A stretch of DNA of 64,000 nt from Antedon bifida (Eukaryota > Echinodermata > Crinoidea > Comatulida > Antedonidae), in assembly GCA_963402885.1 (NCBI GenBank), contig OY727096.1:33833820-33897819 (forward strand), given 5' to 3'. This document shows positions 1 to 64,000 of the stretch, one piece after another. Below the pieces are notes generated by a model, which was given only the letters and a program-made list of their open reading frames with translations, was not told the origin of the DNA and made no database searches. The position numbers were made by a program, and so were the translations under genes. Numbering within the stretch: position 1 is the first letter of the stretch; every line of letters starts with the position of its first letter.

Positions 1-261
1 TCAATTATTCTCACAGATTCTACTGGGAATCATTAGTCATCCATTTTTGGATGAATGCTGTGCTGTTCACTGTCCATAAATATTGTATGCATAAACCAAT
101 GGCTTCCTTCCTTTTGCTAGATTCATTGTACAGATACTCCATTTTGATTGGCATTTTTTCCCCTATATTATATAACTAGTACCGTATTTGATTTGATTTT
201 ATTCGGTTTTAACAATAAGATTACAAGATAATATGAATACAAACAATTTACAAGCAAATAT

Positions 262-335
262 CCTCTGGTATAATCCCAGTCCCTAGAACACGAAATTGGT
301 CAACTTTGAGGGTGGAGCTATACCCAGAGGAAACC
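262..335. mobile_element. Small foldback element, family C
   Basis: An inverted-repeat element of about 74 bp begins CCTCTGGTATAATCCCA and ends GAGCTATACCCAGAGG, so the two ends are reverse complements with few mismatches. A second copy in reverse orientation lies at 14029-14100. Sharing both ends and the internal CCCTAGAACA segment shows a dispersed miniature family. No coding capacity. Confidence 0.6.
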
Positions 336-1540
336 CTGGTTCAGGAAAAAAATGATTGGTAAGCATTTCTTATAAAAACTCAAATTTCAATACTGGGACT
401 ATACCCATGAGGGATATGCCTGTTTGTGGCAAAAACCTATTCCTCTGTAGTTTTCTAAATGTTTTAAACCAAAACACAGTACTACACGTCATATATATAC
501 AAGAGTTGTGTAGTGTCTTTAAAATAAAAAAACCATTCTCAAAATTGATAACGTTGGGGAGAGGTCATGTAACAATACATTTAATAATTAGTTTGGTTGT
601 TTTCTGTATAAATATGTTATATGATCAGAATTAAACATCTAACCACCAATACAGGAAATATTCATGAATAATATGAGTAAGTTGGTTAATACAGTATTTA
701 CTTGCTGACATAAACATATTTCTAAAAAATTCTCAATGATTTCCTGAAAACAATATCATGAATCGTTATGGTTTATTATTAAATTCTATTTAATCAGTTA
801 CTACTAAACGAATACTGTATGATTATAAAAGATATTGTTACATTTATTACATGCAGACTAGCAAACTACTTGGAAATACTAAGGCAGCAGAAAAAAAAAC
901 AACAAAGGAATGATATGTGAGATTATGTTGATGCGTACTAGACAAATGACAATAAAATGTAATCTCTTGAAACTCCTCATACATTACTTGAGCAATCCCA
1001 GTTGATTTGTAAGATGATCTTAGATGAATAAATTCAATATTATGTAATCAGTACAATATGAATAATATATGTATTTTGGTAATTACGTATTCAAGACATC
1101 ATGAATAATGCATGAGGAGAGATGAAATGTTGATGATATTTTCTGTGTCGCAGTTGTGACGATTATAAAAAGTGAGGAATATAATGTTACAATGATGATG
1201 ATGGTAGAGGGAGGCTTGTATGGATTCTCCTGTTATTAGGTATTTTATATAAAGAAAATGGTAAACGTGTATAGATGATGAAATAATTGAATTATGCTGT
1301 TTGCAAATTAAGACAATGTCACACTTTCAATCATGACTACAAGCTATGGCCCAACATTTCTCTTCCAACATAAATATTTAAAAACTGCCGACCAACAACA
1401 ACCTAGATATATTAATTATTAATTGATTATTTTTATTGATTCACCGGACACCAAGCTAAAGAGTGAATTTTAAAAAGTGGTTCTGGTTCTTCAGCAGTTG
1501 TATTTTCTAGCACAACCATTATTATATACACAACTAAAAA

Positions 1541-1723
1541 CCTAATACAGTAGGCCATGGTTTGTCATTGTTTGACGTTGGTTATTGTTTGACGTTGGTT
1601 GATCTCTGTATGCCAATAGATGCACTTTGTGAAAGCATAAACCTAATACAGTAGGCCATGGTTTGTCATGGTTTGACGTTGGTTGATCTCTGTATGCCAA
1701 TAGATGCACTTTGTGAAAGCATA
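1541..1723. repeat. Direct duplication of about 82-100 bp
   Basis: Two adjacent copies begin CCTAATACAGTAGGCCATGG at 1541 and 1642. The first copy also carries a small internal repeat of TTGTTTGACGTTGGTT, which makes it longer. It lies in the presumed intron ahead of the first visible tweety exon. Confidence 0.8.
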
Positions 1724-1848
1724 AAAGTCATATTTTTAAAAACTCTACTCTGTGACCTCCTACGCATTCTTTCATCATGTTGTATGAAGGTTGTATATAG
1801 TAAACCCATTTTTCCTCTGTTATTAAATTCATTGTTTTTTTATTTTAG

Positions 1849-4800
1849 GAAATTATGAATGAACTTGACAAAACATTCCAGTCAACAAGTTTGCAGCTTC
1901 AAAACCTGGTTGCTAGCGTCAACTGCAACACATTAAAAACAGACTATGTGATCGGTCTGTACTCTATGTGCTATGATACAATGTAAGTCATTCAACTCAA
2001 CAACATTTTTGAACTTCAATTGTTTATTTTCCAATGCAAATTTAGAAAAATAACTGACTCTAGTTAAATGTCAACTTTTTATTTACATGCTACAGACTAA
2101 TAAAAATCACTCTTAAATCATCAGGTTCTAGCATTTACTGTTACTGTTCTTGTAGCCGTCTTCTTCTGAAGACACATGGCTGTCATTGACAGATACTTAG
2201 TTGACTTCACTGCTGGTGTACTTGAGATCTACGTTTATACCATGCTATACACTTTTATTTTAAATACAGTATTCCGATACAATCTTTAATTTTAATGTTC
2301 TATTTCATTCTTTGTTCAACAGTACTGGTATCAGTTTCATGATGATAGGCTCAATCTTATCTGGTATCTTCTTCACAGTTCTCATTTCCTCCTGTACTTT
2401 GCCAATCATTGCAAAAAGGTAAGTATATGAAACTAAATGATAATCTAAAGCTATGTCCACACTCTCAAATTTTATGTGACGAAAAAATGTGATGTGCCCA
2501 TATATAGACATATGATGTCATCACTACCATATTTGGGCACATCACACTTTTTTGTCAAACTAGTTTGATAGTGTGAACTCATTATTACCTCAATGTTTTA
2601 GTGATTAGTGTTTTCATTTCATTTATTAACATTTATTAACATATCAGCAAATTGTATTAATAACAAATTATAAAAAAAAGATCTGAAAAGAAAAATAAAG
2701 AAATCTATGCACACTTTGATCAATAATAGCTCTGATTGTCTTGTTAAGTATTCAGTGTTGATGATGATTAATTGATATGTTTGTGTAATTTATAGGAAAG
2801 CTGATTATGAAGTAGATAGAGAGGATCCATTCTTGCCGCCAGATAATCCAAGTGCCACGCTTGAACGATTTAGTCGTCGCAATGACCCTTCTAGGTCACC
2901 ACAGCGTCAATCAGGTCTAGGGTCACCGACTATACCAGATTATAACAGGTAAACAGTTTTAGAACATTAATTCAGAATTTTAATTAAAAATAACTTTCTA
3001 AATGTTGTTTGCTGTCCCAGTTAGAATCAGTAAAATCAGATTTCTGTCATAGATTTTGATTGATTTTTACAGAGATCCTAGCTTTGCAGCAAGCAGTGTA
3101 GCATACAATCAAGATTATAGGTACGAGGATGACCCTTTGATACGAAGACATGGTCACGACTCGCCACCGCCATCTGTAAGTATACACTGACCTCTAACAC
3201 TAATATTAGATAGAACCAATACAACACCTAATACTGCAGTAGTATTCTGATTGCATATTAATACTTATAAATAAACAAGTTCTTTTTATCTTGCTTCAAT
3301 GCTATTTTGCTTATTGGCTTTTCTCCTTCTACATCCCTATGTACTCTATCAGTATGCGTATATGTGAAGACGACGGGTAAGTGCTACAAAAGAAACATCT
3401 GTTGCCTGGAAATTCCCATCATTCTCCACAGAAATTGCAGGAGATTTTTTAGATTGTTGAGTAGCCTAGTGCTAATAAGTTGTTTACACCTAGCCTAGTG
3501 CTACATATCTTTAGCCCTTTAATAACTGCATTTTTTGCTTTACCATTCTGTATGTTGTGCAGTTTGTTGCGTTTAATCACATGACAATGTACATTATGAC
3601 AACATTCAATTGCAACATTTACACATTCTATTGAATGTATTCAAGCGTTACAATCTGCACATGCTCAGTAATACTTGCTACTATTGCAAACTATTCTTTT
3701 TCCAGAAATGATTAATGAGTGGATTCCATATATATTGTTCTGTTTGGTACCTTCGTACTTTAATGTTTTATGGGTGGTTTTAACGCTATACCTTGCTAAA
3801 TTTCTTTTAGCCTTTCTTTTTAAACCAATGGTGGATATAATAGCCCTTTCTGGTTTAATGAGGTTCAATAATTCTTGGGTCATCTGTCTGCCTGTTGTTT
3901 GGTTTTGCATTTTTAAGTTTTTGGATTTATACTTGATAGGCCTGTCAATAATAATATTGCTATCACTCTACTGTATATATTTACAAAAATATGTTTTATA
4001 TAATATGAATAATTTATTGATGCCATGGGTGGTTATAAACTTACTTTATTTCCATTTAATACATAAAAAGTAATGTTTTATCTGGCAAAATTGATGATTA
4101 TTTGTTGGGGGTTTTTTTTATATTTGTTATTTATTTGTGAATTGTTAGCACTAAACACCAAATATAACACATTCATTTGTTAGCATTTTAACCAATCATA
4201 TTCAATGTTTCATAATGTACTTACTACTATACTTATAATACACTGCATAACCCACTGTGTGTCCACAGCTATTTCAAGAGTATATTGGTATAGATAATTA
4301 CTATTTTTTCTGACTTGGATGAAACTAAAAGTAATATACTCATTCAATTAAGTGCCGACATTGTTTCTATTTAGCACTGTTGCGAAATTATTTGAGTTAT
4401 GAATTGCAAAATCAATTTTGAAACATTACATTAAAATATTTCTGTGAGATTAAATATGGTAATAAAATAAATTTAATGTTCTTTCTTTTCTTCAAAATAT
4501 AATTCAGTTAAAAAACAACTAAAACCTTTATCTAATGAGCATTATATCTACCAAACTGAAAATGAAAATATTTTATGATCCCAGCCTGTTTAAAATCCTT
4601 GTGCTCAAAATTAACAATTTAACACAACAGAAGACATTTTGTAATACAGTTGTAAGTTCCCATTCAATTTGCAGTATTTTTACATCCATTTAGATCTTTA
4701 TACAGAATACTGTAATATTCAGGAATAATGGTACACATAATCAAATCCAATTTTAACCTAAAAACATAAATTTAAATATTTACTCAAAAAATCAGGGTAC

Positions 4801-6264
4801 AATTGAAATTATTTCACATAATTGATTGATTTATGTTCCCCACAATAGCCTTCCATCCAATTAGCCAATAGGAAACCCTGTTATATCCACCACTGGTTGT
4901 TGTTACTATCCTTTTACTATCCTGTATGGTGATTGGTGCTTTTACATATTTTGCCATTACAGTATACCTTGGCAATGTCTGGTCGTTCTCGAAATCAAGA
5001 TTCTGGTTGAGGGTGCCCTACCGACTGGCCGCCGCCGCTGATCTGCAAACAAAAGTCGAAATTCTTGCCGCTCATTTCTGGACTGAATATTATGCTGTGG
5101 ATTGGATTAAGCAATCTCTACTTTTGAACTTTGACATTTTCCACCAATTATAAAAAAAAATGAATTATGTAATAATTATAAATGCTAAATTTTATCAAAT
5201 AAGATTTTTATGGATTAAATTTATTAATTGGTGGTATATAAACAATGTCATATATGTTAAAGAAGAATGTAATTATATTTTAAGGGGTGTTGTGTTACCC
5301 TCTTATTGTAAAATGCATCCTTTGTATATATCTGTTGTGTGTCTTTCATTTGTTGTAGTAACCTCATCCACATTTCATAGTATAGCACTATATTTCTGTA
5401 TTGATGTGGGTATAGAATCTTGTAATGACATCTCCCCTACCCCCACTTTTATTAGGGGAGGGGGATACCTGCATCAAAATAGAATTAAACGTATATAGCA
5501 TGTACAGTATTGCATTCTTGTGTGATTATATACTTTGTTGTACAGCTAATATCTGTATCATTTTATAATACATTATTGTAAATCTGTTATCGTAGCTTTC
5601 ATAGAATAAGCAAGATTTATTATTTTGCCATGTTTATGGTACCGTCGACAGGTACATTATAGAAATCACATTCGTAATTCAGTTCCCAAGAAGCAATGAA
5701 TAAATTCAAAATTCTGAAAAAGAGTCCTTTATTAATTCTATTCTAAAATAGATATATTAAGTCTTATAATCTGTTGAACATAGAATTAGATGCAAAAATT
5801 AATGAACGTGAAGATGAACGATAAAAGATTTACATATGTATTACAATATTGTTAAATAATTAAAACACACGTTATGTATTTGTTAAATATTTTTATACGA
5901 TATATGGTAAATATGTATTACTAATATTAACATAAAATCTTATTTAACTGGTAGAATATTTTATATAATGTTTTATTTAGCATAAAATAGTTTAAAGAAC
6001 TGAGCTATTTTTAAAATATGTACCTTTAAATATGATAGTTTTAGGCCATAGAAATCATCCGTCATTGTTAACATTCTCATTTCACTAATCAACTTGTGTG
6101 TTGTCTACATTGTTTACTTTTTTCAGTACAATATTGCTGTAACTAGGCAATCAAGTGTGGAGTTAGGACACCATAACCAATCCAGAGAATCTGTTAACAA
6201 TCCGTCATACATACAACATCTTGGCCAAGGCGATGGTGCTGTGCAGAGAGCACTAATATATTAA
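1849..6264 (+). CDS. Tweety-family (TTYH) protein, C-terminal part
   Basis: Tweety proteins are plasma-membrane proteins linked to volume-regulated or calcium-linked anion currents. Five exons are visible: 1849-1982, 2323-2418, 2796-2948, 3073-3175 and 6127-6264, encoding the last 207 residues in one frame. The first encodes the end of the extracellular region, with NCNTLKTDY and a Cys in YSMCYDTM as in tweety homologues. The second encodes the last membrane helix (ISFMMIGSILSGIFF...). The third begins with a basic/acidic stretch (KRKADYEVDREDPF), followed by a Ser/Pro-rich cytoplasmic tail. The fourth ends in SPPPS; with the Tyr opening the last exon it makes a PPSY (PPxY) motif, the type bound by Nedd4-family WW domains. 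Earlier exons lie left of the window. A second possible terminal exon at 4963 also supplies the Tyr. Polyadenylation signals follow at 6746. Confidence 0.88.
2448..2578. mobile_element. Foldback MITE-like element, family A, copy 1
   Basis: A near-palindromic element of about 130 bp in a tweety intron. One arm reads GTCCACACTCTCAAA...GTGATGTGCCCATATA; the other reads TATTTGGGCACATCACA...AAACTAGTTTGATAGTGTG. Five related copies occur at 22377, 26118, 46352, 50578 and 62922. There is no coding capacity, so it would be non-autonomous. Confidence 0.75.
3353..3375 (+). other. Possible 23-nt cassette exon of the tweety gene
   Basis: A long pyrimidine tract (about 3307-3350) leads to CAG at 3350-3352. 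It is followed by 23 nt and a consensus donor GTAAGT at 3376. Joined to the exon ending at 3175 it would read Tyr-Ala-Tyr-Met-stop, again completing PPSY but truncating the tail. It may be a chance pair of good splice sites; no transcript evidence is available here. Confidence 0.3.
3376..4962. other. Tweety intron, no further features seen
   Basis: AT-rich intron sequence between the exon ending at 3175 and the possible alternative exon at 4963. A 132-codon open frame at 3675-4073 is Leu/Ile/Phe-rich because of base composition and matches no family I know. No repeat or RNA gene was recognised. Confidence 0.5.
4963..5704 (+). other. Possible alternative last exon of the tweety gene
   Basis: An acceptor (TTTTGCCATTACAG) precedes 4963. 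Joined in phase to the exon ending at 3175, the sequence gives 15 codons, YTLAMSGRSRNQDSG, then TGA at 5008-5010. The Tyr again completes PPSY. An AATAAA at 5699-5704 could end this shorter transcript. The constitutive alternative is the exon at 6127-6264. The call rests on splice signal, frame and motif conservation only. Confidence 0.45.
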
Positions 6265-6745
6265 TATATATACTTAGATAAACTAGTATAGGCTATGTTT
6301 TTCACTCATGATGGAGAGCCATCACTCAATTGTTAAAAAACAATTTGTTTCACTAAAGAGGTTATATAATTAACTAGAGAGTTTTTTAATATTGCTAATT
6401 ATAGATTAAATTATATTAAACTGTAAAATCAATTTAATTATTGACACAATAAACTCTCTGTTTAATTATCCATAGCCAAGATTGTATGATCAATCCACAC
6501 ACTAAGTTTACTTAAGTTCCTAACAATGTTGTGTCCAATAATTCCATTTTTTATTGTTACTTCATATTTTGTACTAACAGTGGTTTTTTAAAAGTGAAAG
6601 AGTGATTTATTTAGTTTTAAATTTTTATATAGGGACCAGATAAAATATGTATAGTATGGATTAAAATAATTTAGCATTTACTTTCATTCATTCATGTGTT
6701 TTGTACATACTTGCTCACCTGTTTATGGCATATTCGTGAATTTTT

Positions 6746-6751
6746 AATAAA
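6746..6751 (+). promoter_or_regulatory. Polyadenylation signal of the tweety gene
   Basis: AATAAA lies 482 bp past the stop codon at 6262-6264. Another AATAAA-like site near 6448 could give a shorter 3' UTR. Confidence 0.6.
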
Positions 6752-7002
6752 GTTTCTATTTACAATCTTTGATTAAACTAACTTCTAAAATCTAATTTTA
6801 TGTGTTTTAAGTCATTAATCTTAATTGTATATTTTAAATCAAATTGTTTAAATTCATTTAAAATCACTTTTTTGTGATTTTAATAATAACAAATAACATT
6901 GTTCTTACACATGAGTACGGGAATTACTTTGTAATTGAGTGTCGCTGTCATAATATTGTAAATGTGTCAAAGGGTAATGTTGGCCTTCCATATTTTTTTG
7001 TG

Positions 7003-7133
7003 AGAGGGGAAGGGTGAAGGGGAAGGGTGTTGGATTGAAGGGGGTGGGTGTTGGATTGAAGGGGAAGGGTGTTGGATTGAAGGGGTGGGTGTTGGATTGA
7101 AGGGGTGGGTGTTGGATTGAAGGGGGTGGGCAC
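7003..7133. repeat. G-rich minisatellite, about 20-bp unit
   Basis: About six copies of a unit containing GTGTTGGATTGAAGGGG, with variable G runs between copies. The strand is strongly G-rich, so open frames on the other strand (Asn/Pro/Thr-rich) are by-products of the repeat. Confidence 0.9.
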
Positions 7134-7794
7134 ACATTAATTGACCTCTCTTGACCTCTCCTACCAACACTTCCCGTACCTATGTAGCATTTCTAAATAA
7201 CAACTGTACAGAAGATAGTATTTAATGTTTACATTAATTGTCATACATAATTGTATACCATGTTATTAACTTTAAGCAACTCTAAAATTATCCTGGAGTT
7301 ATTATTATCCTTGAAATAATTGCACCTGGTAGTGTTTCTTAGCAGTGATTAAACAGGGCCGTAGCAAGTACGGTTGGTTTCACAGAGGCCTTTGACAACT
7401 CGGTAGCTTAAACAGAGATTGTTCCCTTTTCTTGCGAAAACTGCACCATATATCTTGTGGCTACTGTACATCACTGTTAAATACTTTGAACTTCACTGTC
7501 TGTTTGGATTTTTGTTAGTAGAAGCTATACGTTTTCTCTTACTCTGAACCGCCACCTAGCTTGGAGTCGCCCTTCAGAAAGTTTATCTGAGAGTCTACCA
7601 TTTAGATAAGTAACCACCAATCACAATGTCGCATCTTAGAAAGTTGATTCTACGATTTACTGTGGTACTGTAACCAGCCGTTGCGATGCTGCCCCTCAGA
7701 AAGCCACCTTCATCCTAACTTCATATCTAAGTGTAATACTTTCCACGTTATCAACTTGAACAAAGCTTTGTTGGTATTGTGTTTCAGAGTACAG
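7134..7794. other. Intergenic, nothing recognised
   Basis: Unique-looking sequence between two minisatellites. I see no coding exon, RNA gene or clear element. It lies between the convergent tweety and MKK3/6 genes. Confidence 0.5.
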
Positions 7795-8012
7795 AGTGCT
7801 ATAGCATGGTACTTAAGATTATCAATCGCTATAGCATGGTGCTTCAGGCTACCAAATGCTATAGCATGGTGCTTCAGGCTACCAAATGCTATAGCATGGT
7901 GCTTCAGGCTACCAAATGCTATAGCATGGTGTTTACCAAATGGTATAGCATTGTGCTTCAGGCTACAGAGTGCTATAGCATGGTGCTTTAGACTACCAAG
8001 TGCTATTAGCAT
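7795..8012. repeat. 30-bp minisatellite
   Basis: About seven copies of a 30-bp unit containing GCTATAGCATGGTGCTTCAG. The period is a multiple of three, so several frames on both strands stay open (129 codons on +, 125 on -). No protein family is recognisable, so I treat them as repeat artefacts. Confidence 0.9.
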
Positions 8013-8673
8013 GGTGCTTATATCTATCTTGGTCACTTTAGCCGGTGTCTCGGTCACTTTGACTAAATGAAGTCCAGTGAGATCCATGTCGAAGTGATGT
8101 TTTGATCACCAAAAATTAACTTTTCCGAAATGTTTTGTACTTTTTTCTCTTCTTCAATAGGCTGTAGATTAGATTGAATATTTAGTCAGCTTAATTCAGT
8201 GTTCAAAACATTGTCTCATTTGCATATGGTTTGTGATTGGCTGCCAAGCAGAATTTATGTGTACAGTATTTGTATTTATTGTGAGCTCAAAAGAAAGTTC
8301 TTACATTTGGTCAAGGAATTCTGTTTTTGTTGTGACAATTTGTTTTGTGATAAAAATATAGAGGTCGACAACAAATGCTGTTTGCCAATTAGGTTTAAAT
8401 ATCAGTTAGTTGTGGCCTACCTATGATTGCTTTTACTCCCATGTTTATCAGAAGAAAGAGGATGTACGTTTGTCTTTCATTTTAACTTTTTTCCAAGGAC
8501 CATTACTTAACATTACATTTTCCGTACTACAGAAATTATATAAGTAAAGTAATAACAGTGTTTGCATGTAAATATAAAGTTATTTTATATCATCTATGCT
8601 GAATTACAAACAAATTTTAAACCTGTTTCAAAATAAAATTATTAGGGATCTCTACTTTTATTTACATTGTATA

Positions 8674-9536
8674 AAAATGGGTTAGGAGGTTATACTGTTA
8701 TGGGTAGAGGGTGGGATCAAGATTGGAATTGATATAAACTGGTTAATACATACTGTATATGCCCCATACAGATGAATGTTATAAACTGGTTAATACATAC
8801 TGTATATGCCCCATACACATGAATGGGTTAGGAGGTTATACTGTTATGGGTAGAGGGTGGGATCAAGATTGGAATTTATATAAACTGGTTAATACATACT
8901 GTATATGCCCCATACAGATGAATGTTATAAACTGGTTAATACATACTGTATATGCCCCATACAGATGAATGTTATAAACTGGTTAATACATACTGTATAT
9001 GCCCCATACAGATGAATGTTATAAACTGGTTAATACATACTGTATATGCCCCATACAGATGAATGTTATAAACTGGTTAATACATACTGTATATGCCCCA
9101 TACAGATGAATGTTATAAACTGGTTAATACATACTGTATATGCCCCATACAGATGAATGTTATAAACTGGTTAATACATACTGTATATGCCCCCATACAC
9201 ATGAATGTTATAAACTGGTTAATACATACTGTATATGCCCCATACACATGAATGTTATAAACTGGTTAATACATACTGTATATGCCCCATACAGATGAAT
9301 GTTATAAACTGGTTAATACATACTGTATATGCCCCATACAGATGAATGTTATAAACTGGTTAATACATACTGTATATGCCCCATACAGATGAATGTTATA
9401 AACTGGTTAATACATACTGTATATGCCCCATACAGATGAATGTTATAAACTGGTTAATACATACTGTATATGCCCCATACAGATGAATGTTATAAACTGG
9501 TTAATACATACTGTATATGCCCCATACAGATGAATG
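8674..9536. repeat. 47-bp tandem array, about 16 copies
   Basis: The unit contains ATAAACTGGTTAATACATAC followed by TGTATATGCCCCATACAGATGA (split here for length). Copies are nearly identical from about 8883 to 9532. A 50-bp segment with GTTATGGGTAGAGGGTGGGA occurs at 8690 and again at about 8833, so the array start was itself duplicated. Such homogeneity implies recent expansion. Confidence 0.93.
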
Positions 9537-9984
9537 TACAGCTTCCACAGCATTTATATAGAGAGTGGGATCTTATCTCAATGGTCCTTAACTAACATAA
9601 AACATTTGTTTAATGGTATACTTTTAAATAGTCTACTGAATGTCCAGTGCAGATTATGTAAATACAAAGTGCATTTGTTTTTAGTTTGGTAAAATAAATC
9701 ATTCATAACTTGTAGTTTGGTAAATGGAATATTCCAAAATTTACTGTTAAAATGATGGAATAAAATTGCTAAAAGTATTGGTTTTGCTTTTCTGGTTTTT
9801 ATTTGATGAAATGTAGGTCAATAGATCATGCCTAGGGGTTGTGTGTTGAGGAGTTTATTTGGGGATTAAAACAGGAGAACCCAAATGTTACTTGCTTGAT
9901 ACTTTCTTGATGTTAATGGGTCGGTTAAAAAGCTAAATTGCTATATGACCCTTCCTTTTCCTTCTTCTTTGTCACTACTATAAT

Positions 9985-10293
9985 TGTTGAATAATAATAA
10001 TATCTTGGATATTATTATTATAATGTTGTGAAACCTCTAAGCGCTAAACATTATTACCCCAGTCATTTTTTTTGGATCAAACACGTATGGAAACATGCTC
10101 CCATAATGCAGCTTGTAATCAGCGCAAAGTTGTGGCTAACAGGTTTTCCATTTATTCACCTGGGTGGAGAGAGTAAGTACTGTAAGTAAAGTATCTTGCC
10201 TAAGGATACAAGCAATGCGGCGAGAGTTGGATTCGAACCTCGATCTCATGATCAGTAGTCAAATGTCCAACACACTGTGCCATACGCCCTTAC
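9985..10293 (-). mobile_element. tRNA-derived SINE
   Basis: Read on the minus strand, it starts near 10293 with a tRNA-like head: a box A-like TGGCACAGTGTGTTGG and a box B GGTTCGAATCC about 40 bp later. A non-tRNA body follows, and the element ends in an ATT/TAA-rich stretch near 9985-10015. No anticodon arm I would trust is visible, so it is a retroposon relic rather than a tRNA gene. Confidence 0.6.
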
Positions 10294-11491
10294 AATAGAC
10301 GTTTGCGGGTTCCGGGTACCATGTTATTTTCAATTTATCAATCTTTTATACGCCTAAGGGGTCACTTCATGCAAGGTAATTTAACCTTTTCTCTCTCTCC
10401 CATTCTCAACTTTCTCGTTGTATCTATAAGAATTAGATCCCAGCAACTGTAGTCTTGTGTACGTTAATAAACACTTGACTCAAAGTCAGAGGACTGCAAA
10501 TCTCACTTATTTTTTAGGTTGGTTGGTATCATCTAGGTCAGCCGTTGGCTTCCTGTACGTCTCGTTATAAATATTAATTTCAAAACAGGGTGAAGTCTGA
10601 TTCTTCAGAGGTAAGTGTCGTCTTTTATCCAATTTTTGACAGTAAATTACACAAACATCAGATAGAGGTATCCTAAATTAATGTTTAATGTCTTAAATCA
10701 TATTCTTACTCTATACAATTAATTCATTTAAGTTGTTTGGTTCTGTTCTATCCTGCAAGTAAAACTACATTTGAAGGCTAAATTAGATGCTCTCATTCAT
10801 ATATTCAAAATACCTGTACTACATTACTATTAATCTTTAACAACCTGGACATACTTAATATAGGATTTATCAGTAACTTAGACAGTCATCACACACAATG
10901 CTTTCTTCTGACATAATTTATAGTAACTTGGGGAGCTCACTCACGCGCACACACAACATCCACCCATTATTGAAAAGAACAACCATACAGTGACGTCCAC
11001 ACAATAACACACTATATTGTAATTATATAAAGAGCAAAAGTGTGCTGAAAATATACAATGATAAAGAAAGTTTGATTTATAAAACAGTACAGCAAACTTT
11101 TACAATTTGTTACGTTTAATTATAAGCCATGATCATACATAAACCTTATGCTTAAAAGTTAATTATATCAATATTATTTTCATCTAAAGTAAACAAAATT
11201 AATTGGACAATATCAAACTAAATATAAAATGTCAACATTTTTTAAAAGATGTGCCCTGAACTTTCTTTCTCAATTCTACAGTAAAATAAACATTATTATA
11301 CTTAAATATCTAAAACCTACAGTTATTTAGTGATACTTTTTAAAATATATAATACTCTAGTTGAGAATGACCTCTAGTTGAGAATGACCTGTGTGTAGTT
11401 TATTTTGTCCAATTGCAAACTATGTACTGTTTTATTATAATACTTCAGTACTAGGTTACTAAAATAGTATCGTACATTTTGTTTTTATCAG
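10294..11491. other. Intergenic gap before MKK3/6, nothing recognised
   Basis: AT-rich DNA between the SINE and the 3' end of the MKK3/6 gene. Part of it should be the MKK3/6 3' UTR, since that gene runs leftwards and stops at 11531. No exon or RNA gene seen. Confidence 0.5.
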
Positions 11492-11543
11492 GTGTTAGCT
11501 AGACTCACGAGTCCAGAGTGTTAGCTAGACTCACGAGTCCAGA
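11492..11543. repeat. 26-bp direct duplication over the MKK3/6 stop codon
   Basis: GTGTTAGCTAGACTCACGAG plus TCCAGA occurs twice back to back (11492-11517 and 11518-11543). The right-hand copy contains the last codons and the TGA of the kinase gene. The left-hand copy lies in the 3' UTR. Confidence 0.9.
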
Positions 11544-14500
11544 GTAGACACAACATATTCTCCTACAGCGGCCTCATCCAAGTCTTTGTGCATTTCAATA
11601 AATTCAAGTTTCTGCAAAAAAGAATCATAATTGTCAATTTCTATTGTTATGGAATAATTGTTGTTTGTGTAATGTTGTTGACCCAGTCTAGCCCAATGTC
11701 AATGCACTTGACCTTATTGACCTCATTGACCTAGCTGTTTAGAACTCTTGAAAATGTACTTACTAACAAGCCATCATATCTTGGTCTTTCTTTGTGATTC
11801 TTTTTTAAACTGTAAAAAAAAAAAAAAAAAAAAAACATTTCTGTCAATCCTGACTTTATTATTAGAAATACTGAATCTGGCTGACTTTTGCCAAAAAATA
11901 ATAAATACGTACCAAAGATCTACAAATTTTACAAAAGGCTCTGAAAACGAATCTTCTGGTAACTTTGGCGATGGCTCCTTGACAACTTGCTTTAATTGTG
12001 CAAATGGTGTACGCCATTTTGCATAAGGGAATACTCCTGTAGCCAACTCAATCTAAATCATAAATTAGAGTTTGTTTTATTGTTGTAACAAATATTGCAT
12101 TTATGTTTAGGCTTGTAAGATATAAAAGTAGCTAGAATGCAAGTTAGAGGTAGGTGTATGACCAGTAGCTAGGAGAACAGACAATTGGGCCCAGTTAAGT
12201 TGTAGATTTTTTACAGCCAAATTTACTGTGTGGAAGACTATTGGGATGGACCTGGTTGTTCTGGGCCTGATTGTCCTGATAACCATAGCTAGGCATAAAT
12301 AAGAGTCTTAATAATGACACTAAATTAGGTATTTGCTGTGAGCTAAATAGAAGTCTTGGCAACATGCCAAAGATAAATAATTACCATAGTGATGCCCAGA
12401 CTCCAAATGTCTGATTTCACGTCGTATCCTTGGTCACTCATCATCTCAGGGTCAATACGCTCAGGCTAAAAAGATTACATTACTTTGTATTTAATTCCTT
12501 ACTTCTTTTTCAAGTTGTTTCACATGGCACAATATTTGCTGATAATATGTTTAATATTTTGTTTGAGGAAGTCTGAGAATTTCTGTCTTTGGAATATGTG
12601 TAAAATGTTTTTTTCTTTTGATGTAGTCATGCATACTAATTTGGATCATCCCGTGACCCCCATGCTTTAATTCAAATGTACTTTCTTACTATAATACTCC
12701 AAGTAATGATTCAAAATTCTTTATTAATTACCATATGTAAATGAGAATGTCTATATAAGGAATTACCAACATTGGTTATTTGTACTTACTGCCATATATG
12801 GTCTGCTTCCTGCATCTTTGGTCTTTGCGATAGAATCCACTAGTTTGCCACTAATACCAAAATCACACAATTTGATTTGGCCGGTACGATTTATAAGTAT
12901 ATTGGAGGGTTTTACATCACGGTGGATAACATTTAATTGGGATTTAAGAAAATTAAGAGCACTGACCACCTGAATGATTAAAACAAGAATTAGAGAGGAA
13001 TTAATTGACGGTTGGTAGTTGTTATACAGCGGAACCTACTAAAACACTGGTATAAATACTTACCACAAACGCCAACTTGCCTAGAATATTCTCTGGTATA
13101 AGTTTACCTTTCTCAACAACTACTTTGTTAAATTTATCTAAAGATTCATCCATTAACTCCATACAAATCCAAACATCTCCCTGTAATAAAATAAAATCAG
13201 ATATAAAGTAGTGCACTCAACGTTTAGGCTCTTCAATTTATCAAATGCAAGTTGAGCTTGTTTCTGGATTTTGAAACTTAAATTAAAGCATATTCTTCTT
13301 TGATTCATATGGGCTGTATTTTAATGGGTAGTTAGACCAGTGCTTTTTTAGTGCGGATTTAAAGAGTTCCAACAATTTATAGTTCTTATAGATAACACAA
13401 TTTAAATGTTTAATTACAAACAAAATGTTACCTCTTGAAATAGTGATCCAAAGAATTGTACAGTGTACATGCAGTCAGCTGTACGCATAGTGACATCAAG
13501 ATCCATCAGCAACCGCTTGTCTTCGTCTGAGCTGACTTGTGCGCGTATACGCTACAAAAATAATTATTTAAAACTATCAATTTAACTACAAATCTTGTGC
13601 TCTGTTGATTGATACATCTTGTAAGACATACTACCTTCTGGGTTATCTATTATCTAGATTTTAAAAATCCTTTCAAATGTACATAACCAAATGCTTGGAT
13701 TGGCTTACAGCAGAGAGGATTTGAACCATAACCTAGAACTCACCTTCACTGCCATATTTTTACCAGTTTCCTGATGTTGCATCTCGTCTACTATGCCATA
13801 ATTACCAGCTCCCAGGTTACGGATGAACTGGAGGTCATTGCCCTTAATTTGGTACTCTGTGCCGTTGATAGTTATACTGGATTTGACTGTTTCGCTTACA
13901 TTGTGTCTGCAAACAAACAAATCAAGTGGTGTGACTACTACTGTGTTTATATAACATTGCCTCAGCTGTAGCACAGTTAGCCTTTGAATTTAAACATCCT
14001 AGTATGTTTTGGTCTTTTGAAGAACTTTTCCCCGGGTATAGTCCCACCCCCTAAAGTCATCCCAATTTTATGTTCTAGGGGTGGGATTATACCAGAGGGT
14101 AATTAAAAATTATTAATGCATTTTATTTTGATTTTAAAAATCAAACATCAAAAACATTGAGTATTTTAGGTACTTGACAATTAATTTGATTACGGTTCAA
14201 TATTCTTAAGTATTGTGTACACAGCACTTACTTTGGGGCTACTGGATCTGGTTCTATGTTGAACTTAAATTTTGTTTTTGTTTTTGCTGGAAAAGAAGAG
14301 ATGTATTCATAAATACTGTGATTAATATTATTCAACAATGGTTAAATTAGTACATATAGCAGAATATATCTTGCCAGGAACATTGTAATTGGCACAAAGC
14401 CAAATAGAAAATTTATCATATTCTTGCACCATCAAAATAAGGACCACACCCTGTATTGTAACGACCACACCCTGTATAGTAAGGAAAACTGTACAATCAT

Positions 14501-14930
14501 TTATACCAAACTTCAATTCAAATTGTTTACTAGAAGAAAGCCAATGGAAAGGGACAAACAGGATGTGATTCATGGATGTTGAAGGAGGGAAAAAACAAAA
14601 ATTAAAATGTGGTTATTTGATTCGGAATTTCCAATCAATATATTGTGTATATTTATAGCTATCTTTAACCGATATTTGAAAATATTTATTTGGTACTTTT
14701 TAAAACCAAAATCCAAAGATTCACTCCCATTCAAGTTATCTTTATTGTGTTTTCACAAACAGGTATAAAAACAAAATTGGTTGCTAGTTATAAAACACAA
14801 TATCAATAAAAACATAAGTAAAAGGCATATAGGTAGAAAAGTTACAATATATAAAAAACAACATAGACAATATAAATATACAAAAAAACATTCATATAAT
14901 GTCTCACTCACGTCCTTTTTTGGTTGCCAT
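11531..14930 (-). CDS. MAP kinase kinase 3/6 (p38-activating)
   Basis: Dual-specificity kinase that phosphorylates p38 MAP kinases on Thr and Tyr in stress signalling. Ten coding exons on the minus strand join in frame to 333 aa: 14930-14912, 14286-14232, 13906-13744, 13551-13432, 13180-13064, 12969-12790, 12465-12385, 12052-11913, 11809-11764 and 11611-11531. Visible motifs are a basic N-terminal docking-like segment ([12 protein letters not shown]), the Gly loop GAGNYG (about 57-62), Lys79 in MAVK, HRD with Asp about 176, and DFG at about 194-196. The activation-loop Ser204 and Thr208 lie in DSIAKT, with APE as APERID. MKK3/6 rather than MKK4 is favoured by [11 protein letters not shown] and [18 protein letters not shown]. 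Odd point: the HPF motif normally found in the C-lobe is absent; the exon junction reads DGLL|KLEF. Confidence 0.95.
14029..14100. mobile_element. Small foldback element, family C, copy 2
   Basis: Inverted copy of the element at 262-335, inside an MKK3/6 intron. Its ends CCCCGGGTATAGTCCCACCC and GGGTGGGATTATACCAGAGG are near reverse complements, and the internal TTCTAGGGGT matches the first copy on the opposite strand. Confidence 0.6.
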
Positions 14931-16763
14931 AATAAAGAATTCCGTCAAACTTAAAATAATCTGAATTTACTGGTTCTACTAATATATACTTCTGTGAAAA
15001 TCTGAAAAATTCAAATGAAACGCACAAAATGAGTTAATGAATCTTTGTTAGGGTCAATAAATAATATCTGGTTGGATAAACGATATAATATTGTGACAGT
15101 TCAATAACTGAATTTCTGAATTACCACAAACCATAGTTAGTAAGAAAGATGACAGTGGCCCAGTGACAGTGTGGATTCAATGAAACAGTACATTAATTAA
15201 TTCTTAATTTACAAAAGCACAGTGTCAATCATAGAAAACTATAATAATTAATATTACATGAATGTTGACTGTGTGTGTCCCAAATAGTTTAGCAGGTTTA
15301 TTTAAAATTAGTAGGCCCTCCCTACCCTAGCTAGGCCTAAAAATACTACGTACTTACAATAGGTCTACGTCTTATCATAAGTAAACATAGGCCTAGGCTA
15401 GCCTACACGACATATCTAGGCTACGTATGTGCACCCATCCATCTCTGGGTGGGGTGGGAGGCACGGAGACAATTAAAGGGCTAATTGAACTGGAGAGAAC
15501 GAGTTGAGTCCTGCCGATGATCCAGAGGAGAGGGCGGATTCGTTTGGCCTAGCAAATGCACCATTAAATGAAATGTAAAATAATGATCTAATGTCGAAAT
15601 CATACTCACCAAGCATTGCAGATTCTTTAACAATGTACGAGTAACAAATTAGTCATTCGGAAAAGTATAAATTCATTCATTGAAATAAGGAGATGACTCA
15701 CACAGCAAACATCATACTCGCTCGAGTTCTCAGACAAACAACAGGAAGTGATAAATACTGCCCTCATCTAAATAATACATTGGACTTTTTTGTTTTCTTA
15801 TCTATTCCATCATTTTTTTTATAATTAATTAATATAATTGATAATCATCAATCACTTAAAATTAAATTGACTTACTCTATGTCTAAAATATACTATATTT
15901 TAAGTATACAGCACACTAATGGATTTAATGGATGTATCCATCCTGTAATTGGCAAGTTATGCGTATGAAAAAAAAACATTTCTCAGAGCCTTGCCTTGCT
16001 GATACTGTGTCAATTCAATTCAATTCAACTTTTATTTCAGACAATAAATACAAATAATAATTTTTTAAAAAGAAATACAAGCATTGTGCAACAACAACCA
16101 TAAAAAAAAAATTATGGAGAGAGGACCAAGAATTATCTGTTAAGTAAATTAACGTAGTGACACTAACAATGGTACTATACAGAGACAATGCCGCGTATAT
16201 AAGTTTCCACTATATTATTTAGACTAGCATATATATTTCAACAAAAGCTACTATTATAATATACCATAGAGATATTATAGTGATATATCTCTATGAATAT
16301 ATACAAACAATACTTCAAGAATTGATTAAAATTAAAGTGACCGAGCTTGATCATGATTGATCAGTGAATAATGATGATGATGTAATGATCGTCAAATGAA
16401 TTAACTTAACTTAAATGTCATTTTTTTTTCAATAAGTTATATACAGTAGGTATTTATTATCCTAATATCATTAGAGTCTACCGTACTAATTAAAACAATT
16501 TTGGTAGTAATTAATTTAAGATTACACAATTCAAATTGCCAGCACGCCCTCATTATTTGCCGCACATTTGCAGACAATGTATGTACTAAAGAAAAGAAAT
16601 GTTGCGGTCCATCACGGTTGTATTATCATAAAACTGATATCATATTTGTACTTTGCTCAATCCACCGTATAATTTTCTCTCTCCCGGTTTTCTGAGTAGC
16701 ATACGGCATGCTGCCTGTTTAAGGCGTATTTTAAATCAATATTTTTGTGGTAAATACATTAAA
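14931..16763. promoter_or_regulatory. Shared 5' region of MKK3/6 and eIF3d
   Basis: The two genes face away from each other with start codons 1.83 kb apart. The region must hold both promoters and the 5' UTRs. No TATA box is obvious. Possible 5' non-coding splice sites for MKK3/6 occur near 15005 and 15608. A TTTTATTTCAGACAATAAATA stretch near 16030 resembles a retroelement tail. Close to the eIF3d start, short pyrimidine-rich sequence (TTTTCTCTCTCCCGG near 16674-16688) would suit a translation-factor transcript. Confidence 0.4.
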
Positions 16764-19700
16764 ATGAGTATTAGTTTTGTGCCACCCACAATCCAAGAGA
16801 ACCCAGATGGCTGGGGACCCTGTACTTTACCAGATCAGTTCAAAGATATTCCATATCAACCCTTTTCAAAAGGCGACCGTCTGGGAAAGGTAAGTTCTCC
16901 GCTCCGCGGTGCCGGTGGTGTGACCAGTCGAATACCGACCAGTCTCAGCGTGTGTGAATTTGTAATTAAAGTGGAAACTATCTGGCTGTTTTTAGTGTTA
17001 GTTAGGCCTAGAAATTAAGATTAATTCTAGGCCTCTAATAATATTTTGATATTAATATTAGAATTAGTTAGATACTGTGGAACTATGGCATGCTAGACCA
17101 GTGATGTGTTTTAGTTTCAAAATTAGATAAAATAAAAAAAGGCTTGTCACTGTGTAAAATAATTATTTTATTAAGTTTTTTTATATAAATAAAAATAAAC
17201 AATACTAATAATAGGCCTAGTAGATACTGTACAGTATACCCATACCTAGGGAATATTGAAAATAATTGCTTATTTTTAGAGCAGGTTACAAATCAAATGC
17301 ATATCTCTATTCTAGCCTATTTCTAGCTAGGTAGGCATATTTTGCAATATCCTATTCCTAACGTCTTAATAAATTGATATAAAGCTAGGTATATGAAATA
17401 ATTTGATAATTACCATTAACATAAGTCATCTTAAATTTGTATTTATTTCACAGGTATCTGACTGGACTGGTGCCACATATACAGATAAGAGATATTTAGG
17501 TAATTATTAGCGTTTTTTGTTATAACAGATTTATATTCCAACCAGCGCTGGAAAAGGATAAACATGCATACAAATAAAAAAGAAATAAAGGCATTTTGAC
17601 TGAGTCGTATATTAAAGAGGCTAAAAGTATATTATTATAAATCCTGTACTCACTAATAAAGAAATTGTCTACTTGCCTGATGGCCAAATATTTTTTATAG
17701 CAACCATTTCTGTCTTGTTTCAGGTCGCTACCAAACACAGTTTGGTTCAGGAACTCAGTACTCCTACTACCATGAGCAAGATGAGTCTAGTTTCCAGCTT
17801 GTTGACTCGTCCAAGATACAGAAACCTATCTATCTTAGAAACAGGCTTAAGTTTAATCAGGTATTCAAACTTTTAATGCGTTTACTGAGCTAAGTTCAAG
17901 AGTGTAAAAACACAACTAAATATCTCATTTAGCAGATTGTTTTAACAGTTAATAAATTCTTATCTTTTATATATTATTATATATATATATTATTATTATA
18001 ATATTTTTCAGCGTAACTTGAGGCGTGAAAGAGAACGCAGAGAACAGAAAGACACCAGCAATCCACAGTCTTTGACAAAAGCACAGAAAGAGCGCCAACG
18101 ACAAATGCGACGTCTACAGAAGCAATTTGGCAAATCAAGATGGAACCGTAATCGTTATGTAAGTTAATAATATGAAAGTTTGTCATTTTTTTAATAAACT
18201 GTACTTACTGTACTTACTTTACAGGGGAAAAATGTTGATTAATTATCAAACAAAGCAAAATATAGTACAGGTAAATAAAAATAAGTAATTGTATTTTTAT
18301 TTATTAAGCAACAACAAAATCAAGTTAAGACCAGAGATGCATCTGTGCAAGTTCGCAATGAATGGCAAGTTGTTGAAGAAATGGACTTCCCTCGCCTCAG
18401 TAAGCTACGGCTTCCAGATGTTTCAAGTCCAAAAGACATGTAAGCAACTTCAATAAACTATTGAATTAGCAACAAATATTGCCTAGGTAATACTGAAACA
18501 GTACAGAATGTGATGATCACTTGTTATCCCTGTCTTAACAAAGAGATGTGGAAACTATACACCTGATTACTGTACTATGTTCTACTATTGAATTGAATTA
18601 AAAGTTGTATAAATGCAGTATTTTAAATAATAATTCAAAGCCCATTTTTTTTCCAGCATTACCTGTGGCGAGGTGGAACAGTATGATAAAGCATACGATC
18701 GTATCACGACCAAGAATGAAAAACGTTTAGCAAGGGTCAATCGGATATTTCACAAGGTCACTACAACAGATGACCCTCTTATTAGAAAGGTATACTTTTA
18801 TTTGTTTCATACAAAAATAATTTGTTTTAATTGTATTTTTACTAACACAGATTAAATGTCACTTTCTGTGACCCCAGAATAATACCTTTTCTAGACTGAA
18901 ACAGTACATAATGTGATGATCACTTGTTATCCCTGTCTTAACAAAGAGATGTGGAAACTATACACCTGATTACTGTACTATGTTAATTTCTACTTTGAAT
19001 ATGCTAATTTCTACTTTGAATATGCTAATTTCTACTTTGAATATGCTAATTTCTACTTTGAATATGCTAATTTCTACTTTGAATATGCTAATTTCTACTT
19101 TGAATATGCTAATTTCTACTTTGAATATGCTAATTTACATTATGCTAGTTTTAATGTTTGTTTTTTAGCTTGTACCACAAGGAAACGTTTTTGCGACCGA
19201 CATCATCCTGGCTACCATGATGTGTAGTACCAGATCCAACTACTCATGGGATATTGTTGTTCAAGTACGTAAAGCAAAAATAACCCAATGCATTTTCTTT
19301 CTTCCCACAAAAATCCATTGTTATGCATCACCATTTCAACATCAATCATTGTGGCACTTTTGAAATAAAATTGGAAAGTATCTTGAGTATTGAGTTATAT
19401 TCATTACGAATTCTTAAAGTTTATTTCACATTATTTTCTATATAATATACTGTTAGAGGTGTTCCATATTCTAATTTAATAGAGACAAAAAAAATATTGT
19501 AGACAGTAGAGTACATGATGAGTATTGTTATCCCTGTCTGAAAACAAAAACTGTAGACAGTAACATTCTGAAACTACTCTGTACCTCAACTCCACTATTT
19601 CTAAAGCATAGTGTTTAAGATTTAAGTTCTTTGGACCAACTACACTATTACTAAAACGTTTCTTTTTGTTTTGTTTTTATAGCGAGTTGGTGACAAACTT

Positions 19701-22299
19701 TTCTTCGACAAGAGAGACAATTCAGAATTTGGTAAGAACATGATTTTGTATAACATATATAAGCCTAATGCATTAGATATAAAATGTATGCAAGTTCTAG
19801 GAGAGAGTTATTTAGTAATATGTTACAATGGTAATCAGACTTTAATGTTTTGTATTTTATGTAGACTTGCTTACTGTGAATGAGACGGCATTGACACCAC
19901 CACAAGAAGAGGGAGTTCACACAAATGCTCCACGCAACTTAGCGCTTGAAGCAACTTTTATAAATCATAACTTTTCTCAACAATGTTTAAAGGTAAATAT
20001 TATATTCAATAAAAACAAATGAAACACAGTTTTTACTGTATATCAGGAATAACAATAGGGACAGTCAGAATAAAAAAAAATCTTTTACACCAGAAATGGA
20101 AAGAGGTTGTAGGTGTGGTGTGTAATACTAGACATATAGATACATGCTAATTGCACACCAGACAATTGTATACAATTTATACTTGTATTTGTATTGATCA
20201 AATCAAATCCCAATGTTTCCTAATATAACAGTTGAGAGTATGATGATATTTGTTATCCCTGTCTGAACACAAAGCTGTGGACAATAAATGCTGAATCTTG
20301 ACTACTGTATTCTATAATTTGTTAGATAGGTTTTTTTTTTGTTTTCCTTTATATTTATTTTAGGTAAGCCAAGATATAAGCACTGTAATTTTCATTATAT
20401 TGTATAATAAAAGGAATCTGTATCATATCGGCCAGCAGCCCATTGGTGCATACTAATGGTCGTTTGTTGAGTGTTACTCATATTTTGTCCTTTTTAACAT
20501 TTTCTTTATTGTTTTAGGGAACGGAAAAAAAATTTAAGTTCGATAAACCAAATCCGTTTATCACCGATGACGACGAAGGAGAAGTAGCTTCTGTTGCTTA
20601 CAGGTATGGTAGGTTTATAAGATAATGTGTGTCTTTAACTGTAAAAAGACTAGAAAAAACAAGATAAATTCTTATCTATGATGTTATTTGTTATCCCTGT
20701 CTTAAATGATTATGTGGACACTAAATATCTGAGATAATAAATAAAACTGGATGTTACACAATAAGCTAAATGTCCTTAGTTTCTTCAATTAAACATTGTA
20801 TTTTTTTTATTTGCTGTTCATGTCTTTTGAAAGTTTTTCTTTTATGTTCTCTTTAATAACTGCTATCAAATTCTGGTATTTTGTTTCTAGGTATCGTAAG
20901 TGGGAGCTAGGAGATGACATTGACCTCATAGTCAGGTGTGAACATGATGCCGTTCTGATTGGTTCGTCTGGGGAGACTAACTTTATCAATATCAAGACTC
21001 TTAATGAATGGGACACTAAGGTTAGAATTTCCTGCCACATTTTCTTCCATTTTGGATCAGACTTCAGTGTTCATAACTGTGTAACAGTGTTCATAACTGT
21101 GTAACAGTGTTCATAACTGTGTAACAGTGTTCATGTAACTGGCGATTTACTTTGCTCTTAAACTTAAACAATTGATTGCGTTCTTGTTACCAGGCAACAG
21201 CTGCAGCTGAGTGGCGTCAGAAGCTAGATAGTCAGCGAGGTGCAGTGCTAGCTACTGAAGTAAAGAACAACAGCTTTAAGCTGGCCAAGTGGACGATGTG
21301 TGCTCTTATGGCTGGCTCTGACTATATAAAATTTGGGTAAGTATGGTGTAGTGATACATTTACACATTCTTTGGTATTCTGGGTATTAAAAAAAACAGAA
21401 ATGAAAACAGCATTACATGCAGCTTAACTGAATTATTCACAAGCTTCTTTTATTTGAAAATGTTGATGGCTTCTGTGTCTAATCAATAAATTGATATCAA
21501 TGATGTTATTTGTTATCCCTGTCTTAAAGTTAATATGTGGATACTATTATATCTGAGATAAATATTGATTACTTTCTAAACAACATTATGTTGCAATTGA
21601 TCTGGTAGAGTCATCAAAATATTATGTGGGTGGAAAAATAAACATATACTGTGCATATCATAAGTACCATTGCAGTATCGTGCATAATAAACACCTAATA
21701 ATGCTGTCATATTTGTTTCCTGTGAAGGTATGTTTCACGTGTAAACCCCAAGGATTCATCTCAGCATGTCATCCTAGGCTCACAGCAGTTCAAACCAAGT
21801 GAGTTAGCAGCACAGATCAACTTAAACATGGACAACGCTTGGGGCATATTGAGGTGTATTATAGATCTCTGCTTTAAGCTGGATGAAGGCAAATATCTCA
21901 TTCTTAAAGATCCTAATAAGGTAATAGTCAATCTCATTCTTAAAGATCCTAATAAGGTTAGTCAAAACTTCTGACCATTTATTATCACAGTTGTTTTTTT
22001 GTTGTTTGTTGATGGGTTGTCTTTGTTTAGTTTATTTCCTGCTCAGAGTCTAGATAATTATAATAATCAACAAACACTCAAAGAACTCTGATCTTTACGA
22101 AATAGCGCTATATAAATGTTGCATTGTCATTATAGTAGATAGATGCCTTTCAAATTTGTTTTCCAGTGACATTCTTCGACATTTTGTTCTTTTTCAGCCA
22201 ATGATTCGAATCTACAACATCCCAGATAGTACATTCAGTTCTGATGAAGAAGACGAAGATGGTGATGATGAAAATGAGGATGATGGCGATGATCAATAA
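16764..22299 (+). CDS. Eukaryotic translation initiation factor 3 subunit D
   Basis: eIF3d is a peripheral subunit of the eIF3 complex on the 40S ribosome. In mammals it has a cap-binding fold used for specialised initiation. Fourteen coding exons join in frame to 548 aa: 16764-16889, 17454-17499, 17724-17860, 18012-18158, 18309-18439, 18657-18789, 19169-19264, 19683-19731, 19865-19992, 20518-20603, 20891-21020, 21194-21336, 21728-21920 and 22198-22299. The start [19 protein letters not shown] and the central segments [11 protein letters not shown] and [13 protein letters not shown] are typical of the family, as is the acidic tail ([15 protein letters not shown]). Length equals that of the human protein as I recall it. 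Introns 5, 6, 7, 9, 10 and 12 each hold one box C/D snoRNA. After exon 13 a duplicated donor could add 12 residues in frame. Confidence 0.97.
18498..18573 (+). ncRNA. Box C/D snoRNA, snR38-like, copy 1 (eIF3d intron 5)
   Basis: Box C GTGATGA at 18510-18516, guide TTGTTATCCCTGT at 18521-18533 directly before a D'-like CTTA, a C'-like TGTGGA, and box D CTGA at 18563-18566. Ends ACAGTA (18498-18503) and TACTGT (18568-18573) form the terminal stem. The guide is complementary to ACAGGGAUAAC of large-subunit rRNA. Box D lies 91 nt before the 3' exon, a normal spacing for intron-processed snoRNAs. The D' box is one base off consensus. Confidence 0.85.
18901..18976 (+). ncRNA. Box C/D snoRNA, snR38-like, copy 2 (eIF3d intron 6)
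   Basis: Almost identical to copy 1: box C at 18913-18919, guide at 18924-18936, D' CTTA, box D CTGA at 18966-18969, and terminal stem ACAGTA/TACTGT. The similarity extends a few bases outside, which shows a recent duplication between introns 5 and 6. A 21-bp minisatellite separates it from the next exon. Confidence 0.85.
18984..19135. repeat. 21-bp minisatellite in eIF3d intron 6
   Basis: About seven copies of TAATTTCTACTTTGAATATG plus C, lying between snoRNA copy 2 and the acceptor of exon 7. It stretches the distance from box D to the exon to about 200 nt. Confidence 0.93.
19505..19578 (+). ncRNA. Box C/D snoRNA, snR38-like, copy 3 (eIF3d intron 7)
   Basis: Box C ATGATGA at 19515-19521, guide TTGTTATCCCTGT at 19525-19537, and a consensus D' CTGA at 19538-19541. 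A C'-like TGTAGA follows, and box D CTGA at 19568-19571. A short stem AGTAG/CTACT closes the ends. Outside the boxes and guide it has diverged from copies 1 and 2. Confidence 0.83.
20228..20308 (+). ncRNA. Box C/D snoRNA, snR38-like, copy 4 (eIF3d intron 9)
   Basis: Box C ATGATGA at 20240-20246, guide TTGTTATCCCTGT at 20250-20262, consensus D' CTGA at 20263-20266, C' TGTGGA, and box D CTGA at 20291-20294. ACAGT and ACTGT at the ends can pair. Confidence 0.83.
20672..20737 (+). ncRNA. Box C/D snoRNA, snR38-like, copy 5 (eIF3d intron 10)
   Basis: Box C ATGATGT at 20678-20684 (last base off consensus), guide TTGTTATCCCTGT at 20688-20700, D'-like CTTA, C' TGTGGA, and box D CTGA at 20729-20732. 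The terminal stem TTATC/GATAA abuts the boxes. Closest to copy 6. Confidence 0.8.
21065..21134. repeat. 20-bp minisatellite in eIF3d intron 11
   Basis: Three and a half copies of CAGTGTTCATAACTGTGTAA between exons 11 and 12. It holds no snoRNA boxes. Confidence 0.9.
21481..21570 (+). ncRNA. Box C/D snoRNA, snR38-like, copy 6 (eIF3d intron 12)
   Basis: Box C ATGATGT at 21500-21506, guide TTGTTATCCCTGT at 21510-21522, D'-like CTTA, C' TGTGGA, and box D CTGA at 21553-21556. A perfect 8-bp terminal stem AATCAATA/TATTGATT flanks the element. Confidence 0.82.
21895..21958 (+). repeat. Duplicated exon 13 end and splice donor in eIF3d
   Basis: The last 26 nt of exon 13 plus the first two donor bases (21895-21922) recur at 21931-21958, giving a second donor GTTAGT at 21957. 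Use of that donor adds exactly 36 nt without a stop: [12 protein letters not shown], repeating LILKDPNK. The first donor GTAATA restores the normal protein and is taken as the main form. Confidence 0.85.
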
Positions 22300-22376
22300 A
22301 CAATAATCACTAATATTTCTATTTGTCACATGTCCCAACAATTCCACTCCTAATTAATTGAAGTATACTTTTACTT

Positions 22377-22490
22377 AAGCTCTGTCTACACTATCAAAAT
22401 ATTTGACATTTGACAAAAAAGGTGTGCCCAAATATGGTAGCGATATCATCATCATGTCCATATATGGGCACGTCACATAATAGAGCTTTA
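22377..22490. mobile_element. Foldback MITE-like element, family A, copy 2
   Basis: Starts AGCTCTGTCTACACTATCAA and contains GTGTGCCCAAATATGGTAG and CCATATATGGGCACGTCACA. It lies in the 3' flank (likely 3' UTR) of eIF3d, 78 bp after the stop codon and before the AATAAA at 22648-22653. The right arm is shortened. Confidence 0.75.
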
Positions 22491-22647
22491 TTAAATTTTG
22501 GTAATACATTTTGTCCTGAAATACTGTGTTGATTTTTAAAAACTCACAATAATACTCACAGGCTTTGTTCCAAGACAGACATGACAGATTATTTTAATGT
22601 CTTCTTAAAATCATATTATTTAACAATGTATATCATTATCTCAATCT

Positions 22648-22653
22648 AATAAA
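22648..22653 (+). promoter_or_regulatory. Polyadenylation signal of eIF3d
   Basis: AATAAA about 350 bp after the eIF3d stop codon. If used, the family A element is transcribed as part of the 3' UTR. The next gene, on the other strand, ends 163 bp further on, so the two genes are tightly convergent. Confidence 0.55.
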
Positions 22654-22815
22654 TTATCAATATCATTACACTAAACTACAATATGTTGCTTTCTCTTATT
22701 TATTTTTCTACAATTAATAATTATTTTTTTTAACATCAACTTATTTATTTTCAAATTGTTCAATAGTTGAAAGGAAGGTGTTGCTGTGAATGTTGCTATA
22801 ACATGATAACATGAT

Positions 22816-24510
22816 TCATGAATCTTTGCTTTTCTTTTTCAAGTCTTCTCCATCACTTTCTGTTGATTTCCTTTTCTTCCCTTTAACTTCCAACATACTT
22901 GGGTCAAGTTTATTTGCCATGTGATGTGTCCATAAGGCTATTTCTACTTTGTGAGGAGTCCACTTCTTTTCTGGGTCTAAAAAGTATTTTATATTTTAAC
23001 AAACAAATAGTGCTACTGTAATATAAAATTTACAAGCTCAAGTAGTACACATGAAATGCCATATGTGCCAAAATATTAAGTCTGTCTGGAACCCAAACTA
23101 CTGTATTGTGCAGATAACAAACAATATAATAGTTTCAACCCATCGTAAAGTAGTCTTTTTGATAACTACCTAATTCCTGGCAATTACTCTACAGCTTAAG
23201 TTAGCCCAATTTCCCCCTTGCCTCACCTTGCTTATTTAACCTACTAACACATTCTTCTATGCTCTTCATGTATTTATCAAAATGTTTAGCTGTGTATTCT
23301 AGTGGTGTTAGACCTGGAATTGATAGCATACTTTCGTCTGCCATAAAGGCTACCTGGTCTGGTGCTCCTGCTGTCAATATTGCTGACAAAGAAACAATAC
23401 ATTAAAGATTAGAGAAGTATTTTGGTTACCATATTGGCTGCTCCAATAAGCCCACCAACAAAGAATTTTGGACTATTCATAAATTGTTAACCTTTGTATA
23501 TGTCCTATTTTTTTAATGAATGGTAAACACTATTTGATGCAAGAAGAAACTTTAGTCCTAACTCAACGTTTGAAATACTCTATTAACCATATGATAGTTG
23601 GTCAATCAACCAATGTACCTGAAGCTGTAGCTGGTCCTACTGCTTTGAGGACAACAAGGTCCTTAATAGCAGCTTTTATGTTTGGTAGGTTCTTGAATGC
23701 CTTTGTGCTTGTTGTCTCCACTAACTCGGGACTGTTGGTCTGTACAAGCTCAGTGAGACGTGGACGAAATTTACCTCTCTGAAAATAGATGATGAAAATA
23801 ACAGCATTTCAGATGTTTTCTATTAAAATGTATATCATTGGCATTTATAAGTTGAGGTTGGACAATTCCTTTAATTACTACTACATTGGAAAATGAACTT
23901 TATATGTAAAATAGTTAAATGAAGTGCTGCATTACAGTTTGTGAAATTTAGAGGGTGGGGGAGCTGGGACCATACAGACTCACTGCCAGTTTCCACTTCA
24001 TTAGTTTGCTTAGTTCAGCATGTGTTAAGTATTTGTCTTTCCTGCTTTGAATGTCACCACTCAACGTTTCTTGGTACCTTTATAATAAAACAAACTTGAA
24101 CTGTTGAATGAACTGTATAAATTATTATATATATAATTATATATACTAGGACTACAGATACTGTATATATATCAAACTTCGTAACTCTTTGTACTCATAT
24201 TTAGTTTGGTTGTAGGGAGGGGGGAGCCGTGATAAATAATTTATTTCTTATTTTAATGTGCATGCATGTTAGTTTGTGGGATAAGATTAACTGTACAAGG
24301 TTTGATATAGCTCCAAGCATAAACTTGGATTGTTAGCTGTTTATTTTTATTCTTTTTACCAGTTGTCTAGCTCAATCAAATTTTTGCCTGCTCCAGGTTT
24401 CTTTATTTGTGAAGCTTTAAGTTGTAGAACCTGTTTGTAAATGCCCAATACTCTGCTCCACTCGTCAACATCATTGCTTTCGAAGAAAGATGATGAAGGC
24501 ATTGATGTTT
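22816..24510 (-). CDS. Uncharacterised helix-hairpin-helix protein, 5' exon missing
   Basis: Five exons on the minus strand join in one frame: 24510-24360, 24077-23984, 23778-23619, 23382-23227 and 22976-22816, giving 239 aa plus an unfound start exon. I recognise conserved blocks known from unnamed eukaryotic proteins: a segment around TLSGDIQSRKDKYLTHAEL then LMKWKLARGKFRPRL, the block LKAVGPATASAILTAGAPDQ, then VAFMADE, and W-x-P-H-x-V-E-x-A-L-W near the end. LVVLKAVGPATASA resembles the hairpin of helix-hairpin-helix DNA glycosylases, so a DNA-binding role is an inference, not a finding. The C-terminus is basic and Lys-rich (KGKKRKSTESDGEDLKKKSK), like a nuclear localisation signal. I do not see a catalytic Asp of the glycosylase kind in a position I would trust. 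Confidence 0.75.
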
Positions 24511-25695
24511 CTGGAAAAAAGTATTATTTAGTAGGCCTATTAGTATTATACTACCATAATACATTGGTTTAAAAATATTTAAACCCAGTATTCAGCTAGT
24601 ACAACTAGGTAGAACACCAGGGACAAACACAATCAAATGGTAGTTCCTACACCATAGACAAATATTTTCCCCAGGAAGATTAGTACTCTAGGCCTACTGT
24701 ATTATAGGGAAAAACTGCATGCAAGGCAACATATCTCCCTGCCTTGCAAATGCATGTGTACTCAGTCACTTGTAATAAAGAAGACTAGGCCTAGCTAGGT
24801 ACTTAGAATCCCTGAGGCTGGTAGAATACCTGCTGCAATTGGTCTAGTCAACAAACAATATAATGGTTTAATATTACAGTTGTACTTAATGGAACAAAAC
24901 ATGGTTTAACCAGTAACCACCTAATTAGCCTAGCTATCTGAAATAAATATAAAAAACGCACTTCTCTCCCACGTGGGTCGTCGCTCCTCACTTCCCGCGC
25001 AAATGGGCCAATCAGATATGTCCGTCTAAAGCCACGCCCACTAAGTCTCCACCACCAGAGTCCGAGTATACAATTTAGTAGTACAGCAGCCTCCACTTCT
25101 TCCTTAATATGCAAACCAATTTATTTTCATTTATTTTTTTTAACAGAAACGGTAGAGTCAAGAAATCGATCACCTAATTATCGCCTATTTATGGGTTCTT
25201 AGAGCCATAGACCCCTCTTATAATAATGGAACGATCCATTCAGTGATAAGAGTACATCGACTTTCCAACAAAAGCTCAAATATCTTATTTCTCCAGTTAT
25301 TTTATAAATTCTTTTATTTCTATTAAATCGATGTAGGCCTACATTTCGATCTATTATACAACATTTCGATGTGAACAATAATTATATATTTATTTAATTG
25401 TTTCCTTCATTGTTTTGCTTATAACTGTTATTGAAAATGTTATTGAACTTTTTACTTTCAACTTAACTTTCAAATTCTTCTTTACTTCTTCTGGTTCTAG
25501 AAAACCCAGATATATCTGAGATCTGAGTTTTCTAGACACCCTCCTCAGTACAGTACTTATGGTTCTAATATTGAGTTTTATTTAAGTGTCAAATCTAAAC
25601 TTCTAAGAACACAATGGAATATAGTTGATCATACACATATTTTTATTGCTCTTTCAACCCTTTTAACATTCATACTAAACTTGGATATTTTCATT
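24511..25695. promoter_or_regulatory. 5' region of the helix-hairpin-helix gene and 3' flank of UTP6
   Basis: The first exon of the helix-hairpin-helix gene should lie here. A locally GC-richer stretch at 24960-25060 contains GGGCCAATCAG (a CCAAT box) and is the best promoter candidate. The 88-codon frame at 24848-25114 crosses this promoter-like stretch and is not convincing. The UTP6 3' UTR occupies the right end. A foldback around 25496-25540 (TCTAGAAAACCCAGATATAT against GATCTGAGTTTTCTAGA) is noted. Confidence 0.4.
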
Positions 25696-28600
25696 TTACA
25701 AATGGCCTGCTTGCAGTAAAGTGTATTTAGTCACAAATTCTTCCGTGTAGTTTCCAGCAAGTGCCTTCATAGCGCGCCAATGCAGCTTGCTCACCATCTC
25801 CGGCTTACCCATTGCAGGATCCATTTCCAAACGTATGTATTCTAGCCAGAGTCCTGAGAGAGAAAGTCATTTGGTATTCAATTTGGGGCGTAAATAAGTT
25901 ATTCAAAATTGTTGAATGAATCTAAAATGGTCAAATGCATACCTGGATTTGTAGAGCCAGCTTCTTTAACTGCGTCTTCATAAGCTGCTCTGATTCTTCC
26001 CACTTTTGGACTTTCCTTTAAAAAATACAATTCATTCATTTTAAGATTACAAGACTTTTTCTTCGGTAAATTTCAAAATGTTTATGTCAATTCCAATGTT
26101 TTGCATTAGAATGTGTTAAGCACTGTCTACACTATCAAACTAGTTTGACCAAAAAAATGTGATGTGCCCAAACATAGTAGTGATATTCCCAAATATGGTA
26201 GTGATATGACATCATCGTACATCACATTTTTTTGTCACATAAAGTTTGATAGTGTAGAAAGCTTTACACACTTACCTCTGACAACTCTATTTGGATATAT
26301 TTGTGATAAAATGCAGGTGGCAAAGGTCGAGAGCTAACTAATTTCTTGTAAGCCTTCCTTAGTTTACCAATGCCTTGTGAGACAGCCCAGTCTAAATAAT
26401 GCTCTGTAAAAACCATTGAGATTTCAGCCTTTTCACTTAATCCTCTCTGCAGGTAATAAAAATAGATTTTTTTCAATTTTAGCAATTATTGTTCAAGTGT
26501 TACACAGGGGCTTATCAAGCGGTTAGCTCTTGGGTTGCACGATCCTCCTCTTCATTTTGATATCTATTTTTGACAGACTATTAATCTTATGTTATCGGTC
26601 CCCTCCCCTAGATCAATCAAAGACCAACACATATGTTTATAGTGATCATTTTTTACTAAATAGACTACCCTCATTAAATTATTACTGTATTATAATATAT
26701 TAACAGTAACAAGCTTCATCATTGTTAGACACAGCACGTTCTACTATTATGTGCAATTTATTACTGTATTAAAGTTATATTATTATAGAAATTGTACCAT
26801 AGAATATCACCATCATTATATATTATGAAGAAGTAATATTTTTTTTTATATTTCATAATTTCTTAAAATTCATCATCCATTCATAGCATCTTTTATTTCT
26901 CTTTCTAATATTGTATTAGGACCATTAACATGTCATTAGATCTTCTCAAGTAGAGGTCTAATGTCCGGTATATTACCTCCATTATTAATTCTACATTATT
27001 TGGATCATTCTTCTTGTACCAATCCAAACTGTATTCCCATAGCAACAAGGCATCCTTCAAAATCAACAATCAAAGATTAGTGTGAAAATGACACATTTTG
27101 TTTTCTTTTGTAAAGAGATACAGATCAACTTTATTCCATCCTTCACAGGAAATTCACAAGGTCACAGTTCAAGAATACAATAATGATGAAATGAGACAAT
27201 TATCTCTGAAACCCACTTCAGGTTTCCCTTTCATATTAATCAAATGAAGAATTATGCAGAACTCACCTCAGGTTTAACTTTAGTAACAGCTTCATCAATC
27301 AACTGACACATTATCTTCTTACTACTTTTATCTCCTACAATTTAAAATTGAATTTAATATTACTGTACATTGTTATTAATTTATTTTTAATAACCTTTTA
27401 CTTTATTATGTTTCATGTAATGAGATAGTTCTATACTATTTCATGAGAATTCTTTAGCAGTGGGAAAAAATATGCTTGTTTTTCTTCTTTTGATTTCATG
27501 ACCTCACTGACCTGTCTCTAGTAAAGCTGAATGAAGAGTTAACCTTTGACTCCACAAAGCAACACTATCTTGATATGCTTCAGTTGCCATGACAGCCGTT
27601 GCTGTCGCTTTTTCTAACATACCAAGTCTCAATAATAGGCGAACCTTTAAAAACAACCAAATAATGAATTTTATTGTTAAATTCATGCCAGTACTGAATT
27701 TAGACATTTGCTATAGACTCACCTAATATACTACTATATGTATACTTATCGTACTGTATAACTCACCCATTTGTTATAAATATCTACAGATAATTTGCTA
27801 TGTTTACCAGCTGTTGTAAGAACTTGTGTTGCTTGCTCAACTCTCTAAGTTAAAACCAAAAAATGTACATTTCATAATGTGGTGATTTAATTGAATGGAT
27901 AATGTAATTCTTAGAAGCATGTTATTTTCTATGTACCTTTTCCTTGAGTTTTGTGGAACCATCTTGGTCAATTCTTTCTAGACAAAAGGCAGCATACAAG
28001 CACCATATCTTGTCTGTATTTAACTTTGTTGAAGCTTCCTCATACACTTTATAACACTGCTCTTCTAGCTCTAGCAAAGTAAAAAACATAAATTATTAAC
28101 TAACTTTTAAGTTTATCCTATGTCAATTTAACTTAATATTATCACAAATGATCATTATGAGTTGTTGTACATTGTCTTACCCTGCTGTTCACCTGTCTTC
28201 AATGTTAAACACCTCCTAGCTATTGCATCCCACACTAATTCATTTGATGGATGACTTGTTTGTACGCTGAAAACAACAATATGGTTACACAGGGATAAAA
28301 CATTTATTTACAATAAATACTAGGCTTTTTCATGTTTATAGGGAGCTATACTAGTTAATAATGTGCAGCATTTGTTGATTTGTATTATTATTCATAATTT
28401 AGACAGTCAACCTACTCTGCATATATTTCATCTTCCAGTTTTTGTGTAAAATCAAATTGCTTTAAAATAGGAATAAAGGACATGTGGAAGTTGGCGTCAT
28501 TGCTGATGGCTTGCAATGCTTTCTTGTACACTACTTTGGCTGCTAGACCTTCCATTACATTATCTGTCATCTCTTCTTCATCAGTTTTCATGTTTCCTTG

Positions 28601-30247
28601 CTTCAGCAAGGCCCAGCGTTTTCGTATCTATTAAAATAAAAGACATTTTACAGTTATTTGTAAAGTTAGTGAGGTGAAGTGTCAATCAATATTGAATGAA
28701 ATATTGAATGTACATTCACTTACTTTATCAGCGTGCATAAGCTCCATTCGAAAATACTGTAAGAAAAAATAACAAATATTAAGACCTTGAAAACAAAAAC
28801 ACAATACTGTAAATTGAAATGATTTAATATAACTTACTGTAAAAATTGAACATTACCTCCTGCCATATCTTTTGAGATGTTGGATGATGTCGAAGGGCGC
28901 GCAGCAGGAGACTTCGAGCATTCTCAGATGAGTTGTTATCCTCCATCTCAAACTTGGATGCCATTATCCACATACCTTAGGATTTAAACAAGCAATTTTA
29001 ATCAAATTAAATTGAGTGAACAGACCTGGTAAGAAGGCACTACCATCCCTAGATTGTTGCCATGGATTTTACTACATACCTGGATTGTTGCCATGGATTT
29101 TCAGCATCTTTGTTAGCATCTTACTTAACATTATTTTCTTATTCTGTATGCAAAAGCGGAAATGAAAATAGTAAGAAAATACAAAGCATAGAGATATTAT
29201 TACATTTAACAGATTTTGTAGAAGACTTTACAAGTTCAACTTTACCCATTTTTTGAGGAATTCCATATAAGACAACCAAATGTTGAGATCATCGGGAAAC
29301 AGTGTACATGCCCTCTGAAATAAAGTACAAAACATTCATTGTATTATAAAAATGATTGTGAGTATTTCTTATACTTTAAAGAAAGTGAGATGATGCACCA
29401 ACCTTAAATAGCCTGGCAACCCTGGAGACAATATTAAACTCAATTTCCTCTTTCTTGAAAAAGTATCTGATTTTCTGAAATAAAATTTATTAAATGTATT
29501 TATTAACTGTTTCTTTTTTGTTATCACTATGACACACAGACATTGTGGTATTCAGTTGTATTTTACCTCTCGTCTCGTCTTAATCAGGGTCAGCAGACTT
29601 ATTTCATACTAAAATAAAGGAAATAATGTACGTTATTTTAGATTGTTTTCAAATTCTATACCAGTATTTAATTAAGTTACGGATTTGTAAAATTACAACT
29701 ATTTACTGAATTTACCTGTATATAACGTAAAAAATCGTCTTTTTCTTTCTGTCTACGAACTAACCGATACTCATAGCTTCTTTTTTTCTTAATTATTGAC
29801 CTGCAATAATATATAATTCAATTTGTGAAATAATATAACATTTTAGGCCTTAGTTTAGTCATTAATTTTAAAACTTAAAAATCAACAAATCAATATTTTA
29901 ATAAAAAAGTCTTCATTTTTAGTAACTAAAATCAATGGCACACATCACACAGTCTGTTTACCTGAGCAGACTATTGTACCGATGTTTTCATATAATAAAA
30001 GTTAGCCTAGGCCTATCCCAGACTAAAAGGGCCTACCCTACAAGAGCGCCTCACGGCCGCGATGGTCTACCCAACTCGCTCGGGCCCTGGCCATTAGCGC
30101 GTAAGAAGGCCTAGCTAATTTATAAAAACGACCTGGATTTTAAAGCTATGCATACTTAATCTCTGAATTTGTAAATAGGCCAACTCTTTCAAGTTGTTCG
30201 AGCTCTGGCAGAGCTTCTTCGATACTTTGTTGTACAAATTCAGCCAT
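25696..30247 (-). CDS. UTP6, small-subunit processome protein
   Basis: UTP6 is a HAT-repeat protein of the U3 snoRNP/SSU processome, needed in the nucleolus for 18S rRNA maturation. Eighteen exons join in frame to 588 aa, close to the human length: 30247-30156, 29800-29716, 29608-29567, 29474-29403, 29314-29246, 29143-29080, 28975-28857, 28756-28724, 28627-28416, 28266-28181, 28070-27937, 27844-27767, 27644-27512, 27334-27267, 27054-26977, 26446-26276, 26015-25943 and 25853-25696. The N-terminus MAEFVQQSIEEALPELEQLE and the following KKKRSYEYRLVRRQKEKDDF are diagnostic. HAT-like W/Y-rich repeats follow (LNIWLSYMEFLKKW, KIWQEYFRMELMHADK, LWLEYIRLEMD). The protein contains no membrane segment. 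Its start lies 280 bp from that of DNAAF5 on the other strand. Confidence 0.95.
26118..26263. mobile_element. Foldback MITE-like element, family A, copy 3
   Basis: Full-length copy inside the second-last UTP6 intron (between the exons ending at 26276 and starting at 26015). CTGTCTACACTATCAAACTA at one end pairs with AGTTTGATAGTGTAGA at the other. The internal GATATTCCCAAATATGGTAG is repeated once. Confidence 0.8.
29053..29101. repeat. Short duplication across a UTP6 exon end
   Basis: GATTGTTGCCATGGATTTT occurs at about 29052-29070 in the intron and at about 29083-29101 inside the exon that ends at 29080. It is a local duplication that left the donor GTATGT intact. Confidence 0.75.
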
Positions 30248-30527
30248 CTTCCGTCAAAATGTGATCGCGTGGCCACGATCCGATAAAACAAAAACACACA
30301 TAAACAAAAATTACATGTGCTTTGTGACCTCACCATAAAATTTATTTTAATAAAAAAATGTCTTACAAAATAAATTATTTGTTTACTACAGATAGGTTTT
30401 AAAATAATATAAAAACTCAATATTGTATAATTGAATGTCATAAACAGTTGATAAATTTTTTAAATAAGCACAGTTAATGTTAGTGGCAACATTTATTAGA
30501 CCACTTGTGTGCGTCCTAAGCAACAAC
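30248..30527. promoter_or_regulatory. Bidirectional promoter, UTP6 / DNAAF5
   Basis: Only 280 bp separate the start codons of UTP6 (minus) and DNAAF5 (plus). Near UTP6 the sequence is GC-richer (GTGATCGCGTGGCCACGATC, about 30261-30280). The middle is AT-rich with no clear TATA box. The DNAAF5 start ACAACATGGCGG has a good Kozak context. A head-to-head pair this close usually shares a promoter. Confidence 0.7.
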
Positions 30528-33500
30528 ATGGCGGACAATTCAGAAGTTGAAAGTGTAGAAATTAAATCTAATATTATTTTACAAGCTGTTGCAAGGCATG
30601 TAAATTGTTTAAATGAAGGGACACGAATGGTAAAGAAAAGGGCACTTGATGGAATAAGAAAAGAAACATTAGGTCGTATTCCATTGCCAGAAAAAGATGT
30701 TTTACAAAAGGTTTTTGATGGATTATTGAAGCCGCTGTTGAAAAGTATAGGAGACCAGGTTGAGAAATGTAGGGAGCTGTCTATTTTGTTAGTGGGTGAT
30801 TTTATGGAGAGTGTTTCGAATCCAGAAATGTTCCTCCCATACCTGATACCAACAATAGTTCAGCGGCTAGGGAATCAAGATATTGTGGAAAATGCAGAAG
30901 AATTAAGGTTTAATTTGGTTGAATTGTTGACGAAAACGGTTGATTTGACAAACAAGAAGATTGCACCATATTTGGATGACATTGTAAAGATTATGGAAAG
31001 GACAATATTAGATCCGTATGCGGAGGTCCGCAAGCAGAGCTGTGTGTGTACATGTAAGGTTGCAAGAGGGATACCAGAACATTTCCATATGCAGTCCGAA
31101 TCTTTAATAAACCCACTTCTTCAAAGTATCAGCCATCAACATTCCAAAGTGCGAGTACAGTGTATCATTACAATAGGAGACGTTTTACAATTTGGAAGTC
31201 ACAAGCCTATGGAAAATGTTATCTCGCATCTTACGCAACGTCTGTTTGATCATGCACCGTCGGTTCGGCTAGCCATTACAGAGATTGTTGGGTGGTGGCT
31301 ATTGGAATTTGTTGATCGCTATTCGTTCCATCATAAATTAATTCCAATTCTGCTAACCAGCCAATCAGATGAACTTCCAGATATTAGTCAAAAGGTTATT
31401 ATTATTTTCAACTGCTAACAAATAGGAAGTTATTAAAAATACTATTATATCATCATATTTATATCATCATATCATATTCTCATCAATAAAAAATAAAGAA
31501 AATGAATTGTAGCCAAAACAATGAATTGTTAAAACAGTTGATTTATTGAAAATTAATTCATTTTTTTTTTCTTGCAGGCTTACAAACTGTGGGATGAAGT
31601 TGGTGCCAAGTATGAAGAAGAGAATGAGGAAGAATTGAAGAATAAAATGAATTTTGTTGAAGAATTAGAGATTGCTCCGGGAATTGGTAAGGAGTGTGCG
31701 TCATACTACCTGCATATGTAGGTACTGGTAGAGTGCGAGCAATGTGAAGAAAATATAAACTTCTTTTTTTTCCCTTTAAACACCGTACAATTTTTCAACA
31801 GTTTATACTGATGAATTATTCACTTTCAATTCTTTGTTCTTGTGTTCAGCTTCTAGACCTAGACTTGGATGTCGTACATTGATTTTCCGAAATATGTCCA
31901 AGATTTTACCAGGCCTTCTAAAAGACCTAACAGACTGGACTGTTGCTAACCGACTGATGTCTGTGAAATTACTTCACACTCTACTCATCAATTCTGAGGA
32001 CAATAGCACACAGCACATGGAGAAATTACTGACAGGAATGTACAGAGCGTGTGCAGACGAGGAGCCAGAGATTGTAAAAAGGGTATGTATTCAAGAATAT
32101 TATTTTTCCGTATACATCCATCTATAATTGTTGAGACTAAAACATTTTCACTTGAATTAAGTCTACACATCAGGACATATATGGTGCAGTGTCTGATAAT
32201 GATCATGCTTATAACTACAGTATATCTAAGTCTCATTCAAGGCTTAAGGAGTGAAATAGTCTAGTTTAACCGTTCCTTGAGGTACAAGGAAACGGCATGC
32301 TAACCATCAAGCTCATACATTTATTATTTCAGTCTTAACAATTTAATTCTTTAGGTCATTAAAGCAGCTGAAATTGTAGGCTGGTATGTTTGTCCAGAGG
32401 TGTACTGCAAACTGATTTTACCCAGTCTGAAGAACACACAAAGTGCTCATGTCCTCATGACATTGGCTGCTATTATTAGAGGCTCAAGACCTGACTTGTT
32501 TGAGGCACACATGAGTGAAATATCAACCACATTAGCTGAGGTTGAAGTCTGTCGAGTTGAAAATGTAAGTTTTTTTTATTTAAAATGTTATTTTTTTTGG
32601 TGTAATTTTTATTTAACCCAAGAAGCAGCTACAGAAATTTTAAATATAACAATATTACAATCATTTGTACCTCCATTAGGCATTGTACCAACTGCAGTTA
32701 GTATCCTGTGTGAATGCCATCATGTCAACAGGAAGTAAATATCCAGATAGACTCCAGTCATCCAGCCTGCAATTGTTTACAGTCTTATTGAACATGCTTG
32801 CACTGGCTCGCGATGAACATATTCATACTGAGGTAAATAGAATTAGAATTCCAATATATTTACAGACAGAAACAAAAAGATTAATGATAAAGTTATTAAT
32901 ATTAGGGATTTGTTTTTATTTATTTATTTTAAAATAAATTTATACTGGTTAAAAACATATCAGGTAATAGATATTGCACCTGTTTTACATATGGTCCTGT
33001 TTTTTAGTAGACTAAAAAACATTTCATAAAAAGACATTAAAAAAAACTTACAATAAAACTGGAAATCACAAAAAACGATATTTAGAGTATGGACTTACCC
33101 CTGTACATAATGTTGAATTTGTGGATACAGGTAGTATTCTGATAAAGAGAGGAGTGGCAATCATGCAAAGTTGTTGACAGGACACTATATTAATTTAATG
33201 TAAAAAGTTGGTAAATTACCATGTTTGTTATGTGATAAGACATTGCACATAATATAAAATGTTAATTTTGTTCGTCAATAGGCCAACAGCTCACTGAAAA
33301 CACTTGCAAACATCCAGGGTTTGAGTAACACAACTGAACTGTATGAAAAACATACAAAAGATTTACTGGAGACTTTGAAGGGAAACTACAAGGATTGGAA
33401 CAATTATTCTTTGGAACGTTTAATTTTTGACACTTTACTTACTGAAGCAGGTATTGTTTATTTAAATATCCTTTAGCATTTTAAACTGTTCAGTTCAATA

Positions 33501-35522
33501 TTAATATTCTACAGCTCCAAGCTAATAATTGAGTAGTACAGTAATTTAATCCAATCTTATCAGCCACAAGAAACCCTTCCTAGAGAAGGACTTTAGGATT
33601 TGCAAAGTAGATAATCAAAGATGTTAATGATCACAGAGGGCTGTGCTTAATCGCAGTGTGGAACATTTAATAGTAGTGTTTGTTTAGAACATTATTTGTA
33701 ATAAGGTTGTGAGGTAGTTTCCCGAATGATCCTAATCAAAACAGTACTGAGTTTGGTCTGCTAGCATTCCTCATAGAAGCATTAATGAAGCAAGCCTACC
33801 TGTACTGGTGGTGACTATAGAATGGTCCTGAAATAACGACTATGCTTCGGCTTTAATTGATAAATGATTGAAATATTATATTAGTGTAGATGTGTTGCTA
33901 TATCAAATGTTCCGTATAGTATACAAAACTCTGTAATAATGACCATTGTTTGATGATAAAAGAATGTATAACTGTTTGTTGACAGGAGCTATTCTTGGTG
34001 CTCTTCTAACTGATATCGTTCCAATGCTGAGTGAAAACCTTCAACCAACTAAAGATGCTGAACTTAGACTTAAGTTCTTTTCACTCTTATCACGACTGTT
34101 GATGAATTCTGGTGCTTCAATTGATTCCCAGCAAGGCTTTGGTTCTTTTGCCACCATAGTAGTTAAGGACATGATACTACCAAACTGTGTCTGGCATGCT
34201 GGCAGAGTGTGTGCAGCTGTCAGGACCACAGCCGTATCCTGCCTCTGGGCTCTCTTTCAAAGTCAACTTCTCACTCAAAAACAGGTACAAACTTTTTTTT
34301 TTTTATTTGTTTACTAATACTATTATTTATAATTAATTGTTCAAAATCATCAAATTCCACACCAACAGCCAAAGCTGAAAAGGTCGGATTTCAGGTACAA
34401 GAAAGCTTAAAATTATAAAACTCTGAGATTGTTAGTTAAACCATATTCTTCATCATTACTGTACTGTATCACCACATATTTCATAAAATATTTAAAACTT
34501 TTATAAAGACATATACTATATAAGGACATATACTATATAAGGCCATATAATATCATTGTGTCTTTTAAATAAATTACCATACACATTTTTCTTTCAGGCA
34601 ATTGATTTATCAAAAGACCTGTTGACACAGTTGAAAAGCCTTCTAGAGGACGAGGTAAAATCTACCAGACTGATTACTTGTCGTATTTTCAGCAAGTTTC
34701 TACTTGTTTGTGGAAAGAGCTTTGATCCAGATCACTTACACAGTTTTTATATTGAGTTATTAAAACGACTGGACGACAGCAGCGATGACATCAGAGTAGC
34801 TGTTGCTAAAACCTTCTTGATTTACTTCCAATGTTTCCCTGTGAACTATGACACGTCCTTATATGGTGCTCACTTGCAAGAGATGTATAAAGGACTGTTG
34901 GTACATCTTGATGATCCTGATGCACACATTCAACAGCAACTCCTTGGTAGGACTTATTTCTTTTTCTCTTTTCCTTTTATTTATTTATTCTTTAAACTTG
35001 GTGACCTCTTCAGAGGGCCCAGTTTGACAAAAGAATTACATTTTTGGATACATAAAACAAATAGAAAACCACCACTATTTCCAGCAAACAAAGATTTTCA
35101 GATTTTTATTTTTTTATATAAATTAGATATAATAATAAACGATGAATTGAATTCTAAATCTTGCATCCTTGTTTCTGTTAAATAAAAGTTTTTAAAAAGA
35201 ATTCTTTTTTAGTTGATAGGTGTAATTTATTTATTTCAAACTATTAACCAGGCTGCCTACTAGCCTGTAAATACAACAAAAACATATTTCTTTAACTAAC
35301 ATTAACTTTAACTAACTAACTTGACCAGCATCAAATTCTGAGGTCATTACCAGCTAGAACATTAACAATAAAATTGTTGTTGTTTGTTTTACAGATGTGT
35401 TAAAAGAAGCAGGTAAAATCAAGCCATCACTACTACTAGATGAACTTGAAGCTGTCCGACATAAGCACAGAACTGACGTCTACTGCCAGAAACTGTCTGA
35501 CCATCTCAAACCAATCTTATGA
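30528..35522 (+). CDS. Dynein axonemal assembly factor 5 (HEATR2)
   Basis: DNAAF5 is a cytoplasmic HEAT-repeat factor needed to pre-assemble axonemal dynein arms; loss in humans causes primary ciliary dyskinesia. Nine exons join in frame to 838 aa: 30528-31394, 31578-31686, 31850-32082, 32355-32564, 32680-32832, 33282-33450, 33986-34284, 34598-34946 and 35395-35522. HEAT-like helical repeats fill the protein. Family blocks include EKCRELSILLVGDF, DPYAEVRKQSC, ASRPRLGCRTLIFRNMSKI, LLKDLTDWTVANRL and EPEIVKRVIKAAEIVG. An in-frame ATG at 30477 is rejected because 30528 has the better context and matches the usual N-terminus. A large first exon (867 nt) is followed by small ones. AATAAA lies at 35600-35605. 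Confidence 0.95.
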
Positions 35523-37828
35523 TCTTTTAAAATTTGAAAGTCCACCAATTGTATATTAATATCAGAAAGTATTATTCAACCCAAACCAAGGTATATTACA
35601 ATAAATGGAAATAATGTTCCACTGATGGATGAATGAATGAAAAACCCAAACATACAAATAGATTCTTTATGATCAGATAGTGATTGGAAAGTGGAAAGAA
35701 TAGATATATATGCTTTAATTTGGGCATGATTGGAGTCGAAAGGAGAAATAACACTATTGTACTATTGCACTTATATCAAATTAATTAATTAAAATTATAC
35801 TCAATAGGATCAAGTAACCTCTATCATTGACACTAATATGGAGTAAAGCAAAAGTAATACAAAATTAAACATATGCTCACATTTATAATTTTAAAGTAAA
35901 GATATGAATTAATAATTACTGTAGGACAGTTTGGAAATTTTTAGTGGATTAGTTTGTTTTATTAAACTGTTTTGAAATCTTATTCCTGTAATGTTGGTAT
36001 TTAAGTGAGTGTACTTTAGTACTGGTGATGACGTGGGATTTACAATAAATTTTCAAAATTTTTTCTTAATATTTGTTAAAGTTATCCTTTATTTTTAAAA
36101 GTCAGTTTTATATATCATCATTTTTGCCTTTTCAATGCTTGGACTCATTCATTTGGTGAATGTTGGTTGCTATTTTGGAAAAAGGTGCGTTTTAAAAACT
36201 TTTTTTACATAACTTTGTAATTTATGTATTGTGTTGGCAAGGTCGTTCCAAGGTTAAAAATGAACATTCAGTGTTTGGACGTGTAGTTGCAATGTACTCG
36301 CTATCTTTTATTCATGGAATTATAAACTGGAAGTAAACTTGTGTACTTCGCTGTTTGTTCAACAGGACTTGTGGAAACCAATCTTGCAGAGGTTTTTGCC
36401 ACCATCCGAGTGAATTGCCAAATCTGCTCAATACATCCATAACAATTGATGTTCACAAGTTTTCGAAGGCAAACTGAACAAATATGAATACAGTCATGGC
36501 ATTACATCTATCTGCAAGAAAGTTCACCACAAGGACATGGTATTTAAATGTATAATTGTATGTCAGTATGTAATTGTTAACACTTTGGTTTATTCCCAAT
36601 TACAATATTCAATATTACACCAAAACAAACAGGTACTTGTCAGTTTAGTAACCATTTAAATGTACGGTACATGCCAGACAACATTCATAACACAAAAAAT
36701 TGTTACCATTAAGAATGGAGGTGAATATATACTGTATATGTGGAAATATTTGAAATATTAACCTACTACTGCACTCCCTGACCAATTTTATTTAACATCT
36801 ATATATTTTTTCTACACTGTTTAGTTGTTATATTTTAATGATGATTTATTTCTTGTCATCGATCGATGTTCAACAATATTACGAGTTACATTATTTGTTC
36901 GTTTTTAGAATGACGAATTTATTGACATCATGATACCGCATTCAATTTCTACAGAGGCCGTCTGTCAAAACTATGGTTAGTTTCTTTTTCACATCTTTTA
37001 CTAAGGTACGAACGCGCGCCCTCAGGCAATATATAACTGTACGAAAAAAAGACATAATTATATGACGTCACGAGTGGTTTCCAAGGAAAATTGATTACGG
37101 ATTCGTCGTAAATTGTTGCTGCAGATTAATTGTTGATTCGTAGAAGGGTGCCTTGTAATAGCTGCCACATTTATAATCAATTTAACTAGCAGTCGGCATC
37201 TGTTTTCATCAATAATGAGTTGTTTTTAATATTTTAAATAATTAAAAGGTATTCCGTGCACCTTTGGTTGGTCCTGCTGCAGTTGACAAAAATCTACAGA
37301 TAGCTCACCTGAAATATTACGTAAGATGGGTTTTTATTCCAAGGTACGTAATATTATTTATCTTAAGTGGATATATTTTACTTTGTATAATAATTTATGT
37401 GAGTTAGAAACATAAGTATGATTTAGAATATATTGATAATGTTATTGTGTTTTAAATGTCAAACTCGCCGTAGACATGTATGTTGCAGCTGCCGCCGGAT
37501 AGCTTATCTTGCAAGCAGTATTATGCGAACATCGTGCATGTAACCTTTTTGCGTCGTAAGAACATTTATTAATAAAATAATGACATGTTAAGGTAAACAA
37601 CTTAACTTCGTAAAATGTTAATGCAATCCGCCGCCGACAACTCAGTACGCTATGAAGAAGATGGACACATTGTAAATGTTTAATGTTATCATTTTATAAG
37701 CTTAAAGAGAATAGCAGTCTCAGTAAAAACAAAAAGAAAACACGGGATAATATTGTACGCTAAAGACCCACAGTCGAATAGGCTCTGATACGTTAATACT
37801 TGATTTATTTTAAAATCTATATTCTCGC
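35523..37828. other. Gap between DNAAF5 and the synaptotagmin-17-like gene
   Basis: The DNAAF5 3' UTR with AATAAA (35600-35605) begins here. The rest is low-complexity AT-rich DNA. A possible first exon of the synaptotagmin-17-like gene ends with ATG at 36973-36975 before GTTAGT; joined to 39908 it would give MTGSGILSKFSQF, in frame. This is a guess based on phase only. No other exon is visible. Confidence 0.35.
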
Positions 37829-38336
37829 CGACCCCTCCGTCACAACCACACCCCTCCGTCACAACCACACCCCCTTCGTCACAACCACACTCCTCCGTCA
37901 CAACCACACTCCTCCGTCACAACCACACTCCTCCGTCACAACCACACCCCCTTCGTCACAACCACACTCCTCCGTCACAACCACACTCCTCCGTCACAAC
38001 CACACCCCTCCGTCACAACCACACTCCTCCGTCACAACCACACCCCTCCGTCACAACCACACTCCTCCGTCACAACCACACTCCTCCGTCACAACCACAC
38101 TCCTCCGTCACAACCACACCCCTCCGTCACAACCACACTCCTCCGTCACAACCACACTCCTCCGTCACAACCACACTCCTCCGTCACAACCACACTCCTC
38201 CGTCACAACCACACCCCTCCGTCACAACCACACTCCTCCGTCACAACCACACTCCTCCGTCACAACCACACTCCTCCGTCACAACCACACTCCTCCGTCA
38301 CAACCACACCCCCTTCGTCACAACCATACCCCCTCC
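37829..38336. repeat. 17-bp minisatellite, about 30 copies
   Basis: Unit CTCCGTCACAACCACAC with variants at two or three positions (CCCTTCG, CACCCC). Because 17 is not a multiple of three, every frame cycles through the same peptides, which is why a 223-codon frame is open here; it is not a gene. The strand is C-rich with no G except in CCG. Confidence 0.95.
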
Positions 38337-38842
38337 AACTTGAGTGCACTTAATTTGGCTTGGCCAGATCATCACGTGTCAAAAGTGCTAAATTTAATAC
38401 AGTATACAGTAATTATAATGTATAAACACAGTTTATGCTTATTTCCGTATATTTGTATTATATTTTATTAGGTTATGGACTTTTTCCTTGCATTTACACT
38501 ATAATATAATTGTATTCAATTAGTAAATATGAACAATTTAAAACTAATTATTACTAAATAATAATTACGCAGTGTTTGAGGTCTATCTATGCGATGTAAT
38601 ATCTTATTACATGGCCTTCTGTCTTCTGTTCCTATACTTGTTCTAACAGTGGTTTTACTCATTAAGTCACTCCATCAGGAAGTTAAGTAACAGCTCGACC
38701 GTTATTAAACCAATGATTTGTTGAGTGTTATTTTTCATTAGCGTTCACATCAACGTTTCTGCCGCGTCAAGTTAAAGTGCATTAACGCGAATTTTTACTC
38801 GTCAAGGGTAAACAGAGATATACTAAGGTGATATAATTGTCG
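38337..38842. other. Intergenic or intron, nothing recognised
   Basis: AT-rich sequence after the minisatellite, ahead of a foldback element. No exon, RNA gene or repeat was recognised. Confidence 0.5.
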
Positions 38843-39003
38843 CTTAAGCGTGGTTCCCACTAGCGACGTAAGGACGTGACGCAACGTGAGTAATTTGACC
38901 AATCACAAGCGATGGATTATTCGAACAGTGGCTTGTCATTGGTCAACTCGCTTGCGTTGCGCGTACGTCCTTGCGTTGCGTCCTAGTGGGAACCACGCTT
39001 AAG
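38843..39003. mobile_element. Foldback MITE-like element, family B, copy 1
   Basis: Perfect 21-bp terminal inverted repeats at 38843-38863 and 38983-39003 (CTTAAGCGTGGTTCCCACTA and one more base). The interior is also nearly palindromic, with TTGACCAATCACAAGCGATG against CATTGGTCAACTCGCTTGCG, and many ACGCAA/TTGCGT words. No coding capacity. Confidence 0.85.
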
Positions 39004-39114
39004 TGATTTTACCAATCACAAGCGATGGATATTCTAACAGTCGCTTGTCATTGGTCAACTCGCTTGCGTTGCGCGTACGTCATTGCGTTGCGTCGCTAGT
39101 GGGAACCAAGCTTG
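39004..39114. mobile_element. Foldback element, family B, copy 2 (right part)
   Basis: A second copy lacking its left terminus follows directly on copy 1. It contains TTTTACCAATCACAAGCGATG and ends CTAGTGGGAACCAAGCTTGA. Confidence 0.8.
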
Positions 39115-39907
39115 AGTATTTCGTTTCCCAGGTCGATGTACAATACTGTATTACGCGAGATTTGTTCGCAGCCAGGATGACCATAGTGTGATTAACTAGG
39201 CCTATGTTGATGCCACATCGATCGTGTTAGATGTATTCTGTAGGAAAACATGATTAATGTTATAGTTGTGAACAGATTTCTTTCGATGTAAGATTCGAGA
39301 CGCCCTAATAATAAGTAGACCATCACTGAAAAACTAATTTATGTGTATTCATTCATATGTTACTGTTATTATTACATATTTAGTTCATGTTGTTAATTAT
39401 TAAATTGTCATATTTTTTAATAATTATAATTTGATTGCATTAGTTATTGTTATTATTATTGTATAAATCCAATGGCAAATTACTGAAAATAATGACAATG
39501 CTATGGGTATAAGTGGCTGGATATCAATGAAGATATAAAATAAGCAAAAAGCTAAATCAAAACAGACATAAAAAATAGCAGAGGTTTCGGGCAACACTAG
39601 CTCTTCATCAGTGTATAATTATACTATTGTATGATAGATGATGATCCTATAGGAGATGATTTGCTTTTTATTCGATAAAATATTAGAGTACATTTGGGAT
39701 TTCAGAGATTTAGAACAAAATACAAACCAATACTTATTTCAAACTATTTAGAACATTAGTATTGTATTTGTCAATTAGACGAAAGTGTTTTTTTCTCTCA
39801 CTTAAATTAAATAATAATATTGGCTTAATGCGCCCTCATCACACAATTATATTTATTAATCTATGTTCTGTATATTGTATTACAATAAACTTTGACTTTG
39901 ATTTCAG
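39115..39907. other. Sequence before the first sure synaptotagmin-17-like exon
   Basis: AT-rich. A segment near 39580-39620 (GAGGTTTCGGGCAACACTAG CTCTTCATCAGTG) resembles ends of dispersed elements but has no partner in this window. The acceptor for the exon at 39908 lies at 39898-39907. Confidence 0.4.
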
Positions 39908-42203
39908 ACTGGATCCGGTATTTTGTCAAAGTTCAGCCAGTTTATCTGCTGTCAGTCGTCGTCTTGTTTTCCTTGTGACTATTCTTCCCATGTTGACGAA
40001 GATGACGACGATGACGACGCATTTACCGATTCAAGAGACAGCTATCCGATCTGTGCCGAACCTCCTTGCCGAACAGTTCGACAGCCTTCGGTTGGCTCCT
40101 CTAGAAGATCTTCAAATTCCGATTCCCGTCGTTCGTCTACAGATCGACGATGCAGTATTCCTGCACCGTTAATCGATATGAAACCGATTGAGTTCTGGTC
40201 ACCAACGACCAATTCTGAAATGGTGCAGCCACGGACCCCAACGAGGCGTTTTGGGGCTGATTTTCATCAGTTTTCTGATGCTCAAATTGAACCCAAGCTT
40301 TATGGAGTACCGGAAGATGAAGACGATCTCGAAATTCAACATCTTGGAAAGATTCACTTTGGTGTTCGATACGATTTCACAAACGAACAGTTGTTAGTAA
40401 GAGTGGTGAAAGCGCGGGATTTGCCCCCGCCTGTTGTATATGATCCAGATAAGATTGATTTAGCTCATTCAAATCCTTATGTCAAAGTGTCTCTTTTACC
40501 GGACCAAATAAACTCGAAGCAGACAGTCGTGAAAGCAAAGACTCAATCTCCTGATTTTGACGAAAGTTTCCGATTCGATCTTGCGTACAGGGAAGCTCAA
40601 AGAAGACTACTACACTTGTCTGTTCAGGATTTTGATAAATATTCAAGACATTGTGTGATTGGTGAATATACCATGCCACTGGATGGAATTAATTTAATGA
40701 AAGGTGCATATATATGGAAAGCTCTTCAGCCTAGTGCGCATGTAAGTCACGCTTTCATAATCTTAAAACAAATTAAATAGCATGTTTTCGATAGTACTTC
40801 TTATATTGCAAAGGTCAACTATGATATAGCAAGACAGATTTACGAGAGAAATGAGATTATGACAATCGAGAATCGGCTCTTAAATTATTTATTTCAAACA
40901 CGTTTTTAGAAATTTTAAATACCAAAAGGTGAACGAACAACGCTTAATAAATAGAATATCAGTTTCAGTTAAAGTACAGATTAAAATTACACATAAAGTT
41001 ACCATTCTAAATGTGTGTACTAACTTAGTATGATACCAGGTCTAGGTAATGACGTAATGCCGTAAGCACAACGCAAGCGAGTTGACCAATAGCAAGCAAC
41101 AGTCAGATAATCCATCGCGTGCTGATTGGTCAAATTACTTGCGTTGCGTCCTTATTTGCGTTCTAGTGGGAAGAACCAAGCTTGAGATACGTAATACGAC
41201 TTTTAAAACTTCTTTTCTTATCTCTGTATACAACTATAGAATAACCCAACACGTGGAGACATTTTGGTATCTTTGAACTACCTACCAGTTGCACAGCGTC
41301 TTCAGCTTGATGTCATCAAGATTAAGCAGCTTCTTCAGACAGATATCAATGGCGGTTCTGGTAAGTACACTTCTTCACTAACTTAACGATGAAACAGATG
41401 AACAATTTTCTTCTATTTTCAAGTTCTCTGTCTTACTGTGTCTCTGTCATGTCTGATATTCAGTCAGATATTTTTGCATCATACATTAAAACAACAAAAA
41501 CAATGCTATAACAAATGTTATTTGTCTTTTCAGATCCTTTTGTTAAAATCCAACTGATACTAATGGACAAAATAATAAAAACGAAAAAGACTTCAGTGAA
41601 GAAAAACACAATTGACCCAGTTTTCAATGAAAGTTTTCACTTCAACGTGTTGCCATCGTCGCTGGATAAAATCGTGTTTGTATTATCTGTGTTGGACTAT
41701 AACTGTAAAAGTCGAGATGCTGTGACGGGACAGATCAACTTAGGCAAATACTCATCAGGTGAGAGAGAACCTTGTTAACCGTGTCTGATTGAATTTAATA
41801 GATCTTCTTTTATAAAAAAAACAGAACAGAATTTGTTTTGGTCAACCTGCCCCTTCTTCTTCTTCGTCGTAATTTAGTTTGGCCAATTATAAGGCTGTTA
41901 TTTTAATCAGGTATCATTTCCAAAATATTGTTACAATTTGTTTTGGTCAACCCTAACCCTGTATTTATTTAAAAGCGGGTCGCCCCTAACTTCTTCGTCG
42001 TAATTTAGTTTGGCCAATTATAAGCATCATTTCCAAAATATTGTTTCGTTGTCCCTTAACTTGTAGGTTTATCAGAAAACACACACTGGCTTCGAATGAT
42101 TGAATCACAGCGTTCACCTGTCGCCCAATGGCACGCACTCAAAGCACCAGACCAATGTGGCGGTCTCATCACCATGCAGACCAACCCATCCATGTCTTCA
42201 TGA
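39908..42203 (+). CDS. Synaptotagmin-17-like (B/K) protein, 5' exon uncertain
   Basis: Tandem C2-domain protein of the SYT17 group, which in vertebrates is a peripheral membrane protein of the secretory pathway without a transmembrane helix. Exons 39908-40741, 41240-41360, 41534-41758 and 42067-42203 give 438 aa plus a short unknown start. The N-terminal part has a Cys cluster (FICCQSSSCFPCDY) suited to palmitoylation, an acidic run, Ser-rich sequence, and the group hallmark PLIDMKPIEF. C2A starts about LGKIHFGVRYD and contains AHSNPYVKVSLLPDQ, with the usual Asp of SDPYV replaced by Asn, and DFDKYSRHCVIGE, with Cys in place of a Ca-binding Asp; calcium binding by C2A is therefore doubtful. 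C2B has NYLPVAQRLQLDVI and GGSDPFVKIQL and ends WHALKAPDQCGG. Two family B elements surround or lie within its introns. Confidence 0.93.
41045..41187. mobile_element. Foldback element, family B, copy 3
   Basis: Lies in the intron between the first two synaptotagmin-17-like exons. It contains CAACGCAAGCGAGTTGACCA and TGATTGGTCAAATTACTTGC and ends TAGTGGGAAGAACCAAGCTT, so it is a diverged copy of the elements at 38843 and 39004. Confidence 0.75.
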
Positions 42204-42215
42204 TTACACTCCACA

Positions 42216-42306
42216 TGGCGTCACTACACGTCATACGGCGTCACTACGCGTTATACGGCGTCACTACGCGTTATATTGCGTCACTACGCATCATATGGCG
42301 TCACTA
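42216..42306. repeat. 20-bp repeats just after the synaptotagmin stop
   Basis: About five copies of GCGTCACTACGCGTTATACG begin only a dozen bases after the TGA at 42201-42203. Read-through frames here (Leu/His/Arg-rich) are by-products. Confidence 0.85.
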
Positions 42307-42779
42307 CGGTCGTGACTAACGGTCCTCTACTACATAAACCGGTGATCATCAGGACGAGGATGTCGAACAACGATAACACGATGACAGCAATTATCTAACT
42401 TTATTAATAATCTTTGGCAGCGCGGATATCATACAACTCTGTGCTCAACATCTATATAATATTATTAGGATATACAGAATTCACAATGAACATTGTGGAA
42501 ATCACTATACAAGTTTAGTTGTTGACATGGAACACATGCACAAAGCAATACCTTACAACAATAACAATATATTATTGGTTTTGCGTGTTTCATATAAAAA
42601 GTTTGTTAAGAGTGCATCCAGTAGTCTACCAATAGGTAGTGTTAGATCATTGAACGATGTTCTATTTACCTCAACTTCGCCTTGTCAGCCAGTTTGTCAA
42701 GATTACGGTTCTCTACATTTAACGAATACCGTTAATATCTCCAATAAATAACGCTTTCCATTCAGTAAAACTTCTTTTT
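42307..42779. other. 3' flank of the synaptotagmin-17-like gene
   Basis: Probable 3' UTR. An AATAAA occurs at 42744-42749 (TCCAATAAATAACG). The 74-codon frame at 42527-42751 is not supported by any family resemblance. Confidence 0.45.
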
Positions 42780-45560
42780 TAAATGGCCAAATTTCGCCCG
42801 CATGATATTACTCATTTATTTTTGACATAACTGGTTACTATAACATGACTGACATGCGCAGAATTACATAACGTGTTCTGCGCATGATACTTCAACATGT
42901 TTAAAAAGTCGATGTTTTGGTCATTTATTTTTTAACATATCTGGTTACTATAACATGACTGACATGCGCAGAATTACATAACGTGTTCTGCGCATGATAC
43001 TTCAACATGTTTAAAAATTCAATGTTTTGGTCATTTATTTTTTAACATAACTGAAATGCGCAGATACACATAACGTGTTCTGCGCATGATAATTCAACAT
43101 GTTTAAAATGTCAATGTTTTGTTCATTTATTTTTGACATAACTGGTTTCTATAACATAACTTGCGTAGATACACATGACGTGTTCTGCGCATGCTACAAC
43201 AATATGTTTCAAAAGTCGATGTTTTGGTCATTTATTTTTTTGACATAACTGGTTGCTATAACATAACTGGCATGCGCAGAATTACATAACGTGTTCTGCG
43301 CATGATACTAAATTTCTACCCTTTTATTTTTCGACAAAACTGGTTACTATAGCTCTATTTTTTTTCGAAAAAATCCCTGTACTATATTACAGGGATTTTT
43401 CCAAAAAATGGCAAAATTTCGACCCTTTTATTTTCGACAAAACTGGTTACTATGGCTCTATATGATGATTTAAAGTAATATATGCGCATATATAGCCATA
43501 TTATTGCATAATAATTGAATTTTAAAAGTCGATATTTTTAGCAAAACCCATTATTCGACTCTGCGCATATTTATTATGCTATAGTAACCATTTATGTCAA
43601 AAAATAAAAGGGTCGAAAATCTGCCATTTTTCGAAAAATGGCAAATTTTCGACATTTTTACTTTTCGATAAAACTGGTTACTATAGCACAATTGACATGC
43701 GCAGAACACATTATTCGACTCTGCGCATGTTTATTATGTTATAGTAACCATTACGTCAAAAAATAAAAATGTCGAAAAATGGCAATTTTTCAAACTTTTT
43801 ATTTTTCGATAAAACTGGTTATTATAGCACAATTGACATGCGCAGAACCCATTATTCGGCTCTGCTCATGTTTATTATGCTATAGTAACCATTTATGTCA
43901 AAAGTGGTTACTATAGCATAATTGACATGCGCAGAACCCATTATTCGACTCTGCGCATGTTTATTATGCTATAGTAACCATTACGTCAAAAAATAAAAGG
44001 GTCGAAAATCGGCCTTTTTTCGAAAAAAATCCCTATACTATAGTACATGGATTTTTCCAAAAATGGCAACATTTCGACCCTTTTATTTTTCGACAAAACT
44101 GGTTACTATGGCTCTATACGATGATACAAAGCAATATATCCGTATAAAGTCGATATCTTGGGCATTTTTCGAAAAAATCCCTGTACTATAGTACAGGGAT
44201 TTTTCCAAATATTTCTAAATTTCGACCCTTTTATTTTTCGACAAAACTGGTTACTATGGCTCTATGCGATGATACAAAGCAATATATGCGCATATATTGC
44301 CATATTATTGCATAATAATTAAATTTTAAAAAGTCGCTATTTTGAGCATTTTTCGAAAAAATCCCTGTACTATAGTACAGGTATTTTACCAAAAATAGCA
44401 AAATTTAGACCCTTTTATTTTTCGACAAAACTGGTTACTATGGCTCTATACGATGATGCAAAGCAATATATCCGTATAAAGTCGATATCTTGGGCATTTT
44501 TCGAAAAAATCCCTGTACTATAGTACAGGGATTTTTCCAAATATTTCTAAATTTCGACCCTTTTATTTTTCGACAAAACTGGTTACTATGGCTCTATGCG
44601 ATGATACAAAGCAATATATGCGCATATATTGCCATAATATTGCATAATAATTGAATTCTAAAAAGTCGCTATTTTGAGAATTTTTCGAAAAAATCCCTGT
44701 ACTATGGTACAGGGATTTTTCCAAAAATGGCAAAATTTAGACCCTTATATTTTTCGACAAAACTGGTTACTATGGCTCTATACGATGATACAAAGCAATA
44801 TATTGCCATATTATTGCATAATTGAATTTTAAAAAGTCGCTATTTTGAGCATTTTTCGAAAAAATCCCTGTACTAGTACAGGGATTTTTACCAAAAATAG
44901 CAAAATTTAGACCCTTTTATTTTTCGACAAAACTGGTTACTATGGCTCTATAAGATGATACAAAGCAATATGTGCGCATTTATTGCCATATTATTGCATA
45001 ATTGAATTTTAAAAAGTCGATATTTTGGGCATTTTTCTAAAAAATATATATAGTATATTTTTCCGAAAATCGGCAAAATTTCTATTTTTGTTACATGCAC
45101 AGAATCACACAATACGTTCTGCGCATGTTATCTCATAAGTATTTTGAAAAGTCGTTTTTTGGTAATTTTTCGTAAAAAATGCCTGTATTATAGTAGAGCC
45201 TGGATTTTTCCAAAAATCGGCCAAATTTTGATCGTTATTTTTTTGCATGCAGAGCATTACCTCAACTGTGTTGTGAAAAATCTATATTTTGGTCATTTTC
45301 AAGAAAAGAATTTCTGTACTACAGTACAGGGATTAAGTACAGGGATTTTTCCGAAAATGGGTAAAATTACGATACTTTTATTTCATTACTGGATATATAT
45401 CATAATTGACATGCGTAGAAGGCTACCTCAACATATTTTAAAAAGTTGATACTTTGATCATTTATTTTTTGACATAACTGGTCACTATATCATAATTGAG
45501 ATGCACAGAATCACATAATGTGTTCTGCGCATGTTATCATTTCATTATGTAAAATAAATA
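42780..45560. repeat. Palindrome-rich composite satellite
   Basis: A 2.7-kb array between two convergent genes. The first part (to about 43320) repeats a unit of about 100-120 bp with GGTTACTATAACATGACTGA and GCGCAGAA...TTCTGCGC arms. The middle (43580-43990) holds inverted versions with ATTCGACTCTGCGCATGTTT. The last part repeats units of about 150-185 bp, each with a 30-bp palindrome centred on CTGTACTATAGTACAG flanked by AAAATCC/GGATTTT, then TTTTATTTTTCGACAAAACT and GGTTACTATGGCTCTAT. Palindromes lie near 43370, 44025, 44175, 44355, 44510, 44695, 44870 and 45320. No open frame or terminal repeats of a known transposon were recognised. Confidence 0.9.
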
Positions 45561-46037
45561 AATGGAAATGAAAATCTCAACATATTTTAAAAAGTGAATT
45601 GCGTAATAAGTCATTATAAAATAAGTTTAAATTAGTATTTATAAATATTATATATATAAAAATATTCCCTTTCACCGACAGACATTCAAATTGAAAGATA
45701 CTCTAATACCATTACCTTAAAATAATAATCTCTCCCAATTCACTCTGTTATAGTCTGAAAGAAAGATATAAAAATAGCGCCCCCTAAAAATTGGTACCGT
45801 TAAGGAATACCCCTCGTAGCGATTGGTACCGTCCAAACAATGAGAAGACGATAACATGAATGATGCGGCCATTGTGGTTCGACATCTAATAGTAATACTG
45901 TACATCGTGTATCATTATTGTCTTGTAGGGTGCTGACCTCGTGCTGCTGTGACCTTCGATTACTGAACCTAACGCCATCTAGCTATTAGTGCATATTGGG
46001 TGTAACAACTCTGAGTAAAATAAAGTAATTGTGGTGT
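45561..46037. other. 3' flank of the SLC5A gene
   Basis: The SLC5A transcript (minus strand) ends somewhere here. No repeat or exon recognised. The frame at 45717-45905 has no resemblance to a known protein. Confidence 0.4.
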
Positions 46038-49000
46038 TTAGTTCTCCACGTTATTTGCTAAAGACGTTTCTTTACTTGTTACATAACTATCACCACCACC
46101 ACCATCATCATCTTCACTGTCATTTTGCCCTAAGAGCTGTTCTCTAGAGGAGTCATCTAGGCTTATGGAGGTGCTTGATGATGATGATGGTTTCCTCCAT
46201 CCTTTCGGCCTGAAAACAATTAAAATCACAGATAAGCATAATAAGTTTACATACAGCTGCAAAGGTTATCAACAACATTTGTTGCAGGACAATAGCTTGG
46301 AAGTAGAACAATTCAACATGAAGAACTACAAATTTTGTTAGATCAGACTATTGGCTCTGTCTACATTATCAAACTAGTTTGACAAAAAAGTGTGATGTGC
46401 CCAATATGGTAGTGATATGCCCAAATATAGTAGTGATATGACATCATCATGTCCATATATGGGCACATCACATTAATCAATAAAACTGGTTCAGGCAGTG
46501 ATATTAAAAGCTTCTACATGTTGACCTACCTTAGAAATGTCGCCAGGGTCAAAAGGTCAACAGATTTACGCTGCTCATCTACAAATGCACACCTGACAAT
46601 TTCACTTGTTGCTATGCCCACTAGAAATGTAGTGAGAAAAGCAACTGTGCTATACCATAAGAAAGATATCTGTGGAATAGAATACATACAAATACAAATT
46701 CTGAAAGGCATTTTCAACATTCTGTATATTTTGATAAATCTTGGTTGTACAACATAGAACAAAGACAATACATAATATACGTCCATCATGCATCAATTGC
46801 TCTATTTGTACTTATTGTATACTGACTTTAGTTAGAGACTAAATCCTGTTCTAATATACTTACTTGATATAGCACAAAGACATCAGGATTAACAACACCA
46901 TCCTGTGTGTTGGTAATAGCACCTATGGTGATCCACAAGGAAATGAGAAAGCCTGACAACAGGCCAACTAAAGCACCGCTATAAAGAGATTCCAAAATAG
47001 TGGTATAAAAAATACAATACAACTCTATTTTGCTATTTTAATATTTTGGACAGAGTTATAGGCCAATTAAGCTTTAAAAATATATATAGTTTGATATTTT
47101 AACATTATCATGTCACTAATATCTAAATGTAGTCTTGTTATCTGTAATATCATATTATATGTTAAGTCTTTTAGGCCCTGTTAATGATGACGTATGATGA
47201 AAAAATAAATAAATAAATAAAAATAATAAAATAGTCAAACTTACCCAGAGTTTGCACGCCTATAGAGAATACCAAGAGAAAACAAACCCAATAGAGGGCC
47301 TCCTACTGCACCAAACACGGTGTTTGCTGTTTGTATTAGACTCCCAATATGAGATGCCACAAATGCTAACAGTATACAAATCACACCATATCCACATGCT
47401 GAAAATTCCAAACACACATTTATTCCTATTTTAGTATAGTGAGAATGTGTCCTCTTTACTGGAACTAATATTTTAAGTTAAGCACCCATCTAACACAGTT
47501 TACACAGCAGGCTACACACCATACACACCTCAGCTGTTGACACAGTTTACACAGCAGGCTACACACCATACACACCTCAGCTGTTGACGCCCAGCGTTTT
47601 GCTATGTTTTAAGGTTTAACCCTTTAGAAAGATTAATGTAACCAATGTTTATTTAATTTATTTATTAAACTTGATCCTACACATAATAAAAAGGCAGCAA
47701 AAAGAAAGGGATGAACAAATGACAAGCACCTCTATCCACATCCCCCCTTAAAATACACATAACAGTAACAAATAGAATATATAAATGCACAAAACTAAAT
47801 ATAAAAATAGCTAAAATATATGTCTTACTTTTCATACTTCTAAAATTGTACATTCACAACCATAGATGAGTGATAGCTACCGTCCTGTTTTAAAACATAC
47901 ACCATACAAGATATTTTATAAACTTCAAACTTACTTAACATTTTTGACAGCTTTGTGTCAGACCTATCTTGAGGACCACTTGCAACACTGCCCTCTTTAT
48001 TCCTTGCTCTTCGAATCGGTTTAACAATATCAATCAATGTTACAGCAGCTAGGGAGTTCAACCCAGATGCAACAGTGCTAAAGAAAATGGTATGTTTAAT
48101 GTTATCAATCAATGTTACAGCAGCTAGGGAGTTCAACCCAGATGCAACAGTGCTAAAGAAAATGGTATGTTTAACAATATCAATCAATGTTACAGCAGCT
48201 AGGGAGTTCAACCCAGATGCAACAGTGCTATAAAGAAAACAATAATGTTTAACAATATTAATCAATGTTACAGCAGCTAGGGAGCAACAGTGCTAAGCTA
48301 GGGAGTTCAACCCAGATGCAACAATGCTAAAGAAAATGGTATGTTTAATATTATTAATCAATGTTTCAGCAGCTAGGGAGTTCAAAGAAGGAAATAATAC
48401 CTCAATGTTCCAGCAAATAAACAGGCTACAAAGAGACCTTGTATTCCTGGAATATTCCCAAACTCTTGACTGACAAAGAAAATAAGTATCTGAAAAAAGA
48501 ATTTAAACAAAAACCTTATTTATTATTTATCATTTCTTCTTTTTACTGGGTGACCTCTTCAATCGAAGACTGGTCTCCCAGAGGGCCCAGTTATAATCAG
48601 TGGCTGTGATGTACTAGTACACTGGGGTAACCCCTACTTGTCTTGAAAGATGTCCTGGTTCTTAAAAGTGCACATGAGCTAGATGTGTACACTGGACCTA
48701 CAGTTTATAGTCCTTATCCGAGAAGACTCGTTCTACCACCAGAACCATGAAGCGAGTGAGCCTTGAACCCTTGCCGATGTTATGGCTACGTAATTAGGTT
48801 GGACTGTCTTAACTGCTAGGCCACTCACTCACACTGATGAATGGCAGTAACACTGTGTCCTAATGGCACATTCAATACTTTAACTGTTTACCTGATCTAT
48901 TGAACTATAGTCTGGAACTTGTCTACTTGGGGTGGTACCTGCAAAATATACACAAATCAAATCTTAAATCATAATCACTGAAATCAATGTGCACACAAAA

Positions 49001-52000
49001 TAATCAACATGTCTATTACTACAAAGCAAAAACACCAAAATTCAATTCAGAATTTATATATTCTATTCACTACATTTTATAAACTTATTAACAAAAGTTT
49101 ATATTTTCTTATTTATAGTGCCTCAGGCCTTTTATATAATTTATTGGAGAAGCACATAGTAACAACAGTGTGGTAATCAGTTAGTAAACCATGCATGTTG
49201 TACTCATACCAAGAAAACCTGTAAGCTTCCAAACATCTACTCATGTATAATTGAGTCTTGTGAATATAATGTTTGTTTATTTAGCAATAGCGACTCTTTC
49301 AACTCCACTCCCTAAGCCTCAAATGAGACTTAGTTTATAAGCACAACGCATCATTAAATAGTTTATCCATCCTGTAATTGGCGAGTTACTCGCTGTTGGA
49401 TGTGTATGAAATAAATTTTTAAAAAATAAATAAAGTCAAGCTCACCGTCATAAAATGCATAAAGAACAAGACCACAAAAAGAGACAAGAGAAACCATGAT
49501 GATGTTGCCAGGGAGTGAATACCAAATGGACCTAAAAAGTAATATAAATTGTTATAGTCAAAGTGGACAAATTGTGGCAGATATGCTTTATTTATTTATT
49601 TTTTATTCAACCTTATTTATAGAGGGTGACCCCTAAACAGCATATGCTGACAATCAAGGGGCTCTCATGATGAGTAACGGTCTTTGTGCGACAGTGGCTG
49701 TGTGTATACTTGTACACCGGGGTAACCCCTACTCGGTTATTACTGTCTTAACCACTCTTAAACCACTTGGCCACTCACTCACTCGCTACATATAGTATAA
49801 TATTTAGTCAAAATAAGCATTTTCTTCCAAGAAACCCGTTCATCAATATACCTTTGTGCTCCTTTTAAATCCTTTGAAGTTAGAAATCGTTGGACAGCAG
49901 TCTGGCTGACAGCCCATATGGGTAAAGCAGTCAACGTTCCACCAATGATAACGCTCCACAGATTGATTCGCATGAGCGGGTCGGGATCAAGACTGAAATA
50001 TTTCAATATATCAGGTTCTAAGATTCATAACAACTTTGTCATCCTCTAATAAAAGGAATTCCTTTGGTCGAAGTAGATTAAAAAAACTAATTTTAAAAAT
50101 GTGGATAAACTAAAATTTAAAAAACACTCAAGGACATACAAATTGCACAAAACTATAATCATACAAACGGCTTAGAGAATAAAGTACAGTATTAAAAAAA
50201 AGCTTATAATAAGTTGACAGTATAGCATAGTTAAGAACATCAATACACACAAAGTATGGCCACATATGATGATACAATAAAACATGAAGGATACTTACAC
50301 TATAAAATTAAGTTGTCCTTTTTCCTTGTTATAGTTCCATACATGATCTATGCCACCTGCACGAATTGTACCCATGACAATGACAACAACAAGGGAACCA
50401 ACTAGTACTAGAAATTGGAATACGTCTGTCCATATTACAGCTTTAATTCCACCCTGTTAAAAAATAAAAAAATAAATATAAATAATAAATATATAAATAA
50501 ATAAAATGTAATATGGCACACACAAGGAAAAAGTGCCAATAATGATTATCTTGTTACAGAATAAACATAAAAGTATCCACAATGAAGGTGTGCCCAAATA
50601 TGGTAGTAATATTCCCAAATACGGTAGTGATATGAAATCCTGTCCATATAATTATGGGCACATCACATTTTTTTTGTCACATAAAGTTTGATAGTGTATA
50701 TTGTGAGGTTATATGGCAACTTGCCAACAAATACCACTTACTAGGGATGTGTAGAAAGTACAGATAAGGCCAGTCATCAACACAGTCTTCCACACATCTA
50801 GACTTGTTACTGAAATGTACAAGTAGAAATCATTAAATATATGTTGTGAGTAAACACATAGCATTTGTTGTAGCCATGACAATATAGAGGTGCTGGAGAT
50901 AATAAATGGTATTACTTACCAACTTCAAGAGCTAAAGCTGGAGCAAACAATACAACAGCCATGTAGAATACAGTTTGCAGGATAAACATACAAGCACCTA
51001 GAACACGTATCAACCTACTAAATCGCCGGTCAAGATACTGTATCAGAATAACAGTTATAGTGTTAACAGCATAGGCATATTCGTATTCCAAAAAATGTGC
51101 AGATTTTTCAGAGAAAAAAAACAAATTGATAGCATGTTTTTCAACACATGTGCTGCAGGCTTCCTATAATTTAACCTATCTTTTTTAGAAATGTGTTTAT
51201 ACTACTTTTACCCAATACAAGCCACAGCATTTATTTGTTTGAAAAAATCGTCTGGGGCTTCAAAAGAGACAATGAAGCTCAATAGCTCATAAGCCAGAAG
51301 TCCCAGCTTAAATAATACGAAAAATGAGTGTTTTATGTTTTGTTCTCACCTCATAGGCACTGATAACTTTCAGGTCATAGAAAACTGGGATAAACACCAA
51401 TGCTGTTATAGGTATAACCAGAAAGTAACTCCAAATAATGAGCCAGTATTGTACTCCATGTTTGAAGATCTCTGCAGGTATTCCAAGGATAGTGATTGCT
51501 GAGCAGAATGAGGCAAGCACAGAGATGGCTACTGGAAGACTAAACATGCTTCTGTCAGCCATTAAAAACCTGCAATAAATATAGAAAAATTATGATGTAT
51601 TCGATCTATCTAATCTTCCAAGAAGCTATCCGCAATTTATGTTAGTCAGACAACAGACAACCATAGACTTTTTGATTTTGATTGATTGATGATCAAAAGT
51701 ATCATGTTTATATTTAGCAACACGATTTATGTCTTTTAAGGCCAATTTACACAGAAGAGCGGTAACGGTAAGCGGAAAACCACATAGCTCGTCCCACGTA
51801 GAATCTGTATTTATCTTGAGCGTAAACCACCTGTCCGTTCCACTTTGTGTGTAAATGGTCGTAATGAATAACATAGATAGATCTTCCATGAGTCCAAACA
51901 GAAAACTGTTCTTACTCAATCATTACTTATAGCTCACTTTGCAGTAGTATTTTGGCCACTGTCAGCAAACGCATGGTATAGTCCAGTTGCAGCTGAAACC

Positions 52001-52089
52001 ACTAGCATAGCACCAAATATAAGGTAGTCAACAATTCCAAATGCGTGCACATTACCAGGGCTGGCGTCTGTGTCTTCTACGGATTTCAT
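46038..52089 (-). CDS. Sodium-coupled monocarboxylate transporter-like (SLC5A8/12 group)
   Basis: Sodium/solute symporter of the plasma membrane; relatives carry lactate, pyruvate and short-chain fatty acids, or iodide and vitamins. Fourteen exons join in frame to 599 aa: 52089-51938, 51569-51350, 51037-50920, 50809-50742, 50453-50299, 49992-49852, 49531-49446, 48938-48892, 48489-48401, 48077-47935, 47398-47245, 46978-46864, 46669-46530 and 46209-46038. Family blocks are FGIVDYLIFGAMLVVSAATG, PVAISVLASFCSAITILGIPAE, TDVFQFLVLVG, FVACLFAGTLSTVASGLNSL, VFGAVGGPLLGLFSLGIL, and about thirteen hydrophobic segments. The tail is acidic and Ser-rich and lacks the PDZ-like end of human SLC5A8. Substrate is not decidable from sequence. 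Exon 10 starts inside a 75-bp tandem duplication with several equivalent acceptors. Confidence 0.92.
46352..46475. mobile_element. Foldback MITE-like element, family A, copy 4
   Basis: In the last SLC5A intron. Starts GCTCTGTCTACATTATCAAA and carries the GATGTGCCCAATATGGTAG segment twice. The right arm stops after GGGCACATCACATTAA. Confidence 0.78.
47494..47588. repeat. 47-bp direct duplication in an SLC5A intron
   Basis: Two copies of CACAGTTTACACAGCAGGCT continuing to CAGCTGTTGA, back to back, differing at the last bases. Confidence 0.9.
47640..47780. mobile_element. Retroelement tail-like sequence
   Basis: TTTATTTATTAAACTTGATC followed by a region with AAAAAGAAAGGGATGAACAA resembles the 3' end of a non-LTR element or SINE inserted on the minus strand. 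No diagnostic protein sequence. Confidence 0.3.
48060..48390 (-). repeat. 75-bp tandem duplication of a splice acceptor plus exon start (SLC5A)
   Basis: The unit holds TTTCTTTAG, the first 57 nt of exon 10 (CACTGTTGCATCTGGGTTGA...), and a short linker. Acceptors with intact AG lie just before 48077, 48152 and 48227 (minus-strand reading); shortened or altered copies follow up to 48390. The period is 75 bp and the linker has no stop, so each upstream acceptor would add 25 codons (TVASGLNSLAAVTLIDIVKH plus TIFFS) in frame. The copies lack donors of their own. Confidence 0.9.
48545..48835 (-). mobile_element. tRNA-derived SINE, family D, copy 1
   Basis: On the minus strand it begins near 48835 with a tRNA-like head: box A GTGGCCTAGCAGTTAAGAC and box B GGGTTCAAGGCTC. 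The body contains GGGGTTACCCCAGTGTAC and ends with GGGCCCTCTGGGAGACC... and an AT-rich tail. It is related to the copy at 49600. Confidence 0.6.
49600..49795 (-). mobile_element. tRNA-derived SINE, family D, copy 2
   Basis: Minus strand: GTGGCCAAGTGGTTTAAG near the head, then GGGGTTACCCCGGTGTAC and GGGGTCACCCTCTATAAATA, and an (AAATA)-type tail at about 49590-49610. The box B region is deleted, so it is a defective copy in an SLC5A intron. Confidence 0.6.
50578..50701. mobile_element. Foldback MITE-like element, family A, copy 5
   Basis: Left end is truncated (starts GAAGGTGTGCCCAAATATGG); the right end is intact (CACATAAAGTTTGATAGTGT). It lies in an SLC5A intron. Confidence 0.78.
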
Positions 52090-53024
52090 TCTTCGTTCAC
52101 CTGAAAATAAATGAACATGAACTTTAATATTGCTCCAAAATTGTTTAAATCAAACTTCTCTATCTAGGCCTAGCACGGCAATCTAGCAACAGGATGTTGA
52201 GCTCCAGAGATTAAAGGGTTTACCTGTGGCTGCGACACAATCAGTTCGATGCCCCTTACAGACGCTGCATGCCACGGAGAATATGTGCATACCAGTTATT
52301 TGTCGCAGCCAGACATAACATCAAAGACTGTTACGGGTTCCTATCTTGGTAAGGCGAGCTCAGTGTCCTACTCTTAATGTTAGTTTGTGACGCCCAAAAA
52401 ATTTGAAGTAAAAAATGTAAATATATTAATATCCCATTAATATATGCTTAGTCCTACTAGTAAAGTAAAATAGTGTAGAGTTTGTTTCTCAGGTACTACC
52501 CAGTTCAAATTTATTGTTTTACTAGGCCTAGCCTAGGCTAGGCCTAATTTGTCCTAGAATACTAATTACACCACTAGGCCAAGCCTAGCATAAATAGTAT
52601 GGAGGCCTGAATAATAAAAATAATAGCAGACTTTCCCGCTGGGCCTAGCTAGGCCTCCGCCTAGCCTAGTGTAGGCCTAGTAGCTAGCTAGCCTAGTAAG
52701 TACACGTCCTCAGTTCTCATATGATATACATTATATTACCTGTTTGTGATTTCGATGTAAGAATCAAAATAACGAATGCTACCACTAGTAATACACCACA
52801 AAAAAGAGTTATGTTTGATTTCATTGTTTCAAGAAAATATAATATTAGGCCTAGGCCTACACATAAAATAATACCACCACCACACCAAAGAGGGAAGTTT
52901 GTTGTTGTATACCGCCCTCATTGATTGTGAACTTTTTTTGTGCCTTTTTTTTACATTAAAATAAATTGAGGGCGCTAAACATAAAATTTAAACCACCAAA
53001 GCAGTTTGCGAGAGCCAAAAAAAA
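52090..53024. promoter_or_regulatory. Upstream region of the SLC5A gene
   Basis: Holds the presumed promoter and 5' UTR, with an acceptor-like CAG just before the start codon (TTTTCAGGTGAACG). It is remarkable for dense TAGGCC/GGCCTA words between 52520 and 52700 (for example GCCTAGCCTAGGCTAGGCCT). No exon of another gene was recognised. Confidence 0.4.
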
Positions 53025-53285
53025 AACGATGGTAAATGTGCTCTCCCTGCCTCAGCACTAAGGCCCTGCCACAGCCTTTTGGGGTCGTTTCCACCACATC
53101 ACCAGATGCATTGATGTTGTCGCCTCATGATGTGTGGTGGAAAGGGGGACGTATGATCTGTGAACCCCAAACACAGTGGCTCGCATAGCCTTAACTCTAT
53201 TCCACCGACCAGCGTGGGAATCGAACCCACGACATACGTGTTGTTAACACGACGCTCAGACGACTGAGCTAACTGACCATTTTGG
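53025..53285 (-). mobile_element. tRNA-derived SINE with intact A and B boxes
   Basis: On the minus strand from about 53281: TAGCTCAGTCGTCTGAGC (box A and D arm), an anticodon arm CGTG TTAACAA CACG, and GTGGGTTCGATTCCCAC (perfect T arm with box B). Then a tRNA-unrelated body ending near 53025. The 5' and 3' acceptor strands do not pair, so this is not a working tRNA gene. The loop would present AAC (Val). Confidence 0.7.
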
Positions 53286-53377
53286 TTTTAGCAAGGTTAA
53301 TAGGATATTTATGACGTAATGATCAATTACGTAATACACGTATAAATAGACTATTATCAGCTTTTCAGTCATGTACT

Positions 53378-53445
53378 TGGTGGCGTAACGGGTAATGCTC
53401 AGTTTTTAGTGCTATCGGCTGGGGTTCGAACCTCGACGGATATTT
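53378..53445 (+). mobile_element. tRNA-like sequence, probable SINE head
   Basis: GGTGGCGTAACGGGTAATGC (box A-like) followed about 30 bp later by GGGGTTCGAACCTCGAC (box B), then a T run that could stop RNA polymerase III. It does not fold into a full cloverleaf that I can write out. Confidence 0.4.
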
Positions 53446-53475
53446 TTTTTGTTTTGAATATTGTTTTTTTTTTTA

Positions 53476-53509
<34 letters not shown>

Positions 53510-54060
53510 TTTATTCGGTCATCAATGTAAAAATAACCAGGAATGAGAATAGGCTAAAGCCCAAACAGATTCTGCACTCACTCCATACAATACAATCAGT
53601 TAAAGATAAAACCATATACAAGAAAAATACAAATAAATTATACATAACATGAAATATAGTGTTTTGTTAGAGCAGCCTTAAATATTGAAATTGTTAGTGA
53701 ATCTTTTATGTCATTTGGTATTTGCTCCCATAGTCTAGGAAAGGAAACAAAAACAGAATTATGAAAAGTATTGCCTTTCGAATTCCAACGTAAAAGCCTA
53801 CCCGGACATCTTTCACTAGTTTTAATATACTCATTGAAAGAATGGGGACAGTAACCTTTCAACACCTTAAATCCTAATGAAAGTCTATGTAATTTAAACA
53901 AGTCATCAATAGATAATAATTCAAGCACTTTCAACCTATGAAAATAAGATGTGTCCCAGGAACCTTCCTTTCTAAACATTATTATCCTTGTTGCTTTCCT
54001 TTGTATACTTTCTATTCTAAATAGAGATATGTGACACTGTATTGTCGAACATGTATGGTA
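53476..54060 (-). mobile_element. 3' fragment of a non-LTR retrotransposon (LINE)
   Basis: Minus-strand frame from about 54040 to 53640 reads the C-terminal end of a reverse transcriptase ORF: RIESIQRKATRIIMFRKEG, then LKVLELLSIDDLFKLHRLS, SFPRLWEQIPNDIK and SISIFKAAL-type ending, all usual for CR1/jockey-like elements. It stops at TAG near 53640. An ATT/TAA microsatellite (53476-53509) follows as the tail. The catalytic YADD region is missing, so the copy is 5'-truncated and dead. Confidence 0.75.
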
Positions 54061-54090
54061 ACATACCGGTAGGTATTCAAATATGCTTAA

Positions 54091-54263
54091 TACGAAAAGA
54101 TATTAAAATTCAGTGACTTATTTCTATTTTATATCACTGTGCTCCACTGGCTCCAAATTGGGTCCACTTGAGCACAGTGTTTTAACATACGAAAAGATAT
54201 TAAAATTAGTGACTTATTTCTATATTATATCACTGTGCTCCACTGGTGCTAAATTTGGTCCAC
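54091..54263. repeat. 97-bp direct duplication with internal inverted repeat
   Basis: Copies start TACGAAAAGATATTAAAATT at 54091 and 54188. The first contains CACTGTGCTCCACTGG and CCACTTGAGCACAGTG, which pair as a hairpin. The second copy is shorter. Confidence 0.85.
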
Positions 54264-56759
54264 TGAACCAGTTACCGTAGTACTATTTCTATTTCGGAAG
54301 TAAATAAAGGCATAAATGGCGCTCCGTAGAAGTAGAGAATGCTCGATCGTCGAAATGACGCTCTGAATAATATACCTCAGCTGAGCATCAGTTATTTGTA
54401 CATAGCGCCCTCACGCATTACATTTGTCAACAAAATTATTTGTACATTTTTCATTTTAAACTCTTCAAATTCAAAATAAGAAAAAAAATGTCTCTTTCAG
54501 GAAACAACCGTGGCCTAATATTATCATAAGTGAAAAGACAATTATTTTTAATTTTAAAATAACTTCAATTTAATATTTTAACATGAATGAATTTATCATC
54601 AATCATGCTATTCAGACTGTAGTCCTGTAGTTGAATAACTAAAATTTAAGTACATACTAAACTTGTTAAATAGACAGACTGTAAACTGCATTGTCTTTAA
54701 TACTCATAATATTGTATGACATAATTTGGAATAGAAACTGACCTTTCATGTCAAAGTTGACTGGGTTGAATATTTGTTTTTTTTACTTTCTTTATGCTTT
54801 CATATGCATATAGGTTTGAAATTCAACTTTATCGTAGTAGTTTAACAAAAACCTTCAGAATATTGAACTGAAATGAATCCATCAAATCTTCTTCATCAAT
54901 TTACTTCTTTTAATGATCTGAAACATTCAAACTAATTGAATGTGTAATTATTATAATTTATCTCTTGTGAATTTTATCTGCCATAATTCATAATTATTGT
55001 ATCATGTGATGTTGTTGGATATCCATTAGTCGATTCTGTGTCTGTCTGTCTGTCAGTAATTGCTTGATGTTTTGAAATTTTTCCAAGATGAAGTTGTTTT
55101 TACTATTATTTGCACCCTTGCACACCACTATTTTAAGTCACCAATTATTTAATCAAAACAATTTATCTTGCGTCTTTTTTAAAATCAGTACTCACAGAAG
55201 ACTAAATAAAACAGAGAAACAACACAGTAATATTTGACTGTTAAAATATATATTATAAAGTTTTTGTATACACATAACAATAATACAAGAAAATATAGTG
55301 ATGACAAAGATAGCAAACAACTGCAGCAATGTATCTTTTTTATTAAATATTTTCTATTTGTCATAACAATAATAATAATAATAATAATAATAGTAAAAAT
55401 AATAAACAAATTTAATCTTGAAACTGTATTTACTATCTTTATATATTTACATTTATTACAATAATAATGATTTTAAAAACACACTCAATATATACATGTA
55501 TATACACTTTAATAGCTAAATGTACAAATAGTTGTAGCTACTATTATATACCTGCAGTGTTTGTACACAACATATCCACCTAGTTTCCTCTCCCGAGCAT
55601 TTACTAATAATATCATTCTGATAAATTTTGATAACATATTTGAAGGAAAATTTGTGATAATTTCAAATGAAAATATTAGTGTATTATTAACTGTATTGAA
55701 AAGGTAAGAAATAGGTATTAGACAATCCAGGGTTTCTAAGATTTTGTATTCATTTATTTACGTTTGATTTTGTTGTTGGTATTTAACATACACAGTTTCC
55801 TTACTTCTGAGATAATAATTCTTTAATATTAAATTTTGACCAATTCAGTATTATTTTATTATATTAAAATTATTTTAATTTATCTAACATCGAAATTGTT
55901 TGATAAATGGAATTGCAAAATGTGAACATTTATCAAAATATTTAAGATTCCATTTCATATTAAATTGAGAAAACAAAATAATTCAAATTTTAAATATGAT
56001 TTTGTATGAAACTCTTGACTATAATGTGACTGTTATAATCAGTAGATATATATCTCAATTGAGTCACATATGGCATTAATTTAATAGTGGTTCTGCAATG
56101 ATGTTTGTGTTAAGTAAGAGAGACCTACTTTTGAACAAAAGAATCCTTGTTAATACATTTTTACAAGGGCACTAACTCTTAAAAGTAATTTTTTTTTTCC
56201 AATACACCAGAAAAAAAATATGCCAAGCAATTTAGGGATACAATTAATTTTAAAAGGAATTTTGAACACTTAAACTGGTTGATTGCAAAATGTACATAAA
56301 ATGTAAATTTTGATGTCAAGCATTTCTAGGTTATAAGTACAAAGATATTTCATTGATTTTGAACGGATAAAAAGAAATGTATGTTTTTAGTTTTTATGAA
56401 GCAATTAAGAGATTTCAACTGAAATTTCTAGTATTTAAAAAGTAAATGGGAATGCTGTGAACATGAGCTCTGCATTTAGCTTATTGTTTTAAATGATTTA
56501 ATGAACTGCAGGGCATTGATAGTCCTCTGAGATCTACAACCTAATTAGTATAAACAGTGATTAATCAGAGAAAACCTTGAGAATATGTTACTGACATACT
56601 TATTATCTCTATGCAGCACTCCCCTCTATGTATATGTTACTGACATACTTATTATCTCTATGCAGCACAGCTCCCCTCTAAAATTTGATTTGCTCAATTG
56701 AATTTAACACTCATTTTTAAAGATTTAAATCAGATTTTATATTTTCAAATTTAAATGAT
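54264..56759. other. AT-rich gap left of Axin, partly its 3' UTR
   Basis: No exon or RNA gene recognised. A (TAA)n tract sits at 55366-55392. GTTACTGACATACTTATTAT is duplicated at about 56588 and 56636. The Axin 3' UTR may reach into this stretch, but I cannot place its end. Confidence 0.4.
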
Positions 56760-57140
56760 CAAAACAGTATTGATAATAAATCCATAACATATAATCAATG
56801 GTCAATATATTACTGATCACCAACCTTTAATATATAATCAATGATCAATATAGTATTGATTATAAATCTATAATATAAATTCAATGATCAATATAGTAGT
56901 ATTGATAACCAACCTATAATATATAAGCAATGATCAATAAATTATTGATCATCAACCTATAATATATAATCAATGAACAATATAGTATTGATAAAAAATC
57001 TATAACATAATCTATGTTCAATATAGTATTGATCACCAACTTATAATATATAATCAATGAACAATATAGTATTGAATATAAATCTATAATATATAAGCAA
57101 TATAGCATTGATCAATAATCTATAATATCGAACCCATGAT
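56760..57140. repeat. AT-rich imperfect tandem array
   Basis: About eight copies of a roughly 45-bp unit with ATAATCAATGATCAATATAG and TATTGAT..ACCTATAATATA. TCAATGATCAATA and TATTGATCA words can pair with each other, so the array can form hairpins. It lies downstream of the Axin stop. Confidence 0.85.
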
Positions 57141-57374
57141 CAATACAATATTTAAACATAGATAAAGGAGTGTTATAAAAATAAACACATCTTAAAATAA
57201 TAAATATATAAATATTTTTTTTTGTTTATCATTTGTAAAATAATTAATACACAACAACAATGAATTGTAAATTGATTTGTGAACTTATTTTCCCAAGCTC
57301 TACCTGGTCAAAGTAGTTACAATCAGATAAGCACATACAAATGTATCAATGGTTTGTTGTAGACCTTTCAAAAT

Positions 57375-57830
57375 CTTGATTAAACCAGTCAAGGTTTGTT
57401 CAGGGAGGTATAAAACTATATTTTTTATACTATTTTTATACCACCCTGGTTTGTTTTAGTCTGTTTAAATTAAACCAGTTAAATACACTAAACCAGAATG
57501 ACAAGATTGGATCAAACCAGTTTGTTTCAGTTCATTTAAATTTAACCAGTTAAATACTCTAAACAAGAGTGACCAGACTGGATCAAACCAGTTTGTTTCA
57601 GTTTATTTAAATTAAACCAGTTAAATACACTAAACCAGAATGACCAGACTGGATCAAACCAGAATGACCAGACTGGATCAAACCAGTTTGTTTCAGTTCA
57701 TTTAAATTAAACCAGTTAAATACACTAAACCAGAATGACCAGACTGGATTAAACCAGTTTGTTTCAGTTTATTTAAATGAAACCAGTTAAATACACTAAA
57801 CAACAAGACCAGACTGGATCAAATCACACT
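57375..57830. repeat. AACCAG-rich tandem array
   Basis: About five copies of a roughly 80-100-bp unit with CCAGTTTGTTTCAGTTCATT, AAATTAAACCAGTTAAATAC and AACCAGAATGACCAGACTGG. It ends about 110 bp before the Axin stop, so it is probably inside the Axin 3' UTR. Confidence 0.85.
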
Positions 57831-57942
57831 TTTCCTTCAAAATGTCTAATATTAGTTATCAGTTAATACAGACATTCCAAAAATAATCTATATAAATTCT
57901 CTAAATCTTTATATTATTATAAAATTAAAAAGTGGGAAATTA

Positions 57943-60900
57943 CTACGAATCTACTGATTCCACTTTCCCAATAATTTTGCCTTTGAAATGGGGAAGGACA
58001 GCAAAGTCATCAGAGATGATTTCATGGACAACACCCGAATCAAACTCGTCACTTTGAGTTTTAAAAGAGTATCTGTAAAATAGAAATGAAAAAAAATATA
58101 ATAATAAAACACTTTTTATAACAAATTGTAATAATAATCATAAACATAAATTTTGTAAAAATTTGAAAAAAAGAGATAAAAAGGCACTGAAATTTGCCGA
58201 TTAAATTATTTTTTTTTTGTACTTCTTATTATGATGCTCATAGCATAGCACTTTTGTGGCAATGCTGAATGCTTGTAAGTTAATTTCCTTATTTAGAACA
58301 ATTCAATCATACAATTTCCTTTTTTTCTTGCAATAAACAAAATGAACTAGTACATTCGGCCTTTGTCATTAGCATTGTGTGAAGAACTTGATTGAATTGG
58401 TCCTTCACTTTAACTCAATTAGTTTACAAATACAAGTACTTATTTTTCATTTATTCTTAAAATATGACATCATCATTCTTGGTTTTCATTATAATCAAAC
58501 CTATGGATTGATTCTGTTGTTAAATATTACCTTACAAATAATTTTAGTAACCAATAATTGGAATAAAAAGTAGTAGTAATTTACAAATTCAAACCATGGA
58601 ATAAGAAATAGTTGGCATTGTGCCATATCTAAATTCCCTGACCCATATCCAAACTCGGTGACCCATATCTAAACAAGCTGACCTACATCAAACTCGGTGA
58701 CCCGCATCAAACTGCTGAAACCGAACCTATCTTACACAAGCTATGATACATACACCTGCATTATCAGCTTTCATTGTCTACTACTACTGAGAACTTTGCG
58801 AATGCCAATCCTTAAATTTTGAAATTCATTAGATTGTATATTGCATGATAATTAGATTAAGTGTTTTAAACACACTGTACTATAACATACTATAATTGCA
58901 AAACATCATACTCTCCCAGAAATTATTTTAATATAATCCATCACAAAAAACTGAAGAAATTATAATGAAAAAAAAAAATGTCATTCATTCTGTATCAAAT
59001 TATCCCTCCAAATTAGGATATGCAATAAAAATAAATTGCAAATATTATTCATCTAATATATAATATCACAACGCAATATTTTACAAGGTCGTTAAAATCC
59101 ATGACTCACAAAATGCTAGATTTTAAAAAGTGGGGTGGATTTTTTAAATTCAAAATATCTTATTGTAATTGAGAATAATAAAAGTCAGAAAAAAATTAAT
59201 CATTATCAAATAAATCAAAATAATAAATTCGCAATAATATAGTGTTTTATAAGTTGTATATGAAGCAATTTTTCTTGTCTATGGCAGCAGGCAGCATTTA
59301 ATGATTCTAAACAATTATTTTTAGTTTATTAATGTGAAAAAAGTGGTTATTGTTAACTAACACAATGTGGAAGATGGAATATTACTATGCAGGCGACTGT
59401 GATTAATTAATGAAATACTTTTCAACGTTTCTAGAAATAGGCACTTTTAGTAGTACAGTCAAGGTTATCTATTCTATAAGATGAATTTCAAGAAATGTTT
59501 TTTTAATGAGATCATCTGTAAGAAAGCGAGTTGGCAATGAAAGGTGGAAATTATCTGCATCTGGCTAATAGATTATTAATAAGAGAACTTATTAATAAAA
59601 CAACAGTATTAATAAATACCACATTACAGAGGACTTTTAGACTGAATATAAATTGAATCATGGAAACACCAAAAAAAAAGTAAATCTAAATTTTAATATG
59701 AAACCTTAAAAAAGGATAAATTACTAGCTTTAAATACAATATTGCTTTCCTTATAATGAAAGCATCTGTAAAATCTCAAGAATAAATGAGTACATTTTAT
59801 CAACTGTTACTTAAAAACAGATATTAGGAACACAAAAATGATTTAGCAAATATTGGTTACAGTCTTACTGAGCTGGTTGAGAGGACCACCAGGAGTTGCT
59901 CACAAAGTGACTCTGTTTACAATAATAACATATGATCCTTTATCCTCTAGCCGCCTCTCCTTTGGTGCCATACTCTAGCACACTAGGAGGCCGCAGCCAT
60001 CGGTGCCCTAGTAACTTAAACTTCAACCGCTTTCCAACACACTGTTTTAACATAATTCGTAAATTTCATTTATCAAATAATTGACCTTAAATAAATATGT
60101 TTAGATATGATTAAATATAGATTTAAAACAAAGCAATTTAATTAAATAAATGTTATGTATTGTTGTTGAGAAATATTGCACCTACTAAATAGCAAATTAT
60201 GTGTAGTTTCAATTTAATTTTGCATACATATTTACTGTATTTGTAATTGTATCTTTATAAAAGACTTTGTTCTAGTGTATTATTATGATTATTGTGAGTG
60301 ATTAAAGTTTGCATATGTTTGGCTCTTCAGTCTGCTACGTAATCATGTGAGCAAAATTCAATTTGCAAAGACTTGTTATATGCTGTAATGTTATATCCCC
60401 CTCGAGGTTTTTTAGACTAAAAAATCCTGATGCAATGTGGTTTTGATCTTGTTGAAAACGATGCTAACAAACTCCCCATACGCAGCCTGCCAAAAACAAC
60501 CAAACTACACGTACCGCTGCAAATTAACTTTTATCCAAAAATAACAAAAAGGGACAGCTTAGCAATTGTACTAGACTGGCAACTTAGAAGATTTTCTATA
60601 TGATTTTCATTCATACATTTAGTTACATGAAACAGAAACAAAAATGTCATTAATTTAATGGTAAATTTTAGAAATAAAGGGCAGATAGAATAACATTTCA
60701 CAAAATGGCATTAATCCTCATGTGAGCTTAGGTCAAGCTAAGAGAATACTTAAGTAAGCTTGGAATAAACTAAGAAACCAACATAAGACAAAGTGTAAAC
60801 CAGGACAAAGTCACTAGGCCTAAACTCATTTAGTGAAGAGCACCACAAACCAACATAAGACAAAGTATAAACCAGGACAAAGTCACTAGGCCTAAACTCA

Positions 60901-63334
60901 TCTAGTGAAGAGCACTTCAAACCAACATAAGAAAAGGTGTAAACCAGGACAAAGTCACTAGGCCTAAACTCATCTAGTGAAGAGCACTGCAAAAGATGCT
61001 TATCCAACCACTCTAATCTGGGACTATATACTAGATAAACTTATTAGAGCAAAACAGACAATATTAAATGGTTTCAATGGAAAACATATACAATATGTAC
61101 ATTATTAACATTTCAATGCATAATAAAAAATATTAATGAAATTAGACATCAAATAACTGAATACATATTAAATAAAAAAGGTAGGTTTTATTGATTTTTT
61201 CATGTTATAAATTAATATTATGTTTGTTTTAAATGTACAGTATATAATTCAGAAGTTTTACAAATATTGTGATGTTTTTACGAGAATTTCCTATCTGAAT
61301 TTAAATGTTGGGACTGATAAATAGTTTCTCGTAATGTAACAAATTTGCCGTTACAACGTACGATATTACACAAATCAATTGGATGACAGGCAGACTCTGT
61401 GAAATGGTGATTTATAACACAAATGTACAAATATGCCACTTTCATAGAAGTAGGCCAAATGCGTTCTCATCTAATCACATTAGAGCATTTACTTGTGTTG
61501 TCAATACACGCATAGCTAATATCAGTACACTAGTTTGGATACAGTACTAAATAATGTTATTAGTGTTGCAGAGGGGAGAAAATTATCAGAATTACTGTGG
61601 TTTATGGTTATGACAATAAATGTTAACAATATAGGCTAGTAAACTGTTTCCTTATGGTATTACAACAATTAGATTATGGTATGTGATATAATGTAATTAA
61701 ATTAGGAAAACTGGATATTTATAATGTTTATAATGTTTAGTCTTTTATAATAATGAATAAAAACCTTCAACAAACAACAAAGTGTGATAATGTTTAAAGT
61801 GAGGAGAATTTAACAAATTTTGAAAATGAATCGACTAATACTATATTAGCATGTTACAGGAAATTAAATTATCAAAGAGATATAGAAGGAGTGAATGAAT
61901 GCCGATGTATAGTATGTGCGGTGGTATAACATGCTTACTCATATCAATGCGGTTTATTTATGACATCATTGTCAAGTTATCAAAACTTTATAAATTCTTA
62001 AAGTCAAATATCTGTACTCAAAACCTACCAATGTATACTAATCACTTAAAACAAACTACGTTTTTTCACTTTTTCTAAAAATTATGTTTACCATTTGGCA
62101 TGCTTTTTGTTGGGGGTGGCACATGAAAAGAATGATTTTTCAACAAAGGTTACGAGAAAGTCATACTAAATATAATTAACACCATGAGTGGCACAATGAC
62201 CTCAAAGATTTGTGGTTGCTTTCAATTACTTTTCTCATTAATTTTTACAACACTTGAAAACACACAAGTAGAATAAGTGCTATATGAATTAAATTCAATA
62301 ACAACATTTTACAATTACAAATTATTTAGATATGCATCTATTGAATATTTTTATTTATATTTCAACTATTCAATTAATTGAATATAATAGATGCGTCTTT
62401 TGGACATCAGGAACTAAACTATCTTATGTATGTTTTAAAAAAAAAACACAATTTTAAAAGAAAACATTGAATAAAATGTACCAACCTGTAGTTGCCTTTG
62501 CGAGAAATGAGTTGTTTAAATTGAGCGAGGGTAACAGTTCCATTTGGAAAATTTGTGCGGTAGGGGATTGGGTCGTTACAGTAGAAGTATGCAATGGTTA
62601 TCGAGTCAGCGTCTTTACTTGTATTCGTTGAGGAGTTGTTCTTGGTTTTTGAGACACGCCTATTTGGTACAAAAAATAAATGAATAAGATTATTTAATAA
62701 ACTTTGATTTAAACTCTTTAAACTCGCTATATAATATGTTTATATAAAACAAAATCCAAAATTAGGGACTATCAAAATCAACGAGTGAAAATAAAAACAT
62801 GACAAGAATCACTTACGTGGATGACACATGCTGTTCATCTCCTGAGAAACTGCTCATCTGTGTTTTACCACGTCGTCCTTCTAAATTTCTAAAATTAAGT
62901 AAAAAGTAAGAAACAGTAAGTAAAGCTCTGTCTACACTATCAAACTTTATGTGACAACAAATATGATGTGCCCATATATGGACATGATGATGTCATATCA
63001 CTACTATATTTAAGCATATCATTACCCTATTTGGGCACATCACATTTTTTTTGTCAAACTAGAGCTTAAGACAATGATATTTGTCAGGTTGTATACTGAT
63101 TTAAGAATAAATGTATGTGCTGATATTTCTTACTTTCTATGTCGTTCATCCACATGCATTCTACGTCTAGCCTCTTCTAACACAGTTCCTGGTTCAGGTG
63201 GTGTGTTGATTGGCATCGACGTATCTTGCATAAATGGGTGACAAGGTTTCGTAGACCACTGGCTACGTTTTGACGTTCCCATACTTGGTCGGGCTGCATT
63301 GTAAATCACAGGCTTCTTTGCATTACCAGAATTA
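57943..63334 (-). CDS. Axin, C-terminal exons with DIX domain
   Basis: Axin is the scaffold of the beta-catenin destruction complex in Wnt signalling; its C-terminal DIX domain polymerises head to tail and binds Dishevelled. Four exons on the minus strand join in frame: 63334-63134, 62888-62817, 62659-62486 and 58072-57943, giving the last 191 residues. A LEEARRRM segment precedes a basic, Ser-rich linker. The DIX domain covers about the last 80 residues: [69 protein letters not shown]. This matches Axin rather than Dishevelled or Dixin by PIPYR, the KG-YRY-F junction and the end IGKVE-VD. The intron splitting the DIX domain is 4.4 kb. The RGS, GSK3- and beta-catenin-binding exons lie right of the window. 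Confidence 0.94.
58073..62485. other. 4.4-kb Axin intron inside the DIX domain
   Basis: AT-rich, with a 68-bp repeat at 60770-60985 and a short series of TGACCCATATC-type repeats at about 58638-58716. No exon of a nested gene or RNA gene recognised. The 64-codon frame at 58379 is not supported. Confidence 0.5.
60774..60988. repeat. 68-bp repeat, three copies, in the Axin intron
   Basis: Unit AAACCAACATAAGACAAAGT to TCTAGTGAAGAGCAC, three nearly identical copies. The 85-codon frame on the minus strand simply reads the repeat ([17 protein letters not shown] three times). Confidence 0.92.
62922..63066. mobile_element. Foldback MITE-like element, family A, copy 6
   Basis: Full-length copy in an Axin intron. 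AAGCTCTGTCTACACTATCA at the left and TTTTTTTGTCAAACTAGAGC at the right, with ATATGATGTGCCCATATATG against TATTTGGGCACATCACAT inside. Confidence 0.8.
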
Positions 63335-64000
63335 CTACGAACAAATAATAATAAATAAATATTTAGTCACACAGCGCATAAATATTCACTAACATTCAAA
63401 CTTTTTTATGTATTTTTTCTGGGTAGGTTTGTCATTACAATCATGCATTGCAATGGTATGAATTATGCAAAATGTTTGCATCAAGATGTCACATGACGTA
63501 TAAACTGGCACATGAGAAGAAGTTGGCATTGTGCGCTTGACGTGTTAATTTACTATAGTGTGCACCATGCATTAGACAAACATACATTAGAATCTATGTA
63601 TTCCTCTTATATAAGTAATTATGGTTTAATTGAGCATAATACGAAAATGGCAAAAGATCGTTAATACACAACATAAATTACACCACTGACAAGAAACTCA
63701 AGCATAAAAACAAACGATGCTTAACCCCCCGAGAAATGAAATATAATTTATTATAATTGCTATAGTGATAATAAAACATTTAAATCTGTCTTCCTGTGAT
63801 AAATGATAGTAGCAAGTTGTCGATATACAGAGGTGTTGCTTAAAGCGATCGTTGTTGCATCACGCTAATGTAGAGCTGAGGTGTTGGTTAAGCAATGGGC
63901 CGTTAGTGCACGCATTTAGGTCCTATTGTGGAGTATTCAGTCTATTGCCATAGGGTTAGATATTAATTATCACATGACATTCAGTATTGGTTTTGTTTTT
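63335..64000. other. Axin intron continuing past the window
   Basis: No exon or element recognised between the exon starting at 63334 and the window end. Confidence 0.5.

Follow-up and report, generated by a model that had tools for sequence, protein, structure and literature searches.

Six introns of an eIF3d gene very probably each encode a box C/D snoRNA of the snoR38 (snR38/SNORD1) family, predicted from sequence to act as a methylation guide. The host gene lies within the 64,000-nucleotide stretch of DNA analysed here (the window), where its coding region (16764..22300, plus strand) was assembled as a chain of 14 coding exons with consistent splicing at GT/AG sites, giving a single reading frame of 548 amino acids. 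Its identity as eIF3d was established by the Pfam match PF05091 (E=1.3e-213), and comparison of the host protein with solved eIF3d chains in the PDB returned seven sequences of the eIF3d kind (best E=5e-253). The snoRNA copies are distributed one per intron over introns 5, 6, 7, 9, 10 and 12, an intron numbering already given in the original prediction and found to be correct on this 14-exon model, and their D boxes end 90, 199, 111, 223, 158 and 171 nt, respectively, before the 3' splice site. The identical 13-mer TTGTTATCCCTGT, which had been claimed for all six, is present in each, on the plus strand, at 18521, 18924, 19525, 20250, 20688 and 21510. It was recovered 0 times in 100 dinucleotide-preserving shuffles, as against six times in the real sequence, and random occurrence is thereby ruled out. 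No extra copy was detected in the remaining eIF3d introns with the exact guide, Rfam, our own sequence model or BLAST; besides the six copies, the sequence model returned just two stretches of about 4 bits from the introns of the gene. Separately, exon 13 ends in 26 nt that, together with the following GT (21895-21922), are duplicated exactly at 21931-21958, which creates a second potential donor.

The box reading of the six copies agrees with the predicted anatomy. Box D is an exact CTGA in all six. At D', introns 7 and 9 carry CTGA and the other four copies CTTA (one mismatch), and C' reads TGTGGA in five copies and TGTAGA in one, with 2-3 mismatches to RTGATGA in every case. Box C' is commonly degenerate in box C/D snoRNAs. 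Box C, likewise claimed for each copy, is present throughout, as an exact RTGATGA in four and as ATGATGT, with one mismatch, in introns 10 and 12. The guide GUUAUCCCUGU stands immediately 5' of D' in all six and is also present in the consensus of the RF00213 model. The distances between the boxes vary little, with spacers of 16-17 nt (C to D'), 7-9 nt (D' to C') and 9-11 nt (C' to D), so that 55-57 nt separate the first base of box C from the last base of box D, both included.

Covariance-model searches assigned every copy to the same family, albeit with unequal scores. When the whole window was searched with Rfam at gathering thresholds, two of the six copies (introns 9 and 12) were reported as snoR38, in addition to one tRNA. 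With an E-value threshold applied to positions 16500-22400, all six matched RF00213 on the host strand, with E between 2.1e-05 and 0.012 and matches spanning 70-73 nt. The highest-scoring copy, in intron 12 (21492..21563), reached 45.7 bits, above the gathering score of 45 bits for RF00213 (snoR38); its box C, ATGATGT, starts at 21500, the guide occupies 21512-21522 in front of a CTTA D', and box D ends at 21556. The intron 9 copy (20232..20301; box C from 20240, guide 20252-20262, D' CTGA, box D end 20294) equals the gathering score at 45.0 bits. The intron 10 copy (20670..20739; box C ATGATGT from 20678, guide 20690-20700, D' CTTA, box D end 20732) scored 44.2 bits (E=4.5e-05) and the intron 7 copy (19507..19578; box C from 19515, guide 19527-19537, D' CTGA, box D end 19571) 41.5 bits (E=0.00019). 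The lowest scores were obtained for intron 5 (18503..18573; 36.4 bits, E=0.0028), where box C is at 18510-18516, the guide GTTATCCCTGT at 18523-18533, D' (CTTA) at 18534-18537 and the end of box D at 18566, and for intron 6 (18905..18977; 33.8 bits, E=0.012), where box C starts at 18913, the guide lies at 18926-18936 before a CTTA D' and box D ends at 18969. All six predicted snoRNAs are on the plus strand. Four of the six fall below the gathering score, a weak point of the assignment, but RF00213 is still the best family for each, and guide, boxes and strand speak for counting these four as snoR38. The nine further rows of the Rfam list for 16500-22400 belong to other C/D families and score 18-29 bits against cut-offs of their own of 48-75.

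In box C/D snoRNPs the nucleotide selected for 2'-O-methylation is set by the fifth base upstream of D'. Direct reading gives a C at this position, facing the second G of ACAGGGAUAAC, as expected for the snR38-family guide that had been proposed. The accompanying statement that yeast snR38 directs Gm2815 agrees with tables in PMC5199042 and PMC8817022. Yeast snR38, a member of RF00213 carrying the same guide, is described as guiding LSU Gm2815 (PMC5199042) by means of an rRNA-binding region with 11-base complementarity at rRNA nucleotide 2815 (PMC8527467), and one aligned site unites yeast Gm2815/snR38, human Gm4362/snR38A/B/C, Arabidopsis Gm2805/AtsnoR38Y and Dictyostelium CD6 (PMC8817022). 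RF00213 itself comprises human, yeast and plant guides (plant snoR38Y), with the yeast site numbered Gm2812 in that source (PMC3511168). The corresponding LSU rRNA stretch was sought in the present assembly as ACAGGGATAACTGGCTTGTGG and ACAGGGATAACTGGC, with 0 matches to either; the assembly may lack rDNA.

Conservation among the six eIF3d copies was determined from alignment A1, which, together with model R1, was built from nine of the ten copies found (L008 was left out); the alignment block labelled box D holds the bases before CTGA and is shifted in intron 9, and the box D counts given above come from the box reading. Identity across the six amounts to 100% in the 13-nt guide, 85-87% in boxes C, D' and C', 47% in the spacer from box C to the guide, 45% in the D'-C' spacer, and 44% and 39% in the two flanks. 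The C'-D segment (18556-18562 in intron 5), at 69%, is above the other spacers and has a core near ACTA that is common to the six and to a copy in PRPF8 described below. With guide and D' excluded, pairwise identity is 0.43-0.59 in 13 of the 15 pairs, the close pairs being introns 10/12 (0.78) and introns 5/6 (0.98). The suggestion that everything except boxes and guide is drifting fails for introns 5 and 6, which at 98% identity indicate that one of the two is a recent duplicate or a converted copy. The set thus combines divergent members with at least one recent event of duplication or conversion.

That the copies are clearly related follows from the BLAST identity of their common stretches, 71-88% with the guide included. 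In all 15 intron pairs the common stretch covers only the snoRNA and its near flanks, 51-124 nt, the longest being those of introns 5-6 (124 nt, 88%), 7-9 (84 nt, 79%) and 10-12 (76 nt, 88%). The proposed local expansion within eIF3d is supported. Duplication of whole introns was considered and rejected, since sharing is confined to this interval around the snoRNA in each of the 15 pairs. Two further observations were made in these introns. Tandem Repeats Finder reported an array of a 21-bp unit (7.5 copies, 99% matches; 18979..19136, plus strand) between the intron 6 snoRNA and the 3' splice site, overlapping the stretch common to introns 5 and 6; by eye, the unit resembles a single stretch immediately 3' of the copy in intron 5. 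Upstream of the snoRNA in intron 9, 32 nt (20026-20057) show 75% complementarity to the copy in intron 7 at its guide region, and may represent a decayed inverted copy or chance.

Terminal stems were evaluated from 12-nt arms, i.e. the stretch upstream of box C and that downstream of box D. For seven of the ten copies (the six plus PRPF8; the three copies on contig C10 were left out), own arms gave a mean of -5.4 kcal/mol, compared with -1.8 for swapped arms. Among the 5040 permutations of partners, a result as good as that of the own arms was obtained in 4 with 12-nt arms, 16 with 16-nt arms and 93 with 20-nt arms, some ties being built into the test as the 12-nt 3' arms of introns 5 and 6 are identical. 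When positions were drawn at random from the same introns, 0 of 20000 draws attained the mean that the six show with 12-nt arms. Taken singly, the stems of introns 5, 6, 7 and 9 outperform 97.8-99.9% of 4000 positions picked at random from the introns of this gene, in line with the short terminal stems originally reported for every copy. Introns 10 and 12 do not rise above random with 12-nt arms, as 22% and 28% of the random positions do equally well. Intron 12 has an extra outer helix with 20-nt arms, and the stem of the PRPF8 copy is weak (-1.4) for all arm lengths tried. The main predictors of snoRNA expression are reported to be box score, structure, the stability of the terminal stem and the expression of the host (PMC10234308). 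On their boxes and stems, the copies in introns 5, 6, 7 and 9 appear more likely than the other two to be expressed. Processing is expected to begin with release of each snoRNA from its eIF3d intron after splicing, whereupon binding of the C/D snoRNP proteins to boxes C/D and the terminal stem would protect it. Through its 11-nt guide, located 5' of D', the snoRNA would then pair with ACAGGGAUAAC in large-subunit rRNA, and fibrillarin would 2'-O-methylate the second G of this stretch, the counterpart of yeast Gm2815 and human Gm4362.

The distribution of the exact guide was determined over 315.6 Mb in 27 contigs using GTTATCCCTGTCTNA (guide plus CTNA), a pattern by which diverged guides are missed. 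It occurs at 12 places: the six eIF3d copies, a single copy in PRPF8, three copies on contig C10, and two places that lack clear boxes, whereas the reversed pattern gave 0 in the whole genome. Chance expectation for 14 fixed bases with equal base use is estimated at about 2 places genome-wide. The PRPF8 copy (L001) lies in an intron whose flanking exons match two PrP8 domains. At 47.1 bits it is the highest of the four matches listed by a genome search with RF00213; this search scored 62 of 127,167 candidates and missed the copies in introns 5, 6 and 7, and is therefore not a census. Box C of the PRPF8 copy, ATGATTA, has one deviation, and its nearest relatives are introns 10 and 12 (0.62 identity). 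The three copies on C10 (L007-L009) belong to a segmental duplication (96-98% over 1.0-2.5 kb). Their similarity to the intron 5/6 copies (95-96%) is confined to 68-80 bp, and their C' is altered to TATGGA. Rfam gave 29.8 and 29.5 bits with RF00213 for two of them, the third not being listed. No host gene was seen around the C10 copies in lists of open reading frames, nor were direct repeats or an A-rich tail, as marks of retroposition, seen there by eye. A 5S rRNA-like sequence (L008 2792-2912; 68.2 bits, above gathering) is found near one of them.

The remaining two places, L026 and L037, combine the exact guide with CTAA, and by eye have no clear box C and no CTGA at the usual distance. With RF00213, L037 reached 26.9 bits (E=0.45), below the cut-off, and L026 gave no match; our own sequence model returned part-length matches of 17.5 and 16.1 bits, respectively (E=4.9e-05 and 1.3e-04; 18,180 bases). 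They may be chance occurrences or decayed copies. A looser pattern (box C plus guide, up to two mismatches) was found at 18 places and its control at 31 and 38. As this is no better than the control, use was restricted to the five places matched exactly (introns 5 and 6 and the three on C10) and to L011, a place identical with L026. Taken with the short common stretches, this distribution is consistent with a unit of roughly 50-125 bp having been copied repeatedly into other introns of the same gene and, more rarely, to other places, namely PRPF8 and contig C10.

The window contains several features besides the eIF3d gene. A short dispersed repeat is present at 2487-2559, 22371-22500, 26116-26186, 46354-46477, 50579-50606 and 62923-63011, and the same repeat occurs in PRPF8 introns (L001 217-335 and 1963-2068), where it overlaps sub-threshold Rfam microRNA matches. 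Exon sequence of a DNAAF5-like gene lies at 30468-31418 (plus strand; PF25757, E=1.1e-109), and an open reading frame at 34541-35185 has sub-threshold HEAT matches only. Further downstream are an open reading frame with a C2 domain (39902-40780, plus strand; PF00168, E=4.1e-19) and, on the minus strand, a tRNA-Val with anticodon AAC (53205-53279).

It is quite possible, if short of probable, that only some of the six members of the family work, the others being recent or decaying duplicates where one or two would suffice. This is a narrower reading inside the best explanation and is compatible with it. The near-identity of introns 5 and 6 outside guide and D', marking one of them as recently duplicated or converted, points in this direction, as do introns 10 and 12, in which box C deviates and the 12-nt stems are weak, and the landing of the C10 copies where no host gene is seen. 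Still, the divergent copies (43-59%) all keep the exact 13-mer, which would be unexpected if they were unconstrained.

The human guides snR38A/B/C (SNORD1A/B/C), located in introns of SNHG16, number three as against six here, and their host differs from the present one. They belong to the same family (RF00213), act at the counterpart site Gm4362 and similarly form more than one paralogue (PMC8817022, PMC3511168). Yeast snR38, in contrast to the six copies found here, appears in the tables of the cited sources as one guide for its site (PMC5199042). The chicken counterpart of snR38, GGgCD64, resembles the present copies in having an 11-nt guide adjoining D' and in residing in a host intron, but is given as a single copy, in intron 2 of ENSGALG00000001886 (PMC2653536). 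A likeness is also offered by cis-duplicated box C/D families, which as here place several copies in one host gene (PMC8178906, PMC2653536). Among human C/D families with at least two expressed members, 59.5% are reported to lie wholly within one host gene, and C/D copies are stated to arise mostly via recombination within the host (PMC8178906); nearly all chicken snoRNA paralogues are likewise described as having arisen within a gene, with guides kept and the rest varying (PMC2653536). No earlier report of eIF3d as a host, or of six copies, was found in the open-access literature searched; in one study eIF3d figures as a contact of the ribosome rather than as a host, and excerpts of a Drosophila study contain neither snR38 nor eIF3 (PMC13228274). 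The multicopy expansion is real but of a kind common for box C/D snoRNAs.

These precedents bear on the idea that six copies were selected for dosage of the snR38-family guide. Copy number and the exact conservation of the guide speak for it, but the pattern would look no different after neutral duplication inside the gene, a frequent event among box C/D families (PMC8178906, PMC2653536); selection for dosage is considered unlikely. More speculative, and very doubtful, is the notion that the six eIF3d copies together with that in PRPF8 mark a lineage in which the output of a translation-initiation gene would hold this methylation, close to the peptidyl-transferase centre, at a set level or adjust it to one, the single copies being released from their introns to different degrees or in different ways.

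Highly improbable is a divergence of the copies towards new targets through the D-box guide, as the original prediction had it, or a second, unrecognised guide shared among them. The C'-D spacers do vary between copies, and the better preservation of this segment (69%, against 45-47% in the other spacers), with its core near ACTA, could be read as a shared guide. However, spacers no longer than 9-11 nt, in each of which 1-3 bases are G or C, leave little room for a second guide, so that takeover by new targets is unsupported; moreover, the D' guide is identical in every copy. The reading of the copies as a dispersed repeat other than snoRNA, in which the 13-mer just happens to be included, can be practically dismissed: copies do also occur on C7 and C10, the three on C10 in a segmental duplication, but the exact guide with CTNA is confined to just 12 places in 315.6 Mb (diverged guides not counted), the boxes are kept, the stems are matched within copies and one copy resides in the housekeeping gene PRPF8.

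As a set of predicted snoR38 guides, the six eIF3d copies point to no new mechanism. They constitute a clear example of a box C/D guide multiplying among the introns of a housekeeping gene, in which one genome holds divergent copies, a near-identical pair, a further copy in another gene and some for which no surrounding gene was seen. They could provide a natural test case for whether the copy number of a guide matters for the level of methylation.
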